From: Bdellovibrio sp. ZAP7
Lineage (GTDB): Bacteria > Bdellovibrionota > Bdellovibrionia > Bdellovibrionales > Bdellovibrionaceae
Assembly (NCBI RefSeq): GCF_006874645.1
Contig: NZ_CP030082.1
Location: 3,906,001 to 3,970,000 of the forward strand
Direction of reading: 5' to 3'
Length of the DNA: 64,000 nt
Shown: piece by piece, positions 1-64,000 of the stretch
How the letters are laid out: the number at the start of each line of letters is the position of its first letter
Position numbering within the stretch: position 1 is the stretch's first letter
Notes under the pieces: model-generated
The model's database searches: none
What the model saw: the letters and a program-made list of their open reading frames with translations, nothing else
What the model was told of the DNA's origin: nothing
Made by a program: the position numbers and the translations under genes

Positions 1-81
1 TTTTTTTGAGGATTCAAGATCTTTCACCACCAACTGAATGTGATCAATCAAACGTCCGCGATATAATTCATTTGTTTCCAC
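1..81 (-). CDS. VOC (glyoxalase/bleomycin-resistance) family protein, N-terminal fragment
   Basis: Only the first 27 codons are in the window; the gene continues beyond the left edge. The reading frame from a GTG at 81 gives a short leader followed by RLIDHIQLVVKDLESSKK, the typical first beta strand and helix of vicinal-oxygen-chelate proteins, where the His of DHIQL is usually the first metal ligand. A strong Shine-Dalgarno (GAGGGAG, complement of 88-94) sits 6 nt before the GTG and decides the start. VOC proteins include glyoxalase I, dioxygenases and resistance proteins, so substrate cannot be inferred from this fragment. The gene diverges from the periplasmic binding-like protein at 170. 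Confidence 0.6.
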   Translation of the reverse strand, partial: METNELYRGRLIDHIQLVVKDLESSKK

Positions 82-169
82 AATGACTCCCTCGTGCTGT
101 ACCTATTTTTTGTTTTACGCTCTTTACAAAATAGGACACAGTATTTTATTCGAACTCAAGGTAAAACGT

Positions 170-1048
170 ATGAATTTAATCAAAGTCTTAATACTTATAA
201 GCATTTTAACACTTGGTCATAGCAGCTTTGCCGTTATGCGATTCGTTTATCATGCTCCTGAGTCTGATCATGATTTTCGCTATAAATATCATTGGGAAAT
301 TTTGAAATCTGCGTTGGATCTGACAGAGAAAAAATTCGGACCCTATTCATTAACTCCTTCGGAAATACTCAGCGAAGATCAGCAACTAGCGGAAATGAAA
401 AAAAAGAGTGCTAAATTAACCGTCATGATTCGAGAGACTAATAAGGTCTTTGAAACTGAACTGAACGCGGTAAAAATTCCTATCGATCGTAACCTGATTG
501 GTTACCGTGTGTTGTTAATTGACAAGAAAAACCAAGCTCAACTATCGAAGGTGGATTCTTTAGAGAAACTTATTACCTTCAACGTGGGTCAAGGCGCAGG
601 TTGGGGTGATATTTCAATTCTGAAGAACTCTGGCTTCAACGTTATCACCAAAGCGAAATACGACGACTTATTTAAATCTTTGATCGCTGGCGAATTTCAA
701 ATATTCCCCCGGGGAGTTGTTGAGGTTCTGGAAGAATATCGCCACTTCAAAAAACTGTATTCAAACTTAGCGATAGATGATCATGTTTTGCTTTACTATC
801 CGCTGCCGACTTATTTCTGGTTTCAAGATTCATCGGATGGACGATTGATGGCCCGTCGAGTGGAAGAAGGTTTAAGATTCATGATCAAGAGCGGTTCTTA
901 TCGCAAAATATTTGATAAGCACTATGCAAAAGTAATCCGCGAATTAGACTTAAATAAAAGAGTCCTTATAAAAATCCCAAACCCGTATTTGCCCTCTTCC
1001 GTTCCATTCGATCGCAAAGAGCTGTGGTTCGATCCTAGAGATATATGA
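170..1048 (+). CDS. Secreted solute-binding-like protein (SBP family 3-like fold)
   Basis: 292 aa starting at ATG 170. A longer open frame begins at 83, but MNLIKVLILISILTLGHSSFA is a clear Sec signal peptide, so the ATG at 170 is preferred. The mature part resembles periplasmic amino-acid-binding proteins used as extracytoplasmic sensors: an alternation of K/R-rich strands, a hinge-like LITFNVGQGAGWGDISILKNSG segment, and a second lobe ending in YRKIFDKHYAKVI, which is common at the C-terminus of such proteins. No transporter permease or ATPase lies next to it, so it may be an orphan ligand-binding protein. The convergent neighbour starts 15 bp after its stop. The fold assignment is from pattern only. 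Confidence 0.6.
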   Translation: MNLIKVLILISILTLGHSSFAVMRFVYHAPESDHDFRYKYHWEILKSALDLTEKKFGPYSLTPSEILSEDQQLAEMKKKSAKLTVMIRETNKVFETELNAVKIPIDRNLIGYRVLLIDKKNQAQLSKVDSLEKLITFNVGQGAGWGDISILKNSGFNVITKAKYDDLFKSLIAGEFQIFPRGVVEVLEEYRHFKKLYSNLAIDDHVLLYYPLPTYFWFQDSSDGRLMARRVEEGLRFMIKSGSYRKIFDKHYAKVIRELDLNKRVLIKIPNPYLPSSVPFDRKELWFDPRDI

Positions 1049-1063
1049 TGCAATGGCCACTGA

Positions 1064-1993
1064 TTATTGATTTGAATCTTCAGAAGTTCGGCCAAGGACA
1101 AAGATATCCTTAAGCTCTTTTAAACCATCGTGCAGCGTGTATTTACAGTTAAAGCCCGTTGCTTCGATTTTGCCGTTAGAAATCACGTAGTCCCTTTTAT
1201 CGGGATCTTTCATGTCGTGATTCGCTGTGATCTTTAAATCGGGAATAATCTTTTTAATTTCTTGGCAGAGTTCAAGCTTAGTCATATTTGCGGCGGTCAA
1301 ACCAACGTTAAATATTTCGCCTCTCAGGTGATTCCAGTTTTCCAGAGCGTGCACGTAAACGCGGGCGGCATCTGCGACGTGCAGGAAGTTTCGGCGAAAG
1401 TGGCCTTCAAACAGATGAATTTCTTTATCCGTTTGCGCCTTCCACATAAAATCATTCACCAGAAGATCATAGCGCATGCGATAGCTTGCTCCGAACAGAG
1501 TCGCGAAACGAAAGGAAACCGAATTGCCGTGATCAAGGACCGCTTTTTCCGTTTCCACTTTTAATCTCGCATAATGGGATAAGGGCTTTAAGGGGCTATT
1601 CTCGTCACAATGAGCCTCGCCTCCCACGCCGTAACCACTGTTGGTCATTGGGAAAAGAACTGCTTGGTTTTTAGAGAGGAGTTTCAATGCATCAGCAATG
1701 GCCTGATGGTTGATAGCGGTCGCAAGGTCTGTGAACTTCTCGCAAACCGGGGCACCCGTTAAACATGCAAGTGGAATAAAGGCATCGGCTTGCTTCAGCC
1801 ATTCAAGATAGGCTGAATGATTTCTGACGTCTGTCTTCTTTAGCTGAAACTTTCTGTTTTTTAGGTGGCCTTGAAAAACTTTCTGGTTATAGCGGAAATC
1901 ATCCAGCGCAAAGACTTCGTGGCCTGAAGCCAAAAGTAGATCAACGAGTTGCGTTCCTTTATAACCTGCGGCCCCTGTAACTAGGATCTTCAT
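1064..1993 (-). CDS. Extended SDR: NAD-dependent sugar epimerase/dehydratase/reductase
   Basis: 309 aa. It has the extended short-chain dehydrogenase layout: an N-terminal Rossmann motif MKILVTGAAGYKG (Gly7, Gly10, Gly13), an acidic DD at 31-32 at the end of beta-2 favouring NAD(H), Thr/Ser at TNSGYG (117-119), and the catalytic pair Tyr141 and Lys145 in SHYARLKVE. These enzymes oxidise, epimerise or reduce nucleotide-linked hexoses. It is the last gene of a five-gene minus-strand operon and its ATG overlaps the stop of the transketolase C-terminal gene by 4 bp. In that context an attractive role is the final keto reduction or epimerisation of a branched deoxysugar, by analogy with YerF of yersiniose synthesis; this is inference. 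Confidence 0.85.
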   Translation of the reverse strand: MKILVTGAAGYKGTQLVDLLLASGHEVFALDDFRYNQKVFQGHLKNRKFQLKKTDVRNHSAYLEWLKQADAFIPLACLTGAPVCEKFTDLATAINHQAIADALKLLSKNQAVLFPMTNSGYGVGGEAHCDENSPLKPLSHYARLKVETEKAVLDHGNSVSFRFATLFGASYRMRYDLLVNDFMWKAQTDKEIHLFEGHFRRNFLHVADAARVYVHALENWNHLRGEIFNVGLTAANMTKLELCQEIKKIIPDLKITANHDMKDPDKRDYVISNGKIEATGFNCKYTLHDGLKELKDIFVLGRTSEDSNQ

Positions 1994-2916
1994 GCCATCA
2001 CTTCTTCAAAGAATTCAGCAATATTAAGACCGAGGTCGGCTCTTAAAACTTCTCGGCCGCCGTACTTATAGGTGTAACCACCTTCCATACTTAAGGCCAT
2101 GCGTTTTACTGCGCATTTCAAATTCCAATCGACCACTGTCTCGGCAATCAAAGTTCCCAAGCCGCCGTTTTTGAAATGCTCTTCAAGGCAGATAACATGG
2201 GAGAATGGTTGCAGCTCTTTACGAAGGCTTTCGTGAACTTTATCAAGTCTTGCGACCTCGATGATATTAAGTTCCTTATTCGATTTCATGATTTCAGGAA
2301 CTTTCGCCACCAGATTTCCCGTCACCAGCAACGCTTTTAAAGATCTGGTTTTTCTGATGTACCTAAAGCCTGTTGAGAAATTCATCTCGGACTCACCTGG
2401 GACATGTGGAAGTACCTCACGGTCCAGACGAATATAGCGTGGAGTTTTTGGGTGCTCTAGAACGTATTTGGCTGCAGCTTCAGCATTCACCGAGCTTGAG
2501 ATATTTAAGATTTCGATATTTGGGAACGCGCGCATCACAGCGACATCTTCAATTCCGTGATGAGTGGGCCCTGAGTCTGCGTAACTGAATCCTCCACCCA
2601 CGCCAATGATTTGCACGGGAAGTTTCATGATCGACATTTGCACGCGAATTTTTTCAAGGCAGTTCACTGTGATGAAAGAAGCGATAGCAAAAGTAAATGC
2701 TTTCTTTCCTTCCAAAGCCAAACCAGAAGCTACAAGAATGGCATTTTGCTCTGAAATACCGGCGTTATAAAACTGGCCCGGTAAATTGCGACGGATCAGA
2801 TCCAGAGCCGGAGCTCCCATGTCCGCGGAAATCAAAACAACATCGCGATCAATTTTACCGCGCTCGTAAAGTTCAGAAAGAAAAGCATCACGTTGTGACA
2901 TTTCTGATTGCGCCAT
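1990..2916 (-). CDS. Transketolase-like C-terminal subunit
   Basis: 308 aa, the length expected for the pyrimidine-binding plus C-terminal domains of a split transketolase. Seen in sequence: the family Glu that activates the thiamine N1' in FYNAGISEQNAI, the SYADSGPTHHGIEDVAVMR segment typical of the Pyr domain, and a C-terminal Rossmann-like domain from about residue 190. It would pair with the subunit encoded immediately upstream (1-bp overlap of stop and start) to form one thiamine-diphosphate site at the interface. Split transketolases occur in several bacteria; one inside a sugar locus, next to a deoxysugar dehydratase, suggests transfer of a two-carbon ketol unit to a nucleotide sugar and not a pentose-phosphate role. 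That role is inferred. Confidence 0.88.
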   Translation of the reverse strand: MAQSEMSQRDAFLSELYERGKIDRDVVLISADMGAPALDLIRRNLPGQFYNAGISEQNAILVASGLALEGKKAFTFAIASFITVNCLEKIRVQMSIMKLPVQIIGVGGGFSYADSGPTHHGIEDVAVMRAFPNIEILNISSSVNAEAAAKYVLEHPKTPRYIRLDREVLPHVPGESEMNFSTGFRYIRKTRSLKALLVTGNLVAKVPEIMKSNKELNIIEVARLDKVHESLRKELQPFSHVICLEEHFKNGGLGTLIAETVVDWNLKCAVKRMALSMEGGYTYKYGGREVLRADLGLNIAEFFEEVMA

Positions 2917-3746
2917 TAGATGATTCCTTTCGCTAGATCTTTGCGGGCTTGGTCGATTCCCTTGGCCCCTTGCGGAGGAACTCCGTGCAGGACTGGAATA
3001 TGGGACATCGATTGAATGCCGGCACCCTTAGTGGTTTCGGCAATAATGACTGTAGGCTGACGGTACTTGCGACTGCGTAGGTTTTGCATGCTGTTGATCA
3101 GTTCTTCCGTGCTATGACCATTTACTGTGACAACGTTAAAACCGAAAGATTCAAATTTTTTGTCGAGTGGCTCAAGGGCTACCATGTTTTCCGTGAAGTC
3201 AGTCGTCGCCATAAAGTTACGATCCACGATCACGACCAGGTTATTAAGCTGATTGTGGGCAGCAAACATAGCGGATTCCCAGATGGAACCCTCATACAGT
3301 TCACCGTCCCCTAACAGACAATAAACCAAATGCAATTCACGGTTCATTTTTGCAGCTAACGCCACGCCTGCCGCGACACCCAAACCATGCCCCAAAGCTC
3401 CCGTTGTAAGTTCAACACCAGGAACACTGTTTTGTAAGTGCACGCCGAAATTTCCGTTTTTCTGTGCGAAACCTTGCAACCAGTCTTTCGGGAAGAATCC
3501 TTTACTGGAAAGGACACTGTAAATCAAAGGGCTGCATTGTCCCTTACTGATGATCACACGATCACGACCGGACCACTTTGGTTCCAGAGGATTTACATTT
3601 ACAAGACCGCCGAAGTACAAGCTGATTAGAATTTCCACAGCTGACATCGAAGACGTCACGTGGCCCGTTCCGGCTTCGATACACATTTCCAGCACTTCTG
3701 TGCGTGTGTCGTGGGCTAGTTTTTTTAGTTCATCGTGAGTCATCAT
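2916..3746 (-). CDS. Transketolase-like N-terminal (TPP-binding) subunit
   Basis: 276 aa. It carries the thiamine-diphosphate pyrophosphate domain: TGALGHGLGVAAG, then the GDG motif in LLGDGELYEGSIWES with the Mg-binding Asn about 28 residues later in VVIVDRNFMATTD. The C-terminus ends in HGVPPQGAKGIDQARKDL, as in split transketolases. Two ATGs (3746 and 3743) are possible starts; both overlap the stop of the upstream dehydratase gene, giving translational coupling. With the following gene it makes a complete heteromeric enzyme. A second full-length housekeeping transketolase would be expected elsewhere in the genome if this one is dedicated to the glycan pathway. Confidence 0.88.
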   Translation of the reverse strand: MMTHDELKKLAHDTRTEVLEMCIEAGTGHVTSSMSAVEILISLYFGGLVNVNPLEPKWSGRDRVIISKGQCSPLIYSVLSSKGFFPKDWLQGFAQKNGNFGVHLQNSVPGVELTTGALGHGLGVAAGVALAAKMNRELHLVYCLLGDGELYEGSIWESAMFAAHNQLNNLVVIVDRNFMATTDFTENMVALEPLDKKFESFGFNVVTVNGHSTEELINSMQNLRSRKYRQPTVIIAETTKGAGIQSMSHIPVLHGVPPQGAKGIDQARKDLAKGII

Positions 3747-4921
3747 TTTGCCACCTCGTTCAGTGCCTTACAGAGCTGATCAATCCATTTAAGGGGAAGG
3801 GACGGAAAGTTCCCGATATAAAATCCGTTATGATGGATTTGTTCTGTATTCACAAATGCCGTCGGATCGATATCAATCCCGCGTGTTTTTAAAAATCCTT
3901 GGCGAAGTTGATTTCCTCCACCAGACATTCCCCGGCGGTACTCGACTCCCAAATCCATTAGAACTTTTTCCACTTTAGATTTTAAATGCACTTTCTCTGG
4001 AAGGATTTGCAGTAAAAGAGCATAGCTGGAACTGCCCTTGGTGTTGTACTGGGTAAAGTATGTCTTTTTATCCAAGGCCTTTAGGAATCTTTGCAGGCGA
4101 ATACTTCTTTGCGTGTTGTTTTTATCCAGACGCTTTAATTGATTGAGGCCTAAAACTGCACCCAATTCGTTGTTGCGAAAGTTAAACCCCACCACTGGAA
4201 AATCAAATTCTTTATAGACTTGTTTTGAATTGCCTAAATGCTTTTGCAATTGAGCTGGATCAGTGGATTCACGCAATAGACCGTGTCCCCGCTTAATTCG
4301 CACCAGTTGCGCGAATTCAGGATCATTGCTGCACACCATGCCGCCTTCAATCGTTGTCATGTGATGGCCATAGTAAAAGGAAAAGTTTGAGGCAAAGCCG
4401 ATGCTTCCCACTTTTTTAGAACCCATTTTAGCGCCATGGGATTCACAGGCATCTTCAATTAATGGAATATTGTGCTTTTTTAAAAGATCCTGCAGCTGAG
4501 TGCTTAAACCATTCAATCCCAGAATATGCGTAAGAAAAACGGCTTTGGTATTCTTGGTGATGGCCTTTTTAGTGGCTTCATAATCAAGAGCCAATGTCTC
4601 GGGATTGATATCAACAAAAACTGGGGTAAATCCGTTTTCGATGATGGAAACGACGTCCGAAACCCAGGTCAAAGGTGGAACGATCACCTCACCCACACCC
4701 GCGATATCTCTTAGTGCAGAAAGGGTCAGGAAATTTGCTGCCGAACCTGAGCTTACAAAAATGCTGTGCTTTACACCCAACCACTTTGACCACTCTTGTT
4801 CAAACTTCTTTACTTTCTCACCTTGAGTGAAGCGATCAGAAGTCATGATGTGCTTTACCAGAGCCGTCTTATCTGCGTCGGTGATATTGTTTTGAATCAA
4901 AGGCCAACGAAAGTTATTCAT
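3743..4921 (-). CDS. DegT/DnrJ-fold sugar 3-dehydratase, ColD-like (catalytic Lys replaced by His)
   Basis: 392 aa, fold-type I PLP enzyme of the DegT/DnrJ/EryC1/StrS family, with VSSGSAANFL for phosphate binding and PLIEDACESHGA containing the pyridine-nitrogen Asp. Where sugar aminotransferases carry the Schiff-base Lys (pattern FSF-x3-K-N), this protein reads FSFYYGHHMTTIEGG, placing His186 at that position. In the characterised dehydratases ColD and E1/AscC, a His at this site uses pyridoxamine phosphate to remove the C3 hydroxyl of 4-keto-6-deoxysugars. The four-Cys Fe-S motif of E1 is absent, so it is closer to ColD (GDP-4-keto-6-deoxymannose 3-dehydratase). It overlaps the radical SAM gene by 8 bp and the transketolase gene by 4 bp. 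Substrate nucleotide is unproven. Confidence 0.85.
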   Translation of the reverse strand: MNNFRWPLIQNNITDADKTALVKHIMTSDRFTQGEKVKKFEQEWSKWLGVKHSIFVSSGSAANFLTLSALRDIAGVGEVIVPPLTWVSDVVSIIENGFTPVFVDINPETLALDYEATKKAITKNTKAVFLTHILGLNGLSTQLQDLLKKHNIPLIEDACESHGAKMGSKKVGSIGFASNFSFYYGHHMTTIEGGMVCSNDPEFAQLVRIKRGHGLLRESTDPAQLQKHLGNSKQVYKEFDFPVVGFNFRNNELGAVLGLNQLKRLDKNNTQRSIRLQRFLKALDKKTYFTQYNTKGSSSYALLLQILPEKVHLKSKVEKVLMDLGVEYRRGMSGGGNQLRQGFLKTRGIDIDPTAFVNTEQIHHNGFYIGNFPSLPLKWIDQLCKALNEVAK

Positions 4922-6413
4922 AAGAGGCCTTTGCCAAAACTTTATCCAAAGAATATTTGCGACTGAGTTTTATCTTTTTCAAATTCTCAATATATTCAAA
5001 TGTCTTTGGTCCAAACTTGGATTTGATCAAATTCAAATAGGCAGGGCTATTGTGATAAATGCTCCACGCTTGATCACGGAATGTTAAAACTTCAGCGGAG
5101 CTGATGTGCTTTGTCGGTAAAGGCTTGCAATCATAGGAGTGCTGACTGTAACCCAACCAATTTTCGGGAAGCTCAACATTATTACGAACGGCTTCGCGAT
5201 AAAGCTCTGATCCGGGATAGGCCATCGCAGAGTAGAAATTTGCGGTTTCCAGATTCAGCTCAACCGCCAGATCCAAACTTCTTTGCATGGTATCTAAAGT
5301 ATCGTCTGGAAGACCAAAGACAAAGTTTCCATGAACGTGGATTCCGCCATCTTTAAGCATCTTGGTTTTTTCAAAGATATCGTTTTCAGTATAACGACCC
5401 TTGTTCACTCCGGTTCTCACTGTTTGATCAAAGGCTTCAATACCTAGAACAATCCAGTTAATACCGGCCTTTTTTAGTTTTTCCACGTGTTGCGGCTTCA
5501 CCGTATCGATGCGACCGAATACCCAGATGTTGAAGTTATATTTTCTTTCAATTAAAAGGTCGGCGATCTTTAAGAAATGTTCTTCTTTCAAAACGAACAT
5601 CTCGTCAGCGATCTTGATATTTTTTACTCCCATGGAAGCAAAGACATCAAATTGCTTGATGATGTGATCCGGCTGCCAATAACGAAATGTGCCCTGTTTT
5701 CCAAAGGGAGCACTAATGCAACAAAAGCTACAACGAAACGGACAACCCAAACTCGTATACACGGTCGCATAAGGCTGGCGATCTTCGATATGATCAAAAC
5801 AATGCCAGTTCGGAGCTTTATAATTTCCCGTTGGCAGAGACTGTAAATCCACTTCGGGAAACACGACGTGTAATTGATTTTGCTCAATTAAAGACGCTGT
5901 TGGATTATGTTGAATGTGTCCGTCTTCTCGGAACCACAGGCCAGGAACTTTTTTTAAGGTGTTTGTATCTTTGAAGTTTGTTTTTAACAAAGCATCCAAA
6001 GTTTTAGGCCCTTCTCCCTCGCACACAAAATCACACGCCTCATCCTGCATTGTTCGCAGAGGTAATGCTGAGATATGGCCACCAAGCATGATAATCTTTA
6101 ATTCGGGAGCAAGTTTCTTTAACTCCGTACACAGATAGCTTGCACCAAACATCGCTTGCGTCGAGGCAGAAGGATGCTGCCCATAAACAACAATACAAAT
6201 CAAGCGAGGGCGGAGATATGAAACGCGATCATACGTTTGCGCGACGGTCAGATTTTCCGCCGCACAATCCACTTGGTCTGCTGAGTGCCCCATGGTTTTC
6301 ATAGAGGCCGTAAGCATCCCCATCCACACTGGCATTTCCAGTGTAGCGACACCGCCACTCAGGTTTTGATAGACGTGTTCAGATATGGGTGGATTCAAAA
6401 ATAATATATCCAA
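4914..6413 (-). CDS. B12-binding-type radical SAM enzyme
   Basis: 499 aa, first gene of the minus-strand sugar operon. Residues 1-150 form the cobalamin-binding-like Rossmann domain seen in B12-radical SAM proteins (start MDILFLNPPI, middle IIMLGGHISALP, and DFVCEGEGPKTL), although the classical DxHxxG motif is not evident. The radical SAM core begins near residue 215 with Cys224-x3-Cys228-x2-Cys231 in LGCPFRCSFC, which binds the 4Fe-4S cluster. A TIM-barrel follows with GIEAFDQTVRTGVNKG and VHGNFVFGLPDDT. The start is TTG at 6413, supported by GGAG 7 nt upstream. Family members methylate unactivated carbons or rearrange substrates; here it may modify the sugar or a lipid carrier. The reaction cannot be deduced from sequence. 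Confidence 0.85.
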   Translation of the reverse strand: MDILFLNPPISEHVYQNLSGGVATLEMPVWMGMLTASMKTMGHSADQVDCAAENLTVAQTYDRVSYLRPRLICIVVYGQHPSASTQAMFGASYLCTELKKLAPELKIIMLGGHISALPLRTMQDEACDFVCEGEGPKTLDALLKTNFKDTNTLKKVPGLWFREDGHIQHNPTASLIEQNQLHVVFPEVDLQSLPTGNYKAPNWHCFDHIEDRQPYATVYTSLGCPFRCSFCCISAPFGKQGTFRYWQPDHIIKQFDVFASMGVKNIKIADEMFVLKEEHFLKIADLLIERKYNFNIWVFGRIDTVKPQHVEKLKKAGINWIVLGIEAFDQTVRTGVNKGRYTENDIFEKTKMLKDGGIHVHGNFVFGLPDDTLDTMQRSLDLAVELNLETANFYSAMAYPGSELYREAVRNNVELPENWLGYSQHSYDCKPLPTKHISSAEVLTFRDQAWSIYHNSPAYLNLIKSKFGPKTFEYIENLKKIKLSRKYSLDKVLAKASYE

Positions 6414-6466
6414 AATTACTCCAAAAATATTATTTGGATAAACAGAGGTTTGTGCAATAATTAATC
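6414..6466. promoter_or_regulatory. Divergent intergenic region
   Basis: This 53-bp AT-rich gap separates the divergent sugar operon and the membrane protein gene at 6467. It must hold promoters for both or overlap the coding starts. Several TATTAT/TAATAT-like hexamers are visible but none can be assigned with confidence. Confidence 0.35.
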
Positions 6467-7975
6467 ATGTTATTATATTGCATTATATTCTTGCTCGTCG
6501 TGGTGTACTGGCCCGTCAGTATGTTCTGGGAACAAGACATTTTATGGGCTCGTGGAATTTCCAATTACATCGATTGGCCGGTTCACTTTGCGCAAGCCTC
6601 AAAGGTGCGTTATCAAACCATCGTTGAATGGTACACGCACAACCCCTTCGTGTATGGCGCGCGCAACAACTATCCCTTCTGGGCGGATGTTCCATCAGGA
6701 TTGTTGTTAAGACTGGGGCTTCCCTTTAAAACTGCTTTTTTAATTCCTTCAGTCCTCTTTACGGTTCTGTTCTTTTATTGTTCTTACGGGTTTTTGAAAA
6801 AAAGAAGCTTTTCGCACAACTCCATCGCGGCTGTCCTTTTTCTTTTTCTATTCGCGAGCATGCCGACGGGAGAAGGAACGCAGCCTCAACTGTGGTTAAA
6901 CACATTTAGCCCGAATCGCAGCCTTCTGATTACGTTTTCATTGCTCTTAGTTGTTTATGATATTTTTAGCGACTTTTTAACCAATCAAACTGTGCCCAAC
7001 CTGAAAACACGAGTGATGACTTGGTTAAAACTTACCTTCATCACGCTGATTATGTGTATGACTCACCCCCATACACTTCTTTCAACCGCAGTTGTCGCCA
7101 CCGTGTTTTCGATAGTGACCTTTAATAAAAAGCGCAAGATTCCAGTTGAAGCTGTGGCCTGGGCCATCACAAGTCTCGCAATTATTCTGACCTTTAAACA
7201 TTATCTGTGGAGTGAAGCGACAACGGGATACCCGATCTTCAGACCCAATTGGACTCAGGAGCGTTTCGCCATCAGTCCGTGGATGTTTTGGCCAACTTAC
7301 GGTGGTATCGTTTATTTGCTGGGACTTTACTTTGGTATCGTCAAAAAGCGCTACGTGGAACTTGCAATTATTCTGATTTTAACGGCTCTGCATTTACTGT
7401 TTCAGTGGCAGATCAACGAGTATGACAATATCAAGAACACTTTGATTATGATGTTCTTGTGCACAGTTCTTATCGTTGAATTCTTCCCGTCTAAAAAAGG
7501 GCTCGCCGTTCTGTGTATCATTTGCGTTTTGCCGTCTTTGCGAGAGTGGACGGAAATTTATCCCCTAACGAGTCGTGAAGAAATGGCTTTGGCAGACAAG
7601 CTGCAAGCTGAAACCCCTAAAAACTATGTCGCCATTATTGATAGTCGTCACAATCATCCCGTACCAATGTTCACTTCCATTCCTGTCATGGCGTGGTGGG
7701 ATTTTTATTCTTGGACTTTGGGACTTCGTAATAACCGTGAAACTATTTTTAGAATGGAAATGCTCAGAAGACCTTTGGAGATGACTTTCGTAAAACCTTT
7801 GTTAGTGATCTCAAGAGACGATGGAAGTTATTCTGACTATGAAACCTCAGGAAGATTCAAAGATCTAACAGGGATCTATTTGCAGTTTGATAAATCTGCC
7901 CTAAAGGATGTTCCTGTATTTGACAAAGGTGCCGGCTACACGATCTATCGTAAATTCGGAATAGAAGGTCAGTGA
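6467..7975 (+). CDS. Polytopic membrane protein of the glycan locus, possible GT-C-type enzyme
   Basis: 502 aa with about 10-12 hydrophobic segments and an acidic first extracytoplasmic loop containing WEQDILWARGISNYIDWP. Acidic residues in the first loop are usual in GT-C-fold glycosyltransferases that use polyprenyl-phosphate sugars. A soluble C-terminal part of about 110 residues follows the last membrane segment (from TSREEMALADKL). I do not recognise a specific family. The start at ATG 6467 has no convincing Shine-Dalgarno. Its 3' end overlaps the convergent GT2 gene by 7 bp. The presence of a polyprenyl-phosphate glycosyltransferase next door suggests it could use the lipid-linked sugar that enzyme makes; this is an inference. 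Confidence 0.7.
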   Translation: MLLYCIIFLLVVVYWPVSMFWEQDILWARGISNYIDWPVHFAQASKVRYQTIVEWYTHNPFVYGARNNYPFWADVPSGLLLRLGLPFKTAFLIPSVLFTVLFFYCSYGFLKKRSFSHNSIAAVLFLFLFASMPTGEGTQPQLWLNTFSPNRSLLITFSLLLVVYDIFSDFLTNQTVPNLKTRVMTWLKLTFITLIMCMTHPHTLLSTAVVATVFSIVTFNKKRKIPVEAVAWAITSLAIILTFKHYLWSEATTGYPIFRPNWTQERFAISPWMFWPTYGGIVYLLGLYFGIVKKRYVELAIILILTALHLLFQWQINEYDNIKNTLIMMFLCTVLIVEFFPSKKGLAVLCIICVLPSLREWTEIYPLTSREEMALADKLQAETPKNYVAIIDSRHNHPVPMFTSIPVMAWWDFYSWTLGLRNNRETIFRMEMLRRPLEMTFVKPLLVISRDDGSYSDYETSGRFKDLTGIYLQFDKSALKDVPVFDKGAGYTIYRKFGIEGQ

Positions 7976-8901
7976 CCTTCTAAGTTCACCTGTTCATTCA
8001 CGATATAGTGGGGGCGATTGCGAGTCGCCGTGTGCACTTGGCGGATATAAAATCCAAAAAGCCATACAATATAAAAGAGCGCCGAAAAACCAAAACTAAC
8101 AATCGCAAGAAGCAAACTGTTTTGATTGAAGTTTTTTAACACTGAAAACCCACTCCACAATGCTCCCAATAAAAAGAGTGAGCCCAGGAAAAATGGCAAA
8201 TGCAGAGGGAAATAAGAGAAGTGTGTCCACGCTCTGAAAAATTCCAAATAGCTGCGTGGCCCGCCCAAAGAAAAATTTGTTTCCCCGGCAAAACGAGGCT
8301 GTCTTTTGAATGGAAGATAAGCTTGTTTTAAGCCAATCCAATCTGTGTAAGCTCTAAAGTAAGGATCTACCTCCCCCGACTTTAAAATTTCATTTACTGC
8401 CCGACGGGTGAGAAGTTTAAAGTTTCCGCAATCGACTGAGTATTTAAAAGGATAGGATGCCGACAAAATTCGGTAAGAAAGCTTCAGCATGATGCGCTTG
8501 TAAAGCGTTTCACCATGGCGCTCCACCATGTGAGTATTTACGACATCTGCCTGAGTAGTCTTCCAAAGTTTTACCAGTTCCTCGAATAATTCTGGCGGAT
8601 CTTGTAAATCGGAATCCATGGTGATCACTAAGTCACCTTTGGCCACTTTAAGTCCGGCAAAAAAGCATATATCGCGCCCCATTTGGCGAGTCATCTGCAA
8701 TAGACGAATGCGTTTATCATTTTGAATAGCTTCTTTAATCAAGTGGGGGGAAAAATCTTTGGAATGATCATCAACGAAGATCATTTCGCCATCGATGCCG
8801 AAGTCTTGCTTAAGTTTATTTAAAGCGGCTGAACATCTTGAGATGAACTCAACAATGGTAGCACCCTCATTCAAATTAGTAAGTACGACTGATAGAAGCA
8901 T
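7969..8901 (-). CDS. Family 2 glycosyltransferase, GtrB/DPM1-like (polyprenyl-phosphate sugar synthase)
   Basis: 310 aa from ATG 8901; a GTG three codons earlier (8910) is the alternative start. The N-terminal GT-A domain opens with LLSVVLTNLNEG, followed by IFVDDHSKD and the donor/metal motif MDSDLQDPPE. ARAWTHFSYFPLHLPF and two C-terminal transmembrane helices (about residues 225-250 and 260-285) match GtrB/DPM1-type enzymes, which transfer a sugar from a nucleotide donor to undecaprenyl phosphate at the inner face of the membrane. The lipid-linked sugar then serves membrane glycosyltransferases, several of which are encoded nearby. The gene is convergent with the membrane protein at 6467 and divergent from the one at 8948. 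Confidence 0.88.
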   Translation of the reverse strand: MLLSVVLTNLNEGATIVEFISRCSAALNKLKQDFGIDGEMIFVDDHSKDFSPHLIKEAIQNDKRIRLLQMTRQMGRDICFFAGLKVAKGDLVITMDSDLQDPPELFEELVKLWKTTQADVVNTHMVERHGETLYKRIMLKLSYRILSASYPFKYSVDCGNFKLLTRRAVNEILKSGEVDPYFRAYTDWIGLKQAYLPFKRQPRFAGETNFSLGGPRSYLEFFRAWTHFSYFPLHLPFFLGSLFLLGALWSGFSVLKNFNQNSLLLAIVSFGFSALFYIVWLFGFYIRQVHTATRNRPHYIVNEQVNLEGH

Positions 8902-8947
8902 GTTATCCACTTTGCCATAGGGATTTTAATCATGCTAGCTTTAATGA

Positions 8948-10411
8948 ATGAAGAACTTTGGCTCTACGATCAAGATCATCTTTTACTATATTATTCCCTT
9001 TGTTTTTATCGCAAGCTATCTGTTCACAGCTGTGAAAGAAACTCAATATGGGCTCAATCGTGACTATGCCGAAGGGACCACTCTGGCTTTTGTAGAAAAA
9101 TGGAGAACCAGCGAAAGTCCCCGTGTCCTTTATTCCTCTGAAAATTTTGAACAAGGAAGTATTACCGGATATCCGTTCGCGCACTTAGGGTTGGTGACGG
9201 CAGTCAGCCACGATGCCGGCAGCGCTTTATCTTCCGGAAGAATCATCTCAGTGGTTTCCGCTTTGTTAATGGCTTTAATCGCTTGGTTGATTCTGGCGAA
9301 TTTTGAGTTGGTGAAACTTCAACACCTTCCCCTGCTAGCTACTTTGATTCTGTATCAAACCGCCATTTTTGATTGGTCTCTGCTCGCGCGGTCCGACCTG
9401 CTGGCTGCATTGTTTGAAATACTGGGCATTTTGTTTTATGTACGAAGTTTAAAAACAAATCGCGTCTTGTTAGTTCCGTCTTTGATATGTTTTCTGCTCG
9501 CATTCTTCTGCAAACAGAACTCCATTGCGGGACTTCTCGTGGTCTTTGCCTTTGAGTTCTGGCGCGCTCCCACGCGGACTTTGAAATCTGCACCAATCTA
9601 TCTTTTAACCACCGCGGCTGTCTTTGGCATTGTCACATGGACGTTTGGAGTGAGTTATTGGGAACACACAGTGACTCAACTTGGTGGGCAATCCTGGTAT
9701 TTTTCGCGCCTTGTGCAAATGCTTTCAAGTTATCTAGTGTCTCATCTGTATATTTTTATTCTTTCGCTCTTGGCGCTATTCCTGGTACCTATCAAAAAGC
9801 CGCTTAAGAATTTTCTGATTGCGTGGGTTGCAATCGGTTTCCTCCTGGTACTTTTAGGATTAGGTCGCTCGGGATCGAATTTTAATTACTTTATCTCCTT
9901 GAGTATTCCGATGGGAATGTTGGCGTTCTTGAGTATTCAAAATCTGCTGAATGCTGAGCTCGCTCTGAAATCAATTGCGGCGATATCGATTGTCGCCGTC
10001 TTCATGGGATCTGCTTTCTTTGAAAACCATGGATTATCCGGAAGGTTAACTTATCTTGATCACCGCGCTTGGCCGCCGACACGATCTGATGCTGAAAAGG
10101 CAATCGAGAATACGAAATCACATCTAACAGGATTTTCGGCGACAAATCTATTTTGTGATGAGCCGGGCATTTGTACCCTTGTGGGTTTTACACCTGATTT
10201 TACCTATTTTGAGAACAATATGAATACTCAATTGGGTAATCAAAAGAGCTTTGATCACTATGACACTTTATTACTGACTGAGTATCCAAGTGAAAACCTG
10301 ACTTGGACAAAGTTCAAACTACCTGCGGGGTTTGTCAAAACGATTCACGAAAAGTATGAACTTCGCAGAATCTCGGATCTGGGATTTATTTTTACACGTA
10401 AAGAATTATAA
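8948..10411 (+). CDS. Polytopic GT-C-like membrane glycosyltransferase (PMT/GT39-like)
   Basis: 487 aa with about 10 membrane segments. The first periplasmic loop has NRDYAEGTT (Asp-Tyr-x-Glu), resembling the catalytic acidic position of protein-mannosyltransferase-like GT-C enzymes. RSDLLAALFEILG, FFCKQNSIAG and GLGRSGSNFNYF are motifs also found in the protein at 16213-17661 (GRLDGVALFFQMMG, IFTKQSALWV, GMGREGSGSNF), so the two are paralogues of one family. A soluble C-terminal region of about 120 residues with two Cys (FCDEPGIC) follows. Family assignment rests on this layout; acceptor and sugar are unknown. Its stop overlaps the convergent small gene by 6 bp. Confidence 0.72.
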   Translation: MKNFGSTIKIIFYYIIPFVFIASYLFTAVKETQYGLNRDYAEGTTLAFVEKWRTSESPRVLYSSENFEQGSITGYPFAHLGLVTAVSHDAGSALSSGRIISVVSALLMALIAWLILANFELVKLQHLPLLATLILYQTAIFDWSLLARSDLLAALFEILGILFYVRSLKTNRVLLVPSLICFLLAFFCKQNSIAGLLVVFAFEFWRAPTRTLKSAPIYLLTTAAVFGIVTWTFGVSYWEHTVTQLGGQSWYFSRLVQMLSSYLVSHLYIFILSLLALFLVPIKKPLKNFLIAWVAIGFLLVLLGLGRSGSNFNYFISLSIPMGMLAFLSIQNLLNAELALKSIAAISIVAVFMGSAFFENHGLSGRLTYLDHRAWPPTRSDAEKAIENTKSHLTGFSATNLFCDEPGICTLVGFTPDFTYFENNMNTQLGNQKSFDHYDTLLLTEYPSENLTWTKFKLPAGFVKTIHEKYELRRISDLGFIFTRKEL

Positions 10412-10762
10412 GAACTGGCAGCGATTATTCTGAATTACTGCCACGCGATCTAGAATGCAATTGTACTTAAAGCCGAACCAGCCGGGATTTTGAACCCAGG
10501 AAACATCTGATATTTCCTTTTTTAGCAAGTACGCTTCTGCATTTGCATTCAAAGCTGGAACACGAATGACTACTAAGCCCGGCAAGTGATCCCAATCAGC
10601 TTTTTCCCCAACTGGTGAACACAGCTGCTGGGAGTATTGAATCTTCTGTAAGTGGCAAGCTTGATCCTGGGATACGAAATAGTAATAGCGATGGCTTGCC
10701 GCAATCACGGCGATCACAAATCCCAAAGACAAAACTAGAAAGGTCTTATTCGCTACTTTCAT
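10406..10762 (-). CDS. Small membrane-anchored or secreted protein of unknown function
   Basis: 118 aa. Residues 5-25 (NKTFLVLSLGFVIAVIAASH) are a signal anchor or signal peptide and the rest is a soluble domain with four Cys residues (CHLQ, LCSP, NCIL, RCQF), consistent with two disulfides in the periplasm. WVQNPGWFGFKYN is a conspicuous aromatic stretch. I do not recognise a family. It is convergent with the GT-C-like gene (6-bp overlap) and diverges from the GDP-fucose-synthase-like gene 47 bp away. A frame on the other strand spans part of it, but this frame has the more protein-like composition. Confidence 0.55.
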   Translation of the reverse strand: MKVANKTFLVLSLGFVIAVIAASHRYYYFVSQDQACHLQKIQYSQQLCSPVGEKADWDHLPGLVVIRVPALNANAEAYLLKKEISDVSWVQNPGWFGFKYNCILDRVAVIQNNRCQFL

Positions 10763-10809
10763 TCAGATTAATTCTTGCCTTCAGCACCTGCTTAGTCACT
10801 AAATTAACT

Positions 10810-11715
10810 ATGGTAAATAAGAAATTATTGCTACTGGGCAGCTCAGGATTAATTGGCAGTGCGATCTTTAGAAAACTCACTGATCTAAAGTCATTTGAGA
10901 TTCTAACTCCTTCTTCGTATGAATTAGATCTACGCGATTCCTTTGCCGTGGATAGATACTTTCAAACCCACAAACCTACCCACGTCATTCACGCCGCCGG
11001 CAAAAGTGGCGGAGTCTATGCAAACGTCAATAATCCAAGCACCTTTTCGGTTGAAAATACCCTGATGACCGTCAACGTCCTGCAATCTGCATTCAAAGCC
11101 GAGACAAAAAGACTCTTACAATTCATTCCGTCTTGTATTTATCCGCTGAGTGCTGAGCTTCCCTACAAAGAGGAAGCCATCGGTTCGGGGCACATTGAGG
11201 AATCCAGTAAATATTTTGCCTATGCAAAACTAAATGCACTGATGATGGCTCAAGCCTTCAATCAACAGCATAAGACCGAATTTATCTCTATCATCCCAAG
11301 TAACGTCTATGGTTTAGCGATCAAATCGGCCTCCGAGAACTCTCATGTAATCCCCTCACTGGTTCATCGCATGTTGGTTGCAGTAAAAACCAATCAAAAA
11401 GACATTCAAATCTGGGGTGACGGAAAAAATAAAAGGGACTTCCTTTATTCCGACGATCTGGCCGAAGCCACCTTGATGATTTTAAATCATGCCTCGCCAA
11501 AGCCAGTCATCAATGTGGCCAGTGGAGAAGTTGTTTCGATCAGCTCATTGGCTGAACTGATCCGCGAAACCGTGGATTACAAAGGAACTCTTAATTACAA
11601 GAACAACGGCTTAGCCGGGGCAGCTCACAAGTATCTGGATTCGTCGACGGCAAATGCCCTGGGCTGGAAAGCGCGCACGTCTCTGAAAGACGGCATCAGA
11701 TCTTTACTAGTTTAA
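10810..11715 (+). CDS. GDP-L-fucose synthase-like SDR lacking the reductase Ser and Tyr
   Basis: 301 aa from ATG 10810; an open frame extends upstream to 10615 but the Rossmann start MVNKKLLLLGSSGLIGSA sets the N-terminus. It aligns without gaps over the active site with E. coli GDP-fucose synthase (Fcl/WcaG), which both epimerises C3/C5 and reduces the 4-keto group of GDP-4-keto-6-deoxymannose. Conserved here are Cys109 (PSCIYP), Lys140, Asn165 (PSNVYG), His179 and Arg187 (SHVIPSLVHR). Changed are Ser107 to Pro and Tyr136 to Phe (KYFAYAK). Cys109 and His179 are the epimerisation acid/base pair; Ser and Tyr serve reduction, so an epimerase-dominant activity is plausible. It ends 20 bp inside the convergent dioxygenase gene. 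Confidence 0.85.
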   Translation: MVNKKLLLLGSSGLIGSAIFRKLTDLKSFEILTPSSYELDLRDSFAVDRYFQTHKPTHVIHAAGKSGGVYANVNNPSTFSVENTLMTVNVLQSAFKAETKRLLQFIPSCIYPLSAELPYKEEAIGSGHIEESSKYFAYAKLNALMMAQAFNQQHKTEFISIIPSNVYGLAIKSASENSHVIPSLVHRMLVAVKTNQKDIQIWGDGKNKRDFLYSDDLAEATLMILNHASPKPVINVASGEVVSISSLAELIRETVDYKGTLNYKNNGLAGAAHKYLDSSTANALGWKARTSLKDGIRSLLV

Positions 11716-12604
11716 TATTTGCGGGATGGCGCATGCCATCTGGCGGATTGAATACATCGTCTTCGCCATCGGGAGAAGACACACGTAAAGATTTTCCTAT
11801 TTCAAAGAACTGTTCAGTAGACAGCTTTTGGCGTTCGACCAAAAGATTCTTGTCATCTTTATAGATATTCTGATCGTAAGACTTCAAAACAACGTTCAAA
11901 TCAATAGAAACCCTGGAACCAGCGCTTTCTGCACGATGAGTTCCATGCAGCAACGAAGAATCCACCATCAGCATATTGCCTGCAATATTATTAACATCCA
12001 ATTCGGTGCTGTCTTGAATAAGTTCTTGAGCCTCGTGATAGCTGGAAAGAGGCTTTAACCAGCTCGATTCAAACTTCTCGCCCGGCATCCACACTTTCAA
12101 CAAGTTATTTGAAAGATCACCCAGAATAGGAATATGCAATAGAACTGAACGCAACGAACATCCCACCCAAGTTTCAGAGTGAGGAAGCTCTGTTGGATAG
12201 GCCCGCGAACCAGATCCATGATCAGTTCCTTTTAATCGGATATTAAATGGGTATATCCAAAACTCCACCGCATCCGCAATTTGGGATTGCTCTAGGATTT
12301 CCGCAATCGTTTGATGAACTTCGGTGAACTTGTGATCGCAATATGATTTTGGAATGACGATTCCTGACGTACTGATGTTTTTGGCCTTGGAAGGAAAATC
12401 AGTCAGTGCCTTTTGCAAATCACCGTCGTGAAACTCGTTAGCTCCACAGGACACCTTTAGGTATTCTTGCACCTGAATCTGCAATTTAGAGAACAAATGA
12501 AAAGGAATTCTGAAACTCGCCGTCAACGGCGCTTGTGATCTAAATCCGGTACGGGAGATAGCTTCGTCAAAGAACTTCTTTCTTTGGAAATGGTATTCGT
12601 TCAT
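11696..12604 (-). CDS. Putative Fe(II)/2-oxoglutarate dioxygenase, PhyH-like
   Basis: 302 aa. A double-stranded beta-helix dioxygenase is suggested by the spaced triad candidates His142-Ser-Glu144 (ELPHSETWVG), His220 or His223 (LLHGTHR) and Arg231 (SRVSIDLN), the last matching the 2-oxoglutarate carboxylate-binding Arg. Phytanoyl-CoA-dioxygenase-like proteins are frequent in sugar and natural-product loci, where they hydroxylate or oxidise the small molecule. There is no signal peptide, so it should act in the cytoplasm. It overlaps the nucleotidyltransferase gene by 4 bp, and both probably act on the same product. HxE in place of HxD is a known variation but weakens the call. Confidence 0.6.
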   Translation of the reverse strand: MNEYHFQRKKFFDEAISRTGFRSQAPLTASFRIPFHLFSKLQIQVQEYLKVSCGANEFHDGDLQKALTDFPSKAKNISTSGIVIPKSYCDHKFTEVHQTIAEILEQSQIADAVEFWIYPFNIRLKGTDHGSGSRAYPTELPHSETWVGCSLRSVLLHIPILGDLSNNLLKVWMPGEKFESSWLKPLSSYHEAQELIQDSTELDVNNIAGNMLMVDSSLLHGTHRAESAGSRVSIDLNVVLKSYDQNIYKDDKNLLVERQKLSTEQFFEIGKSLRVSSPDGEDDVFNPPDGMRHPANIKLVKI

Positions 12605-13320
12605 ACCGCTGCCTTTTTGAAAGTGCCCTGAAGGTGTTTAAATCCGGACTCGGTTCCAAAATCTATTTCATCGAATGGATACGCGGTAAACTTTGCGCGC
12701 GCTTTGATTTTATCAAAAACATCTTTTTCATAGGAACAGAACACCGGTAAATCAAAGCTGTGCCAGTTACGAACAATTTCTGAACTTAGAACCGACAGTC
12801 CCGTATAGATATATGAAGGCGTCTGATATAGATCCGGCCAGGCATAAGCTTCTTGCTTACTAATCTCATGAAATGAGGACGTGTGCACAAAAGTGCGCAT
12901 ATAGAAAACGGCGTCCTTATTCCCCATCGATTGCGACTTTACGAGCTCAAATGGATTTTCGGAAAAATAAGTATCTGCATTCGAAAGGATAAAATACTTT
13001 TCTTGCAAATAAGGAGCGATCAACGTCAACGCCCCACCTGTTCCCAAACGGACTTTTTCCTCTGGAAAAGAGAAGCGCATTGGATAGTTCAACTTGCGAA
13101 CTGCATTTTCAATGATTTCACGATTTGGCCCACCCAGGATGATGACTTGTTCAATCCCTGCAGCGTTTGCTTGCGCCAATAGGTAATCCAAAAACACGCG
13201 GCCCGAAAATTCGCTCAGGCACTTCACATGACTTTCGGAATTCAAAAAACTGTTTAGCCGAGAGGCCATGCCCCCAGCCAAGAGAACTAAAGTTTTTGAT
13301 TCCAATTCCGAATTTACCAA
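12601..13320 (-). CDS. Sugar-1-phosphate nucleotidyltransferase, HddC-like
   Basis: 239 aa if started at TTG 13320, chosen because GAGGG lies 10 nt upstream and the family begins just before the nucleotide-binding motif. ATG 13368 (in frame, 16 codons longer) is the alternative and would overlap the divergent kinase gene. The signature LVLLAGGMASRL binds the NTP, LGTGGALTLIAPYL follows, and SNADTYF carries the metal Asp. These features match D-glycero-alpha-D-manno-heptose-1-phosphate guanylyltransferases and related MobA-like/NTP_transferase proteins. The adjacent divergent HddA-like kinase supports synthesis of a nucleotide-activated heptose; a glucose- or mannose-type substrate is not excluded. 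Confidence 0.8.
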   Translation of the reverse strand: MVNSELESKTLVLLAGGMASRLNSFLNSESHVKCLSEFSGRVFLDYLLAQANAAGIEQVIILGGPNREIIENAVRKLNYPMRFSFPEEKVRLGTGGALTLIAPYLQEKYFILSNADTYFSENPFELVKSQSMGNKDAVFYMRTFVHTSSFHEISKQEAYAWPDLYQTPSYIYTGLSVLSSEIVRNWHSFDLPVFCSYEKDVFDKIKARAKFTAYPFDEIDFGTESGFKHLQGTFKKAAV

Positions 13321-13336
13321 AGTAGCATTTCCCTCA

Positions 13337-14239
13337 ATGGTATTTAAATCGAGTATTCCATATCGCATAGGTTTAATTGGAGGCGGAACAGATCTGCCTT
13401 TTTTTACCAACAAACATGGAACCGAAGTCATCAATGCTTCGTTTAAAGCCTTCTCTCATTGTGAAATTCGAAAAATCCAAAGTCCACACATTTTTATTGA
13501 GACCAATGATTACAAAACGCAGGTTCAGGTCGATAAACTTCCAGAGATGGTGCTGATTTCCAGAGATGAATTTCGCATCAGCCTGGCTGTTCTGAACAAC
13601 TTCGCAGATCTTGTAACCTCACTGGGTGGTGGCCTGCATATCAAGACATATTCAGAGTTTGCACCGCAGACTGGCTTGGGCGGAAGTTCCGCACATTTAA
13701 TCGCGGTGTTAAAGGCTTGTTTAAATTATCTGAATCTTGATTGGGATAATAAACAGATTTTGGACACGGCTCATTCGCTTGAGCGGGACACGCTGAGCAT
13801 CTTTGGTGGATTTCAGGATTTCTATCCGTGCCTTTATCAGGGCGCACATCATCTTTCCAAAGATCCAGGTTCTGAAATCATCCACCGCACGTTGGATGGA
13901 AATTTCCTAAAAGAGTTGGATTTGTCTTTCTTTATCACGGAATCTTCGGCAGTCAGCTTGGGTGAGACAGACCTACCAGAACTGAACTCTCTAAAGATTC
14001 AAAAGGATCTGGCTCATCAAGCCGCAAATGCCTGGAAGCAAGGTCAACACTCCGTTTTCAAGAAATTGCTGCAAGAAAGCTGGCAAGCCAAAAGCCAATC
14101 AGCAAATCTTCCCCATGTATTCGCAACTAAGACCTGCGGACTTTCAAAAAGAATGAACGTCGTCGCTGTGGAAAAATCCCTGGAAAAATCATTCACCGAA
14201 AGCAGTGGCTATGCAGCTCGAAAAATTGAATGGTATTAG
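13337..14239 (+). CDS. GHMP-family sugar kinase, HddA-like heptose 7-phosphate kinase
   Basis: 300 aa from ATG 13337; the frame is open upstream but the conserved N-terminus SSIPYRIGLIGGGTDLPFF starts here. The GHMP ATP-binding motif appears as TGLGGSSAHLIAVLKA (about residues 108-123) and the C-terminal motif region is near the NVVAVEKSLEKS tail. GGGTDLPFF is characteristic of D-glycero-D-manno-heptose 7-phosphate 1-kinases (HddA) and related L-fucose kinases. With the divergent HddC-like gene it would supply the 1-phosphate for nucleotide activation. GmhA and GmhB, also needed for the GDP-heptose route, are not in this window. The final codons overlap the start of the next membrane-protein gene. 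Confidence 0.82.
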   Translation: MVFKSSIPYRIGLIGGGTDLPFFTNKHGTEVINASFKAFSHCEIRKIQSPHIFIETNDYKTQVQVDKLPEMVLISRDEFRISLAVLNNFADLVTSLGGGLHIKTYSEFAPQTGLGGSSAHLIAVLKACLNYLNLDWDNKQILDTAHSLERDTLSIFGGFQDFYPCLYQGAHHLSKDPGSEIIHRTLDGNFLKELDLSFFITESSAVSLGETDLPELNSLKIQKDLAHQAANAWKQGQHSVFKKLLQESWQAKSQSANLPHVFATKTCGLSKRMNVVAVEKSLEKSFTESSGYAARKIEWY

Positions 14240-16262
14240 AGCTTTCGTTAAGAGGCACTTTGAGAAGTTGATCTTCTTAAACTGCATTGCTGCAGCCTTA
14301 ACGATGTACTTCCATGATATTTTATATTCACTAGATGGCGGTGGCCGCTATGTCAGCGCGATGGATTTGTGGGAAGTCGGACTTCACGGATATAACGATC
14401 ACTTCTTTATGGGGGGCCTGCAAAACCTTTTCTATCCTCCCCTTCATGACTTTATTTTGAGTCCTGTTATAAAATTATTCTCGTTAGCCTTTGGATCTGA
14501 TCTGAACCATAGGCTGCTTTACAGTATTTTCGTATTTTGCATCTTCACGTTCTTCATTTCGACGATCTATAAACTTTCCCGTCAACTGCAATCAGTTGGT
14601 GCAAAAGTATTCCTCCTGGTCTTTATCTCGTGGATGCTGTCGCTAAATATTTACTCATACGAAGAAAATCTTGGCTTCTTTCTGAATTTCTACAAAGTGC
14701 CACACATTATCTATTATCAAGGATTGAGTTTTCAGGACATCTTCATCACTGGGTTGATGAACCAATTCTTATCTGCAGGTTTTCTTATTCTTAGCATCAT
14801 TTCTCTTTCTAAGAGAAATAACACCAAGACGGCTGTTTTCATTGCACTCACCATTCTGTCTCACTTTATCTTCGGCTTGGTTGCAGTTCTTTACTGCATA
14901 GTAAAGAAGGTCTTTGAGAAAGATTTGAAAAATCTGGTCTATATTGGAGCAATTTGCTTTGGCTTAACGTCAATGTTCCTGATTCCAATGGTGGTTTATC
15001 GCGAATTTCTTGTTCATCAAATTTCCATGCCCAAGAAAACGGCCTTCTGGCTGACGATGACCGCGTTTTTGTTCTTATTCTTTAGAAAACCTAAGACTTC
15101 TTTCTGCCTGTCTTTCACGGCGCTCCTTTTGGCCGCTGTAATCGGATACGCGAAAACTTTCCAGAAATTCGGCCTCCCCGTCATTCCATTTCATTACTAC
15201 CGCCTGCTATACCCGACGATTCTTCTTTTGATTCTGGCTGTTGCCTTTGCTCTCAATGAATCGTCTTCAAAAATTCGAAAGTCCTTATTGATCACGGTAT
15301 TTATGATTGCGTGGTTTGGAAATTTCGGTGGACATCTTTATTCCCAGGATATCTTTACGACTTACCAGCCGAAACTTGAAAGCATCACCCCCTCTCAGCC
15401 AACAGAATTTGGCCAGGGTCGTTCTTATATGTTCGGATTCGGAAGGCCTGTCGATTTCGCGATGGAAATCGCCGCACATACGAATGGCTATCGCTCATTT
15501 TTTACGAAGGGCCTTTACTGGGAAAGTGCACCAGCCAATCGTAATATTTCAGCGGCGATCTTCAAGATGATGGGACCTCCTACTGTATTGGAAAAAGAAT
15601 CTGATTTCGCTTTCGAACACAAAAGCTGTCAATTTTATACCTGCTTCTTTAATTCTTTTCTAAACATGACTGCTGCAACCGAAGTGTGGATGCCGTCGAA
15701 AGAATCATTGATTCAATACTTTCAATTGAACTATGCAGAAAGACGAAAGTTCATTTCTTGCTATGACGATATCCTGAAGTCCCTTCAACGTGTGGATGGC
15801 GATTTAAAGTTCGAATTGATTTCTGAGGGTCGTTATTTAAATCCTAACACTTCCATCGTAAAGTTCCACGATACGAACTCTCCTGAGATGTCTGTTTCTG
15901 AAATGGAAAGAATGTGTGATGCAAATCCACCCAGTGATGGGCGCATAGATGGAAAAAGCTCGCCCAAAATCATCCGCAATTCTGCGGGAGACTATTCGAT
16001 CGCTTTGCCATCGACGCCAGGTACATTCCATGTCTCACTTCAATATTTCCCAGGGCTGGTCTACGATACCGCAACAGATAAAGGTGTCATTCCTAAGGTT
16101 CAACCCGCTGGTATTCTTATCACGGGATCTGGTCAGACCCATTTGCATTATTCGCGACCTGTAGTTATGTGGATAAGCTATCTAATAACTGCACTTACGA
16201 TTCTTTGGATAGCTATAGCTTTCCTGGGACGATCACAAGGTAGTAGTCGTTCTGATAACTAG
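14211..16262 (+). CDS. Large polytopic membrane protein with periplasmic C-terminal domain
   Basis: 683 aa from ATG 14211, overlapping the kinase gene by 29 bp; a GTG at 14205 is the alternative start. About 10-12 membrane segments occupy residues 15-380, starting after KRHFEKLIFLNC. The first outer loop contains SLDGGGRYVSAMDLWEVG and HDFILSP. A soluble domain of about 240 residues follows and contains several Cys (KSCQFYTCF, SCYDD, MCDANP), and a last membrane helix lies near the C-terminus (VVMWISYLITALTILWIAIAF). The layout is like YfhO or GT-C-type glycosyltransferases, but I cannot name a family. It is convergent with the gene ending at 16213 and overlaps it by 50 bp. A glycan-assembly role is inferred from location. 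Confidence 0.65.
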   Translation: MQLEKLNGIRAFVKRHFEKLIFLNCIAAALTMYFHDILYSLDGGGRYVSAMDLWEVGLHGYNDHFFMGGLQNLFYPPLHDFILSPVIKLFSLAFGSDLNHRLLYSIFVFCIFTFFISTIYKLSRQLQSVGAKVFLLVFISWMLSLNIYSYEENLGFFLNFYKVPHIIYYQGLSFQDIFITGLMNQFLSAGFLILSIISLSKRNNTKTAVFIALTILSHFIFGLVAVLYCIVKKVFEKDLKNLVYIGAICFGLTSMFLIPMVVYREFLVHQISMPKKTAFWLTMTAFLFLFFRKPKTSFCLSFTALLLAAVIGYAKTFQKFGLPVIPFHYYRLLYPTILLLILAVAFALNESSSKIRKSLLITVFMIAWFGNFGGHLYSQDIFTTYQPKLESITPSQPTEFGQGRSYMFGFGRPVDFAMEIAAHTNGYRSFFTKGLYWESAPANRNISAAIFKMMGPPTVLEKESDFAFEHKSCQFYTCFFNSFLNMTAATEVWMPSKESLIQYFQLNYAERRKFISCYDDILKSLQRVDGDLKFELISEGRYLNPNTSIVKFHDTNSPEMSVSEMERMCDANPPSDGRIDGKSSPKIIRNSAGDYSIALPSTPGTFHVSLQYFPGLVYDTATDKGVIPKVQPAGILITGSGQTHLHYSRPVVMWISYLITALTILWIAIAFLGRSQGSSRSDN

Positions 16263-17661
16263 GTCGATAAGCCGTTTCTATGGCTTTTAGGATGTTGTCA
16301 GAAAATCTTTGAACTGTCGGAAGATACTTATTTCTTTCCATGACAATCATGGCAACTTTCTTATCTTCAATATCTTTTACGAAAAAAAACTCGTCCAGCT
16401 TTCCACGAGCCACGGCCTGCTTATATTCAAAAGGGAAAAATTCAATGTCTTTCCCGGCAAATAATAACAACGCGGGATTATCAGACCACACTGGGCCATC
16501 CGCGCTTTTAATTCTTTCAATTACAATTTCTGTGCTTTGTTTTACCTCTTCTGACCAAGCTGTTACAAAGGTCGGGACACCCGGATCTTTCAAAAAGTAA
16601 GTTCGATAACGCATGTTCTGCCAACAAGTCGCAACGATAAGAATCGCGGCAACAGCAGACCACTTCCAGGATTTGCTCAAGGCTTCAATCCCGCGCATCG
16701 TTAGCCAAGTCAAAACAACACAGAACTCGAGAAGAAAATTCGAACCACTGCCTTCTCGTCCCATACCCCAAACATATATTAGCGAAAGCAGACCAAGAAT
16801 AATTACCAGCTGATCGCGACCACGGATTTGAAGTTTTGATACCCCAAATGCAGTCACCAATAGAATTCCCAAATGGAACAGTCCATTTTCTTTGAGAGAA
16901 ATCAGCAAGTTAGACAAATGATAGCTATTATTATTCGATGAAAACAGATGTCCGAACAGAGTATTTTCACTGAAGTAATTCAATGACATGAAACCCGTAA
17001 TCAGTCCGACGGCAAACACGACCCACGACTTCTCGAATTTTCGATTTATCAAATCATAAAGAAACAACGAACATGGAACCCACAGCGCTGATTGTTTTGT
17101 AAAGATCGCTAGAAAAAAGCAAATCATCGCCATGAATCGCGAGCTGCCTTGATTTTTTTCCCGAAGATACAGGAAAAGCCCCATCATCTGAAAGAACAGG
17201 GCCACACCATCTAGTCTTCCCATTCCTGTCCAATTGAAAACGGGATACCAGGAAATCCACAACAAAAATGGCAAAGCCCAATCTATCGCGGTGGCTTTTT
17301 CGCTCTTGCCATCGACATAAAACTTAGAAATAAGCACACCCGTAAGAAGCAAGGAGACGGTGTTCAAAATTCTTGCTTCGCGAAGCCACATAATCGGATC
17401 TGATCCTAATATGCTTACAACAGATTGAAAAAGAGGCGTGTAAGAAAAATAATTAGCAGAATCAAATGCAGAAGCTCGATACGGAAAGAACCCATCGAAC
17501 AAAATCTTTACCTGATAAAGAATCGTCGACTCACCATAATCAATTGTGTAAGGAAAGCGAATAATCTGAAAGGCTCTGGCAACAACAGCCATATAGCAAA
17601 GTAAACCGTAACCCAAAATTACGAGGGTCAGGGGCTTTAGCATTTTCGGATTAAATCGCAT
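16213..17661 (-). CDS. Polytopic GT-C-like membrane glycosyltransferase, paralogue of 8948-10411
   Basis: 482 aa from ATG 17661; a GTG at 17664 is also possible. The pilin-like gene stop and this ATG share a base (TGATG), so translation is coupled. It has about 10 membrane segments, an outer loop with IDYGESTILYQ (Asp-Tyr-Gly-Glu, as NRDYAEGTT in its paralogue), then GRLDGVALFFQMMG, IFTKQSALWV and GMGREGSGSNF, all shared with 8948-10411. A C-terminal soluble part of about 120 residues follows the last helix. Shared acidic outer-loop residues suggest GT-C chemistry with a lipid-linked sugar donor. Pairing with a Thr-rich secreted protein makes that protein a candidate acceptor, which is inference. 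Confidence 0.72.
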   Translation of the reverse strand: MRFNPKMLKPLTLVILGYGLLCYMAVVARAFQIIRFPYTIDYGESTILYQVKILFDGFFPYRASAFDSANYFSYTPLFQSVVSILGSDPIMWLREARILNTVSLLLTGVLISKFYVDGKSEKATAIDWALPFLLWISWYPVFNWTGMGRLDGVALFFQMMGLFLYLREKNQGSSRFMAMICFFLAIFTKQSALWVPCSLFLYDLINRKFEKSWVVFAVGLITGFMSLNYFSENTLFGHLFSSNNNSYHLSNLLISLKENGLFHLGILLVTAFGVSKLQIRGRDQLVIILGLLSLIYVWGMGREGSGSNFLLEFCVVLTWLTMRGIEALSKSWKWSAVAAILIVATCWQNMRYRTYFLKDPGVPTFVTAWSEEVKQSTEIVIERIKSADGPVWSDNPALLLFAGKDIEFFPFEYKQAVARGKLDEFFFVKDIEDKKVAMIVMERNKYLPTVQRFSDNILKAIETAYRPSYQNDYYLVIVPGKL

Positions 17662-18767
17662 CACAGACCTTTATTATTGCAATTAACTGCTGCCACTTGG
17701 TCGCATCCGCCGCTGCAATTGTAGAACTTAACAATTGGAGCAGATGATGCCGGGAAGTTTACGGTAGCAGTTCGGTCCGGAATTGTGAATGCAGGAATAG
17801 TATGTGATGGCACTGTGTAGTACGAGGTCGAAGAAGAGGGGTTCGTACCTGAACCCCCACTAGATATTGCGATCGTTGTTCCCGGAATAGTTTGAGACGG
17901 AATTGTAGTACCGGGGATAGTCACAGTTTGAGAACCACCGCCTAATGACTGAGTTCCAGCGGTACAAGCTCTTGTCTTACAGGTTGTATCAGTTGTCACT
18001 CCGCCATAGCCTTCGCAAGACTGATTAGAGATCTCGTAGAAGGTCTGACATTGGGCAGTTCCTCCGCCCGTAGTTTTCATCATTTGGCCAGTGGAATTGC
18101 CACATGCTTTCGCATAAGCTTCTTGAATACTTTTACACGTCCAGAAACCATTCTCCACAACCTGCGTTTCGCCGTTTGGACAAACATAGGCGCCCGCATT
18201 GTTTCCGAAGCAATTTGAAACAGTTCCGCCCGCAGCGATTGTATTGTTCGTTATGAAAAAAACTTTTCCGATATCGACCGATTTTAAGTCAATACTCCCA
18301 GGCATCATTGTTTTGGGTTTAAACTTCGCTTTTACCGTCGCGACATACAACGTTGCTGGAGGTGTGAGTGTCGCAGTTGGAACGACCACGGGATCGAAGG
18401 CACGAACCCATTCTGTAGTCAGACCAAAGCCTGGGACATCCATACCTTCAATAATGGGGACCTTCTGTCCACCGGGTGCAGGGGTCGGCGGTTTATTACT
18501 ATCAAGATAAAAGCCAACGCGAATGGTTTGGACACCAGCTTCCCCCGTCGGTACCCCTGTTGGAGGACCAAACTGCGCCAGTCGAACGGATGTTTTACAA
18601 ACTTCAGAAGAGGATATAATAGACTGGAGAGATTGAGTGATGGCTGCTCTTTCCATTGAATTTCTGATCTGTGCGGCCTGTTTATTGGAATTAACCCCCA
18701 TCTCGGCCAATACCAAGCCAAGAATAGTAGCCAATCCAAAACCAACCAATACCTGCACTATGCTCAT
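17661..18767 (-). CDS. Pilin-like exported protein with Thr-Ile-Pro repeats and Cys-rich C-terminal half
   Basis: 368 aa; ATG 18767 has GAGGGG 6 nt upstream. The N-terminus MSIVQVLVGFGLATILGLVLAEMG is a single hydrophobic helix resembling type IV pilin-like proteins, with a possible prepilin-peptidase junction at Gly9/Phe10 but without the usual Glu at +5. After a middle domain rich in Pro and Val there are about a dozen Cys (for example NCFGNNAG, FWTCKS, QSCEGYG) and then imperfect repeats of T-I-P-x-x (TIPGTTIPSQTIPGTTIA, later HTIPAFTIPDRT) flanked by Ser/Gly/Thr-rich linkers. This low-complexity stretch is a typical O-glycosylation-prone region. It forms a two-gene unit with the GT-C-like protein. 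Function is unknown; surface filament tip or adhesin is one possibility. Confidence 0.65.
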   Translation of the reverse strand: MSIVQVLVGFGLATILGLVLAEMGVNSNKQAAQIRNSMERAAITQSLQSIISSSEVCKTSVRLAQFGPPTGVPTGEAGVQTIRVGFYLDSNKPPTPAPGGQKVPIIEGMDVPGFGLTTEWVRAFDPVVVPTATLTPPATLYVATVKAKFKPKTMMPGSIDLKSVDIGKVFFITNNTIAAGGTVSNCFGNNAGAYVCPNGETQVVENGFWTCKSIQEAYAKACGNSTGQMMKTTGGGTAQCQTFYEISNQSCEGYGGVTTDTTCKTRACTAGTQSLGGGSQTVTIPGTTIPSQTIPGTTIAISSGGSGTNPSSSTSYYTVPSHTIPAFTIPDRTATVNFPASSAPIVKFYNCSGGCDQVAAVNCNNKGL

Positions 18768-18990
18768 CGAATCCCCTCAGAACGACCTAGATAACGACTC
18801 CAAAAATTGAGCTCAGTAATTATGAGAACACTTGAAATCATTGAAGTAAATACTTAAATATTTACGTATCAGACTAAAACACAGGTTTTGTACGTCATTC
18901 GTATGATGTCTACAAAAGAGGATATTTATTGAGCGTTTCCAAGACAAGAAATCAAACAATTGGGCGTGATTATTACAAGGGAAAAATAAG

Positions 18991-19030
18991 AACAGCAGCC
19001 CCTTAAGTTAAGGCTGCTGTCGTTGAATTT
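18991..19030 (-). terminator. Rho-independent terminator after the YceI gene
   Basis: CAGCAGCC (18993-19000) pairs with GGCTGCTG (19012-19019) around an 11-nt loop. On the minus strand the stem is followed by TTCTTATTTTT, so it ends transcription from the yceI-family gene whose stop is at 19050. Confidence 0.75.
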
Positions 19031-19049
19031 TTAAGGCTAATTTGGACCT

Positions 19050-19586
19050 TTATTTGGCTTTGGCGAATTGAATATCAAGGCTGATCGTCACATCGTCACC
19101 CACCAAAACACCGCCGGCTTCAAGGGCCGCATTCCAGTTCAAACCGAAGTCTTTACGTTTGATTTTTGTTTTCGCAGACAAACCAATTTTAGTATTACCC
19201 CAAGGATCCGTGTGCTCGGCGGAAGGTCCTTCAACTTCAAGAACAACTTCTTTACTTACCCCACGAATAGTCAAGTCACCGGTAACTTTAAGTTCATCCT
19301 CGCCTACGCGTTCGACTTTTTTAGATTTAAAAGTGATCGTTGGAAATTTCTCAACGTCAAAGAAGTCAGCACTTTTCAAATGGGCATCACGTTGAGCTTC
19401 GCGAGTATTGATACTTGCGGATTCGATAGATGCCTCCACCACAGATTTGGTGATGTCTGAAGAATCAAGGGAAAGAGTTCCACTGATTTTTTCGAAGCCA
19501 CCATGAACTTTGGCGATCATCATGTGTTTGATAGAAAAGTTTGCGCTAGAGTGAGAAGGGTCGATTTGGAATTTTGCTGTAGTCAT
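19050..19586 (-). CDS. YceI-family lipid-binding-like protein
   Basis: 178 aa, a full-length YceI domain: KFQIDPSHSSANFSIKHMM at the start, GTLSLDSSD, AHLKSADFFDVEKFPTITF in the middle, and ALEAGGVLVGDDVTISLDIQ at the end. YceI proteins are eight-stranded lipocalin-like barrels that bind isoprenoid or amphiphilic molecules. Many are periplasmic, but this one begins MTTAKFQID without a signal peptide and so is predicted cytoplasmic. AGGAGG (complement near 19592-19597) precedes the ATG. It is transcribed alone, with a terminator immediately downstream. No operon partner indicates a ligand. Confidence 0.92.
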   Translation of the reverse strand: MTTAKFQIDPSHSSANFSIKHMMIAKVHGGFEKISGTLSLDSSDITKSVVEASIESASINTREAQRDAHLKSADFFDVEKFPTITFKSKKVERVGEDELKVTGDLTIRGVSKEVVLEVEGPSAEHTDPWGNTKIGLSAKTKIKRKDFGLNWNAALEAGGVLVGDDVTISLDIQFAKAK

Positions 19587-19825
19587 AGTGTCCTCCTAAA
19601 GACTTAAGTTATTTGCTACTCACTAACTATCGTCGAAAAAAGATTGTCGCGGCAGAGGACGATATCGCAAATCATTGTTGCAATTCTGTACCCCTCCCCA
19701 AAGAACACCCCCAGACTTATGTAGCCCTTGCGCACTGTATTCAGGCAAGACTGACACGTCGGTCATTTCCACAGTTAAAAAAGTAGTAAAATAAAAGCGA
19801 TACCAGACTCTGAAAGGAGAGTTTT
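19587..19825. other. Divergent intergenic region between yceI-family and DUF1440-like genes
   Basis: These 239 bp separate divergent genes and must contain both promoters. I see no ORF with a good ribosome site. TTGCGC at 19727-19732 could be a -35 for the plus gene, but no matching -10 is clear. Confidence 0.3.
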
Positions 19826-20317
19826 ATGAATGTCCTATTTAGAGGCTTTTGGGCAAGCACCATGGCAACGAGCGCGATGACCTTTACCCTGTTCGAATCA
19901 TTTAAAAGGTTAGCTCTTCGCGAAAGGAAACCCTTGCCACCCGCACAAATCACAAGATCGCTGACCGATAAGTTGCACCTGACTCATAAGACCAGTTCCG
20001 AAATTCAACAGGAAGCCACGATGATAAACCACTTTGGATACGGAGCCGTCTGCGGAATTGCCTATGCGCTACTGGCATCCAAAGTTCCAGGTAACGCCGC
20101 TTTGAAAGGCGGGCTTTTCGGACTAGGAGTCTGGGCTGCAAGTTATTACGGACTTATCCCTGCATTGAAACTACAGCCCCAAGGAAGACACATGAGCCCG
20201 CAACGAAAACTAATGATGATTGGGACACATGTAGTTTGGGGAGTCAGTTTAGCCATCGCCGAAGACACCTTGAAAAGAAAAGGCACACAAATGCTGGACG
20301 CCAGACGCCGTTACTAA
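19826..20317 (+). CDS. Small membrane protein, YagU/DUF1440-like
   Basis: 163 aa with a strong Shine-Dalgarno (AAAGGAGAG, 19816-19824 region). Three to four hydrophobic stretches are visible: the N-terminal FRGFWASTMATSAMTFTLF, YGAVCGIAYALLASKV, GGLFGLGVWAASYYGLIP, and GTHVVWGVSLAIA. The pattern, with GxxxATxxMT near the N-terminus and a conserved H-x-x-x-G-x-x-x-A at the C-terminus, resembles YagU/DUF1440-type inner-membrane proteins, which have been linked to acid tolerance in E. coli. It is followed 10 bp later by a small hydrophilic gene, and the two are likely co-transcribed. Family assignment is tentative. Confidence 0.65.
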   Translation: MNVLFRGFWASTMATSAMTFTLFESFKRLALRERKPLPPAQITRSLTDKLHLTHKTSSEIQQEATMINHFGYGAVCGIAYALLASKVPGNAALKGGLFGLGVWAASYYGLIPALKLQPQGRHMSPQRKLMMIGTHVVWGVSLAIAEDTLKRKGTQMLDARRRY

Positions 20318-20327
20318 CGGAGGAAAA

Positions 20328-20561
20328 ATGAAAAACTCACAACACCGGGAACAATTAAAAAGAAATATCCCGCAAGAATTAATAAAAGGCGAAAAACACG
20401 AAAGCCGTCCCAATCAAAATCACACACCCGACGGTCCGGCAGAGGAATACATCAACGAATCTCGAAATGACAGCAACGAACCGCCACCATTTACTACCAA
20501 ACTATTAACTCAAAAGAAGAAAGCCAGCTTCTGGGATATTTTCCGATCCCGCAAAAATTAA
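20328..20561 (+). CDS. Small hydrophilic protein of unknown function
   Basis: 77 aa, preceded by GGAGGAAAA directly upstream of ATG 20328, an excellent ribosome-binding site that argues the ORF is real. The protein is very polar (rich in Asn, Glu, Lys, Pro) and probably disordered; it ends in ASFWDIFRSRKN, a short amphipathic C-terminus that could contact membranes or a partner. It has no recognisable domain. It lies 10 bp after the DUF1440-like gene and ends at a terminator, making a two-gene transcript. Confidence 0.6.
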   Translation: MKNSQHREQLKRNIPQELIKGEKHESRPNQNHTPDGPAEEYINESRNDSNEPPPFTTKLLTQKKKASFWDIFRSRKN

Positions 20562-20562
20562 A

Positions 20563-20591
20563 AAAGCCAAACTCAAAAAGAATTTGGCTTT
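20563..20591. terminator. Bidirectional terminator
   Basis: AAAGCCAAA (20563-20571) pairs with TTTGGCTTT (20583-20591), a 9-bp stem with A-rich and T-rich flanks on both strands. It lies between the plus gene ending at 20561 and the minus gene ending at 20659, so it may serve both. Confidence 0.7.
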
Positions 20592-20619
20592 CAAATAATC
20601 GATTATACTTTTACACAAA

Positions 20620-20652
20620 GTAAGGCCGTACCTATAAGGTAAGTCCGTACCT
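20620..20652. repeat. Short direct repeat (two 14-bp copies)
   Basis: GTAAGGCCGTACCT at 20620-20633 and GTAAGTCCGTACCT at 20639-20652 differ at one base and start 19 bp apart. They lie just past the stop of the minus-strand gene at 20659. No function is evident. Confidence 0.6.
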
Positions 20653-20658
20653 TTTGAA

Positions 20659-21033
20659 CTACTTAACTTGAATTTTAAGTTTGTAGGTGGCTTTCGAGCG
20701 ACACACGCTTTCAACACCTTCGGTAGAACAAATCATCTTCCCACAATTCATTGTAAGAATGCGGTTGTCCTTATTAAGTTCCTTCAACTCTTTCTTCCAC
20801 TCAGTACAAGCCTTCTTCCAATTAGCACGAGCTTCTTTAATCAAAGTAGCCTCATCCCCTTCAACATCATCCTCACCAGAAGTAATCTCAAATTTATTCT
20901 CCGTGGACGAAGACCCCTTCTTAACAGAAATAGTAGTCTCCCCCTCCTCAGCCGGAATATCCTTAACCCCAATAGACTGAGCAAAAGAAACAGAAACCAA
21001 AAGCGAAACCAAAAGTCCCAAACCAAATTTCAT
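20659..21033 (-). CDS. Small secreted protein of unknown function
   Basis: 124 aa with a signal peptide MKFGLGLLVSLLVSVSFAQS (cleavage expected after FAQ). The mature protein is acidic in its first half (EEGETT, GEDDVEGDEAT) and then has an amphipathic helix KEARANWKKACTEWKKELKEL followed by NCGKMICSTEG and VCRSKA, giving four Cys that could form two disulfides in the periplasm. GGAGG lies upstream of the ATG. The sequence around it is G-poor on the plus strand, so spurious long ORFs appear in other frames; this one is preferred because of the signal peptide and ribosome site. No family recognised. Confidence 0.65.
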   Translation of the reverse strand: MKFGLGLLVSLLVSVSFAQSIGVKDIPAEEGETTISVKKGSSSTENKFEITSGEDDVEGDEATLIKEARANWKKACTEWKKELKELNKDNRILTMNCGKMICSTEGVESVCRSKATYKLKIQVK

Positions 21034-21185
21034 AAGATTTCCTCCAATCCCAAAATCCTACCACTCCCCCTAAACCAGAAAAGCAATAACACCCCACCCC
21101 TCCGAATCCATACAACGCACAACGTCGAAGACCAAAATCAACCATGAGGCCGGTCTATCCTCCAATTCTTACACCGAACTTCGAG

Positions 21186-21325
21186 CCATTGCGGAATTAT
21201 CCGAATGAAATCCTCTCACAAACGACCTCCGCGGGGTCTGGAAGACCCTCCCCAAAGGGGAAGCGGCAAGGGCAGGAAGCCCGGGTCGGTTGGGAGAGGA
21301 TTTCATTCGGATAATTCCGCAATGG
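21186..21325. repeat. 140-bp long inverted repeat with three internal hairpins (MITE-like or structured RNA)
   Basis: The outer arms are perfect over 32 bp: 21186-21217 (from CCATTGCGGAATTATCCG) and 21294-21325 (its exact reverse complement). Pairing continues to 21228/21283 with two mismatches and one G-T. The 54-nt apex contains three further hairpins: GGGTCT/AGACCC (21234-21239 with 21243-21248), CCCC/GGGG (21250-21253 with 21257-21260), and GGGC/GCCC (21270-21273 with 21279-21282). It lies immediately upstream of the SRP RNA gene and outside any convincing coding region. It may be a miniature inverted-repeat element or a folded transcript. No target-site duplication directly abuts the arms. 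Confidence 0.85.
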
Positions 21326-21349
21326 TACGACGAGTTATCGCATGTAACA

Positions 21350-21475
21350 GAGACCCCAGTAGGATAGACCAATCCATGGCCGGGTCCCATGCAATGGTTC
21401 CCTTGACGAATCCCGCTAGGTCCGGAAGGAAGCAACGGCACTCGAGGGGCTATGTGATATGGGGTGCTCGGCCAC
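21350..21475 (+). ncRNA. ffs: Signal recognition particle RNA (4.5S type)
   Basis: The universally conserved Ffh-binding domain is present: CCGCTAGGTCCGGAAGGAAGC (21413 onward, interrupted here for length) followed by AACGG. The terminal helix pairs CCCC at 21354-21357 with GGGG at 21461-21464, with further pairing of ATAG 21364-21367 to CTAT 21450-21453. A T-run begins at 21476. The size (about 120 nt) matches the small bacterial SRP RNA without an Alu domain. Its position directly upstream of dnaX is common in proteobacteria. The exact ends are approximate because the TSS cannot be read from sequence. Confidence 0.92.
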
Positions 21476-21504
21476 TTTTTTGTTTAAGCAGTTCGGAGAA
21501 TGTT

Positions 21505-23289
21505 TTGTCTTATCAGGTGATTGCACGCAAATGGCGTCCCCAATCTTTCACTGACGTTGTCGGACAGAATCATATTACCCAAACGCTGGCGAACGCGCTT
21601 AAAAACAACCGTCTGCCTCACGCACTTCTTTTCACAGGTCCTCGTGGTACTGGTAAAACTTCATCCGCTCGTATTTTGGCCAAAGCTTTGCGCTGTCCAA
21701 ATGCGGTGAACTTTGTTCCGTGTAACGAGTGTGACTCTTGCCGTGAGATCGCAGCCGGTAACAGCGTCGACGTTATGGAAATCGACGGAGCTTCTAACAA
21801 TGGTGTCGATTCCATTCGTGAACTTCGTGAGACCGTGGCGTTCATGCCAACCAGCGGAAAATACAAAGTTTACATCATCGACGAAGTTCACATGCTTTCG
21901 ACAAGTGCCTTCAACGCCCTTCTGAAAACTTTGGAAGAGCCGCCAGGTCACGTGATCTTCATCATGGCAACAACTGAGGTCCACAAAATCCCGCAAACGA
22001 TTTTGTCTCGTTGCCAACGTTTCGATTTCCGCAGAATCACCACTCGTCAAATCACCGAGCGCTTGAAACTGATCTGTGATCAGGAAGGCGTACAAGCTGA
22101 AGAGGAAGCTCTTTGGGTTATCGCCCGTCAAGGTGACGGTTCAATGCGTGACTCGCAAAGTTTGCTGGATCAAGTAATCACTTTCGCCAATGGTCCTTTG
22201 ACTCGCACGAATGTTGTCGAGATTTTGGGCCTTACTGATCGCGCGTTGTTGTTTGAAACACTGACGGCGTTGGTGGAGCGTAACACTCTTGATATTTTGA
22301 AAGTGATCGAGAAAATTTCCACGGCGGGCTTTGAGCCGCACTTATTCTCTCAAGACTTGTTGGAAATGATCCGCAACCTGCTTTTGGTTAAAGTCTCTGA
22401 AACTCAAGCTGCACAAATTCTGGAAATGCCTGACACTGAATTGCAGGCTTTGAATGATTTGTCTCAACGCTTGTCCGAAGAAGACATTCACATGCTCTTC
22501 GACATGGCGTTGAAAGGTGGCAGTGATATTCCGCGCGCTCAAGATCCTCGTATTGTGCTTGAGGTGATTTTGCTTCGCATGGCGTCTGCGCCGAAACTTG
22601 CGGACCTTAAAACTTTATTGGCGAATGGTCCCCAAGCTTCTCACAGCGCAGGTGGGGCCAGGCCCTACGTTCCGCCGGTAGCTCCACCCGTTCCAGGCCA
22701 CCAGCGACTGAAAGAATCCCAATCCGTTCCTGAAGTTCCGTCAGGTTTGGAAAAAATGAAGGCGACTTTCGAGCAGCCTGCAAAGAAAACTACTGATAAC
22801 AAACCAGCAACACCGGCACCTGCTCCCGTTGAGGAAGCAAAACCCGAAGCTCCAAAACTTGCTACGGGTGCGAACGCACAAGAACGTTGGATGAGTTTTG
22901 TTGAGTTGCTGCGCCAGGATGACGCTTTGTTTGCGGCAAAAATTGAAAATCTTCTGTTCGTAAAAGAAGAAGGCAAACTTTTGACCCTGGGAGTTCCGAC
23001 CAAGTTGGTGTTCCTGAAAGATCAAATGGCCGATACTCAGGTGCGTAAAAAGCTTCAAGGATTTATTGATTCGTACTGGGGCGCTGGGTATTCTTTTGAA
23101 GTATTGATGAAGGGTGATCAAACCGGCGAATCGGCTCAGGCTCTGCAACAGAAAAAAGTGCAGTTGGCTGAAGATGAAATCCGCAACAAGATCACTAACA
23201 ACCCGATGGTTAAAGCAGCCCAGGAAGCATTCCAGGGTCAGATTAAAAACATCGTAGAACTAAAGCGCGACAACGCGCCTAAAAAGTAA
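21505..23289 (+). CDS. dnaX: DNA polymerase III subunits gamma/tau
   Basis: 594 aa from TTG 21505, set by the conserved N-terminus SYQVIARKWRPQSFTDVVGQ and GGAG 6 nt upstream; the open frame continues upstream through the ffs gene but that part is not protein. Seen motifs: Walker A GPRGTGKTSSARIL, the zinc module CPNAV/CNECDSC, Walker B IIDEVHMLS, and the sensor region ILSRCQRFDFRR. After about residue 370 a Pro/Ala-rich linker (PPVAPPVPG, PATPAPAPVEEAKPEAPK) leads to a tau-like C-terminal domain. DnaX is the clamp-loader ATPase that organises the replisome. It heads an operon with ybaB, recR and mglA. No obvious frameshift slippery site for a separate gamma form was noted. Confidence 0.96.
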   Translation: MSYQVIARKWRPQSFTDVVGQNHITQTLANALKNNRLPHALLFTGPRGTGKTSSARILAKALRCPNAVNFVPCNECDSCREIAAGNSVDVMEIDGASNNGVDSIRELRETVAFMPTSGKYKVYIIDEVHMLSTSAFNALLKTLEEPPGHVIFIMATTEVHKIPQTILSRCQRFDFRRITTRQITERLKLICDQEGVQAEEEALWVIARQGDGSMRDSQSLLDQVITFANGPLTRTNVVEILGLTDRALLFETLTALVERNTLDILKVIEKISTAGFEPHLFSQDLLEMIRNLLLVKVSETQAAQILEMPDTELQALNDLSQRLSEEDIHMLFDMALKGGSDIPRAQDPRIVLEVILLRMASAPKLADLKTLLANGPQASHSAGGARPYVPPVAPPVPGHQRLKESQSVPEVPSGLEKMKATFEQPAKKTTDNKPATPAPAPVEEAKPEAPKLATGANAQERWMSFVELLRQDDALFAAKIENLLFVKEEGKLLTLGVPTKLVFLKDQMADTQVRKKLQGFIDSYWGAGYSFEVLMKGDQTGESAQALQQKKVQLAEDEIRNKITNNPMVKAAQEAFQGQIKNIVELKRDNAPKK

Positions 23290-23298
23290 GGAGAACTT

Positions 23299-23622
23299 AT
23301 GAAAGGTCTTCCAGGCGGAATGGCTGCTTTGATGAAGCAAGCTAACCAAATGCAAATGAAAATGAAAAAAGCCCAAGAGGAACTTGCTAAGGCTGAGTAC
23401 GAAGCAACTTCTGGCGGCGGCGCTGTTACAGTTAAAGTTAACGGCGACCACATGATCACTGATTTGAAAATCAGCGCAGACGTTATGAAAGACGGCGACG
23501 TTGAAATGCTTCAAGACATGATCATGACTGCAACTAACGAAGCAGTTAAAAAAGCCCGTGATATCTCTTCCAAAGAAATGGAAAAAATCACTGGCGGCAT
23601 GAACATTCCAGGAATGTTCTAG
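23299..23622 (+). CDS. YbaB/EbfC family nucleoid-associated protein
   Basis: 107 aa. It has the full YbaB pattern: a Met/Lys-rich first helix (MAALMKQANQMQMKMKKAQEEL), the ATSGGGAVTVKVNGDHMITDLKIS beta hairpin, and a C-terminal helix ending KEMEKITGGMNIPGMF. These proteins form DNA-binding tweezers-like dimers and are nearly always found between dnaX and recR, as here. The gene begins 10 bp after dnaX with AAGGAG before the ATG. Expression with dnaX and recR supports a role in DNA maintenance. Confidence 0.95.
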   Translation: MKGLPGGMAALMKQANQMQMKMKKAQEELAKAEYEATSGGGAVTVKVNGDHMITDLKISADVMKDGDVEMLQDMIMTATNEAVKKARDISSKEMEKITGGMNIPGMF

Positions 23623-23641
23623 TCAGATAAACGGAGAAACC

Positions 23642-24256
23642 TTGCTTCACATCACCGCTCTTGAAAAATTAGTCCACGAAATGAGCCGTCTGCCTGGTAT
23701 CGGGCCGAAGACCGCTCAACGCTTGGCCTATTTCATTCTTAAATCTGAGAGTGAATTTCCAGAGCGTTTAAGTGAAGCTCTTCTTCGTGTGCGCGCAGAA
23801 GTTCACGACTGCCCACAATGCTTTAACTTTACGGATGCTGATATTTGCCGTTATTGCAAAGATGCACACCGCTTGGATGAAGCTATCTGTGTGGTGGAGG
23901 AACCTTCCGATATTATGCGCATCGAATCCTCTGGCGCTTTCCGTGGCCGTTACCATGTTTTGCATGGTGCGATCTCTCCACTGGAAGGCATCGGTCCTAA
24001 AGAACTCAAAATCCATGAATTGATCGACCGAGTGGACGCAGGTTTGCGCGGTGACGGCCCCGTGATTAAGGAGATCATCCTTGCATTGGACGCAGATCTT
24101 GAAGGCGATACGACGATTTTGTACCTTGCTAAACAGTTGCAGGGTAAAGGATTGAAACTTTCTCGCATTGCCCATGGAGTTCCTATTGGCAGCGACATCG
24201 ATTTCGTAGATGATAGAACTATGGGTCGTGCCCTGCAAAATAGAGTGGAGCTGTAA
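23642..24256 (+). CDS. recR: Recombination mediator RecR
   Basis: 204 aa from TTG 23642, with GGAGA a few bases upstream. The N-terminal helix-hairpin-helix (MSRLPGIGPKTAQRLAYFIL) is followed by a zinc finger CPQCFNFTDADICRYC and the Toprim domain (ICVVEEPSDI, then LALDADLEGDTT), and a C-terminal Walker-B-like segment. RecR acts with RecF and RecO to load RecA on gapped DNA. The stop codon overlaps the start of mglA (TAATG), indicating translational coupling. Confidence 0.96.
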   Translation: MLHITALEKLVHEMSRLPGIGPKTAQRLAYFILKSESEFPERLSEALLRVRAEVHDCPQCFNFTDADICRYCKDAHRLDEAICVVEEPSDIMRIESSGAFRGRYHVLHGAISPLEGIGPKELKIHELIDRVDAGLRGDGPVIKEIILALDADLEGDTTILYLAKQLQGKGLKLSRIAHGVPIGSDIDFVDDRTMGRALQNRVEL

Positions 24257-24849
24257 TGTCCTTTATTAACTACAATGCCAAAGAGATTCACTGCAAAGTC
24301 GTGTATTACGGCCCATCATTGGGTGGTAAGACGACGAATATTCAGTGGGTTTACCAAAAAACGGCTGAGGATCAAAAATCCAAGCTGGTGGCATTGAATA
24401 CGGACATCGAGCGCACTCTGTTCTTTGACTTCCTTCCACTAAACGTGGGGGAAATCCGCGGTTTCAAAACTCGCTTCCACCTTTACACAGTTCCGGGCCA
24501 AGTTGTTTACGATGCTTCCCGTAAGCTGATCCTTAAGGGTTTGGATGGAGTTATCTTCGTCGCTGACTCTCAAATCGAGCGTATGGACGAAAACTTGGAA
24601 TCTTTGCGCAATCTTGAAACGAACCTTGAACAACAAGGTTACGACATCAAAGAAATCCCACTGATCATGCAGTACAATAAGCGCGACCTTCCGAATGTGG
24701 CGTCTTTGGCTGAGATGAGAAGCGCTTTAAACCCTTACAACGCTCCTGAAATCGAAGGCTGTGCTTCCGAAGGCCGTGGCGTGTTTGAATCTTTAAAGAC
24801 CGCTTCTAAGTCCATTATCAATGTTCTTAAGGGCGGAACGACTCTGTAG
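24256..24849 (+). CDS. mglA: MglA-type small GTPase, cell polarity/motility regulator
   Basis: 197 aa. Signature features: P-loop GPSLGGKTTN, DFLPLNVGEIRGFKTRFHLYTVPGQ including the switch II region, and NKRD as the guanine-specificity motif. MglA switches between poles to control motility in Myxococcus, and its homologue in Bdellovibrio has been reported as important for prey invasion. No MglB (roadblock GAP) gene is adjacent. It is the last gene of the dnaX-ybaB-recR operon and overlaps recR by one base. The 3' end overlaps the convergent TIGR02147 gene by 23 bp, with no hairpin terminator visible. Confidence 0.94.
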   Translation: MSFINYNAKEIHCKVVYYGPSLGGKTTNIQWVYQKTAEDQKSKLVALNTDIERTLFFDFLPLNVGEIRGFKTRFHLYTVPGQVVYDASRKLILKGLDGVIFVADSQIERMDENLESLRNLETNLEQQGYDIKEIPLIMQYNKRDLPNVASLAEMRSALNPYNAPEIEGCASEGRGVFESLKTASKSIINVLKGGTTL

Positions 24850-25678
24850 TCGTTAAGTCCTCGCTGACCGGATATATATTAAAATTCACCTGAAATAAGC
24901 GACGGCCGGAATATGTTTTCGGATTGTGTCGAACCATTTGTTCTTTGGCGAAATCATCCAACAGTTGATTAAATGTATGATAATCCTCGGTCGTCATAGG
25001 CAGCAAAAGACTTTTGTAACGACGGACTTCTTGGGGAAGGTCGAAGGCCTTAAGAGCCTCTGCCAAACTCTTCTCGTGAAACTTGCGCAGGTTCAAGCTG
25101 CCTTTGTTGTCGGGCACTTTAAAGGCAACCACCTTAGATATCCATACACCCTTTTGCGGCTGTTCGATCAAAGCTAATTTATGCAGAATCTCGAGAGCTT
25201 GAATCACTTGCTCTTCGCGAATCCCTAAAATCTGCGCGAAACTTACGGAGCTTTTCTCGACATCGTCGTAACTGAAAAGAGACAGCAACCGAGGAAGCAG
25301 AGGATTGGAAATGAAATCCTCACTCTCTGCTAAAACCTGCGCTGAACTTTGCCGCTTTAAAATCTGGATCAACTTCTGACCGAAAATTTGTTTTTCTTTA
25401 AGAGTTGAAGTTTGCGTGTATTTAACCAGGCAAAAGAAATAGTCCCGTTCATCGGGGGTCAAAAAGCTGATTTCAGCCAGGGACGCCACGATTTTTTCAG
25501 TGAGCTTCTTTTTTCCGTGGATCATCATGCGCAAAAAAGAGCGACTGTTGAAGTTTAGCTCTGCAGCCCAAGCTTCATAAGAAAATCCAACGTCTACTTT
25601 TTTTCGAAAGGCATAATAATCCTGCAGATATTGATAGGCATCGAGATAATCGAAAACTTGCGGCTTAATGTATTTCAC
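24827..25678 (-). CDS. TIGR02147 family protein
   Basis: 283 aa. It has the features of TIGR02147/DUF4423 proteins described from Fibrobacter and Bdellovibrio: the N-terminal FDYLDAYQYLQDYYAFRKK, an HTH-like segment FSYEAWAAELNFNSRSFLRMMIHGKKKLTE, and a winged-helix-like middle part (FAQILGIREEQVIQALEILHKLALIE). The C-terminal RRLFQVNFNIYPVSE is also typical. The pattern suggests a DNA-binding regulator, but the biochemical role of the family is unknown. The gene stands alone and is convergent with mglA. Confidence 0.85.
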   Translation of the reverse strand: MKYIKPQVFDYLDAYQYLQDYYAFRKKVDVGFSYEAWAAELNFNSRSFLRMMIHGKKKLTEKIVASLAEISFLTPDERDYFFCLVKYTQTSTLKEKQIFGQKLIQILKRQSSAQVLAESEDFISNPLLPRLLSLFSYDDVEKSSVSFAQILGIREEQVIQALEILHKLALIEQPQKGVWISKVVAFKVPDNKGSLNLRKFHEKSLAEALKAFDLPQEVRRYKSLLLPMTTEDYHTFNQLLDDFAKEQMVRHNPKTYSGRRLFQVNFNIYPVSEDLTTTESFRP

Positions 25679-25760
25679 GAACAGTCCCCTTCCCTAGGGC
25701 ACCAAGATGTTTAATTTCTGTCAAAGAATTCGCGTGCAGCGATCGCTACACGCAAAAGTT

Positions 25761-26177
25761 TTAGCGAGTCGGCAACATCTCACAAGCGCTTTGGATTGTT
25801 TCCACTTGAGTACGAGTTCTTAATCCAACATTGAAAAGTTTCAGAGCCTGAGCTGATAAAACGGGGCAACTTACACTCAAACCCACAACTTCCGCTTGAA
25901 CCAATGCCACAGAATCCGCACCGGTCATACCGACTTGATATCGGCGGTTCATCATTTGCTGACGTACCAGTGTGTTTTCCACCAACGCCTTATAGGCTGC
26001 ATAGTCACTGGCATCTTTGGAAAGCTTAACCTCCAGATCATGCTTTTGATTCAGCAGCACTTCGTAATCGCCGATCAGTGCGTTAGGTTCCGTCGCAGAA
26101 CCCACTTGTCCCGGGCCCGCAGCGGCCATCGCCGACATGAGAAGGGTCAAAATGACCGTGCTTGCGATTGTTTTCAT
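25761..26177 (-). CDS. Small secreted protein of unknown function
   Basis: 138 aa from ATG 26177, which has AGGAGAA upstream and a clean signal peptide MKTIASTVILTLLMSAMAAA; the longer frame to 26276 lacks support. The mature part has a helical segment (EVLLNQKHDLEVKLSKDASDYAAYKALV) and two Cys (SCPVLSA, SACEMLP) suited to a disulfide. ORF composition is normal. It is divergent from a small plus-strand ORF at 26236. No family is recognised; periplasmic location is predicted. Confidence 0.65.
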   Translation of the reverse strand: MKTIASTVILTLLMSAMAAAGPGQVGSATEPNALIGDYEVLLNQKHDLEVKLSKDASDYAAYKALVENTLVRQQMMNRRYQVGMTGADSVALVQAEVVGLSVSCPVLSAQALKLFNVGLRTRTQVETIQSACEMLPTR

Positions 26178-26235
26178 AATTTCTCCTGTAATATAGAGCC
26201 AGCACCAATTAAACGCGCTTTCACGGAGATCAGTT

Positions 26236-26403
26236 GTGGCTTCTTTAACTTTTCCAATCCCAAAAGCAAAAGACATGCCCCTATTTCCGGTTCCTTTTTG
26301 GCCTCGAACCCGATTAATCTTTGCTCAGGAAACGGCGATTTGGGGCCCCCGTGTAGCACAGGCTGCACAAGCCTTTCAGGTTCAAAAGAAGCTCGCATTT
26401 TGA
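26236..26403 (+). CDS. Small ORF of 55 aa with good ribosome site, possible gene
   Basis: GTG at 26236 is preceded by CGGAGA (GGAG 26225-26228) at a 7-nt spacing; an in-frame ATG is at 26275. The product is proline- and aromatic-rich at first (TFPIPKAKDMPLFPVPFWPR) then has WGPRVAQAAQAFQVQKKLAF, an amphipathic helix. No known domain. The opposite strand also has an open frame here with no ribosome site. It fills most of the 319-bp gap between the secreted protein and nadA. Coding status is uncertain. Confidence 0.4.
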   Translation: MASLTFPIPKAKDMPLFPVPFWPRTRLIFAQETAIWGPRVAQAAQAFQVQKKLAF

Positions 26404-26463
26404 CTCAATTTTCCCTTACGACCTAGGGTTGGCTGTGCTATAGGATACGGCACCTTTTGGGCG

Positions 26464-26469
26464 TATAAT
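26464..26469 (+). promoter_or_regulatory. Possible -10 element for nadA
   Basis: TATAAT lies 27-33 bp before the nadA start. No good -35 is found at 16-18 bp upstream, so this is a weak call. Confidence 0.35.
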
Positions 26470-26496
26470 AATCGTTCAAAGCGCGAGGTAATGACT

Positions 26497-27462
26497 ATGA
26501 GTTATGATGTTGCTGCTGAAATTCAAAGACTGAAAAAAGAAAAGAACGCCGTAGTTCTTGCTCACTACTACGAAGATGGCGAAATCCAAGACGTGGCAGA
26601 CTATGTCGGTGACAGCTTCTTTTTGGCTAAAAAGGGTCAAGAAGTGAAAGAGCAAGTGATCTTGCTTGCGGGCGTTGTGTTCATGGCTGAATCAGTAAAG
26701 ATCATGAACCCGACTAAAACAGTTTTGGTTCCTGAGCTTGAGGCAACTTGCTCTTTGGTTAAGGGTGCTCCTTACGATAAGTATTTAGCTTGGCGCCAGC
26801 AACATCGCGATGGTATCGCGGTGACTTACATCAATTCCTCTGCCGAAGTTAAATCCATCTCTGATGTGATCATCACTTCTTCAAATGCCCAGCAAATCGT
26901 TAACGCAATTCCTAAAGATCGCAAGATCTTATTCGGACCGGATCAACACTTGGGTCGTTGGTTGTCTAAAAAATTGGGCCGCGAAATGGAGTTCTGGAAT
27001 GGTTCATGCGAAGTCCACGTGTTGTTCAATGCGAACCGCTTGGCCGCTCTTATTCAAGAACATCCGGATGCTTTGATCCTGGCCCACCCTGAGTGTGACG
27101 ACTCCGTTTTGGCTTACGCGAACGTGATTGGTTCAACTCAACATTTGTTGGACTCAGTATCTGCGAATCCTCACAAGAAATTTATTGTCGCGACAGAAAC
27201 TGGTATTTTCCATCAAATGCAAAAACGCCGTCCTGATGCCACGTTCATTCAAGCTCCGGTTGTTGATGAAGGCTGTAAGTGCAATGACTGCCCTTACATG
27301 AAAATGAACAACATGGAGAAGATCAAACGTGCGCTTGAGACGTTCAAACCCGAAGTGAATTTGCCAGAAGCCTTGCGCTTGGAAGCGAAAACGTCTTTGG
27401 ATCGCATGATGGATATCACCAGCGGTAAAGCCGTTACTTGGCCCGCTGAATTCACTCTTTAA
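26497..27462 (+). CDS. nadA: Quinolinate synthase
   Basis: 321 aa from the second ATG (26497), chosen because GAGG at 26485-26488 is 8 nt away; ATG 26491 is too close. It condenses iminoaspartate and dihydroxyacetone phosphate in NAD synthesis and carries a 4Fe-4S cluster. Cluster Cys candidates are seen in EATCSLVKGAP, NGSCEVHV and CKCNDCPYMKMNN. Other family marks are LAHYYEDGEIQDVADYVGDS and FGPDQHLGRW. It is a stand-alone gene in the window; nadB and nadC are not present. It is followed 21 bp later by the phosphopantetheinyl transferase gene. Confidence 0.96.
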   Translation: MSYDVAAEIQRLKKEKNAVVLAHYYEDGEIQDVADYVGDSFFLAKKGQEVKEQVILLAGVVFMAESVKIMNPTKTVLVPELEATCSLVKGAPYDKYLAWRQQHRDGIAVTYINSSAEVKSISDVIITSSNAQQIVNAIPKDRKILFGPDQHLGRWLSKKLGREMEFWNGSCEVHVLFNANRLAALIQEHPDALILAHPECDDSVLAYANVIGSTQHLLDSVSANPHKKFIVATETGIFHQMQKRRPDATFIQAPVVDEGCKCNDCPYMKMNNMEKIKRALETFKPEVNLPEALRLEAKTSLDRMMDITSGKAVTWPAEFTL

Positions 27463-27483
27463 TCTTCGCCCAAGGACTCTGAC

Positions 27484-28023
27484 ATGCTGATCATAGATAA
27501 TCACAAGTTAGAGTCTTTACGAAAACATCTGAACTGCCCCGATTTGCAGGTCTTTGCTTACGCTGAATGGGGCAGCGACAATCCCGATCACCGCAAATGG
27601 ATTCACTCGCATCGCGATCAGATTATACTTAATTCCAATACTCCCCTGCATTCAAGTATCGCTCATACTCAAGGCATGGGAGTATTGATGATTTCATCCC
27701 ATGCTGTCGGCGTGGATGTCGAGAACACTCACCGTGTTTTAGAACCCATCGCAAAGCGCGTAGCTAAGCCGGGAGAGTACGAATCCGCCCCCAGTGCTGC
27801 CAGCCTATGGACAGCGAAAGAGGCCTGCTTTAAGGCCCTTCGCCCCTTCAGCCAGCCCTCGGTCCTTTCAGAATTTTCTGTAGGGGATTGGCAAAAAATC
27901 ACATCCCAGTATGAGACATTCACTCTCCTAGATTACTCTGAACACCAAGCCCCATCTGCCGGAGCTGGCGTGTGTTTCCACGAGCAGAAATTTAGTTTTG
28001 GTTTTTACTGCGTGAACCTTTAA
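27484..28023 (+). CDS. 4'-phosphopantetheinyl transferase superfamily protein
   Basis: 179 aa. It carries the two hallmark motifs: VGVDVE (Mg-binding Asp/Glu, about residues 77-82) and WTAKEACFKAL (about 109-119), with SSIAHTQGMG upstream. These enzymes transfer phosphopantetheine from CoA to carrier proteins. The short length fits AcpS-like or compact Sfp-like enzymes. It follows nadA by 21 bp and may be co-transcribed. The acceptor (fatty-acid ACP or another carrier) is not indicated by its neighbours. Confidence 0.85.
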   Translation: MLIIDNHKLESLRKHLNCPDLQVFAYAEWGSDNPDHRKWIHSHRDQIILNSNTPLHSSIAHTQGMGVLMISSHAVGVDVENTHRVLEPIAKRVAKPGEYESAPSAASLWTAKEACFKALRPFSQPSVLSEFSVGDWQKITSQYETFTLLDYSEHQAPSAGAGVCFHEQKFSFGFYCVNL

Positions 28024-28120
28024 CTTTGGTCCGGTCTTGCCGAAGAGTTTAATATGCGTGGAACTCAACTGAGAACCCGCGGCTCATAAGGCAAGTTTCA
28101 TTAGGGCAAGGTAGGTATAA

Positions 28121-28519
28121 ATGGGAAACACAGCTGCAAACAAACGGATCGCTCCCCGTAAGGAAGTCTCACCGATTCATGTGTCGTATATGACTTCACT
28201 GGATGATTTCGCCAAGATCGCAAAAAACTGCGAAATCGTGGAAGCATCTTCAACAGGTCTGCTGCTTTTAGTAAAAAGAGAAGATCTGATTCCCACGGCG
28301 CTTAGAAAAAATCTGACGTTGGATGTATTGATTGGCGACAGAGTCTTCATGCATCTGGACGAAATGAACCTGGAAATTTCAGGTGTTATTAAAAGAACAA
28401 AACTATTGGGTAAAAAAGGTTTCCACATCGCTGTAGATTACAGTGAAGATGCTCCAGAATATTGGAGAGAATGTCTGATGGATCTTTTGCCAACTCCAGG
28501 AGAGATCGACGAAGAATAG
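28121..28519 (+). CDS. PilZ-like domain protein
   Basis: 132 aa. A candidate PilZ domain: basic RxxxR-like KRIAPRKE near residue 10, then a beta-rich region with NCEIVEASSTGLLLLV in the place of the D/NxSxxG motif, and GFHIAVDYSED towards the end. PilZ proteins bind c-di-GMP; the second motif here (EASSTG) deviates at the first position, so nucleotide binding is uncertain. It is a cytosolic single-domain protein and ends at a strong terminator. Bdellovibrio relatives encode many PilZ proteins, which makes the call plausible. Confidence 0.5.
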   Translation: MGNTAANKRIAPRKEVSPIHVSYMTSLDDFAKIAKNCEIVEASSTGLLLLVKREDLIPTALRKNLTLDVLIGDRVFMHLDEMNLEISGVIKRTKLLGKKGFHIAVDYSEDAPEYWRECLMDLLPTPGEIDEE

Positions 28520-28550
28520 TTTGTGTTTCAAATGCCTATGAGACTAAAAA

Positions 28551-28576
28551 GGGAATCCAACCGGATTCCCTTTTTT
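28551..28576. terminator. Bidirectional terminator
   Basis: GGGAATCC (28551-28558) and GGATTCCC (28563-28570) form an 8-bp stem with a 4-nt loop, flanked by A-run and T-run. It serves the PilZ-like gene and the convergent gene ending at 28575. Confidence 0.85.
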
Positions 28577-30329
28577 ATTTGGCGTAAGTGGTTACCAGCT
28601 CATCAAGCTTGGCATTAAAGATCTTCTGCCCTTCGGCGCTTGCATAAGATTCTGATTTTAATTGCTGCTTATATTGTTCTAGCTCAACTGAAATAGTCTT
28701 CCAGTTGTTTTGACGAAGCCGCTGTTTATCCTCGTCTATCTGCTGGGCTGGCCCCATGATGTCGCGGAAATTAGCGCCTGCTTCCATTTGTCTTTGGAGT
28801 TCTTTTTCCCTTACACCGATGACTTCCATCTGAGACCTTGTGGCGCTGTTGGTTTTAAGTATTGATTCAATCTTCTCGTTCATCAGTCGTGTCGCACGAT
28901 CATTTTCATAATCCTTGCGCACGCGAATTAGATTGGCCGGTGAAGCTGTCAACATTCCGTTTTTCATGCCTTCACTGGGCCCAGCTCCCGTATCCACCCA
29001 CGTGAAAGGAACATTAAGATCACCCAGCACAGGCTGGATTCCCAAGTTTAAAAAGTTTTTCAGCGCCATAAATTCTGGCTTTAAGGCAGAATCATTGTCG
29101 GTTTTGTCATTCAGATATTTTGCCGTTGCATTCAGTTTTGCCAAAACTTCTGCTCGAGTCATTTTTTGAATGTCTCCCCAGTGGAGGTCTTTCGGCGCGC
29201 CGACTTTATCCAGGAGTTTATTGTAATCTGCAATTTCACGTGAAAAGTTCTGTACGAAATTCTTTTTTACATCGGCAAAGTGGATGAGGCGAATCATTGT
29301 ATCGGGGGATGGAACTCCGACCTGTTGCTCCGGAGGAAGGACCTCTTTACAGTGGGCATAATCTTGAAGCTTTTCATAAAACCTGCGCAGTTCACTGTCG
29401 GAAGTATTTGCCGGAGGATTTGCACAACCCTCTTCGGCGTTCAAATAGCATGTATAAACTTTTGCGTCCTTTAGATAAGCACCCTCACACATGGACTGTA
29501 CATTTGCCAAATCCATCGTAAGCTTTTTATTCGAAAACTTTCCGCCCACACAAATGGCAGCATCCGTGATCCTGACGCCATCTAAACCTTTTAAGGCTTT
29601 CTGAAGTTCGTTTTCGTCCTTAATCTGCGTTAGTTCCTTTTCTTTAGAAAGGAAGTCCTTTAGCAGAGCCCAGTTTGCGGGACTATTTCCCAATGGCCCT
29701 TGTTTATCGAAACCAACCACAACTTCAACTTGAGGGAAAGACTTTTTCCAATACAAACTAAGACTGCTAATGTTCGCTGTATAACAACCCCACAATGCCA
29801 AAGAACGAATTCCATCACCCATCGGTGGGTTTTTTAAGAATGCATCTGAGAGAGCTTTGTCATCAAGATCTCCGAATCGGCCGGCAAAATGTCCATTACC
29901 ATCGTGACCTGAGACCACCATCGAAGAGAGCTGTACACCCTTTTGCTTTAAGTCCGCGATGCTTTTTTCCAAGGTCTTGGCATTTAATTCATTTTCCTGA
30001 CGGAATTTATTCTCTTTTGCCATCGCATCTTCAAGATTTTTTGCGACAGTCGCGCACGCTGCGGTTTTTTCTATGCCAACGGAGCAGCCTTTTTTTAAGT
30101 AATCCGCATTCGCCTTCTGAGTAAGTTCCTTAAACTTGGCCTGATTAGCCATCATCTCTTTGGTTATTTCGGGAAGGACGATTACTTTTTCACCGCGCTT
30201 GGCAGCCGCTGCCTTCGCGGCTTCGATTTCTTTGGGATTTCCATTAAGATCTAAAAAAAGGATATCGGCGTTCGCAGTCGTCGCAAAGGACATAACAATT
30301 GCTAGAATGCTGAAAACGGATTTCAACAT
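28575..30329 (-). CDS. Large secreted protein with a caspase-like His/Cys pattern
   Basis: 584 aa with a signal peptide (MLKSVFSILAIVMSFATTANA). After it comes ILFLDLNGNPKEIEAAK, a beta-alpha start common in Rossmann-like hydrolases. At residues 137-150 MVVSGHDGNGHFAG places His142 next to Gly, and at 177-186 LALWGCYTAN places Cys182 after a hydrophobic strand. This spacing (His-Gly, about 40 residues, then a small-residue Cys) is that of clan CD/caspase-like and DUF4347-type domains. The C-terminal half is helical (for example LRQNNWKTISVELEQYKQQL). Its ATG overlaps the stop of the upstream small gene (TAATG), so they are coupled. Protease activity is a hypothesis. Confidence 0.65.
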   Translation of the reverse strand: MLKSVFSILAIVMSFATTANADILFLDLNGNPKEIEAAKAAAAKRGEKVIVLPEITKEMMANQAKFKELTQKANADYLKKGCSVGIEKTAACATVAKNLEDAMAKENKFRQENELNAKTLEKSIADLKQKGVQLSSMVVSGHDGNGHFAGRFGDLDDKALSDAFLKNPPMGDGIRSLALWGCYTANISSLSLYWKKSFPQVEVVVGFDKQGPLGNSPANWALLKDFLSKEKELTQIKDENELQKALKGLDGVRITDAAICVGGKFSNKKLTMDLANVQSMCEGAYLKDAKVYTCYLNAEEGCANPPANTSDSELRRFYEKLQDYAHCKEVLPPEQQVGVPSPDTMIRLIHFADVKKNFVQNFSREIADYNKLLDKVGAPKDLHWGDIQKMTRAEVLAKLNATAKYLNDKTDNDSALKPEFMALKNFLNLGIQPVLGDLNVPFTWVDTGAGPSEGMKNGMLTASPANLIRVRKDYENDRATRLMNEKIESILKTNSATRSQMEVIGVREKELQRQMEAGANFRDIMGPAQQIDEDKQRLRQNNWKTISVELEQYKQQLKSESYASAEGQKIFNAKLDELVTTYAK

Positions 30330-30691
30330 TAGCGCGGCTCCTTGATCAGCATTTGGAATTTCGCTAATTGCTTTTTAGGCAGAGCCGGATACTTCCTTGC
30401 GAAAGCTTTCGCTCCGCTGTTTTGTGCACGCAATACAAAGATATCGCGTTCGTAGTGACTTTTATTTTTGAAGAATTTTGTAAGACCCGCTTTATCGATC
30501 AGATCATCGCGGTCCCCAGGAGGAATCACCTGATGATCTCTTAGAGATTTATTAACAGGCCCACTGAGCTTTTCACTCGGATACTCTTTGGAATAAACGG
30601 AATAATTAATCTCCGCCGGTGGCGTGAGTGTATTTGATAAAGCTGTGGAAGCGCTCAAAAAAAGAACGAGAGCGCCGAGATATCTCAGCAT
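30329..30691 (-). CDS. Small secreted protein, coupled to the caspase-like gene
   Basis: 120 aa with signal peptide MLRYLGALVLFLSASTALS. The mature protein is basic, has no Cys, and contains SGPVNKSLRDHQVIPPGDRDDLIDKAGLTKFF and ends KYPALPKKQLAKFQMLIKEPR. The stop codon overlaps the start of the large secreted protein gene. If the partner is a peptidase, an inhibitor or chaperone role would be natural, but nothing in the sequence proves it. Confidence 0.6.
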   Translation of the reverse strand: MLRYLGALVLFLSASTALSNTLTPPAEINYSVYSKEYPSEKLSGPVNKSLRDHQVIPPGDRDDLIDKAGLTKFFKNKSHYERDIFVLRAQNSGAKAFARKYPALPKKQLAKFQMLIKEPR

Positions 30692-30735
30692 GAATTTTTC
30701 CCTTTTGATTATGATAATCTACGAGGGAACAATTG

Positions 30736-30764
30736 TAAGGACGAGCCATTGCAACTCGTCCTTA
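30736..30764 (-). terminator. Terminator-like hairpin after gene 30772
   Basis: TAAGGACGAG (30736-30745) pairs with CTCGTCCTTA (30755-30764), a 10-bp stem with a 9-nt loop. The following T content on the minus strand is modest (ACAATTGTT), so termination strength is uncertain. Confidence 0.55.
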
Positions 30765-30771
30765 GCCTAGC

Positions 30772-31407
30772 TTAAAGATCGGTGAATTTCGGCAAGCCCA
30801 TTTCAGAAACCAAAACGATGGAATAATGCGGAGGCAAAAACCAGCTGATGGCTTCTGCGATTCCTTGATGTTCTTTTTCTGGAGGATTTCCCAATGACTC
30901 CAAAGAGAACGCCAAATCATAATGCTTACGATCCTGGCTCATCACCAAAACGCGCGGACGCATAACAGCCTGGTCTCTAAAGAACTCTTTGATAATGTTA
31001 CGAACGTACTGCGGAAGGTAAGATGGCGCTGGCTCACCAGCATGAAGACCTTGGCCTTTTTCCATTTCCACAACACCAACCGGAGCCTCATCCGCCGTGC
31101 GATAGAACAATCCAGTTTCTTTGAAATGCCAAAGCATGCCGTATGTGAAAACGTAGTCGGGATAATTTTTTTGGGGATTCACCGCCAAGCCCACACCTTT
31201 AAGTGCCGCCCATTGCATGATTTTATTTGCTGGCTCTGTTGCATCCGCGGAAGTTTCCGCAAGCATGTACGGCCAACCATCAGGTCCCTGTTGAGGAGCA
31301 TCTAGCATCAACTTAACTTTGCCGGAAGTAATCGCCATGAAGAAATCGATTTCCCATTGGTGATCACGTTGTTCATCATTAATTTTCACAAGTTCGTTCA
31401 AAGTCAT
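30772..31407 (-). CDS. Conserved-looking cytosolic protein of unknown function
   Basis: 211 aa from ATG 31407 (MTLNELVKINDEQRDHQW); a start at 31428 is also open but adds MSFLGAF only. There is no signal peptide. The C-terminal part (SWFLPPHYSIVLVSEMGLP) and the middle (TYGMLWHFKETGLFYR) have the look of a compact alpha/beta enzyme or SseB-like regulatory protein. I do not recognise a definite family. The gene is monocistronic, with a hairpin in its leader (31433-31449, CTCCGGC/GCCGGAG) and one after its stop. Confidence 0.6.
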   Translation of the reverse strand: MTLNELVKINDEQRDHQWEIDFFMAITSGKVKLMLDAPQQGPDGWPYMLAETSADATEPANKIMQWAALKGVGLAVNPQKNYPDYVFTYGMLWHFKETGLFYRTADEAPVGVVEMEKGQGLHAGEPAPSYLPQYVRNIIKEFFRDQAVMRPRVLVMSQDRKHYDLAFSLESLGNPPEKEHQGIAEAISWFLPPHYSIVLVSEMGLPKFTDL

Positions 31408-31462
31408 AAATGCTCCAAGAAAGGACACTTTACTCCGGCCAAGCCGGAGGGCCTACAAATGA

Positions 31463-31494
31463 AAAAAGGCCAAACCCACAGGTTCAGCCTTTTT
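31463..31494 (-). terminator. Rho-independent terminator after the L,D-transpeptidase gene
   Basis: AAAAAGGC pairs with GCCTTTTT, with an inner AACC/GGTT stem and loop CACA. On the minus strand it ends in a T-run about 30 bp after the stop at 31526. Confidence 0.8.
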
Positions 31495-31525
31495 ATTGCC
31501 CTTAAGAGTTAGGGTCAAGTCGGTA

Positions 31526-32287
31526 TTAGTACTCTTCCACGATCACTAGAGAGCGGTAACCCACTTTAGTTTGTGGCTTGCCGTATTGGTCAACCATTTG
31601 GCGACCCGTCTTAGTGTCGATAACTGGCATTTGGCCTTTGTCAGCTCTAACAACAGCATCGTGGATGATGTTGATTTGGCCAGACTTAACACGCACGCAA
31701 CCAGAGGAAGCACGTTGACCCAAAGCCGCCACACCGTTTGCTTCGCCACCAGAGATATCTGGAGGTACTTGGTGAACTGCCAAACCGCGAGCGTCGTTAA
31801 AGAACATCGCATATGGCATTTGGAATTTAGATTCACCGGAACGGTAGTTATAATCATAAACGCGTTTCACAGAATAGAAACCACGAGTGGTGTGTCTCCA
31901 GTGTGAGTTACGAGAACCTTTGAAGATTCCGTTGATCACACCTTTGAATTTACCGATGTATTCAACTTCTTCAGTTCCAGAAGAAATTGGAGTTGTCAGA
32001 ACCAAGCGACGGTTTGTGTACAGGCGAAGAGTTTGAGCGCCATTGCCACGAGCTTTTTTATTGATCACGATGATGTTCGTGTAGTCGTTGAAATCAGTCT
32101 CACCAGCAAGGTAAGCATCTTCGAAAAACAATTGGCCCTTTGGAGCTTCGTAAGCATCTTCAACCATCAAACGTTTTTCAGCTTCTTCACGTTTAGAAAG
32201 TTTCAGTGGTGTTTCTTCCGGGAAAGACTGCGCAAATGCAGCTACAGAGAAAGTGGACGCCAAAAGCGCTGCCAACAACAATTTCAT
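31526..32287 (-). CDS. L,D-transpeptidase (YkuD domain)
   Basis: 253 aa from ATG 32287 (AGGAGTGATC upstream) with signal peptide MKLLLAALLASTFSVAAFAQ. The YkuD domain has GLAVHQVP with the conserved His and ASSGCVRV with the catalytic Cys in the S-x-G-C-x-R motif; here the usual SHGC is SSGC. RLYTNRRLVLTTPISSG marks the domain start. These periplasmic enzymes form 3-3 peptidoglycan cross-links or attach proteins to the wall. Bdellovibrio-type predators use several to remodel the prey wall, so this could act on its own or prey peptidoglycan; that is inference. Confidence 0.9.
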   Translation of the reverse strand: MKLLLAALLASTFSVAAFAQSFPEETPLKLSKREEAEKRLMVEDAYEAPKGQLFFEDAYLAGETDFNDYTNIIVINKKARGNGAQTLRLYTNRRLVLTTPISSGTEEVEYIGKFKGVINGIFKGSRNSHWRHTTRGFYSVKRVYDYNYRSGESKFQMPYAMFFNDARGLAVHQVPPDISGGEANGVAALGQRASSGCVRVKSGQINIIHDAVVRADKGQMPVIDTKTGRQMVDQYGKPQTKVGYRSLVIVEEY

Positions 32288-32490
32288 GATCACTCCTAAC
32301 AAGTACGTTCTGGAACTTCGCACCCCTCGCGAATTCCGATGGAGTCAGATAACTTAGGAGACGAGGGAATGCATTAGTTTTCGAGAAATGAAGCATTCCT
32401 CCATACTTTGTAGACAGAAAATTATAAGGATTTAATCCAAGTACGGAAACTTGATGTGAGCGATTGGCTTATAGGGGCAGATTTTGGGCA

Positions 32491-32520
32491 TAAAAAAACC
32501 GCCTTGTGGGCGGTAATTTT
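32491..32520. terminator. Terminator downstream of tRNA-Val
   Basis: ACCGCC (32498-32503) and GGCGGT (32509-32514) with loop TTGTG and a 7-nt T-run on the minus strand. It ends the tRNA transcript. Confidence 0.8.
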
Positions 32521-32545
32521 TCGATAGGCCAATCTTTTAGAAGAT

Positions 32546-32621
32546 TGGTAGGGAGTACAGGATTCGAACCTGCGACATCCACCTTGTAAGGGTGGCGCTC
32601 TACCAACTGAGCTAACTCCCT
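32546..32621 (-). tRNA. tRNA-Val (anticodon UAC)
   Basis: 76 nt including an encoded CCA. Acceptor AGGGAGT/ACTCCCT, D-arm GCTC...GAGC, anticodon stem CCACC/GGTGG with loop CTTACAA giving anticodon TAC, and T-arm with GGTTCGAATCC. All positions fit the canonical cloverleaf. The 3' CCA is also part of an 8-bp hairpin with the trailer (32529-32548). Confidence 0.96.
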
Positions 32622-32698
32622 ATCGGTAAGAAGGACCTATGTTTATCTGCGTCCTTCGAACTTTGCAATATCTTTTTTAACTTTTTTAAAAATTCCCG

Positions 32699-33271
32699 TT
32701 AGTGCGACAGGCAAGTATCTTGCGTGAAGCGAAAACGCGAAGAAACCTTCGTCAGCTGCAAATGGGCGATGTAATAAGCGCTCTTGTCGCCAAGATCACT
32801 CATCGACAATACCATCACTGAACCCGTGTAGAGATTACCCATAACCGGAGGTTGAGGAGAATCTTCACGTTTAAATGATGTTAGCTTCAGACGGTACGTA
32901 GCACCACCACAGCTAGTCATTTGCGCAAACACGATGTTGTCTCTTTCGAAACCCGGGCCCTCGGCCAACACACGACGAGTTTCTCCATCGATTTGTCTGA
33001 CCAGAAGCTGGCGACCACCGCTTGCTTGCTTCACAACTTTAAATGCGAAGTAAGATACATAGTTATCCTGTTCGACCTTCCACAAACCTTGGATATCATC
33101 CCAAGGGAATGGTTGCGCCAATGTCCAAGGCCATGGGACCGGACGATTGTCTCCAGTCGGCATGATGCTGCCTTCGTCGTAATCCCAAGCATGTGCGTGG
33201 TAAGACGAAGTCTGCGCATGACTTACACTGGAAAAGATCAACAGAGCTGCTAAAAAAATATGACGTAACAT
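32699..33271 (-). CDS. Secreted protein of unknown function
   Basis: 190 aa with signal peptide MLRHIFLAALLIFSSVSHAQ. The mature protein is rich in aromatic residues (DNRPVPWPWTLAQPFPWDDIQGLW) and beta-type, with FERDNIVFAQMTSCGGATYRLKL and a C-terminal Cys that could pair. It follows the TPR/winged-helix regulator gene by 11 bp on the same strand and is likely co-transcribed. No family recognised; periplasmic or surface location expected. Confidence 0.65.
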   Translation of the reverse strand: MLRHIFLAALLIFSSVSHAQTSSYHAHAWDYDEGSIMPTGDNRPVPWPWTLAQPFPWDDIQGLWKVEQDNYVSYFAFKVVKQASGGRQLLVRQIDGETRRVLAEGPGFERDNIVFAQMTSCGGATYRLKLTSFKREDSPQPPVMGNLYTGSVMVLSMSDLGDKSAYYIAHLQLTKVSSRFRFTQDTCLSH

Positions 33272-33282
33272 GAAAACCCCTA

Positions 33283-34386
33283 CTAGTGCTCGAAATGTAC
33301 TCGAGCAGCTTTATTCATGTAATAGCCGTTTTTGGCTCTAAAAATATATTTTGGTTTCTCGTAATCCGGTTCGATCAATTTACGAAGACGTTTGATCGTC
33401 ACGTAAATCTTATTGTCATGGATCGCAGGATCGTATGGCTGCTTCCAAACATTTTCGACCAGGAATTCCTTAGAATAGATTGTGCCTTGGTTCTGAACGA
33501 ACAGGCGCAATAGATCCAAAAGGATAAATTGATTTTTGAAATCGATACGACCCAATTTACGCTCAGTCACCGCATGGTTAACTTCGTCGAATACAAGGTC
33601 ATAGCTGTGCTGAGAATCCGCACCGATTTTAGATGCGTAGAACTGAGCGATCTTAGCCAGGCGAACGTGGTTTTCGGAGTCGATAGATTTTTGAGCCAAC
33701 GCCAAGTAAACGCGAGCCAAATCTTTATCGCCCATTTCGAAATACACATCACCCAATTGGATCATCAGGTAAGATGCAGAAACCACATTACGAGTCTCTT
33801 TAAGAGCGTCGTAGGCTTTCCACAATACCGTCACAGCTTCCTCGTGCTTTTTCATTTGCGCAAGGATGTTACCGTTCAAGATCAAAGATGAAATTTTCAA
33901 ATCTGGAAGATTGTAAACCTGGAAGAACACCTCAAGGTTGTAGATCTCTTTCAAGGCGTCAGCATAACGTGCCACACCTGGAGCAGAGTAAACCATCGCA
34001 AGACCGAAGATGGCGTTGCAGATGTCCTCTTTGTTGTCAGAAGCAAGCGCGATCGCAAGCGCTTTTTGTACGTAATCCAAAGCCACTTCAGTTTGGCCCT
34101 TGTAAGACGCGCAGACAGCAAGAGTGTAGTAAGTTTTAGAGTTAAGTTCGAAGCCCTCATTCAAAACCAGGTCTTGGAGTTTTTCCTTAGTTTTGTTGAT
34201 TTCTTCTGTTTGTTCGCGTTCGGCAAAAATACGCAACAACAAGTTTTGGCACTTGAGATATTGAGAGAAATTCTTTTCAGCGAAATAGCCTTCACTAGCT
34301 TCGCGAAGGTGATCCGCTGCGGGACCGAACTCTCCACGATCGCTATAAAGCTTGCCGAGCTCATAGGTGCGATCGAATTGACTCAT
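33283..34386 (-). CDS. TPR protein with C-terminal OmpR-type winged helix
   Basis: 367 aa. Residues 1-265 are tetratricopeptide-like helical repeats (RTYELGKLYSDRGEFGPAADHLREA; TYYTLAVCASYKGQTEVALDYVQKAL; YLMIQLGDVYFEMGDKDLARVYL). The last 90 residues are a PhoB/OmpR-type winged helix: RLFVQNQGTIYSKEFLVENVWK, recognition helix near KIYVTIKRLRKLIEPD, and wing YIFRAKNGYYM. No receiver domain is present, so control is likely through TPR-mediated protein contacts. The reversed order (TPR first, DNA binding last) resembles the second regulator at 57776. It heads a unit with the secreted protein gene at 32699. Confidence 0.85.
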   Translation of the reverse strand: MSQFDRTYELGKLYSDRGEFGPAADHLREASEGYFAEKNFSQYLKCQNLLLRIFAEREQTEEINKTKEKLQDLVLNEGFELNSKTYYTLAVCASYKGQTEVALDYVQKALAIALASDNKEDICNAIFGLAMVYSAPGVARYADALKEIYNLEVFFQVYNLPDLKISSLILNGNILAQMKKHEEAVTVLWKAYDALKETRNVVSASYLMIQLGDVYFEMGDKDLARVYLALAQKSIDSENHVRLAKIAQFYASKIGADSQHSYDLVFDEVNHAVTERKLGRIDFKNQFILLDLLRLFVQNQGTIYSKEFLVENVWKQPYDPAIHDNKIYVTIKRLRKLIEPDYEKPKYIFRAKNGYYMNKAARVHFEH

Positions 34387-34566
34387 AAGAAATTAAAACT
34401 CCAAGTTTTTTTGAGGAAGGACAGGTTTTGTCAGATTGTCAGGATATCGTCAATGAAGGATGCGAGACGTTGCTCAAAAAGTAGGCATAGTGAGAATTGA
34501 TTTCAGTAATGTAATCCTAAGCCCTTACCACAACTGTGTTTACTCGCCGCAACATGTGGGAATTAT

Positions 34567-36664
<2,098 letters not shown>

Positions 36665-36672
36665 GAGAGGCC

Positions 36673-37509
36673 ATGGAAGTAAAACTTCTTAAGTCGCATA
36701 AGACATTCGAAGGTAAAACTCAGTTTTGGGAGCACGATTCAACCTCGACGAAAACCAAAATGAAGTTTTCAACTTTCATTCCTAAGGACTTGGTTAAGGG
36801 TTGTGTGATCTGGCTTTCGGGACTGACTTGCACGGATGAAAACTTTATAACCAAAGCCGGTGCTCAAAAGTATCTGGCAGAACACCAATTGATGGTGATC
36901 TGTCCGGACACCTCCCCGCGCGGACTGCAATTGCCGGGTGAGCATGACTCCTATGATTTCGGCTCTGGTGCGAGCTTTTACGTAGATGCGAAAACTGAAG
37001 GATATGCTGATCACTATCGCATGTTCACTTACGTCAGCGAAGAACTCTATGATTTGATTCAGACGCAGTTTCAGATTCCCAAAAATAAAATCTCCATCAT
37101 GGGTCACTCAATGGGTGGTCACGGAGCTTTGGTGATCGGTCTTCGTGAAAGTAAAAAGTTTCAAGCAATCTCGGCGTTTGCTCCGATTGTGAATCCAACT
37201 CAATGCCCTTGGGGTGAAAAAGCTTTCACCGGCTATTTAGGTTCAGATAAATCCACTTGGAGCCAATACGATGCGACTGAATTGGTTCGCAGCGGCGCCA
37301 GACATGAAAACAGCATTCTAGTCGATCAGGGCTTGGCCGATGAGTTCTATGAAAAGGGTCAACTGCTGACCCCGCAATTGGAAAAAGCTTGTTTGGAAGT
37401 TGGACAAAATATCGAAGTAAAATACAGAGGTGAGTATGATCACAGCTATTATTTTATCGCGACGTTTATTGAAAACCACATCAAGCATCACGCGAATTTC
37501 TTAACGTAA
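36673..37509 (+). CDS. fghA: S-formylglutathione hydrolase
   Basis: 278 aa esterase-D family protein. The nucleophile elbow is GHSMGGHGALV (Ser in GHSMG), the start is HKTFEGKTQFWEHDS, and the catalytic His lies near the C-terminus in YDHSYYFIATF. It releases formate and glutathione from S-formylglutathione, completing the detoxification begun by the upstream dehydrogenase. Formation of formate from formaldehyde in this way requires glutathione; a glutamate-cysteine ligase gene is present at 51439. Confidence 0.95.
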   Translation: MEVKLLKSHKTFEGKTQFWEHDSTSTKTKMKFSTFIPKDLVKGCVIWLSGLTCTDENFITKAGAQKYLAEHQLMVICPDTSPRGLQLPGEHDSYDFGSGASFYVDAKTEGYADHYRMFTYVSEELYDLIQTQFQIPKNKISIMGHSMGGHGALVIGLRESKKFQAISAFAPIVNPTQCPWGEKAFTGYLGSDKSTWSQYDATELVRSGARHENSILVDQGLADEFYEKGQLLTPQLEKACLEVGQNIEVKYRGEYDHSYYFIATFIENHIKHHANFLT

Positions 37510-37522
37510 TGAAAACCAGGCT

Positions 37523-37546
37523 GTGCTTTTAAAGACTTAAAAGCAC
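37523..37546. terminator. Perfect hairpin between convergent genes, overlapping a stop codon
   Basis: GTGCTTTTAA (37523-37532) and TTAAAAGCAC (37537-37546) pair perfectly over 10 bp with loop AGAC. The stem contains the stop of the EamA-family gene (37529-37531). It may act as a shared terminator for the two convergent genes; no T-run of more than four follows. Confidence 0.5.
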
Positions 37547-38380
37547 GGCTCCCGTTCCCACCACCAAGGCGCCGACAATTTGAATTCGACTGAGTGATTC
37601 TTTTAAGAAAAATGAAAATAGAACCGCAAAAAAGATAGATGCGTTCCTAAGGGAAATTGCAAATCCCGGCACAGAAACTTTTAATCCGTAAAGAAATATC
37701 ACAAACGACATATTAGCTGCGATTCCTGCAGCGATTGCTTTAACGCTTTCAGTGCGCACGACTTGTTTCACGCGACTCATTCGCTCCCCAGTGATTGCAA
37801 ACCACAGGAATGGCCACGAGATGACCATCGCAACCGCAAATAAACTTTTGGGCTCAGCGCCGTGATGCAAAGCCTGGTGATAACTTAAATGGTATCCGCC
37901 AATAAACAGAGCGCAGACCCAAGCCCACGGAATTTTCGCAAACCATCCAGAAGTTTCGCCTTTTCTTTCGCCAAGGCTTGGAAAGCTAAGCACCACAATT
38001 CCGCCTAAAACAAAAACAGCCCCGACAGTTTGCAAGGCAGAAGCTGTCTCACCCATGAATACTGTGGACATAATCCATACGAAAATCATCGCTCCGCCGC
38101 GCATGATAGAATACGCCTTACCCAGCTGACTTTGTTTTAAAGACCACGCAAGAGTTACGAAGTACGCACCCTCTGACAACCCGGAGAGTATCGCCCAACC
38201 CACGGGGTTTCCGGCCGAGAATCCATCTGGAAAGAGTATAAGGGAAATCGCAATGACCAGATTGCTGACGGTCATTGCCACAAATAGAAATGCTTCCTTG
38301 TCCTTGGTGGTTTTCGCGATAGCGTTCCAGCTGGCATGAAGAAAAGCAGAGATTAAAAGTAAAAGGGCACTGGTGTTCAT
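37529..38380 (-). CDS. EamA-family drug/metabolite transporter
   Basis: 283 aa with ten predicted membrane helices in two five-helix repeats, as in EamA/DMT proteins (LLISAFLHASWNAIAKTTK at the start; YGLKVSVPGFAISLRNASIFFAVLFSFF in the second repeat). Glycine- and small-residue-rich helices and the closing ALVVGTGAVLLSL are typical. It is an inner-membrane exporter or importer of small metabolites; the substrate is unknown. Convergent with the formaldehyde operon, 19 bp apart. Confidence 0.88.
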   Translation of the reverse strand: MNTSALLLLISAFLHASWNAIAKTTKDKEAFLFVAMTVSNLVIAISLILFPDGFSAGNPVGWAILSGLSEGAYFVTLAWSLKQSQLGKAYSIMRGGAMIFVWIMSTVFMGETASALQTVGAVFVLGGIVVLSFPSLGERKGETSGWFAKIPWAWVCALFIGGYHLSYHQALHHGAEPKSLFAVAMVISWPFLWFAITGERMSRVKQVVRTESVKAIAAGIAANMSFVIFLYGLKVSVPGFAISLRNASIFFAVLFSFFLKESLSRIQIVGALVVGTGAVLLSL

Positions 38381-38404
38381 CGGTGCCCATCATACGAAGT
38401 AAGA

Positions 38405-39340
38405 TTACTTACGAGAAGAAATTTGTTTATCCATCTGACTTTTCTTTTCTTCCAGGCGCGCAAAAATTTGATCAACTTCTCGCTCAAACTCTTTTTGAGG
38501 TTGTTGCAGTCCGTTTAGAAAGGTACTCCAGTGCCGAGTAAGTCCTGCCATCGCAACGGATTCTCGCAGCTGCTCGTCGTTAGCGCCATGAAGTTTCGCA
38601 AATTCTGTATAGATGTAAACACAATAAGGACATGACGTCTGCGCTGACACCGCCACACTTATAAGATCAATAGTTGCAGGCGCCAAGGGGGCCTTGGAAT
38701 TCATGCTTAGCATCTTGTGTTCATTCCAGGCTCCCGCAATTCCCTTAGCTGCATAGGGTTTCACGAATGCGGGGGTAAAACCCAAAGTACTTTGCATATC
38801 ACGATAAGCACCATCCGCATCCCCGATCAAGGGAGTTGTCTCGTACTCAACGACGGATCCAGGTTTTCTGCTTTTAAGATTTGTTACCATTTTATCGACG
38901 TCCATTTTGAATTTGGGAAATGGAATCGGTGATCCCTCCCAAAATGTCGCCCACTTGCGAGTATCAGCCGCAATAGCGATCGCAAAATTTATTTCTTCAG
39001 AAGTGGCCCCGTTGAACTTGGCTGCACGCTTATGAAAATAAATACAGTACGTACAAGGAATCTGCGCTGCGACTGCCAGACCAATCAACTCCTTAGTTTT
39101 CGGAGTCAGTGCCGTCGTAGGGTTTAATTGCACATCGCGAAACTCCTGCCACGCGCCTGAAATCCCTTCTTGTGGAAACTCTTTAAGAAAAGTCGGGACC
39201 ATCCCCATGGTGCTACGAATTTCTTCATAAGCTTTTTGTGCCTCAGGATTCTGCGCCACAACCTTTTCACCAGGTCTTTGAGCCGCAAACGCGACAAAGA
39301 AAAACAAAAGCGGTGCAAGCAAAGGCAAAAAGAACTTCAT
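38405..39340 (-). CDS. Secreted protein with two AhpD/CMD-like domains, second motif changed
   Basis: 311 aa with signal peptide (MKFFLPLLAPLLFFFVAFA). Two tandem carboxymuconolactone-decarboxylase-like domains are seen. The first has IPCTYCIYFHKRAAKFNGA with CxxC and His (CxxCxxxH); the second has TSCPYCVYIYTEFAKLHGA where the His is replaced by Tyr. AhpD-type proteins use CxxC plus His for thiol-based peroxidase reduction. Location outside the cytoplasm suggests periplasmic redox protection. The gene is 24 bp upstream of the EamA gene on the same strand and may be co-transcribed. Confidence 0.82.
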   Translation of the reverse strand: MKFFLPLLAPLLFFFVAFAAQRPGEKVVAQNPEAQKAYEEIRSTMGMVPTFLKEFPQEGISGAWQEFRDVQLNPTTALTPKTKELIGLAVAAQIPCTYCIYFHKRAAKFNGATSEEINFAIAIAADTRKWATFWEGSPIPFPKFKMDVDKMVTNLKSRKPGSVVEYETTPLIGDADGAYRDMQSTLGFTPAFVKPYAAKGIAGAWNEHKMLSMNSKAPLAPATIDLISVAVSAQTSCPYCVYIYTEFAKLHGANDEQLRESVAMAGLTRHWSTFLNGLQQPQKEFEREVDQIFARLEEKKSQMDKQISSRK

Positions 39341-39402
39341 AGTTACTCCAATGTGAATACCTAAATCCTATTCACACCAAAGCTCCACGTTGAGCGCCCT
39401 CA

Positions 39403-39440
39403 CAAAAAAACAAAGGGCCAGTCTTGCGACCAGCCCTTTG
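39403..39440 (-). terminator. Terminator after lon
   Basis: CAAAGGGC (39411-39418) pairs with GCCCTTTG (39433-39440), with inner GTC/GAC, followed on the minus strand by TTTTTTTGTG. It lies about 50 bp beyond the lon stop. Confidence 0.85.
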
Positions 39441-39478
39441 CATTCAAAAACTTCCAATTTCTAATTTCCAATTTCCAG

Positions 39479-39510
39479 AATGTCGTTCACCACTAGTGGT
39501 GAGCGACATT
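39479..39510. repeat. 32-bp near-perfect palindrome across the lon stop codon
   Basis: The sequence from AATGTCG at 39479 to CGACATT at 39510 is self-complementary except at one pair (39486/39503, T-G), centred on ACTAGT. The lon stop (39493-39495) lies in the centre. Function is unknown; it may be a hairpin in the 3' end of the lon mRNA. Confidence 0.8.
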
Positions 39511-42012
39511 TTGTTGGCCTGTGTACTGAGCCTTGATACCAAACTCGCGTTCCTTTTGGATTTTGAAGATCTCTTTTGGATTTTTAACATCCAAAGCGTT
39601 GATCAACACTTGATCCACATGGTCCACCAGGATGACTTTCAAGTCTTTCATCACTTCCTTCGGGATGTCCTTAAGATCTTTTTCATTCTCTTTAGGACAG
39701 ATGATCATCTTGATGCCACCACGGTGTGCCGCCAGAGTTTTCTCTTTCAAACCACCGATTGCCATCACACGACCACGAAGGGAAACTTCACCCGTCATCG
39801 CAACTGTGCGCTTAACTGGGATCTTAGTGATTGCTGACACGATTGAAGTCGTCAATGCGATACCTGCTGAAGGACCGTCCTTAGGAACTGCGCCTTCTGG
39901 CAAATGGATGTGCACGTCGATGTTCGCGAAGTATTCTTTGTCCAAACCGAACAAAGGACCTCTTGAACGTACGTAGCTCATCGCAGCCGCACAAGATTCT
40001 TTCATCACGTCGCCCAGTTGACCAGTCACCGTGAATTTACCTTTACCAGGTACCACGCTTACTTCGACAGCCAACAAGTCACCGCCCACTTCTGTCCAAG
40101 CCATACCGTTTGTAAGACCGATTTCATTTTCAGCTTCGATTTGACCGAATTTGAATTTATGAGGTCCCAACAACTCTACCAGTTTTTGTGAAGTTACAAC
40201 GTAACCTGCATTTTTACCGGTTTCAGCTTTCGTAGAAGTCTTAGCTCCCTTAGCACCTTTTTTAGCAGCAGCTGTTTTACCAGTCGCTTTCTTAGCAGTG
40301 CTTTCACCTTTAAAGTCATTCAAAGTTTCGTTCATCACGATGTCTTTAGCTACTTTACGGCAAACGTTCGCCACTTGTCTTTCAAGGTTACGGACGCCGG
40401 CTTCACGAGTGTAGAAGCGGATGATGTCGCGGATAGCTTCATCTTTCACCGTAACTTTGTGATCTTTCAAACCATGGTTTTCCAATTGTTTTGGAACCAG
40501 GTAATTTTTCGCGATGTGGAATTTTTCCTGCTCAATATAACCTTCAAGCTGGATGATTTCCATACGATCCAACAATGGACGTGGGATTGTATGAAGACTA
40601 TTCGCAGTCGCGATAAACATTACTTTTGAAAGATCGTATTCAACTTCAAGATAGTGATCTTGGAACGTAGAATTTTGCTCTGGATCCAAAACTTCAAGCA
40701 TTGCTGCTGAAGGGTCACCTCTGAAATCGTTCGCCATTTTGTCGATTTCATCCAGAAGAACCAGTGGATTACCTTTATCAACCTTGCGCAAAGCTTGGAT
40801 GATTTTACCTGGCATCGCACCTACGTACGTTTTTCTGTGACCGCGGATCTCTGCTTCATCTCTCACGCCACCCAAAGAGATACGTGCGAAAGAACGATTC
40901 AAAGATTCAGCGATTGATTTCGCCAAAGATGTTTTACCTACGCCCGGAGGACCTGCAAGGCACAAGATAGGCCCCTTCATATCTTTCGAAATCGAAAGAA
41001 CTGCCAAGTACTCAAGGATACGATCTTTAACCTTTTCAAGTCCGAAGTGCTCGTCATCCAAAATGCGTTGAGCATTTTTGATGTCATGTTTCTCTTCGGA
41101 GTAATCCTGCCATGGAAGTGACAAGATCCAGTCGATGTAGTTACGAACAACTGTCGCTTCCGCTGACATCGGTGACATAAGTTTCAATTTCTTGATCTCT
41201 TTCATCACTTTGTCTTTAGCTTCTTGAGACATTTTCTTGTTCTTACATTTGATCTCTAGATCTTGAAGCTCAGCTTGGTAGTCGTCTTTCTCGCCAAGTT
41301 CTTTTTGAATAGCCTGCATTTGCTCATTCAAATAGTACTCTTTCTGAGAACGCTCCATTTGCTTCTTCACGCGAGTGCGGATCTTTTTCTCCACTTCAAG
41401 GATTTCGATCTCGCCCGTCATCAAGTTCAACAAATGTTCCAAACGTTTGCTGGCATCGATGATCTCAAGAACTGCCTGCTTATCTTCAAGCTTCAAGTTC
41501 AATTGAGCCACGATAATGTCAGCCAACTCACCTGGGTTCTCGATAGTCGAAACTCTCATCAAGATTTCTGGTGGGATGCGTTTATTCAACTTCACGTACG
41601 TTTCGAATGTCGTTTTCACAGAGCGAACAAGCGCTTGTGCTTCAACTACGTTGGTACCGTCTTCGTCCAGGGACTCCACAGCCACCATGAAGAAGTTGTC
41701 GTTGTTTACGAAATTCTTAATCTTTACACGACGTTTACCTTCGACCAAAACCTTTACAGTTCCATCCGGCAAGCGAAGCAACTGAATGATCGTACCTACG
41801 GTACCGATCGCAAAGATGTCCTTGGGTTCGGGATTGTTCGTTTTAGCGTCTTTCTGTGCCGCCAAAACGATATCGGTTTGTTTGGCCATCGCTTCTTCTA
41901 GAGCGTTGATGCTCTTTTCGCGACCTACAAACAAAGGCATCATCATATGTGGAAAAATGATGAGGTCTCTTAGGGGCAAAAGCGGTAGTTGTGTTACTTT
42001 TCCCTCGCTCAT
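39493..42012 (-). CDS. lon: Lon protease (ATP-dependent, La type) with Lys/Ala-rich insertion
   Basis: 839 aa. N-terminal LAN domain ([20 protein letters not shown]), AAA domain with Walker [18 protein letters not shown] (about 353-369) and Walker [10 protein letters not shown], and the protease domain with Ser715 in KDGPSAG and Lys758 in GGLKEK. Between the AAA and protease domains, residues 570-600 are Ala/Lys/Thr-rich ([20 protein letters not shown] and onward), which is not usual in Lon and could contact nucleic acid or act as a linker. GAGGGAGAGGAT precedes the ATG. It degrades damaged and regulatory proteins. Stand-alone gene, divergent from the histidine kinase. Confidence 0.96.
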
Positions 42013-42350
42013 ATCCTCTCCCTCCCTTGGGTTAACGAGCTTCTTGCACTATTAGAACAAGAGGATCTTCATTCAGGTTAATTAATCCGTTAAAAACCTT
42101 AGCGAATCCTTCACTTATTTTAACTATGGTAACGATTGCTGGGAAGTAAATATGTGAGTCTGAAATATAAGTCTGGCCCATCACAGTTTTTGGCCTGTCA
42201 GATACCTGCTTATCTTTTAAGCATATCGTAAAAAAAGATGACCCGAAAATTTATCTAAATATCGAGCAGAATTGAGATTCTTTCCTAATTGTAATACCCC
42301 CGAAGCAGATTTTAATCCCCTTTTTTAGCGACTTGATCGATAAGTGCTAT
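42013..42350. other. Divergent intergenic region between lon and a histidine kinase
   Basis: This 338-bp stretch holds the two promoters. I see no ORF with a ribosome site, no clear hairpin, and no recognisable heat-shock promoter for lon. The last 60 bp are AT-rich, as expected for a promoter. Confidence 0.35.
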
Positions 42351-43874
42351 GTGACACGCGAACAATCCAAATGGGCTCATACCAACTCACTGAGCCTCAA
42401 GTTGCTTATAGCGACCTGGGCAGTCAGTTCTTTCGCCACGTTAGTTTTAACGGCGGGCCAGCTTATTTTGGATTATCAAAAAGACTTCGACAAGCTGCAG
42501 AATAACTTCTCCATCATCAAGAACTCGTACTTGGATTCCATGGCCGAGCACTTATGGTCCTATGACACTCGCCTTTTGGAAATCCAGTTGGATGGTTTAA
42601 GTCGCTTGCAAGGTGTGAGCTATCTGAAACTGGTTGCGGATAATAAAACGATCTATGAAACAGGCGTCACGGACCCAGCCGAGGAAAGCCACCGCAGCTT
42701 CGATATTTTGCATAAAAATACCAACGAAGTTTTAGGTACTCTGGACGTCGAATTGGATGTCAGAAATCTGCGCGAAAAATACTTCCACGAGGCCATTTGG
42801 ATTTTCATCCGACAAGCTGCCAAAACCATGATCGTGGTTTTCTGTTTGTACTTTATCTTTAACCGTATCGTGGTTGTGCATATCAAACGTGTCGTTGAGC
42901 ATTTAACTTCTGATGAGCGCACGCGTGGAGAGTTACGCCTGAACCGTCCGCACAGCGAGGTAAAAGACGAACTGGATATCTTGGTCGACTCTATCAATAA
43001 GTTTAAGATCGAATTGCTGGAAGCCAACCAGCAACTTGAACAACTGAATCAGGCCCTTGAACACAAGGTCATGAATCGTACTCGTGAGCTGACGACGAAA
43101 AATCAAAGCTTGGAAAAAGCCATGCTGCAGATCAAGCGTATGCAAGCAACCTTGGTGGCTCAGGAAAAACTCGCTTCCCTGGGCAGTTTAACAGCCTCTG
43201 TGGCACATGAGATTCGCAATCCACTGAACTTCGTTTTGAACTTCAGTGAACTTTTAAGTGAGTCTGAAGACACCGAAGAAATTAGAGAAATTAGTCGTGT
43301 TATTCTAAAGCACAGCCAGCGTATCGATCAAATCGTTCGCTCCATGCAGATCCTATCTGGTTACGATAGCGACATCTTAGAACAGACCGATGTGAATGAA
43401 GTTGTTAAAAAATCTTATCAGCAAACTATTGCCAATCGTGCATTAGGTTCTGCATATATTCCCCCTAAGGTGAATTATCGCCTGGCTGACTCTGTCCAAG
43501 CACAAACATATTCGGCTTCCCTAAGCAGAGCTCTCTCAAACATCATCGATAACTCGATTCATGCTCTTGAGAAAAAAGTTTTAACTGAAAAGAACTTTGA
43601 CCCTGAATTGACAATCTCCACTGCAGTTCGCGGGGACAATGTGGAAATTTCTATTCGTGACAATGGCATCGGGATTCCCTCAATTTTGGGAGAAAAGGTA
43701 TTTGATCCTTTCCTAACTACCAAAGCACCTGGAGAAGGGGCTGGACTTGGGTTGACTGTCGCATTTAACATTGCCCAAAAGCATGGCGGCACATTAAAGT
43801 ACTCGAGTGAGTTCGGTCAGTGGACTGAATTCGTAATGTCGTTGCCAATGGTACACGAAAGAATTCATGCATGA
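42351..43874 (+). CDS. Membrane sensor histidine kinase
   Basis: 507 aa from GTG 42351; TTG 42333 is the alternative. Two membrane helices (near residues 20-40 and 155-180) bracket an extracytoplasmic sensor of about 110 residues. A HAMP-like and coiled-coil region follows (LEANQQLEQLNQALEHKVMNRTREL), then the H-box SVAHEIRNPLNFVLNF with phospho-acceptor His, N-box SNIIDNSIHALEKK, and G-boxes IRDNGIGIP and GEGAGLGLTVA. It should autophosphorylate and transfer to the adjacent receiver, with which it shares a 4-bp overlap. The stimulus is unknown. Confidence 0.92.
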   Translation: MTREQSKWAHTNSLSLKLLIATWAVSSFATLVLTAGQLILDYQKDFDKLQNNFSIIKNSYLDSMAEHLWSYDTRLLEIQLDGLSRLQGVSYLKLVADNKTIYETGVTDPAEESHRSFDILHKNTNEVLGTLDVELDVRNLREKYFHEAIWIFIRQAAKTMIVVFCLYFIFNRIVVVHIKRVVEHLTSDERTRGELRLNRPHSEVKDELDILVDSINKFKIELLEANQQLEQLNQALEHKVMNRTRELTTKNQSLEKAMLQIKRMQATLVAQEKLASLGSLTASVAHEIRNPLNFVLNFSELLSESEDTEEIREISRVILKHSQRIDQIVRSMQILSGYDSDILEQTDVNEVVKKSYQQTIANRALGSAYIPPKVNYRLADSVQAQTYSASLSRALSNIIDNSIHALEKKVLTEKNFDPELTISTAVRGDNVEISIRDNGIGIPSILGEKVFDPFLTTKAPGEGAGLGLTVAFNIAQKHGGTLKYSSEFGQWTEFVMSLPMVHERIHA

Positions 43875-44260
43875 TTCATATTGTGGTCGTCGATGATGAA
43901 GCAGACACACATCTGCTTTATAAATTGAAATTTAAAAAATTTTTCGCTGCCTTGGGTGGCGTGAAATTGGTTTCATTTTTAAGTGCCATCGATTGCCTCA
44001 ACTATCTTCGCGTTGCGGATGCTCCCAAAGTTGACCTGATCATGTCTGATATCAACATGCCAGAGATGGACGGATTTGAACTTCTTCAGGAAGTCCGCAA
44101 AATGCATCCGAATATGTTGTTTTATGTAGTTAGCGCCTACGAATCTTCTGAATTCCGCAGCCGCGCCGAGCAACTTGGTGCGCAACGCTTCTTAAGCAAA
44201 CCCGTCGATTTCCACGCACTTGGCGAAGCTCTTAAAATCGATCTCAATCTTTCTTTGTAA
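43871..44260 (+). CDS. Single-domain response regulator (CheY-like receiver)
   Basis: 129 aa, overlapping the kinase gene by 4 bp (ATGA). Receiver marks: acidic DDEAD near the start, phospho-acceptor Asp in LIMSDINMPEMDG, Ser in VVSAYES and Lys in FLSKPVD. No output domain is present, so it acts through protein contacts like CheY or passes phosphate to another partner. Translational coupling fixes it as the cognate receiver for the upstream kinase. Confidence 0.93.
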   Translation: MIHIVVVDDEADTHLLYKLKFKKFFAALGGVKLVSFLSAIDCLNYLRVADAPKVDLIMSDINMPEMDGFELLQEVRKMHPNMLFYVVSAYESSEFRSRAEQLGAQRFLSKPVDFHALGEALKIDLNLSL

Positions 44261-44336
44261 TCCAACGTAAATTGCTTTTAACTTTGATCCTGAGGAAATT
44301 AGTTTCGTATAACTACGAAATCACGGAGGGATCCTT

Positions 44337-44786
44337 ATGACAAAGTTAGTTTTAACAGCGTTTTTGCTGATCACGGGAAGTGTTCCAGCGTTCGCATCAC
44401 CAATAACTGCAGATAATATCGTGGGCCGCTATAATGTTGAAGCATCCTATATGTTTCAAAAGGCTTACCTGAAATTCCGCGTTTTGAATAACCAGGAATT
44501 TGAAATCCAACGTTACTATAAAGACGGCCATTCTGATCCAACTTGCCAAGGCACGTTCGTCGTTACAAACAGCTTTTATTATGATCACACAGGCACTCTG
44601 AGCTCAGGTGGACGCTACTTTAAAGGCGTATTCACTTGTCCAGACGACCGCTCTAAGAAAATCGATTTCAACATCGACTACAAAGGTACTCAGGTTGAGG
44701 AGCTGCCAAGAGGCGTGAACGTAACAGCAACCACTTCCATGGTTCCCGGCGCAAAACTAAAAGCCTACGTAATCAAACTTCCATAG
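44337..44786 (+). CDS. Small secreted protein of unknown function
   Basis: 149 aa with GGAGGGATCCTT before ATG 44337 and signal peptide MTKLVLTAFLLITGSVPAFA. The mature protein is beta-rich with two Cys (PTCQGTF, FTCPDD) set to form a disulfide. A lipocalin-like pattern, starting NIVGRYNVEASYMFQKAYLKF and ending KLKAYVIKL, is possible. It follows the two-component pair by 76 bp and is closed by a terminator. No family is recognised. Confidence 0.65.
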   Translation: MTKLVLTAFLLITGSVPAFASPITADNIVGRYNVEASYMFQKAYLKFRVLNNQEFEIQRYYKDGHSDPTCQGTFVVTNSFYYDHTGTLSSGGRYFKGVFTCPDDRSKKIDFNIDYKGTQVEELPRGVNVTATTSMVPGAKLKAYVIKLP

Positions 44787-44808
44787 CCCTAAAGCCGCCC
44801 GAAAAAAC

Positions 44809-44840
44809 AAACCCCCAAAGATCACTCTTTGGGGGTTTTT
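44809..44840. terminator. Bidirectional terminator between the secreted protein and clpX
   Basis: CCCCCAAAG (44812-44820) with CTTTGGGGG (44827-44835), flanked by A and T runs. A strong stem between convergent genes. Confidence 0.85.
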
Positions 44841-44867
44841 AATTCTCGATTCTCGATTTTCAGCGAG

Positions 44868-46160
44868 CTAAGCGGAACTTTTCTTAGCTTCTGCCTCAGC
44901 TTCAGCTTTCATTTCCTCTTCAGTTTTGTAAACCAACATTGGCTGCCCGCCATCGTTGATCACGTTTTCATCGATGATCACTTCTTTCACGTTATTTTTA
45001 GATGGGATGTCGTACATGATGTCGAGCATCGCCGTCTCAAGCACACCACGCAGACCGCGGGCACCTGTTTTACGTTTCAAAGCCATTTGTGCCACTGCAC
45101 GAAGTGCTTTATCAGTGAACTTCAATTCAACGCCCTCGAAAGAGAACAATTTTTGGTATTGCTTAGTGATCGCGTTTTTAGGGCGAACCAAGATATCCAT
45201 CAATGCATCTTCGTCCAATTGGCCAAGAACCGCGATCGCCGGAAGACGACCGATGAACTCTGGGATCAAACCGAACTTAGACAAGTCATCTGGCTCCACT
45301 TTCGCAAGTAGATCTGCAGACGCTGCCTCTTTGGCAGTGCGGATTTCCGCAGCGATACCAAGAGTTTTATTTGTCGTTCTGTTTTCGATGATTTTATCCA
45401 AACCAACGAATGCACCACCCACGATGAAAAGAATGTTCGTTGTATCCACTTGGATGAATTCCTGTTGTGGATGCTTACGACCACCTTTCGGAGGCAGATT
45501 TGCCACAGTACCTTCTAGGATTTTTAGAAGGGCCTGTTGCACACCTTCACCCGATACGTCACGAGTGATGGATGGATTTTCAGACTTACGGGAAATCTTG
45601 TCGATCTCGTCCACGTAAATAACGCCTTTTTGGGCTTTTTCGACGTCGTAGTCAGAAGATTGAAGAAGGTTTAGAACAACGTTTTCAACGTCTTCACCCA
45701 CGTAACCAGCTTCAGTCAAAGTCGTTGCATCCGCCATAGCGAATGGAACGTTAAGGATTTTGGCGATAGTTTGCGCCAACAATGTTTTACCGGAACCAGT
45801 TGGACCGATCAAAAGGATGTTGGATTTTTGCATTTCAACGTCAGCAGATTTTTTCCCACCAGACATCGCGTTAACACGCTTGTAGTGATTGTGAACTGCT
45901 ACCGCCAAAGTTTTCTTAGCTTGAGTTTGGCCAATGACGTAATCATCAAGGTAAGTTTTGATATCAGCTGGTTTAGGGACTTTAAAGGTGCCCTTAACTG
46001 CTGTCTCTTTCTCTTTTTCCTCGTCGATGATGTCATTACAAAGGTCAATACACTCGTCGCAGATATACACGCCAGGACCAGCAATAAGTTTTTTAACTTC
46101 TTTTTGGCCTTTACCGCAGAAACTACATCTCAATGTGCCGTTGGTGTCTTTAGTCGTCAT
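44868..46160 (-). CDS. clpX: ATP-dependent Clp protease ATP-binding subunit ClpX
   Basis: 430 aa with the zinc-binding N-terminus ([15 protein letters not shown] and [10 protein letters not shown]), Walker [14 protein letters not shown], Walker [11 protein letters not shown], and the ClpP-binding IGF-like loop expected in the middle of the AAA module. It unfolds tagged proteins and feeds them to ClpP. The gene lies 6 bp after clpP on the same strand, the standard clpP-clpX operon. The C-terminus ends in a short acidic/Ala/Lys tail ([11 protein letters not shown]). Confidence 0.97.
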
Positions 46161-46166
46161 CGCTGA

Positions 46167-46772
46167 TTACCCTTTTTTCGCCTTACGAGATTCTACTACG
46201 TGGTCAAGCAAACCGAACTCTTTAGCTTGGTAAGGGTCCATGAAATTGTCCCTTTCCATTTGCGATCTCAAGAATTCATAGTCACGGCCCGTGTGAGTTT
46301 CATAAATACGAGTCAGTTTTTCTTTAGTTTTCAAAAGCTCTTTAGCATGGATTTCGATATCAGTTACCTGACCAGACAAGCCACCACCAGAAAGAAGCGG
46401 TTGATGGATCATGATACGGGTATTTGGAAGGCTGTAACGCATACCTTTAGTTCCTGCCGTCAAAAGCAAAGAACCCATGGATGCTGCCATACCCATGCAA
46501 TATGTCGCCACATCGCACTTCACAAACTGCATCATGTCGTAAATCGCCATCCCGGCAGACACGCTGCCCCCTGGAGAGTTGATATACAAGTGAATTGGTT
46601 TTTCTGGGTTATCCGATTCAAGGAATAGGAATTGCGCGATAAGAGCATTGGCTACTTCATCCGTAACCGCTGTACCAAGAATGATAATACGGTCCTTAAG
46701 AAGGCGGGAATAAATATCGTATGATCTTTCGCCTTTGGAAGTTTGCTCGATGACGTAAGGAATTAGTGCCAC
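46167..46772 (-). CDS. clpP: ATP-dependent Clp protease proteolytic subunit
   Basis: 201 aa from GTG 46772 with AGGAGA upstream. The serine-protease fold has the catalytic Ser in [11 protein letters not shown], His in MIHQPL, and Asp in the C-terminal half. [17 protein letters not shown] forms the oxyanion part. It assembles as two heptameric rings with ClpX. Divergent from pepA across a 176-bp region with a small hairpin in its leader. Confidence 0.97.
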
Positions 46773-46799
46773 TGGTGTCTCCTAATAGTTGTCTGTACC

Positions 46800-46816
46800 C
46801 TTCGGCCGTGCCGAAG
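46800..46816. promoter_or_regulatory. Leader hairpin upstream of clpP
   Basis: CTTCGGC (46800-46806) and GCCGAAG (46810-46816) pair perfectly over 7 bp with loop CGT, 28 nt before the clpP start. It could stabilise or regulate the leader mRNA; no T-run makes it a normal terminator. Confidence 0.5.
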
Positions 46817-46948
46817 TAGCTGAGGTCTTATGCTGTGCTACCTATCGGAATACTCCAGCAAGACTTTATGAAAAAGCCTTTGACCCCCCGGAGTGCTATG
46901 TTACATCTAACAAAGCCCGAATTACACAATCATTTTAAGAGGTTTACT

Positions 46949-48460
46949 ATGGCTTTTAACTTACTGAACAAAGATATTGATACTTTGACTTGCCCGGCTT
47001 TGGTCGTGTTTTCAAAGTCTTCTTCACAAAAAGACAAGCTTGCAAAAGTGACTCATAATGAGCTGAACAAACAGCTGGTCGATTCAATCACTGAAAAAAC
47101 GATTACTGGGAAACATCAGGAAGCGATTACTTTCCGCGAATTCAATATCTCTGGCTACCGTCATCTTATTGTTGTCGGTCTTGGTAAAGAAAACGAAATC
47201 ACACACGAATCTGTTCGCCAATCTGTGGCATCTGCACTTGAAGCAATCAAAGCTTTGAATGTTAAAGAAGCCGCTTTGCATTTTGACGGTATCACTGCAG
47301 GTAAAAAAGATGCTGCTGATTTCGCAAAAGCGGTTGCTGAAGGTTTAGTTCTAACTTCTTACGTATTCGACGAATTGAAGTCTTCAACTAAAGCTAAAAA
47401 AGATGAAGATGAACTGAACGTTCACGTTGTTACTAAATTGGCGGCCGACAAAGCTGTTAAAGCGGCTTTCAACGAAGGCGCAGTTTTGGGTAACGTGGTT
47501 AACTTCTCTCGTCGCCTTGGTGATATGCCAGGTAACTTGATGACGCCGACAATCCTTGCTGACTCTGCCGTGGCGGCAGCTAAAGGTATCGCAAACTTGA
47601 AAGTAACAGTTTGGGATAAGGCTCGTATCAAAAAAGAAAAAATGGGCGGCCTTCTGGGTGTTGCTGCTGGTTCTGATCAAGAGCCTCGCTTCATCATCAT
47701 GGAATACAAAGGTGCAGCTGCTTCTAAAAAACCGGTTTGCTTCGTAGGTAAAGGTCTAACTTTTGACTGCGGTGGTATTTCTATTAAGCCGGGTGCCGGT
47801 ATGGAAGAAATGAAATACGATATGTGCGGCGGTGCAAACGTGATCGGTACTTTGCTTGCAATCGCTCAATTGAAATTGAAAGTAAACGCAGTTGGTTTGG
47901 TAGCTTCTACTGAAAACTTGATCAACGGTTCTGCAACTAAGCCAGGTGATGTTCACACAGCTCGCAACGGTAAAACGTTCGAAGTGAACAACACGGATGC
48001 TGAAGGTCGTTTGATCCTTGCAGACGCTTTGTCTTACGCTACTGAGTTGGCTCCGCAAGTGATCTGTGATGCTGCAACTTTGACTGGCGCGATGGTTATT
48101 GCTTTGGGCAATACACACACTGGTTACTTCACTCGCAACTCTGCTTTGAAAACTAAAATTGAAAAAGCAGCAGTTCAATCTGGTGAGTGGGTTTGGAACA
48201 TGCCTTTGACAGATTACCACGTGAAAGACATGAAAGGCGTTTACGCTGATCTTTCTAACATCTCTTCTGGAAAAGGTGCAGGTTCTGCAACAGCAGCAGC
48301 ATTCCTAGAGCAGTTCGTTGGCGAAGGCATCCCTTGGGCTCACTTCGATATCGCTGGTACTGGTTGGGCTGTTGGTAATCGTCTTCCATACGCTCCTAAA
48401 AAAGGTGCTTCTGGTGCGATGATCCGCACGTTCGTTGAAGTAGCTAAACAATACGTTTAG
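46949..48460 (+). CDS. pepA: Leucyl aminopeptidase (M17)
   Basis: 503 aa from ATG 46949 (AAGAGG upstream); a longer frame begins at 46835 without support. The metal-binding and catalytic core is complete: VGKGLTFDCGGISIKPG, MKYDMCGGANVIG, NTDAEGRLILADALSYA, and GNTHTGYF with PWAHFDIAGTGW at the C-terminal side. M17 enzymes are cytosolic hexameric di-metal aminopeptidases that finish peptide degradation after Lon and Clp. Codon use is biased, suggesting strong expression, useful for a predator that digests imported peptides, as inference. Confidence 0.96.
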   Translation: MAFNLLNKDIDTLTCPALVVFSKSSSQKDKLAKVTHNELNKQLVDSITEKTITGKHQEAITFREFNISGYRHLIVVGLGKENEITHESVRQSVASALEAIKALNVKEAALHFDGITAGKKDAADFAKAVAEGLVLTSYVFDELKSSTKAKKDEDELNVHVVTKLAADKAVKAAFNEGAVLGNVVNFSRRLGDMPGNLMTPTILADSAVAAAKGIANLKVTVWDKARIKKEKMGGLLGVAAGSDQEPRFIIMEYKGAAASKKPVCFVGKGLTFDCGGISIKPGAGMEEMKYDMCGGANVIGTLLAIAQLKLKVNAVGLVASTENLINGSATKPGDVHTARNGKTFEVNNTDAEGRLILADALSYATELAPQVICDAATLTGAMVIALGNTHTGYFTRNSALKTKIEKAAVQSGEWVWNMPLTDYHVKDMKGVYADLSNISSGKGAGSATAAAFLEQFVGEGIPWAHFDIAGTGWAVGNRLPYAPKKGASGAMIRTFVEVAKQYV

Positions 48461-48483
48461 TTCTTACTTAGCATAATGAATCT

Positions 48484-48517
48484 AAAGGCCTTGGGGAGAC
48501 CCAGGGCCTTTTGTTTT
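48484..48517 (+). terminator. Terminator after pepA
   Basis: AAAGGCCttGGG and CCCagGGCCTTTT form an interrupted stem with loop GAGA, then a T-run (TTTTGTTTTTTG). Confidence 0.85.
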
Positions 48518-48565
48518 TTGTCATCTGGCCTTCGACTTTCGTGGCCGCAAAATCATAATATTCTT

Positions 48566-50113
48566 ATGAAAAGTCGCTCCCATTTTGCCATTTTGTCCTT
48601 GGCATTTTTAATGTGTTCGTGTGCGACTTTGCCAAAAGAAGTGCAGCGCAGTCCCAGCAGCACTTTAGATCCCGATCCAACGACAACTCTTTCAAAACGC
48701 GTTAAAGAAAAACTTCAAGGCAAGCACGATCTCTCCGGTTTTCATCCCCTATTCTCCGGTGAAGATGCCTTTGTCGCCAGAATAGCATCCATACGCGCAG
48801 CCGAGCGGTCGCTGGATATGCAGTACTACATTTGGAATAACGATCTTACCGGCAACATCATGACAGCTGAAACCATGAAGGCAGCCGATCGCGGCGTGCG
48901 CGTACGCATTCTACTGGATGATTTGAATCTTGGTCAGTACGAGAAAGCCTTACGGATCATGTCCTTGCATCCCAATATACAAGTGCGCATGGTAAACCCA
49001 TTCGCCAATCGCAGCTTTCGGATTTTCGATATTACTCGCTTAAGTGAAGTGAATCGTCGCATGCACAATAAAGTTTTTGTTGCCGACAGCGAGGTCGCGA
49101 TCGTGGGTGGTCGCAATATCGGGAACGAATACTTTTGGGCAAGTGAAGGAATTAATTTCGGGGACCTTGATTTGTGGGCGATTGGGCCTGTCGTATCAGG
49201 ACTGTCCAAAGAATTTGATGCTTATTGGAACAGCGAAATTGCTTATCCGATTGCCTCGCTCACCCCCTCTCAGAAGGTGAGCGAGGACGATCTAAAACAG
49301 TTTCGAGACAAATTAAACGAGGCCTACCAGAAAGCCTTGGACACGCCTTATACCAAAGGGCTACGCAACGACAAACTGCTGGCGGATTTTGCCTCTGGAG
49401 ATATTGAAAAGTATTGGGGCGAAGCCCATGTGGTATACGACTCCCCTGCAAAGTTTAAAGAAGACCCCAAGGACCAGGGGGACAATCTTCAATCACAACT
49501 TCAACCCTATATGGCCGGTGCTAAGGAAGAAATCATGATGATCTCTCCTTATTTTGTTCCTGGTGACCAAGGGGTAAATAATCTTTCTGAAAAAGTTAAA
49601 AAGGGAGTCCACGTTACCGTCCTGACAAACTCACTGGCATCAAGTGACGTTAGCAGTGTCTTTGCCGGTTATAAGGGATATCGAAAAGATTTGATTCGAG
49701 TTGGAGTGGAACTTTATGAACTGCGCCCTCGCTTTCACAAAGATCTGATTAAGCAAAAAAAATCCCTGGGTTCCAGCGGCTCACATGCCGGTCTTCACGG
49801 AAAAACTTTGGTGTTTGATCGAAAGTATATTTTCGTGGGTTCGATGAACTTAGATCCCCGTTCGGTGCACATAAATACTGAAATGGGGGTCGTTGTTGAA
49901 AGTGCCGAAATGGCTGGTAAGTTTTCCACCCGGTTTAAAGAGAATCTTCCCGAGATTGCGTATGAACTTAGTTTAGATATCGATGGTGATCTGCAATGGA
50001 CCACGTTCGACGATGGACGAAAAAATACCTTCACTTCTGAACCAGAATCAAGCTGGTGGCAAAGAGTGAAGGCATCATTTATGTCGTTATTTATTCCTGA
50101 AAGTTATCTCTAG
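48566..50113 (+). CDS. Phospholipase D family lipoprotein, cardiolipin-synthase-like
   Basis: 515 aa from ATG 48566. The N-terminus (MKSRSHFAILSLAFLMCSCATL) is a signal sequence with a possible lipobox Cys. Two HKD motifs are present: HNKVFVADSEVAIVGGRN (first, with GG for GS) and HGKTLVFDRKYIFVGSMN (second, canonical). The layout is like ClsC/YmdC-type cardiolipin synthases, which sit at the membrane and make cardiolipin or transphosphatidylate. Envelope location fits either lipid remodelling or host-lipid use. Its stop overlaps the convergent gene in a shared CTAG. Confidence 0.85.
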   Translation: MKSRSHFAILSLAFLMCSCATLPKEVQRSPSSTLDPDPTTTLSKRVKEKLQGKHDLSGFHPLFSGEDAFVARIASIRAAERSLDMQYYIWNNDLTGNIMTAETMKAADRGVRVRILLDDLNLGQYEKALRIMSLHPNIQVRMVNPFANRSFRIFDITRLSEVNRRMHNKVFVADSEVAIVGGRNIGNEYFWASEGINFGDLDLWAIGPVVSGLSKEFDAYWNSEIAYPIASLTPSQKVSEDDLKQFRDKLNEAYQKALDTPYTKGLRNDKLLADFASGDIEKYWGEAHVVYDSPAKFKEDPKDQGDNLQSQLQPYMAGAKEEIMMISPYFVPGDQGVNNLSEKVKKGVHVTVLTNSLASSDVSSVFAGYKGYRKDLIRVGVELYELRPRFHKDLIKQKKSLGSSGSHAGLHGKTLVFDRKYIFVGSMNLDPRSVHINTEMGVVVESAEMAGKFSTRFKENLPEIAYELSLDIDGDLQWTTFDDGRKNTFTSEPESSWWQRVKASFMSLFIPESYL

Positions 50114-50739
50114 AACGTCACTACGATTGGGTGACCCAAGTAACGAGCCACTTCATTGCTTTGGATAACCAAGTCAGAGTTGTTCAGGTTCTTCATACGA
50201 ACTGATTTTAGCAACCAAGTTTTTGGCCAGTGATCCGGAAGATTTGCAAAACGAACAACGGTGCCAGCACCTTCGTTGAATTGGAATTCGCCGTCTGCAG
50301 GTCTTTCTCCCAAGATTTTAGCGATTGGCAACCAAAGAGGATTAATTTTCGCCATGTCTTTTGAATATTCACATGTGCCTTCAACTTCCATTGATGGTTT
50401 ATCACCAGAAACGGAAACGCCTTCAGCTTCAAATACCAGACTTACTTTGGAAAATTCCTGACACGCGAGTTTTCTTTGGCCGTTTTGATCAACGAAAACA
50501 AAGTGACCCAAAGAAAATCCGGAACCCTCTGGAGTTTTTTTAAGCTCAAAGCCCGTTACTAAACGCTGCTTTACTGCATCTTGAAGTTTGTCTCCAGAAA
50601 GATGAGAAAAATCAAAACCGGTTCTTACTGCGGCTGGATCACGATCAATGTAAGTACTTGCGGTATTATAGTGAACAACAGAATAGCCCACGCCAAAGCA
50701 AACAAATAAAAGTCCGAAGACTCCCACAAATTTCTGCAT
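50110..50739 (-). CDS. Membrane-anchored or secreted protein of unknown function
   Basis: 209 aa. The N-terminal hydrophobic segment (KFVGVFGLLFVCFGVGYSVV) is a signal anchor or signal peptide. The domain after it is beta-rich, contains GFDFSHLSGDKLQDAVKQRLV and CQEFSKVSLVFEAEGV, and ends with VARYLGHPIVVTF. No family recognised. Its stop codon overlaps that of the PLD gene in the 4-bp self-complementary CTAG. Monocistronic. Confidence 0.65.
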   Translation of the reverse strand: MQKFVGVFGLLFVCFGVGYSVVHYNTASTYIDRDPAAVRTGFDFSHLSGDKLQDAVKQRLVTGFELKKTPEGSGFSLGHFVFVDQNGQRKLACQEFSKVSLVFEAEGVSVSGDKPSMEVEGTCEYSKDMAKINPLWLPIAKILGERPADGEFQFNEGAGTVVRFANLPDHWPKTWLLKSVRMKNLNNSDLVIQSNEVARYLGHPIVVTF

Positions 50740-50816
50740 ATAGTTTTCCTCTTATATGCAGAATAGCATGGGCCTTGGCGGAACTCGCTGTTTCTGTAAG
50801 CAGTCAGGCCTATCGT

Positions 50817-50829
50817 CTAGGGGCCCTAG
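50817..50829. repeat. Palindrome CTAGGGgCCCTAG over a stop codon
   Basis: A 13-bp inverted repeat with a 1-nt centre contains the TAG stop (50826-50828) of the gene at 50826-51308. CTAG is normally rare in bacterial DNA. Function is unknown. Confidence 0.6.
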
Positions 50830-51308
50830 TACGAAATGATCACACTTTGCACGGGAACAGTCTGGTTCCCTATCTGCATAGAGCGAACTTGCGGGTCCAG
50901 AGTCATTTGCGGAACGGGAGCGTCTTTGCGTGAACGGTAAGCGGCTTGAATAACTTGAACTTCGCGGCCCTTAGATTGAAGGCTTAAGTTTACTTGGCTC
51001 GTATCTTTAGCATTCACTGCAAAGTTGATCACACCTTTATTGGAAACCGCAGATGCGACCTTCTGGCCATTCAAATAAATCCCAACAGTTTCACCATCGG
51101 CAGCCGTAGTAAGAGCACTAATGTAACGACCACCAGTATAGTCCGTCGGATTAGAAGAAAATCCTTCGGCCGTGGATTGCCCGACATCGATGATAGTAAG
51201 GGAAGCGGTGATCGAGCCCGAAGTTGAAGCGGCGCTAGCATGTGAAGAGGCCACCAAAAGTACCAATACTGACAAACTCACAGTCCAAAACTGTTTTGAG
51301 ATTTTCAT
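50826..51308 (-). CDS. Secreted protein of unknown function
   Basis: 160 aa with a signal peptide (MKISKQFWTVSLSVLVLLVASSHASA). The mature protein is beta-type and rich in Ser, Thr, Gly (STSGSITASLTIIDVGQST) with later NLSLQSKGREVQVIQAAYRS. The ending VQSVIISY is typical of secreted beta-sandwich domains. No Cys pattern. AAGGAG lies upstream of the ATG. It stands between the gene at 50110 and the gshA gene and is probably transcribed alone. Confidence 0.65.
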   Translation of the reverse strand: MKISKQFWTVSLSVLVLLVASSHASAASTSGSITASLTIIDVGQSTAEGFSSNPTDYTGGRYISALTTAADGETVGIYLNGQKVASAVSNKGVINFAVNAKDTSQVNLSLQSKGREVQVIQAAYRSRKDAPVPQMTLDPQVRSMQIGNQTVPVQSVIISY

Positions 51309-51389
51309 CGGGGCTCCTTATCTGGATTTACATTCGCAGACCTAGGAGCAATAGGTGTTCCCGATTCAGATGTGTTTATTTGAAGCTAG

Positions 51390-51424
51390 ATGGAAAATCC
51401 CCTGTCTAAAGCTATGACAGGGGA
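51390..51424 (-). terminator. Terminator after gshA
   Basis: TCCCCTGTC (51398-51406) and GACAGGGGA (51416-51424) with a 9-nt loop; on the minus strand it is followed by TTTTCC. About 15 bp beyond the gshA stop. Confidence 0.8.
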
Positions 51425-51438
51425 CGAAAACTGGAGTT

Positions 51439-52674
51439 TTACTTATAGCCTTTAAATTCAGCCTTAAGTTCGCGAGCTTCATGGGCAATCGCCAAAAGAC
51501 CCAATTTCGCAGTCCAACCATAGACATTTTCTTGCGGGCAACCCGGCGTATTGATCGCCAAATCAGAGACACAAAGACGCTTATAAACTGCACCGGGGCT
51601 GTTTAAACTTTCCGTAGAGCTTTTCTCGGAGTGAGTTCTTAAAAAGCCACCTGCCAATTCAGAACCGATCATGTAAATCACAGGCTCCGCACTCGCCCCG
51701 TCAGATTCTACAATTGAAGGAATGCCTTCTTGAATGATCACTTCCTCAACGTCACGACCGCCTTTGGCAGCTTTCATTTTTTTACGGGATTTATAGCTCC
51801 ACTCTTTTACTTCCGCGCCAGAACCGACACGAATAACTGCGAGTCCATAAGTACCCGCATTGTTTTTTACGAATACAAATGGCTCCTGAGTGATTCCGCG
51901 TTTTTGATATTCTGCTTTTAGATGCGCAAGCATGGCGTCCACACGAGCGGCCAATGCGGCACGACTGTTTTCATCACCAATATCGAAGTGCTCGAATAAT
52001 TCCGTTTCAACTGTCATCAGAAACGGATCGATTTTTGCGATCGCGCTGAATTCTTTGACAAGCTGATTATAGTATTTGAAGTAAGTGCTTTTTTTACGTT
52101 GATACCAACCCAGCTCGCGCGGTGGATTCATCGGAAATTCAGTCACTGTCTTTGCCCACTCTTCATAGGCTTCAGAGAAATCGTTATTGCTGATAATCAA
52201 ATCTGGCTTAAACTCTTTCATCAGGCTTCCGCTCATCAAAGCAGAATGAACAGTGATTTCGTTTCCGGCCGAGCTTGTGATTTGCATGGGCTGTTCAAGT
52301 TCACGAGGAATCGCTACTTTAACTTCAATGCTGGAGGCTTCGATAAGTGATTTAATCGTGAAGACGTTCTCCCAATAGAACGCATTGTTCGTATGTTCTT
52401 CAGTAACCAACAGGATCTTTTTAATTTTTTCGCCATAGTGCTCGATGATGTATTTATTCATTAAGCTGACGGAAGTCTCTTTATCCGTTGGGCAGATGTT
52501 ATTAAAGCCTGCTGGGAAAATATTCGCATCCACGTTTGAAATCTTGTAACCGGAGTCACGGATATCATAGCTGGAATAAATCGGATGTTGGAATTCATTG
52601 GACTTGGCTTTGAACCAAGAACAGATTTCCTGCATGTTGGCGAGTGTTTGTTTGTGAAGGGTAAGCTTCGCCAT
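51439..52674 (-). CDS. gshA: Glutamate-cysteine ligase, TIGR02049 (Acidithiobacillus) type
   Basis: 411 aa. Features of the TIGR02049/gshA_ferroox group: YDIRDSGYKISNVDANIFPAGFNNICP near the start, KKILLVTEEHTNNAFYWEN, and VFVKNNAGTYGLAVIRV near residue 270 as an ATP-grasp-like segment. It makes gamma-glutamylcysteine, the first step of glutathione synthesis. The gene is followed at 51390-51424 by a terminator. A gshB is not in the window. It could supply glutathione to the formaldehyde pathway encoded at 35.5-37.5 kb. Confidence 0.85.
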   Translation of the reverse strand: MAKLTLHKQTLANMQEICSWFKAKSNEFQHPIYSSYDIRDSGYKISNVDANIFPAGFNNICPTDKETSVSLMNKYIIEHYGEKIKKILLVTEEHTNNAFYWENVFTIKSLIEASSIEVKVAIPRELEQPMQITSSAGNEITVHSALMSGSLMKEFKPDLIISNNDFSEAYEEWAKTVTEFPMNPPRELGWYQRKKSTYFKYYNQLVKEFSAIAKIDPFLMTVETELFEHFDIGDENSRAALAARVDAMLAHLKAEYQKRGITQEPFVFVKNNAGTYGLAVIRVGSGAEVKEWSYKSRKKMKAAKGGRDVEEVIIQEGIPSIVESDGASAEPVIYMIGSELAGGFLRTHSEKSSTESLNSPGAVYKRLCVSDLAINTPGCPQENVYGWTAKLGLLAIAHEARELKAEFKGYK

Positions 52675-52695
52675 TAATTCTCCTTAAAATCTCAA

Positions 52696-53832
52696 CTACA
52701 AATTTGGATCGACGCCTTCAGCAGCTTTTGGAGCTGCCTTTTTCTGAGGAAGCGATTGTATAGAAGAACTTTCTTCTCCCGGCAACAACGCATCCGCTTT
52801 TGTGCGACCTGATCTTTTGATGCTGTTAAGTTTCTTAGACTCCTCCGTCAGACCCATGGATTCATGGCCCTGATACAGAAGTCTCTCTGTTTTTTTACGT
52901 ACTTCGTTCGTCAATGTGAAAAACTCAATCTGGTAACTGTTTTGAGTTTGTCCAGATACGGGTTTATATAATTCTGCGCGATCAATCAATCCAATCAATG
53001 CACCACCCAAGTGGGCCTGCTGACTCGGGTTTTGCTTTACGGCCTCAACTTGTAGATACAATTCACTATATGTTGTTTTAAGTTGTTTGAGGGCCTTAGG
53101 AGACCAGCGGCTGTCATTCAACTCCATAGCTTTCAGCAGATAAACTTGGACAAACTTTTGCGAGGCCACGAACGAATCAAAATTTTCTGGCGAAAGCTGA
53201 TTGGTTGTGACACTGCCCATTTGGTAATAAGTCTTTGCGAGCCAATCTTTTTCAAGCTTACTGGGATCGGATTCAGCGCGAATTTTCGCAATGCCTTTTT
53301 CCGCTTCATTCAGATATTGAACAGCTTCTTTTTCTCGCCCCATGCGGCTGTATGCCGCCGCCAAACGCGCTGGAATTTCCGCGTGCCCCACAGTTAACGG
53401 CAAAGTGTTGCGTAAACTTTGAGCATCCAAAAGATCTGCGACGGTTTTTTGGTCATCACCTAAAGCTTCATCACAAAAAGACATGCGATATAAAGCCATC
53501 GCTGCGATATCGGGCTGAAGATTTCGCGTCTTTAAAACGACATCTCGATAAATTGCTGCGGCCTCCACCCACTTGCCCTGACCCTCCAAGGCTTGGGCTT
53601 CACCGATTCTGGATGCCTGGAAAAAGTTCGAACGCGGATAGGTTTCCTGGAATGTTTGATATTGTTTTTGAGCTTGGACATAGCTCCCCGCGGTCAGATT
53701 ATCTTGAGCAGCATTCAGATCCCGCTCTTCGATCAAGCGTTGATTTTGCAAAGACTGATCGCCACGATTCATTTGAAAAGAACTGCAGCCCGCAAGAAAC
53801 GAAAAACACAACAGGCTGATCACTCTTTTCAT
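52696..53832 (-). CDS. TPR-repeat lipoprotein
   Basis: 378 aa with a lipoprotein signal (MKRVISLLCFSFLAGC; lipobox LAGC). Several TPR-like helices follow (AAQDNLTAGSYVQAQKQYQTF; QALEGQGKWVEAAAIYRDVV; AYSRMGREKEAVQYLNEAEKG). A Lys/Ser-rich C-terminal tail is probably disordered. It overlaps the ArsA-like gene by 4 bp and is separated from gshA by 21 bp, so the operon may include four genes. It likely anchors or scaffolds partners at the membrane. Confidence 0.75.
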   Translation of the reverse strand: MKRVISLLCFSFLAGCSSFQMNRGDQSLQNQRLIEERDLNAAQDNLTAGSYVQAQKQYQTFQETYPRSNFFQASRIGEAQALEGQGKWVEAAAIYRDVVLKTRNLQPDIAAMALYRMSFCDEALGDDQKTVADLLDAQSLRNTLPLTVGHAEIPARLAAAYSRMGREKEAVQYLNEAEKGIAKIRAESDPSKLEKDWLAKTYYQMGSVTTNQLSPENFDSFVASQKFVQVYLLKAMELNDSRWSPKALKQLKTTYSELYLQVEAVKQNPSQQAHLGGALIGLIDRAELYKPVSGQTQNSYQIEFFTLTNEVRKKTERLLYQGHESMGLTEESKKLNSIKRSGRTKADALLPGEESSSIQSLPQKKAAPKAAEGVDPNL

Positions 53833-54908
53833 TTGGATTTCTCCTCCTCAGTAATGAGGGCGCTAATTTCTTCCAAGCCCGAAAGATCAGAAACATCTTT
53901 GACCAAATCAGGAATCCGCAGCACGCGTGCTTCTATCGACATCTTTTTTTCAAACTGGCGATAGATCGCATCCCTATGATTGTAATAGGTCTTCATTTGC
54001 ATGTACAAGTCCGCGAGCCCTTGCTCTGCCGTTCCACCTTCATAACCTACCCGGAGGTCTAGCCAGTGAGGAAACACACGGTTTAAAATCACTGTGTCCA
54101 GATTGTATCCGCCCTTACGAATTTCACGGGAAAAGTATTCGGCTTCTTTAAGCTTGGCTTGATCAAAGCTTGTGACCAAAAAGAATTTAGTCGTCGGCGC
54201 AACCAACATGCGCTGAACTTCCGTTGTTCGCTGCAAAAGTTTGCCTTGCCATTGCTCGATATTGATAAAGAAATCACCCAGTTCACGAATGAACTGCGAG
54301 CCCGTCAAAGTTTCTAAAACTTTTAATACCTGACGAGTTCCCGCTTGAATCAAATGACTCAGGATACCGGATTTTTTACCCTCGGGATCGCGGAACCATT
54401 TCGCCACACCCTCGCTGAAAAGGGCTGAAAGTTTTTGCGGAGCTTTCAGGAAATCCAAAGCGTGTTTCGTCGGCGGAGTATCAAGAATAATCAAATCAAA
54501 TTTGCCCGACTCATAGACCGAATAAAGTTTTTCAAGCGACGTGAACTCTTGGGATCCGCTTAAGTTTGTGGAAAGTTGTTTGTACAGACTGTTATCGAAA
54601 ATGCGACGAACAGCTTCTGACTTTTGCGCGGCTCTTTCCACAAAATCATCGAAGGTTTTTTTGTGATCAATGACTGACGCCCACAACTCGCCTTTGAAAT
54701 TTTGGCCAGGAACTTTGGTCACATCGTTGGTGCCTTCAATGCCCAAAGTTTGCGCCAAGCGCTTGGCAGGATCGATGGTTAAAACTAAGACTTTCAAACC
54801 CTGCTTGGCCGCAAGAACGCCAACTGAAGCGGCAACCGTGGTTTTACCCACTCCCCCGCTGCCGACACAAACTAAGACTTTGGTGTTTTTTAAAAAATCC
54901 TGGCTCAT
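53829..54908 (-). CDS. ArsA/GET3-family ATPase, signature Lys changed
   Basis: 359 aa. The P-loop reads VGSGGVGKTTVAAS, so the deviant-Walker signature Lys (normally K in GKGGVGK) is Ser17. Other ArsA marks: LTIDPAKRLAQTLG, DLIILDTPPTKHALDFL, and a C-terminal VILNRVFPHWLDL. ArsA family proteins act as dimeric ATP-driven targeting or pump partners. It overlaps the paralogous ATPase upstream and the TPR lipoprotein downstream, each by 4 bp. A heterodimer of the two ATPases is a reasonable hypothesis. Confidence 0.85.
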   Translation of the reverse strand: MSQDFLKNTKVLVCVGSGGVGKTTVAASVGVLAAKQGLKVLVLTIDPAKRLAQTLGIEGTNDVTKVPGQNFKGELWASVIDHKKTFDDFVERAAQKSEAVRRIFDNSLYKQLSTNLSGSQEFTSLEKLYSVYESGKFDLIILDTPPTKHALDFLKAPQKLSALFSEGVAKWFRDPEGKKSGILSHLIQAGTRQVLKVLETLTGSQFIRELGDFFINIEQWQGKLLQRTTEVQRMLVAPTTKFFLVTSFDQAKLKEAEYFSREIRKGGYNLDTVILNRVFPHWLDLRVGYEGGTAEQGLADLYMQMKTYYNHRDAIYRQFEKKMSIEARVLRIPDLVKDVSDLSGLEEISALITEEEKSK

Positions 54909-55777
54909 GGAAGTTTCTCCACAGCCTTTTCAACAAGGGTCCACGGATTTGTTTCAAAGAATAGTGGCACTTTCAGTATCTTTTTAAATTTCGTTTTTGC
55001 CTGATCCATCATTTGCGACTGACGATCCAGTTGTTGTTCCAGGTATTGCGCAAACAACCCCAGATCAGATGTTGTCAGTGATTCCGCATTTTGCAAAGAA
55101 GCACGCGGAATGTTCACGTCCAAAACTTTATTCATTACCAGCGTTGGTTCGACGGAAAATTCTTTCTGCAACATTTCAGAAAGCTCGGTCGATTCTTTCA
55201 GTGGCAGTTCTTCTGGTAACGAAACGATATGATATTTTGAAACTTCAGGATCCTTCAGTACACGAATGATGCTACGACTTTGCTCGCCCATGGGACCAAT
55301 CTGTACGGCTTGCGCCATTCCCGCGGGTGCTTCCATCAAAGCCTTGAAATGTCCCGTTGCAAAAGCGTCGACCACCACGCAATCAAAAGGCATTGGTGGT
55401 CCATATTTACGGGGGCCAGAAGTGATTTTTCCCAGCATCGCAAGCTCGGGCAGTCCCGGAGCTATATTGATAAATGCCCTCATAACGGCATTATCAAAGA
55501 AAAGTTTGGCGAGGCTTTCGACTTTGACGAGGTACTGGGCGTACTCTCGCAGGCAGCTTTCCCCGGTCCACAGCGCCAGGGAGAGGTTCGGTTGTATTAA
55601 CTGCGGATGAAAGGTGACATCAGCTAACTCAAAGAAATCCTTGAAGAAGCTTTGATCTCCAAGCTCCACCAGGAGTACTTTTTTTCCCTGACGGCTGAGT
55701 TTTAGCGCGAGAGCGGCAGCCACAACTGACTTCCCAACGCCCCCTTTTCCAGTCACAAAATGAATCTCTTGCTTCAT
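54905..55777 (-). CDS. ArsA/GET3-family ATPase
   Basis: 290 aa from ATG 55777 (the 55828 start has no support). The P-loop VTGKGGVGKSVVAAALA is complete with the signature Lys11. FDCVVVDAFATGHFKALMEAP is the Walker-B-like segment (switch II) and LVMNKVLDVNIPRASL follows. It is the first gene of a unit with the second ATPase and the TPR lipoprotein. It diverges from trigger factor across a 117-bp region. The substrate is unknown; no metal-resistance genes are nearby, so an arsenite role is unlikely. Confidence 0.85.
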   Translation of the reverse strand: MKQEIHFVTGKGGVGKSVVAAALALKLSRQGKKVLLVELGDQSFFKDFFELADVTFHPQLIQPNLSLALWTGESCLREYAQYLVKVESLAKLFFDNAVMRAFINIAPGLPELAMLGKITSGPRKYGPPMPFDCVVVDAFATGHFKALMEAPAGMAQAVQIGPMGEQSRSIIRVLKDPEVSKYHIVSLPEELPLKESTELSEMLQKEFSVEPTLVMNKVLDVNIPRASLQNAESLTTSDLGLFAQYLEQQLDRQSQMMDQAKTKFKKILKVPLFFETNPWTLVEKAVEKLP

Positions 55778-55894
55778 AGTTACTAAAAGTGTCTCTGAGC
55801 TTGGAAATATAGGCATTACGCATAGCATTATAAGGTGCCTTCAGAGAGGGCATACCCTACTATCCGACGGCTTTTAACATGTAGGAGTAATCGC

Positions 55895-57208
55895 ATGAAA
55901 TCAAACGTAGAAAAGGTTTCTAACCTTTCCAGAAAGATGAACATTGAAATCCCAGCTGCTGTTGTTGCGGCTTCTTTCAACAAAATGTTCATTAGCATCC
56001 AAAAAGACGTGGAAATCAAAGGCTTCCGTAAAGGTAAAGCTCCTTTGAACACAATCAAATCCATGTACGGCGATCGTGTAAAACAAGACGTTGTCCAAGA
56101 CCTAGTTCAAAAACATTATGCGCAAGCATTGGAAGAGCACAAACTTGATCCTATCAGCTATCCAGAATTTGAATTCGCTGATGTGACTGCTGACAAAGAC
56201 TTCTCTTTCTCTGCAGCATTTGATGTTCGCCCAGAAATCACTTTGAAAAAATACGAAGGTTTGGAAGTTGAAAAAGAAGCTTTCTCTTTCGACGCTAAAA
56301 AAGTTGACGACGTGTTGAACAACATCCGTTCATCTCGCGCAACATTCGAAACAGTAACTGAAGATCGCGCTGCTAAAAACGGTGACGTTGCAGTTGTTGA
56401 TTTCACTGGCTTCATGAATGGTGCTCCACTTGAAAACGGCGCTGGCACTGACCACAACCTTGAATTGGGCGCAAAACAATTCATCGAAGGTTTTGAAGAA
56501 GGCGTTGTAGGAATGAAAAAAGGCGAAACTAAAACTTTGTCTTTGAAATTCCCAGATCCATACCACTCTGCAGAGCTTGCTGGTAAACCAGTTGAGTTCA
56601 AAGTTACTTTGAAAGAAATCAAAGCAAAAGTATTGCCTGAGTTGAACGATGAGTTCATCAAAACTTTGGGTGGACCAGAGTCTTTGGCTGACTTGAAAAA
56701 AACAATTCAAGAAGACCTTGAGCAAAACGACAAAAAACGTATCGAAGACGGTTTCAAAAACCGCACTTTGAAAACTTTGGTTAAAGAAAACCCAGTTGAA
56801 GTTCCTCCGTCTTTGTTGAAAGAACAAAAAGCTTCATTGGTTGAAGACTTCAAAAAACGTATGTCTGAACAAGGCATGGGCGAAGCTGACTTCTCTTCTT
56901 ACGTTCAAAAATGGGATGCTGATTTCACAGCGACTGCAACTGAGATGATCCAATCTTCATTCTTGGTAGATGCTATTGCAAAGAAACATGATCTATTCGC
57001 GAAAAAAGAAGACTTGGATGCTAAGTTTGAAGAGTACGCAAAACAAACAAACATCGAAGTTTCTCGTATCAAAGAATTCTACGGCCGTCCTGACCAATCA
57101 AGCCGTTTGACTTACCAAATCACTGAAGAAAAAGTGATCAACTTCTTGAACAAAACTATCAAAGTTAAAGAAGTTCCAGCTGGTACATTCAAAGACGAAC
57201 AAAACTAA
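55895..57208 (+). CDS. tig: Trigger factor
   Basis: 437 aa from ATG 55895 (TAGGAG upstream). Ribosome-binding signature GFRKGKAP at about residues 44-51, central FKBP-type PPIase domain (GDVAVVDFTGFMNGAPLENG and GMKKGETKTLSLKFP), and a helical C-terminal chaperone domain. Codon usage is strongly biased to AAA, GAA and ACT, matching a highly expressed gene. It is the ribosome-associated folding chaperone. In many genomes tig is linked to clpP-clpX; here they are 9 kb apart. Confidence 0.96.
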   Translation: MKSNVEKVSNLSRKMNIEIPAAVVAASFNKMFISIQKDVEIKGFRKGKAPLNTIKSMYGDRVKQDVVQDLVQKHYAQALEEHKLDPISYPEFEFADVTADKDFSFSAAFDVRPEITLKKYEGLEVEKEAFSFDAKKVDDVLNNIRSSRATFETVTEDRAAKNGDVAVVDFTGFMNGAPLENGAGTDHNLELGAKQFIEGFEEGVVGMKKGETKTLSLKFPDPYHSAELAGKPVEFKVTLKEIKAKVLPELNDEFIKTLGGPESLADLKKTIQEDLEQNDKKRIEDGFKNRTLKTLVKENPVEVPPSLLKEQKASLVEDFKKRMSEQGMGEADFSSYVQKWDADFTATATEMIQSSFLVDAIAKKHDLFAKKEDLDAKFEEYAKQTNIEVSRIKEFYGRPDQSSRLTYQITEEKVINFLNKTIKVKEVPAGTFKDEQN

Positions 57209-57233
57209 TTGTTCTTCTTAAAGTTGAAAAACT

Positions 57234-57262
57234 AAAAAAGGCTCTCGCAAGAGAGCCTTTTT
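57234..57262 (+). terminator. Terminator after tig
   Basis: GGCTCTC (57240-57246) and GAGAGCC (57251-57257) with loop GCAA, followed by TTTTTCTTTT. The preceding A-run makes it bidirectional, so it may also serve the gene ending at 57275. Confidence 0.85.
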
Positions 57263-57274
57263 CTTTTCGCACCA

Positions 57275-57661
57275 TCACTTAACGTATTCGAAGATTCCAT
57301 AGACCTCAGGGTTGCAGCTTCCCATAGAGATTTTATCTACCGTACCGGATACTTTAGTTAGTTCTTTATTAATTTTTGATCCCCTCATCAGTTGAAGGCG
57401 ATAAACTTTTTCGACGGACTTCTCACCTGTCTCTGGGCTTTCAGTTTCGACCAAAATCGGCTCTTTTAGAATCAACGCCAAATAAGTCTCTCCGCACTTT
57501 TCTATAAGCCATTTATCATCATCGTCTGCGTTTTGACGAAACATTCTTGCAACTGTGCCTTCCAACTCCACAGGCTCCCAGGCCTTAATGACCGGGGACT
57601 TCGCCAGGGCATTTGTGGATGTCATCAATAAGATCATCATTAGTAAGCTTAAATTTTTCAT
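57275..57661 (-). CDS. Small secreted protein of unknown function
   Basis: 128 aa from ATG 57661, which has AGGAGA upstream and begins a clean signal peptide MKNLSLLMMILLMTSTNALA; the frame extends to 57685. The mature part has two Cys (EKCGETYLAL and GSCNPEVYG) able to form a disulfide, with an OB-fold-like beta pattern (ELEGTVARMFRQ, KVSGTVDKISMG). No family is recognised. Confidence 0.65.
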   Translation of the reverse strand: MKNLSLLMMILLMTSTNALAKSPVIKAWEPVELEGTVARMFRQNADDDDKWLIEKCGETYLALILKEPILVETESPETGEKSVEKVYRLQLMRGSKINKELTKVSGTVDKISMGSCNPEVYGIFEYVK

Positions 57662-57721
57662 AGGGTTCTCCTGTTTATTCTTCATTAAGTTGGCTTTCGT
57701 TTCGAGAAGACTTTTAGCTGA

Positions 57722-57749
57722 TTGCGTTATCGATAAAAACTGATATTAT
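57722..57749 (+). promoter_or_regulatory. Putative promoter for gene 57776
   Basis: TTGCGT (57722-57727), 16-bp spacer, TATTAT (57744-57749) preceded by TG, an extended -10. It is 27 bp before the start of the TPR/HTH gene. Confidence 0.5.
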
Positions 57750-57775
57750 GAGACGAAGGGTTTTGTCCCCGGGGT

Positions 57776-59239
57776 ATGGCCGTGAACTATTTGAAAATAA
57801 TTGAAGCCTCTGAAGAACTTCTTAGGAACGGCCAAGTAGCTAAAGCCGCTCAGAATTTTAAGAAAATACGACTCTCAAAAGTCGTTACAAAAGATGCCGT
57901 TCACGTGGCTCAATTCGCCCGCCGTACGGGGCAAATAACTGCCGGATTAAAAGTTTTACAACGGCAGATTTCAAAGAAACAAACTGTGGATAGGCAGAAT
58001 CTGGAATTTAAAGCTGAGTATGCAAACGTGCTTACTCTCATCGGCTGCGTGACTGAGGCATTGGGCATCTTGGCAGAGGTGACTACCCAGTCAATCCCCG
58101 AAGCTCTGCTTGCAAAGTCCTGGTGTCACTTTGAAGTATGGGAGTATTCGAAAGCTATTCCTTTACTAAAAAAGTATGTGCGTGTTCAAAGCGATGAATA
58201 TCTTCGTCTTGCTGGATATGTGAATTTAGCGGAAGCACTTCTCGGCGCTGGCGATCCGGTTTCTGCGATAGCAATCGCCACCAAGGCGGCTGCCGAAGCG
58301 AAACGAAAGTACTACACTCGTCTGCTTGCAAATGCTCTGCACATACGGGCGCAGGCTTATGAACTGCAACACGACCTTGCTAAATCGAATTCTGACTTGA
58401 AACAGGCAATGGAGATCTTTGGATCATCGCTGACCTCTGATGCCTTTCTGATCCGTCGTCAGATTGCCATCAATGATTCAATTCGAAATAAAAAGGCTGC
58501 TTCGCTCGTTAAAGCCAAAGATGAAGCTTTAGGATTGGGTGAATACGAAAGCTTAAGGCATCTTGATTATAAGAGTTTAGAGATTAAGTTTAACAACGAG
58601 GTGTTCAATCATCTTTACTATGGCTCCCCTTATGAACATTTTCGCACACGGCTTCTAAAACGATTTCCACAAGGCAAAATCCGCAGAAACTATATCTGGG
58701 GTGATAAATCCGGGACAGCGCTTGATCTATCTACGGAGAATGTCCACTTCGGTACAAAGTCTGTTGAAATTACTCCCCAAGTGCACCGACTTCTTTTGAC
58801 TCTGATTAATGATTCCTACAATCCCGTGCGTATTGGTGGGATTTACTCTTCGAGTTTTCCAGGATCTCACTTTATAGCAGACCACTCCTCAACAGTGGTT
58901 CATCAGGCATTAAAGCGGTTGCGACAATGGTTTGAGGAGAACGAAATTCCCCTGACTGTTGAATGTACAAAACGCAGATACAGATTAATTCAGCTGAAGC
59001 CGGTCGGCATTATCTTATCGAAAGATTCGTTCAAGGAACTTGAGGGATTGTCGACGATTCAAAAGTTGAGACGTGCCTTTGTTATCGCGCATGAATTTGG
59101 GATGACTGATGCGATAGACGTGTTGGGTATATCAAAGGCCTCCGCTCATCGCGCCTTAGTCTCTGAGATAATGAGCGGAAATATTGAAAAGAAGCATAAA
59201 GGACGAAATACCAAGTACGTTATTAAAGCTGGGGAGTGA
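57776..59239 (+). CDS. TPR protein with winged-helix and C-terminal HTH-like region
   Basis: 487 aa. The first half is helical repeats of TPR type (AEYANVLTLIGCVTEALGILAEVTT; AGYVNLAEALLGAGDPVSAIAIATKA). From about residue 330 there is a winged-helix-like region (EITPQVHRLLLTLINDSYNPVRIGGIY, then VHQALKRLRQWFEENEIPLTV), and the last 60 residues look like a second HTH (TDAIDVLGISKASAHRALVSEIMSGNIEKKHKG). It has no receiver or sensor domain. It resembles the regulator at 33283 in plan. Its 3' end overlaps the convergent hydrolase gene by 17 bp. Confidence 0.78.
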   Translation: MAVNYLKIIEASEELLRNGQVAKAAQNFKKIRLSKVVTKDAVHVAQFARRTGQITAGLKVLQRQISKKQTVDRQNLEFKAEYANVLTLIGCVTEALGILAEVTTQSIPEALLAKSWCHFEVWEYSKAIPLLKKYVRVQSDEYLRLAGYVNLAEALLGAGDPVSAIAIATKAAAEAKRKYYTRLLANALHIRAQAYELQHDLAKSNSDLKQAMEIFGSSLTSDAFLIRRQIAINDSIRNKKAASLVKAKDEALGLGEYESLRHLDYKSLEIKFNNEVFNHLYYGSPYEHFRTRLLKRFPQGKIRRNYIWGDKSGTALDLSTENVHFGTKSVEITPQVHRLLLTLINDSYNPVRIGGIYSSSFPGSHFIADHSSTVVHQALKRLRQWFEENEIPLTVECTKRRYRLIQLKPVGIILSKDSFKELEGLSTIQKLRRAFVIAHEFGMTDAIDVLGISKASAHRALVSEIMSGNIEKKHKGRNTKYVIKAGE

Positions 59240-60233
59240 AGGCTTTCCAGAATTTTTCTGGGTTTTCGATGAATGGAGTGTGACCCATCCCTTCTAGGGA
59301 AATCAGTTTTCCTTTGGGAATTTTGCTGATCACGTCTTTCGCCATCTTTGGGTAGTTGCCCATTTTCTTTTTGTTTTCTTCTGGAGCCCAAGCTTTACCG
59401 ATGGCTGTTTTGTCTTTTGTGCCAATAACTAGAACTGTCGGCACTTTTAGGTTTTTGAATTCATAGTAAACCGGCTGCGTGAAGATTGCCTCGGAGGTTA
59501 ATGCTGACGTCCATGCCAGACGAGCCGAATCGGGACCTTCGAACCAACCTTGAGCAGGCACCAGGTATTTGTCGTATTCAGGTTTCCATTTGCCATCATA
59601 ATAGTACTCCAACTGATATTTTTTAACCTTGTCGATATTGCCTGCGAGCTCTTGGGCATACAGTTGGTCGACACTTTTATACGTCGTTAAAGTTTTCCAG
59701 TCCTCAAGTCCCAATGGATCGATCATGAAAAGTTTCGTGATATTTTCGGGATACATCAAAGCATAGCGAGCCGCGAGCATTCCTCCCATGGAGTGGCCCA
59801 GCAGTTGGAATTTCGTGACCTTCAAATTGTCGAGCAGCATTTTTGAATAGGATGCCAAGGCGTGCAGTGAATATTGAAACATTTCAGGCTTTGTCGATTT
59901 TCCAAAACCGATTTGATCAATCATGATCACACGGTAGCCTTTGCCAACTAATACTTTCGCCATGTCTTCAAAGTAGTAACCTGAAAAGTTTTTTCCATGG
60001 AAAAGCACGATCACTTTGTCAGAACTTTTTTCTGGAGCCACATCCATATAGGCCATTTTCAAATCTTGGTTCTGTGCATGGAAAGAAAAATAAGAAACCG
60101 GGAATGGATAATTGAACTGAGTCAGTTCAGCATCAAAACCCTTCATAGGTGGCGGAGGCGCGGTCTCAGTCTTTGTAGATTGAGAAGCACAAGCCGATAA
60201 AACCAGAAGTGAAAGCAAAAGTATTTTTCTCAT
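59223..60233 (-). CDS. Alpha/beta-hydrolase lipoprotein
   Basis: 336 aa from ATG 60233 (MRKILLLSLLVLSACAS; lipobox LSAC), so an envelope lipoprotein. The alpha/beta-hydrolase fold has the nucleophile elbow LLGHSMGGMLAARYAL, an HGKNFSGYYFEDM oxyanion segment, the acid near VLVIGTKDKTA, and His in MGHTPFIENPEKFW. Possible activities are esterase or lipase on host or own lipids. Convergent with the TPR/HTH gene. Substrate is unknown. Confidence 0.88.
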   Translation of the reverse strand: MRKILLLSLLVLSACASQSTKTETAPPPPMKGFDAELTQFNYPFPVSYFSFHAQNQDLKMAYMDVAPEKSSDKVIVLFHGKNFSGYYFEDMAKVLVGKGYRVIMIDQIGFGKSTKPEMFQYSLHALASYSKMLLDNLKVTKFQLLGHSMGGMLAARYALMYPENITKLFMIDPLGLEDWKTLTTYKSVDQLYAQELAGNIDKVKKYQLEYYYDGKWKPEYDKYLVPAQGWFEGPDSARLAWTSALTSEAIFTQPVYYEFKNLKVPTVLVIGTKDKTAIGKAWAPEENKKKMGNYPKMAKDVISKIPKGKLISLEGMGHTPFIENPEKFWKAFTPQL

Positions 60234-60324
60234 ATCAATTCTCCCCAAAGGAAAATGATAGAAGACTCTGCCTGATTGAAAAAGGATTCTTTAATTCCGA
60301 GTGCGAAACATCAAGAGGGTAATA

Positions 60325-60903
60325 TTAACGACAATTATTAAACTGTTGGAAGTAGCGTTGGCAAACGGAGTATTGGGAATTGCAGTCGTTCACGTCGGCG
60401 GAGTTGTAGTGGGTTGTTGGGCAGACGCGGGAGCTGTTGCGAGCGACGTTGATTGTTACGTCGCCTTGGCTTAGGGGTTCGCGATTGTTCTCGCCGTAAA
60501 TTGCGTAGCTGATTTTATTTTTTCCGGCTGCAAGCAATGGCTTCTGGAACAGAGTCGAAATCCAAAGATTGATTCCGGCAGCGCTGCGTCCGCGAGATCC
60601 GTCGTAATTGTCTTCTTTGGTGCGAGTGGAACCGTCTTCACGAAGGTTGCGAAGTTCATAACGAACGGCGCGAGCGTCGCGTGGACCAACGAAGTAATCA
60701 TAAGAAGCGGGATCTAAAACGACATCACGACATGTGAAAGTGGCTGCTCCCCCACCGTTGAAGCCTTCGCAAGTTACGTGAACTTGGCCTTCAATGGGAG
60801 TTGCTTTGAACTGGTTGCCTGACGAAAAACCCACAGGGTCAGCGGCCTGAACCACTGATCCCAATACGCTTACGCATAATAATGTGAGAATATTCTTAAA
60901 CAA
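60325..60903 (-). CDS. Cys-containing secreted protein of unknown function
   Basis: 192 aa with signal peptide MFKNILTLLCVSVLGSVVQA. The mature protein contains VTCEGFNGGGAATFTCRDVVLDP, an Arg-rich middle, and a C-terminal Cys cluster (RVCPTTHYNS, DCNSQYSVCQRYF, NNCR), so several disulfides are expected outside the cytoplasm. No family recognised. It stands alone between the hydrolase and the ctpA operon. Confidence 0.65.
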   Translation of the reverse strand: MFKNILTLLCVSVLGSVVQAADPVGFSSGNQFKATPIEGQVHVTCEGFNGGGAATFTCRDVVLDPASYDYFVGPRDARAVRYELRNLREDGSTRTKEDNYDGSRGRSAAGINLWISTLFQKPLLAAGKNKISYAIYGENNREPLSQGDVTINVARNSSRVCPTTHYNSADVNDCNSQYSVCQRYFQQFNNCR

Positions 60904-60965
60904 AGAGGCCCCTCCGCCTGCTAAAGTTGCAGTAGAGTAAGGCCCCTATTTTTCGGAATCAATAA

Positions 60966-62345
60966 CTAGCGCGTCAAACCCTTCATGGTATTCCACGCCT
61001 TAAGATAGCTAAATGCTTGATATGCTTGGTAATCTTTCTTCAGGATATTGTCGCGAGGCGATAGTTTCTCGTCTTTTTTCGACCCCACGTCCTTCCACCA
61101 AGCAAGTGCGCCCTCTTCAGCACCCTTTTTAACATCAAGCTTTTCAGCCGCTTTTTCCTTATCGCCCTTCAAGTGACCTGCGATATCGCCCTCACGAGTG
61201 GACTGTTGTTTTTGGATCGACTTCGCAAAAACTTCCGGATCGATGTCTTCGATTTCCACATCTGGGTGGATACCTTCAGCTTGGATGGAAACACCACTTG
61301 GAGTGTAGTAACGAGCCACGGTCAATTTCAAACCGGAGCCGTCGCCCAACTTGATAACGGATTGAACGGAACCTTTACCGAACGTACGTTGACCGACAAT
61401 CAAAGCACGTTTGTTATCTTGAAGTGCTCCAGAAACGATCTCACTCGCGCTGGCTGTGTATTCATTCACCAGGATCACAAGTGGAACATTCTGGTATTTG
61501 CCTTTTTTAGTGGCCATCGCCACTTCTTTTTCAGCTTTGTTACGACCAATTGTACTTACGATCACGCCTTCTTTTAGGAACATATCGCTGACTTTAACGG
61601 CCTGATCAAGCAAACCACCTGGATTTCTGCGCAAGTCCAATAACAAACCGTTGATTTGACCTTTGTTGTTTTTCATGTGATTTGCGATCGCTGTTTCAAG
61701 ATCTTTACCTGTGTTTTCGATAAAGCTTGTGATTCTAACGTAAGCAAAACCATCACCCATGTCTGTGTATTTCACAGATTTGATTTTCACAACACCGCGA
61801 GTGATTGTGATATCGCGTGGTTTTTCTTCGTTTTCACGAACAACTCTTAAAACAATTTTGCTGCCTTTTTTACCTCGCATGAATGAGGACGCTTCAACCA
61901 AGCTCATACCTTTCGTGCTGTTACCATCGATGGCGATAACTTTATCGCCCGCTTTGATACCCGCTTGCCATGCTGGAGCATCTTCAATTGGAGAGATGAT
62001 CGTTAAGATGCCATTTTGATTTGAAATCTCGATACCCAAACCACCGAACTCACCGCTCGTTTCGGTTTCGAAGTCTTTGAAAATATCCGGTGGCATAAAG
62101 TTCGTATGCGGATCCAACTCACGAAGCATCCCTTTGATCGCTCCGTACACCAACTTTTTCGTATCAGTTTCTTCGACATAGTATTGCTGAATCAAATTCA
62201 AAACTTTACTGAAGTTTTGTAGATCAGCGTAACGCTCTTGAGCGAATGCACGGACTTGAAAACCTGTTTCAGCCATTACGAAAAGGACCAGAAGCAGAAT
62301 GCCTCCGAGAATATAGGTTTTCCAATAGCGTTTGATAGATTGCAT
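60966..62345 (-). CDS. C-terminal processing peptidase, S41 (CtpA-like)
   Basis: 459 aa. A signal anchor (YILGGILLLVLFVMAETGF) starts the protein, then a PDZ domain (FGGLGIEISNQNGILTIISP) and the S41 core with the catalytic Ser in ASASEIVSGAL and Lys in FGKGSVQ. These periplasmic serine/lysine proteases cut C-terminal tails of envelope proteins and regulate wall hydrolases. Last gene of the ftsX-envC-ctpA operon, 4 bp after the EnvC-like gene. Confidence 0.94.
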   Translation of the reverse strand: MQSIKRYWKTYILGGILLLVLFVMAETGFQVRAFAQERYADLQNFSKVLNLIQQYYVEETDTKKLVYGAIKGMLRELDPHTNFMPPDIFKDFETETSGEFGGLGIEISNQNGILTIISPIEDAPAWQAGIKAGDKVIAIDGNSTKGMSLVEASSFMRGKKGSKIVLRVVRENEEKPRDITITRGVVKIKSVKYTDMGDGFAYVRITSFIENTGKDLETAIANHMKNNKGQINGLLLDLRRNPGGLLDQAVKVSDMFLKEGVIVSTIGRNKAEKEVAMATKKGKYQNVPLVILVNEYTASASEIVSGALQDNKRALIVGQRTFGKGSVQSVIKLGDGSGLKLTVARYYTPSGVSIQAEGIHPDVEIEDIDPEVFAKSIQKQQSTREGDIAGHLKGDKEKAAEKLDVKKGAEEGALAWWKDVGSKKDEKLSPRDNILKKDYQAYQAFSYLKAWNTMKGLTR

Positions 62346-62349
62346 GTGG

Positions 62350-63522
62350 TTAGAGTCCTTTCATCCACTGTTGCGGGTCGTAGGGTTCAGAAAAATGTCT
62401 GATTTCAAAATACAATCCCGAAGGATTATCTGCGGAGGCATCACCGGTTGTCGCTACAACCTGTGCTTGTGTGATTTCTTCGCCTGTCGTCACCTTAATT
62501 TCTTCAGCATGGGAATAGACAGAATAGTAGTGATCGCCATGATCCACAATAACTGTATTTCCAAATCCAGGAAGTTCGCCCACGTATGAAACTTTACCTT
62601 CAAACACGGATTTAACCGGACTTCCTTTAGCTGCCGATATGAAAATGCCTTTGCTCGTTAAAGTGTAAGGGTGATCCTTACCTTTCATAAGTCCAAATTT
62701 TTGCGTTACGACTCCAGCAAGAGGTCTTGGAAGCTCACCTTTTGAATCCAGAAAGGAGGCTTTGAATAACGTATCAAAAACCCCGGTGTCATCGATGTTG
62801 TATTGCGCTGATTTGGATTTGAGGTCGTTGATTTTGTTTTCAGCGAACATTTTGCTCTTACGAATGCCGCTTAAGAGTTTGTTTTTCAAGGATTGCTCAG
62901 CAACGAGCTTTTGTTCTTGGGTTGAGATACCGGCCTCAACAGCTTTCAGATTTTCCAAACGCTGAGAGATAGCTTTTCTTTTACTTTGCAGGTCCTGGAC
63001 GTCGTGCCTGTATCCTTTGATTAATTCTAAATCTCGTTGAGCAACAATTCCTAGAATTTTTAGATTTCTGTCCAATGAAACGGAACTGTCAGCGTTCAGA
63101 ATGAATCGTGCTAGGGGCTGGCCACCCAATTTGTAGATTGCTTTTAAACGCTCGGCCAATTGAGCCCGTTGAACTTTAGCTTTGGCTTCTAGCTCGTCCA
63201 CTTTTTCCGTCAAATTTTTAATATTAACTTCCAAAAGTTCACGTTGTTGCGAAAGCGAGCTACGTTCCGTGACGGTCTTTTTGATCTTTTTATTGATTTC
63301 ATAAAGTCCCGAAAGGACCTGACGTTGTTTAACTTCGACATCGGCGAGCTTTTGCTTTGTCGCTTCCATATCTTTGGTCAATGCATCGACCTTTTCTGCA
63401 GGCGTTGATTCAGGCGTCGCCGCCTGTGCCGCAGAAAATGCCATCGATATTGAAAGTGCCCCGAGGGCCAATGACCATTTCAAGTTTTTAGGCCCTTTGA
63501 CTTGCGGCCGCGTAGCCGTCAT
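62350..63522 (-). CDS. envC: EnvC-like murein hydrolase activator with degenerate LytM domain
   Basis: 390 aa from ATG 63522; GTG 63537 is also open. A signal segment (LKWSLALGALSISMAFSAAQAA) precedes a long coiled coil (about residues 45-240, for example LLEVNIKNLTEKVDELEAKAK). The C-terminal LytM/M23 domain has SKGIFISAAKGSPV, where active M23 enzymes have HKGxD; the His and Asp ligands are Ser and Phe, so it should be catalytically inactive. This is how EnvC activates amidases. It overlaps the ftsX gene by 35 bp, supporting action with FtsEX at the division site. Confidence 0.85.
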   Translation of the reverse strand: MTATRPQVKGPKNLKWSLALGALSISMAFSAAQAATPESTPAEKVDALTKDMEATKQKLADVEVKQRQVLSGLYEINKKIKKTVTERSSLSQQRELLEVNIKNLTEKVDELEAKAKVQRAQLAERLKAIYKLGGQPLARFILNADSSVSLDRNLKILGIVAQRDLELIKGYRHDVQDLQSKRKAISQRLENLKAVEAGISTQEQKLVAEQSLKNKLLSGIRKSKMFAENKINDLKSKSAQYNIDDTGVFDTLFKASFLDSKGELPRPLAGVVTQKFGLMKGKDHPYTLTSKGIFISAAKGSPVKSVFEGKVSYVGELPGFGNTVIVDHGDHYYSVYSHAEEIKVTTGEEITQAQVVATTGDASADNPSGLYFEIRHFSEPYDPQQWMKGL

Positions 63523-64000
63523 TGATTCTTCTAACACAAAGGTAAGATGCCAACGCTCCCATCACTGTTCCACCGATGATTACCAGTGCAATAATCCATG
63601 GAGAGATAAAGCTGACTTGTTCACCAATTCTTAAGAAACTTAGGCGGGTATTCACAATGCTTTTTCCGACGGTGTACATTCCAAAGGCTATTCCCATGGA
63701 AAGTGTCGAGGCGATGAATCCTAGCAATGCACCTTCTTTTAAGAAAGGCTTGCGAATCATCGATGCCGTGGCACCGATCATCTCAAATACCACGATTTCA
63801 TCTCGATGAACTTGAACGGAAGCGCGAATTGCATTCGACATCACGAAAATCGAGGCACACAGTACGACCACACCAACTAAATTCAGTGCAAGATTAATCG
63901 CTGAAACAAAAGCGCTGTATTTTTCAACCCAATCCTGACCATAACTAACATCATCAATGCCGGAGCGACCTTTTAAATCTGTCGCAATCGCCTGCAAGAT
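63488..64000 (-). CDS. ftsX: Cell-division protein FtsX, C-terminal part
   Basis: The 5' end lies beyond the right edge. The visible 170 residues include a periplasmic segment and three membrane helices, with the FtsX signature DEIVVFEMIGATASMIRKPFLKEGALLGF. FtsX with FtsE forms an ABC-like complex that activates wall amidases through EnvC, whose gene follows with overlap. The ORF remains open to the window end. Confidence 0.92.
   Translation of the reverse strand: MLQAIATDLKGRSGIDDVSYGQDWVEKYSAFVSAINLALNLVGVVVLCASIFVMSNAIRASVQVHRDEIVVFEMIGATASMIRKPFLKEGALLGFIASTLSMGIAFGMYTVGKSIVNTRLSFLRIGEQVSFISPWIIALVIIGGTVMGALASYLCVRRINDGYAAASQRA

What the first reader, a model, noticed from the sequence alone, without database searches (positions are those of the whole stretch)
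1064..6413. Split transketolase plus His-type sugar dehydratase: candidate branched-deoxysugar pathway
A five-gene overlapping operon joins a B12-type radical SAM enzyme, a ColD-like dehydratase with His186 in place of Lys, a complete two-subunit thiamine-diphosphate transketolase and an extended SDR. In yersiniose synthesis a 3-dehydrase, a TPP enzyme (YerE) and an SDR (YerF) make a C4-branched 3,6-dideoxysugar. Here the transketolase would replace YerE and add a ketol unit, and the radical SAM protein may add a further change. I do not know a described system with this exact set; this is inferred.
Basis: partly seen in the sequence, partly recalled or inferred. Interest (0 to 1): 0.75.

Follow-up and report, generated by a model that had tools for sequence, protein, structure and literature searches.

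The report
Branched-sugar operon with remodelled transketolase
A five-gene operon in a Bdellovibrio-type predatory bacterium, with rearranged counterparts in many distant bacteria, very probably builds an unusual branched surface sugar, using a two-part transketolase whose active site has changed so that it is no longer the ordinary sugar-phosphate enzyme.

Summary
In detail: five overlapping genes (6413→1064, minus strand) encode a B12-type radical SAM protein, a ColD-like dehydratase (His186), both halves of a transketolase (TK) and an SDR. (1) The SDR is not a YerF-like end reductase: its only close solved relative is 6vo6, which I recall as Cj1427, the GDP-heptose C4-dehydrogenase of Campylobacter, so it probably makes the 4-keto group. 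(2) Across 369 Bdellovibrionota genomes the radical SAM protein and this SDR co-occur (p=3e-23). In 20 of 24 radical SAM loci a two-subunit ThDP enzyme lies within about 10 kb: split TK in 14, pyruvate-dehydrogenase E1 alpha/beta in 6. This swap argues for two-carbon transfer onto a keto sugar and against a pentose-phosphate role. (3) All 22 cluster TK C-terminal subunits have lost E. coli TK residues H461, D469 and F434 but keep the ThDP/catalytic residues. (4) The genome has a separate full-length TK. Plasmids of Azospirillum and Solidesulfovibrio carry related sets; the latter adds L-2-hydroxyglutarate oxidase, the expected recycler. Inferred product: a C4-branched 3-deoxy GDP-sugar, heptose-based in relatives, uncertain here (no GmhA found). 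The radical SAM step is unknown.

The parts
4914..6413 (-). B12-binding radical SAM protein (499 aa), HpnJ/BchE/AprD4-like; role unknown, constant partner of the ThDP enzyme
   Evidence: PF02310 + PF04055; best NCBIfam HpnJ 147.8 bits, below cut-off 577.6; PDB best 6fd2 AprD4; CxxxCxxC conserved
3743..4921 (-). DegT-family PLP 3-dehydratase, His186 for the Schiff-base Lys (ColD-like)
   Evidence: PDB best ColD 2gms, E 7e-47, H186 = ColD H188 column; His conserved in window-like and all E1-type relatives
2916..3746 (-). split transketolase N-terminal (ThDP-binding) subunit, 276 aa
   Evidence: PF00456; 6yak split TK E 2e-64; H26, D155, N185, H261 kept, H66 to Gln
1990..2916 (-). split transketolase C-terminal (pyrimidine-binding) subunit, 308 aa, remodelled substrate site
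   Evidence: PF02779; E411 and H473 kept; F434I, S385P, H461G, D469S relative to E. coli TktA
1064..1993 (-). extended SDR, Cj1427-type NDP-heptose C4-dehydrogenase (proposed 4-keto former)
   Evidence: 6vo6/6vo8, 284 bits vs 62 for the next PDB family
10819..11715 (+). Fcl/GDP-fucose-synthase-like SDR, candidate late reductase/epimerase
   Evidence: NF047922 264.5 bits, below cut-off 500; Fcl-like genes recur in related loci
12601..13434 (-). HddC-like sugar-1-phosphate nucleotidyltransferase (start uncertain)
   Evidence: NF049965 48 bits, below cut-off 300
13268..14239 (+). GHMP kinase, HddA-like (start uncertain, probably near 13334)
   Evidence: NF049969 88 bits, below cut-off 600; PF00288; HddA-like kinases recur in related loci
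7969..8910 (-). polyprenyl-phosphate glycosyltransferase-like GT2
   Evidence: PF00535; PgfS/ArnC-like by NCBIfam, below cut-offs
6467..7975 (+). multi-membrane-spanning protein (502 aa, GT-C-like by size and topology only)
   Evidence: no Pfam match; at least 6 hydrophobic segments; conserved next to the operon in G022 and G011

Best explanation
The operon makes a C4-branched 3-deoxy nucleotide sugar, most likely GDP-linked, for a surface glycan. [quoted passage not shown] (2) the His-type DegT enzyme removes the 3-OH with PLP/PMP, giving the 3-deoxy-4-keto sugar; (3) the two-subunit, active-site-remodelled transketolase adds a two-carbon ketol (glycoloyl) unit to the C4 ketone, giving a tertiary alcohol branch (relatives with E1 alpha/beta would add an acetyl unit instead); (4) the HpnJ-like radical SAM protein makes a further radical change to the sugar (methylation, dehydration or ring/skeleton change; not resolved), and an Fcl-like SDR may reduce or epimerise. 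Shown here by sequence: gene identities, His186, co-conservation, the TK/E1 swap, TK residue changes. Inferred: every reaction, substrate and product.
For: SDR: 6vo6 at 284 bits (that this entry is Cj1427 is from memory). Cj1427 plus a C3-dehydratase makes GDP-3-deoxy-4-keto-heptose in vitro (PMC10680097). DegT H186 = ColD His188. rSAM/SDR genome co-occurrence 20/22 vs 11/347, p=3e-23; window-like TK vs rSAM p=2e-14. ThDP pair in 20 of 24 rSAM loci, 14 TK and 6 E1 alpha/beta, never both; order E1a-DegT-E1b-rSAM-SDR in L117 mirrors the window with E1 in place of TK. Remodelled residues in 22/22 cluster TKs vs canonical H461/D469 in 75/78 others, the genome's own full-length TK and 15/20 same-phylum controls; the 15-member rSAM-type TK clade has support 100/100. 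D469 and H461 variants of E. coli TK improve activity on a non-hydroxylated aldehyde (PMC3657141). L-2-hydroxyglutarate oxidase above its cut-off in the Solidesulfovibrio cluster, weaker relatives in L162, L118, L154.
Against: No reaction or product is known. No GmhA/SIS_2 protein and no LhgO-like protein was found in this genome, and its HddA/HddC-like proteins score far below curated cut-offs, so the heptose substrate is unproven here. In five loci of one family the nearby DegT is Lys-type, so 3-deoxygenation is not universal. Acceptance of a ketone has not been shown experimentally for any TK (PMC12247030). Sampling is one phylum plus plasmids.
Confidence: 0.6

Rival explanations
1. The split transketolase only supplies sedoheptulose-7-phosphate (or another sugar phosphate) as precursor for heptose synthesis; it does no branching.
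For: Heptose-type genes (HddA/HddC/GmhA-like) recur in related loci, and sedoheptulose-7-P is the entry point of GDP-heptose synthesis (PMC10680097).
Against: H461, S385 and D469 are lost in 22/22 cluster TKs but kept in the genome's own full-length TK; PDH-E1-type pairs, which cannot make sedoheptulose-7-P, occupy the same slot in six loci; no GmhA was found in this genome.
Confidence: 0.1
2. The ThDP enzyme and the radical SAM protein build a different part of the glycan (a second sugar, a lipid or an acyloin side group), and the SDR/DegT pair makes an ordinary 3-deoxy sugar independently.
For: In loci with the SDR but no rSAM, DegT or the heptose genes often occur without a nearby ThDP pair (ThDP pair in at most 3 of 11); in five loci the DegT beside rSAM/TK is Lys-type.
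Against: One overlapping operon in Bdellovibrio; DegT lies between E1 alpha and E1 beta in L117 and L151.
Confidence: 0.2
3. One reading: the SDR is a YerF-like reductase of the branch, and another enzyme forms the 4-keto sugar.
For: Yersiniose synthesis ends with an SDR, and SDRs are reversible.
Against: Closest solved relative is 6vo6 with a 220-bit gap to the next family; HddA-like genes, and in one cluster LhgO, accompany it; no 4,6-dehydratase gene was identified in the window cluster.
Confidence: 0.08

Closest known systems
Yersiniose/erwiniose pathways (3-dehydratase + YerE/ErwE + SDR)
   Same: PLP 3-dehydratase making a 3-deoxy-4-keto sugar, then a ThDP enzyme adding a carbon branch, in a surface glycan
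   Different: Transketolase or E1 type instead of YerE decarboxylase type; GDP-linked (probably heptose) rather than CDP-hexose; ColD-type dehydratase; 4-keto made by a Cj1427-type dehydrogenase; extra radical SAM protein
Campylobacter jejuni GDP-heptose pathways (Cj1427, C3-dehydratase of HS:5)
   Same: C4-dehydrogenase relative, PLP C3-dehydratase, HddA/HddC/GmhA-like genes in related loci
   Different: No ThDP ligase and no radical SAM protein described there; Cj1427 and the HS:5 dehydratase were combined only in vitro (PMC10680097)
Miharamycin/amipurimycin split-gene transketolases (Streptomyces)
   Same: Two-gene transketolase proposed to move a hydroxyacetyl unit onto a keto sugar
   Different: Nucleoside antibiotics, no Cj1427/ColD-type partners described; function still unproven (PMC12247030)
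AviB1/AviB2 and Pau11/Pau12 (avilamycin, paulomycin) E1 alpha/beta enzymes
   Same: Same enzyme type as the E1 pairs replacing TK in six related loci; linked to two-carbon sugar branches (PMC4425429)
   Different: Act in antibiotic glycosides from pyruvate; the window has the TK type
HpnJ (radical SAM, bacteriohopanetetrol cyclitol ether)
   Same: Best-scoring named family; works on a sugar (glucosamine) moiety (PMC12583986)
   Different: 147.8 bits against a cut-off of 577.6; no hopanoid context seen

Membership tests
Yersiniose-type pathway | YerE-type (decarboxylase/AHAS superfamily) ThDP enzyme | tested here: not met
   ThDP enzyme is a two-subunit transketolase
Yersiniose-type pathway | final YerF-like SDR | tested here: inconclusive
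   Operon SDR is Cj1427-type; an Fcl-like SDR lies 9 kb away; no YerF sequence was compared
Cj1427-type GDP-heptose C4-dehydrogenase | sequence clearly closest to Cj1427 (6vo6) | tested here: met
   E 1e-83, 284 bits, next PDB family 62 bits; identity of 6vo6 with Cj1427 from memory
Cj1427-type GDP-heptose C4-dehydrogenase | alpha-ketoglutarate-dependent ping-pong oxidation of GDP-heptose | not testable with these tools
   Indirect: LhgO in the Solidesulfovibrio cluster; none found in G000
ColD-type PLP 3-dehydratase | His in place of the Schiff-base Lys, closest to ColD | tested here: met
Canonical (pentose-phosphate) transketolase | ThDP-binding and catalytic residues (GDG..N, E411, H473, H26, H261) | tested here: met
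Canonical (pentose-phosphate) transketolase | substrate-site residues H461, D469, S385, F434 | tested here: not met
   G, S, P, I in the window; H461/D469/F434 changed in 22/22 cluster TKs
HpnJ radical SAM | NCBIfam TIGR03471 curated cut-off | tested here: not met
   147.8 vs 577.6 bits
GDP-heptose synthesis (GmhA, HddA, HddC) | GmhA present | tested here: not met
   No TIGR00441 or PF13580 match in G000; present in L117, L128, L129, L147, L162
GDP-heptose synthesis (GmhA, HddA, HddC) | HddA and HddC by curated cut-off | tested here: not met
   Best specific models but 88/600 and 48/300 bits
Miharamycin/amipurimycin split TK | sequence kinship and shared active-site changes | not tested

The most novel reading that the evidence does not exclude
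A widespread, undescribed pathway for C4-branched 3-deoxy sugars (probably heptose-based) in Gram-negative surface glycans, in which either a remodelled split transketolase or an E1 alpha/beta pair does ketone carboligation on a GDP-4-keto sugar, followed by a radical SAM reshaping of the branched sugar (for example carbocycle or bicycle formation), giving a sugar class not yet seen.
Probability: 0.25. Interest if true: 0.85.

Novelty: new variant of a known kind. Interest (0 to 1): 0.62.

Why it matters
No transketolase has been shown to use a ketone as acceptor, and the 13 candidates listed in a 2025 review are all from Streptomycetes (PMC12247030). This locus gives a compact, expressible gene set with predicted intermediates, two of whose steps have characterised counterparts (Cj1427, ColD/HS:5 dehydratase), so the question becomes directly testable. 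It would also add a new kind of branched sugar to the surface of predatory bacteria, where such sugars could matter for self/prey recognition (speculation), and a sequence signature (I434/G461/S469) for finding more such enzymes.

Tried and rejected
AlphaFold model of the radical SAM protein from two sequences: pLDDT 49, not used for a fold search. Papers on 'sporadic carbohydrate cluster': none. Bradyrhizose genes (PMC4743980) were considered because the sugar is bicyclic; no gene-level link could be made. Bdellovibrio O-chain structure: nothing useful found. Promoter/terminator scan of the operon: no more sites than shuffles. The genome-contig search with TKn returned mostly canonical Bacillota split TKs, useful only as controls. 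'TK and E1 mutually exclusive' holds for the rSAM loci but not generally: L151, without rSAM, has both.
Full report
Observation. The window lies in a 4.12 Mb single-contig genome (G000; window = G000:C1:3906001-3970000). The named MAG Bdellovibrio sp. BIN15 carries the same genes (L017), and its contig has the same length and gene coordinates as G010's, a genome of the window's genus, so I take the genus to be Bdellovibrio. Domain scans confirm B12-binding + radical SAM, DegT, transketolase N, transketolase pyrimidine domain and an epimerase-family SDR. His186 stands in the column of ColD His188; in the PDB alignments exactly that column is N in 3b8x and K in 2r0t.

Distribution. The same five genes in the same order occur in 4 of 24 genomes of the genus (G000, G022, G011, G010/L017) and are missing from the others searched. 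Around them, G022 and G011 also keep the 502-aa membrane protein, GT2, further membrane proteins, Fcl-like SDR, 302-aa protein, HddC-like and HddA-like genes, so the unit is a variable glycan locus of about 16 kb. In 369 genomes of the phylum, relatives of the radical SAM protein (37-52% identity outside the genus) occur in 22 genomes. The SDR (E<=1e-45) occurs in 31, 20 of them shared, Fisher p=3e-23; window-like TKn (at least 53% identity) occurs in 12 genomes, 11 with the radical SAM protein, p=2e-14. Relatedness of genomes is not corrected for in these p-values.

The ThDP slot. I fetched 24 radical SAM loci (window included) and classified ORFs with profiles. Within about 10 kb, 14 have a split TK pair (window, L119-L124, L130, L132-L137), six have a PDH-E1 alpha/beta pair (L117, L125, L126, L128, L129, L131) and four have neither: L127 and L138 are short contigs, L139 has its TK about 43 kb away on the same contig, L143 is a second, more distant radical SAM copy. 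In L117 the order is E1alpha-DegT-E1beta-radical SAM-SDR, then Fcl and GmhA: the window's gene set with E1 in place of TK. In L151 DegT again lies between E1 alpha and beta. Loci with the SDR but without the radical SAM protein have a ThDP pair nearby in at most 3 of 11 cases (Fisher p=0.002 against 20/24). E1-type enzymes cannot make sedoheptulose-7-phosphate; what the two families share is transfer of a two-carbon unit, and E1-type pairs are tied to two-carbon sugar branches in avilamycin and paulomycin (PMC4425429).

The transketolase itself. Against E. coli TktA (sequence from NC_000913) all ThDP/catalytic positions examined are kept in the window (H26, H100, D155, N185, H261, R358, E411, H473), but F434 is Ile, S385 Pro, H461 Gly, D469 Ser and, in the N-subunit, H66 Gln. 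All 22 TK C-subunits from sugar clusters have Gly at 461, Ser/Ala/Leu at 469 and Ile/Met at 434. In 78 comparison TKs, 75 have H461, 75 D469 and 78 F434; the full-length TK of the same genome has H and D. In 20 split TKs of the same phylum taken without regard to context, 15 are canonical; the other five show the cluster-type Ile434/Gly461 (four with Leu469, one cut off before that position), and two of them (G053, G009) have DegT genes within a few kb by the positions. A tree puts the 15 window-type TKs in one clade (100/100) apart from the canonical ones. In E. coli TK, D469S, D469T and D469Y raise activity on propionaldehyde and H461S was reported to improve glycolaldehyde and propionaldehyde use (PMC3657141). 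So the enzyme looks active but changed where it meets donor and acceptor. That it accepts a ketone is inference; no TK has been shown to do so (PMC12247030).

The SDR and the sugar. The SDR matches 6vo6/6vo8 at 284 bits, the next PDB family at 62. I recall these entries as Cj1427; the papers behind them are cited in PMC7949155 but were not held. [quoted passage not shown] In Solidesulfovibrio magneticus plasmid pDMC1 one run of genes has GT2, radical SAM, NUDIX, HddA-like kinase, E1alpha, E1beta, Fcl, DegT (His), SDR, HddC-like, a phospholipid-carrier glycosyltransferase, L-2-hydroxyglutarate oxidase (327.7 bits, cut-off 299) and a GmhA-like SIS protein. The oxidase is what a Cj1427-type step would need. 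Weaker relatives of it (179-224 bits, below cut-off) lie in L162 beside HddA/SDR/GmhA, on the G056 contig (L118) and in L154. Azospirillum argentinense Az39 plasmid p5 has TKc, TKn, radical SAM, SDR, kinase, nucleotidyltransferase and DegT. In the window genome HddA-like and HddC-like genes lie about 6-8 kb beyond the operon but score far below cut-offs, and no GmhA, SIS_2 or LhgO relative was found. The heptose reading is therefore good for the relatives and open for the window; GDP-mannose or an unknown isomerase are possible.

The radical SAM protein. It is the constant partner of the ThDP pair. Named families score well below cut-off, HpnJ best (147.8 of 577.6 bits); HpnJ turns a hopanoid-bound glucosamine into a cyclitol ether (PMC12583986). 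AprD4, a sugar diol dehydratase, is the nearest solved relative. This suggests a sugar-modifying reaction, but methylation, dehydration and ring change all remain candidates. The structure prediction was too poor to help.

Limits. All function is inferred from sequence and context. In five loci of one family (L130, L132, L135, L137, L139) the nearby DegT has Lys, so the deoxygenation step is not universal. Genomes other than the named records are anonymous, and collections outside this phylum were sampled only through plasmids.

Verdict. New variant of a known kind.

Noticed in passing
L151 (G271:C132:17001-37000), 5131-13622: A locus without the radical SAM protein holds both a split TK pair and an E1alpha-DegT(His)-E1beta run beside a Cj1427-type SDR and GmhA: perhaps two different branched sugars.
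   Followed up: partly
L130 11851-15939 and L135 12602-16114: Two different split TK pairs in tandem (one window-type with S469, one with L469) beside the radical SAM protein, with a Lys-type DegT: possibly two successive two-carbon additions.
   Followed up: partly
L147 (Solidesulfovibrio magneticus pDMC1) 28444-29646: L-2-hydroxyglutarate oxidase inside a sugar cluster, matching the by-product expected from a Cj1427-type dehydrogenase.
   Followed up: yes
L144/L145 (Azospirillum ramasamyi and A. lipoferum plasmids): The radical SAM protein beside an HddA-like kinase, NUDIX and Fcl, with PEP-utilising enzyme, adenylyl-sulfate kinase and sulfotransferase genes nearby, and no ThDP pair within 15-18 kb.
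   Followed up: no
L124 9561-10262, L133 6194-6895, L136 11830-12528: A recurring 230-aa glycosyltransferase-2-like protein; in L133 and L136 it lies between DegT and TKn.
   Followed up: no
window 17661-18767 (-): 368-aa protein with a pilin-like hydrophobic N-terminus and low-complexity C-terminal part, next to the glycan locus.
   Followed up: no
window 11696-12604 (-): 302-aa protein with only sub-threshold 2OG-Fe(II) oxygenase similarity (TIGR04324, PF13759); conserved in G022 and G011.
   Followed up: no

What the first reader, a model, noticed from the sequence alone, without database searches (positions are those of the whole stretch)
21186..21325. 140-bp perfect-arm inverted repeat with three apical hairpins, next to SRP RNA
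The outer 32 bp pair perfectly and pairing runs on to 43 positions, then three GC-rich hairpins fill the apex. No coding frame explains it. It ends 25 bp before the ffs gene, so the ffs promoter lies at or partly inside the repeat. It could be a miniature transposon that has shaped ffs transcription, or an unknown folded RNA.
Basis: seen in the sequence. Interest (0 to 1): 0.7.

Follow-up and report, generated by a model that had tools for sequence, protein, structure and literature searches.

The report
Bdellovibrio hairpin family with changing arms
The odd palindrome next to the SRP RNA gene is one of about thirty scattered copies of an undescribed hairpin element in this Bdellovibrio genome, in which the tip is conserved while the long stem changes sequence freely but stays paired.

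Summary
In detail: 32 bp perfect arms, three small hairpins at the apex, z = -13.5. It is neither a single-copy RNA nor a chance relic. The apex (about 68 nt, 21222-21289) recurs in 23 of 24 Bdellovibrio genomes, with 33 copies in this one, and in 44 of 143 genomes of the class. It is essentially absent elsewhere in the phylum.

The apex is conserved and covaries strongly. The arms are locus-specific: each copy's arms pair with each other (61 of 61 and 50 of 55 copies above the control) but not with other copies' arms. Between orthologues the arms diverge at least as fast as the flanks, yet 37 pairs changed on both sides and stayed Watson-Crick, against 8.4 both-changed pairs expected. G.T mismatches exceed A.C 112 to 27 on one strand, so that strand's fold is what is kept.

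At least some arms arose as inverted copies of flanking DNA. The element is not in Rfam, does not adjoin RAYT transposases, and I found no paper on it. Best reading: a dispersed, strand-specific hairpin element whose arms are made and re-matched by template switching. RNA function is the main rival. The effect on ffs is untested.

The parts
21186..21217 (+). left arm, 32 bp perfectly complementary to 21294-21325; locus-specific sequence
21294..21325 (+). right arm, perfect complement of the left arm
21222..21289 (+). conserved apex (core), the part shared by all copies; only match in the window (85.5 bits with model R2)
21223..21228 (+). stem P1, 5' side (pairs with 21283-21288)
21283..21288 (+). 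stem P1, 3' side
21229..21232 (+). stem P2, 5' side (pairs with 21263-21266); carries hairpins H1 and H2
21263..21266 (+). stem P2, 3' side
21234..21248 (+). hairpin H1, loop with GGA (GGA, CGA or TGA in other copies)
21249..21261 (+). hairpin H2, variable stem and length
21270..21282 (+). hairpin H3, loop AGGAA (GGA, sometimes CGA, in other copies)
21326..21377 (+). block between element and SRP RNA; its GAGTTATCG-like part is conserved also in genomes without the element, probably ffs upstream signal (inferred)
21378..21476 (+). SRP RNA gene ffs (neighbour, not part of the element)
   Evidence: RF00169 56.0 bits, gathering 40

Best explanation
A dispersed hairpin element family of the Bdellovibrionia. 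The inherited unit is a 60-75 nt apex of three hairpins. The apex sits at the tip of a 30-80 bp palindrome whose arms come from DNA of the insertion site. Shown: multi-copy distribution, conserved apex, locus-specific arms, coordinated change of the two arms, strand asymmetry, and (one locus by score, one by eye) inverted-duplication origin of the arms. Inferred: arms are created when synthesis snaps back at the apex and copies its own flank, and are re-matched by the same template switching. Inferred: the folded '+' (core) strand, as single-stranded DNA or RNA, is what a still unknown protein recognises. Spread is probably rare, since many sites are shared between species.
For: Copies: 33 in this genome, 35 in G015, 23 of 24 genus genomes; 44 of 143 in the class. 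The ffs site is occupied in some species and empty in others. Paralogous copies share only about 75 bp. Arms: own-arm score median 54 against 12 for swapped arms, 61 of 61 copies above the 95% null; in 55 usable new copies, median 48 against 12, 50 of 55 above. Orthologues: of 550 Watson-Crick arm pairs, 37 changed on both sides and stayed Watson-Crick (19 transitions, 18 transversions), against 8.4 both-changed expected; divergence equals or exceeds the flanks (arms 87.5%, flanks 90.9% identical). The spectrum of doubles equals that of singles (20 ts, 22 tv), as one-step copying predicts. A matched 1-nt difference is seen in both arms of L003 and L013 (sequences). Inverted duplication: the L084 right arm matches the rplL-side flank of its orthologues in inverted form (31 and 37; null 99% 28 and 30) and not their right flank (22 and 23; null 99% 30 and 33); the ffs left flank is, by eye, a decayed inverted copy of the right flank. 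Strand: G.T 112, A.C 27 over 115 copies; 53 copies against 8.
Against: No transposase or partner protein found. No consistent target duplication seen by eye. Template switching alone does not explain why G.T exceeds A.C, so selection on the core-strand fold is also needed. The L084 inverted-copy scores only just exceed the null. Orthologous pairs share genomes, so counts are not independent events. Some mismatches persist uncorrected (L056).
Confidence: 0.5

Rival explanations
1. A structured RNA family read from the core strand: the long stem is kept paired by selection and the apex presents two similar loops to a dimeric RNA-binding protein, for example CsrA, as a sponge or 3'-end element.
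For: G.T over A.C on the core strand. Two loops often with GGA: GGA in both loops in 42 of 112 distinct cores. CsrA present in 24 of 24 genus genomes. Weak Rfam matches to the CsrA-sponge clan CL00106 all fall on the core strand: TwoAYGGAY in L012 (33.6 bits), L179 and L183, and PrrB_RsmZ in L180. Strong covariation.
Against: All those Rfam matches are below gathering (43, 44). CGA or TGA replaces GGA in many loops, and both loops carry CGA in 5 of 112. No conserved promoter block 5' of the apex at prp or ffs, none by consensus scan. The core strand is antisense to the gene whose 3' end it abuts in 56 of 87 called cases. None of the HD100-sized genome's copies coincides with the 8 attack-phase sRNAs of PMC3627812 Table 2.
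Confidence: 0.3
2. A 3'-end processing or termination hairpin of the neighbouring gene, working in that gene's mRNA (anti-core strand).
For: Copies abut gene 3' ends, including prpD, gltA, rplL, rpsG and tig as judged from translations. In G012 the prpD site without the element carries a plain hairpin plus T-run. Some copies end in a T-run on that strand.
Against: On that strand the tolerated mismatches would be A.C, not G.U (112 against 27). T-runs of 4 or more near the stem end in only 10 of 114 copies against 3 of 114 on the other strand. The ffs copy lies upstream of ffs and of a divergent gene, 3' of neither.
Confidence: 0.12
3. Non-autonomous REP/REPIN-type repeat moved by the resident RAYT (Y1) transposases.
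For: Y1_Tnp genes in 21 of 24 genus genomes, 10 in this one. Dispersed intergenic palindromes.
Against: No apex within 1 kb of any of 20 RAYT regions examined; the 2 hits are known copies about 1.8 and 6.5 kb away in regions that I had extended to reach them. The repeats flanking these RAYTs are a different sequence, GGGGTATCGGTCA. RAYT counts do not follow element counts: G002, G012 and G014 have elements and no RAYT match.
Confidence: 0.06

Closest known systems
REP / REPIN / BIME repeats with RAYT transposases
   Same: dispersed, intergenic, often 3' of genes, hairpin-forming, tens of copies
   Different: REPs are short (20-40 bp, PMC3733652, abstract in search listing) with conserved stems; here the stem is locus-specific and only a larger three-hairpin apex is conserved; no RAYT adjacency
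Bacterial MITEs (e.g. Correia/NEMIS type, recalled)
   Same: miniature, non-coding, palindromic, multi-copy, presence/absence at a site
   Different: MITEs share terminal inverted repeats between copies; here the outer parts differ between copies and the centre is shared; no target duplication recognised
TwoAYGGAY RNA (RF01731) and the CsrA-sponge clan CL00106
   Same: two hairpins with GGA loops on a longer, poorly conserved outer stem (PMC4333381, passages read)
   Different: scores below gathering (33.6, 29.0, 28.3 against 43), a third hairpin, GGA not obligatory, tens of copies per genome, no known promoter
Quasi-palindrome correction by replication template switching (recalled)
   Same: explains how two arms change together in one step and become perfect palindromes
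   Different: known as a mutational hotspot at existing sequences, not as the maintenance mode of a repeat family with a conserved apex

Membership tests
REP/RAYT repeats | repeat flanks RAYT genes | tested here: not met
   0 of 20 RAYT regions with the apex within 1 kb; RAYT-flanking repeats differ
REP/RAYT repeats | conserved tag next to the stem | not tested
   no systematic scan for GTAG or CGTC tags was made
MITE | many dispersed copies | tested here: met
   33 copies in G000
MITE | terminal inverted repeats shared between copies | tested here: not met
   swapped arms score 12 against 54 own; paralogues similar over about 75 bp only
MITE | target-site duplication | tested here: inconclusive
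   no consistent duplication by eye in five G013 copies; no clean filled/empty pair aligned
TwoAYGGAY / CsrA sponge clan | covariance score at or above gathering | tested here: not met
   best 33.6 bits against 43; PrrB_RsmZ 21.7 against 44
TwoAYGGAY / CsrA sponge clan | GGA in both terminal loops | tested here: not met
   42 of 112 distinct cores; the window copy itself has GGA in both
TwoAYGGAY / CsrA sponge clan | binds CsrA | not testable with these tools
   CsrA gene present in 24 of 24 but binding unknown
structured RNA (any) | covarying base pairs | tested here: met
   325 both-sided cells against 99.5 shuffled; the alignment was fitted to the structure; arms, not in the model, show it too
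structured RNA (any) | is transcribed | tested here: inconclusive
   no conserved promoter; not among 8 published attack-phase sRNAs; no RNA-seq at hand

The most novel reading that the evidence does not exclude
A new kind of genetic element in which two layers are inherited differently: the apex by sequence, the long stem only by pairing. The stem is built from host DNA at each site by snap-back synthesis and is continuously rewritten by template switching, while a protein recognises the folded core strand. Such elements sit at key loci (SRP RNA, rplL-rpoB, rpsG-fusA) across predatory bacteria.
Probability: 0.4. Interest if true: 0.85.

Novelty: new variant of a known kind. Interest (0 to 1): 0.68.

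Why it matters
It gives a natural record, with dozens of loci and many species, of how long perfect palindromes are born and kept in bacterial chromosomes. It offers a way to separate two processes normally confounded: selection for a fold (strand-asymmetric G.T tolerance) and templated co-conversion of arms (double changes with a 1:1 transition to transversion ratio). If the apex binds a protein, it would be a shared signal at ends of housekeeping genes in Bdellovibrio, whose reported small RNAs are few. It is also a practical warning: such palindromes probably break assemblies (runs of N exactly at the apex in G003 and G006) and are nearly invisible to BLASTN.

Tried and rejected
Rfam membership: only tRNA and SRP reached gathering in the window; eukaryotic miRNA families matched weakly as any long hairpin would. 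RAYT/REP: rejected. Orientation by replication: 29 with and 28 against the fork over six genomes, assuming the origin at the contig start. An earlier count included G011, whose contig start is probably not the origin (ffs in mid-contig), so I set that row aside. G.T excess as a replication-strand mutation bias: rejected, it holds in both orientations (27:10 and 32:2). G.T excess as transcription-coupled deamination on the neighbour's coding strand: would give the opposite sign (reasoning). First mismatch counts with 90- and 70-base flanks (G.T 87 and 118, A.C 68 and 97) were diluted by gapped noise outside the arms; the 40-base count replaced them. This was a choice made after seeing the first result; the 55 usable new copies test it afresh. 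Conserved promoter 5' of the apex: none. Plasmid collection: no match. Intact single-copy ncRNA: rejected by copy number. Papers: searches found nothing on this element (titles and abstracts in search listings only; passages read in PMC3627812, PMC2864571, PMC4333381).

Limits: gene orientation rests on crude ORF calls, several of them spurious; 106 copies examined, 87 with a called downstream gene. Copy counts depend on rough E-values; the copies were not all inspected (one search took 50 loci, 58 matches, of which 55 entered the arm test). Orthologous pairs: 20 (L063-L094 dropped as a near-duplicate).

Full report
What is there. Window 21186-21325 is a 140-nt inverted repeat with 32 bp perfect outer arms, folding at -95.8 kcal/mol (z -13.5). 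The apex (21222-21289) consists of stem P1, then stem P2 carrying hairpins H1 and H2, then hairpin H3. The SRP RNA gene starts 52 bp further on by its Rfam match (21378), followed by dnaX. The genome is one contig of 4.12 Mb.

A family, not a single copy. BLASTN of the 140 bp found one further partial copy in this genome, between prpD and prpB, and copies in 9 of 24 genus genomes, matching the apex only except in the close relative G015. Aligning 13 apices gave 11 of 26 pairs changed on both sides and a covariance model, R1. With R1, and with R2 rebuilt from 61 copies, the family became visible: 23 of 24 genus genomes, 33 copies in this genome and 35 in G015 (E up to 0.1); 44 of 143 class genomes in 21 of 68 genera, 12 of them outside the family (E up to 0.001); 45 of 368 in the phylum, with only 3 weak genomes outside the class. 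In the window itself there is one copy. E-values are rough because calibration was short.

The apex. Over 58 distinct sequences, 22 of 26 pairs show both-sided change, covariation score 0.411 against 0.118 shuffled. Over 55 further distinct ones the score is 0.566 against 0.132, with 325 both-sided cells against 99.5. These alignments were fitted to the model, which leans towards it; the slid-partner controls fall to 0.02-0.06. Loops of H1 and H3 carry GGA most often, with CGA or TGA as alternatives; GGA is in both loops in 42 of 112 distinct cores folded singly.

The arms. They are not part of any model. In the 61 copies of A3, each copy's own arms score a median 54 against 12 when arms are swapped between copies, 61 of 61 above the null 95%. 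In 55 usable new copies, many outside the genus, 50 of 55 are above (median 48 against 12). Arms reach 80 bp perfect (L165). Paralogous copies in related genomes can have near-identical apices (98.6% over 74 bp, L177 and L186, two different loci) and unrelated arms. At ffs the outer arm (CCATAGAGG-like) is shared by many species while the middle 20 bp differ nearly completely and still pair.

How the arms evolve. In 20 orthologous pairs the apex is 94.7%, the arms 87.5% and the flanks 90.9% identical. Of 550 arm pairs that are Watson-Crick in one species (19 pairs of loci), the left side changed in 72 and the right in 64; independence predicts 8.4 both-changed, but 37 changed on both sides and stayed Watson-Crick. 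Half of these are transversions (18 of 37), like the one-sided changes (22 of 42). Stepwise change through a wobble pair would favour transitions; copying one arm from the other would not. This is suggestive, not proof, and the pairs share genomes.

Where the arms come from. In G023 (L084, rplL-rpoB) the left flank matches its orthologues (84 and 79; null 99% 26 and 28). The right arm matches the same left flank in inverted form, only just above the null (31 and 37 against 28 and 30), and does not match the orthologous right flanks (22 and 23, inside the null). At ffs, the DNA left of the element reads by eye as a decayed inverted copy of the right flank, including the conserved GAGTTATCG block. 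So at these two loci the palindrome looks like an inverted duplication of local DNA.

Which strand. On the strand read here (the + strand in the window) the arms hold 112 G.T but 27 A.C mismatches over 115 copies; 53 copies have more G.T, 8 more A.C. The excess was seen first in 61 copies (65:13), then in the new ones (47:14), and holds for both orientations to the fork (27:10 and 32:2). An earlier count with longer flanks was noisier (118:97 within 70 bases). The core strand's own fold is therefore probably under selection. Both RNA and single-stranded DNA tolerate G.T or G.U better than A.C, so this does not separate them.

Context. With crude ORF calls, the gene 3' of the core strand is antisense in 56 of 87 cases, its 3' end mostly about 40-80 nt from the apex. 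Neighbours, as I read the translations, include prpD, gltA, tig, rpsG/fusA, rplL/rpoB and ssb; inverted pairs of copies sit between convergent genes and between rplL and rpoB. In G012 the prpD site without the element carries a plain hairpin with a T-run. At ffs, of 23 genomes with the locus, 9 hold a clear copy, 5 a weak or decayed one (G001, G004, G007, G008, G010), 2 show arms around a run of N (G003, G006) and 7 none.

What it is not. It is not an Rfam family at gathering. It does not flank RAYT genes (0 of 20 within 1 kb), whose own repeats differ. It is not a classical MITE, because the shared part is the centre. It is not a CsrA-sponge member by score or by loop, though the weak matches to that clan (L012, L179, L183, L180) all fall on the core strand, which keeps the idea alive. 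PMC4333381 (passages read) proposes TwoAYGGAY as CsrA-binding. No copy in the HD100-sized genome G001 overlaps the eight attack-phase sRNAs of PMC3627812 (Table 2 read). Seven paper searches gave nothing on the element.

Verdict. A real, apparently undescribed, class-wide family. Main reading (0.5): a strand-specific hairpin element whose arms are generated and re-matched by template switching around a conserved apex recognised by an unknown protein. Main rival (0.3): a structured RNA. The link to ffs transcription is unproven.

Noticed in passing
window 21149-21164 and 21360-21369: A further outer inverted match (GGTCTATCC / GGATAGACC) lies outside the arms, the second half in the presumed ffs promoter; seen in this genome, not tested elsewhere.
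   Followed up: no
L200 (G021, prpD 3' side): At the prpD site of G021 a palindrome with about 26 bp perfect arms surrounds a different, longer apex that is not among the listed R2 matches: the same place, another core.
   Followed up: no
L129, L130 (G006, G003 ffs locus): Runs of N replace exactly the apex between perfect arms, probably assembly gaps caused by the hairpin.
   Followed up: no
L103-L122 (RAYT regions): Y1 transposase genes are abundant (10 in G000); those inspected are often flanked by GGGGTATCGGTCA repeats, a separate REP family.
   Followed up: partly
L168 (G087 contig C18), L152, L156, L170: Outside the genus, apices occur as closely spaced same-strand tandem copies (about 100-370 bp apart), some with poor arms.
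   Followed up: no
L080, L083, L084 (rplL-rpoB intergenic): An inverted pair of elements sits between rplL and rpoB, in L084 directly after what looks like the rplL terminator, where E. coli has an attenuator and an RNase III site (recalled).
   Followed up: partly
L180 169-274 (-), about 150 bp from an element copy: A match to the gammaproteobacterial rimP leader (RF01770) just above gathering (47.9 against 47) in a Bdellovibrio genome.
   Followed up: no
window 21205-23289: The mechanical dnaX ORF runs upstream through ffs and the element; the true dnaX start is probably near 21500, so automatic annotation could misplace it.
   Followed up: no
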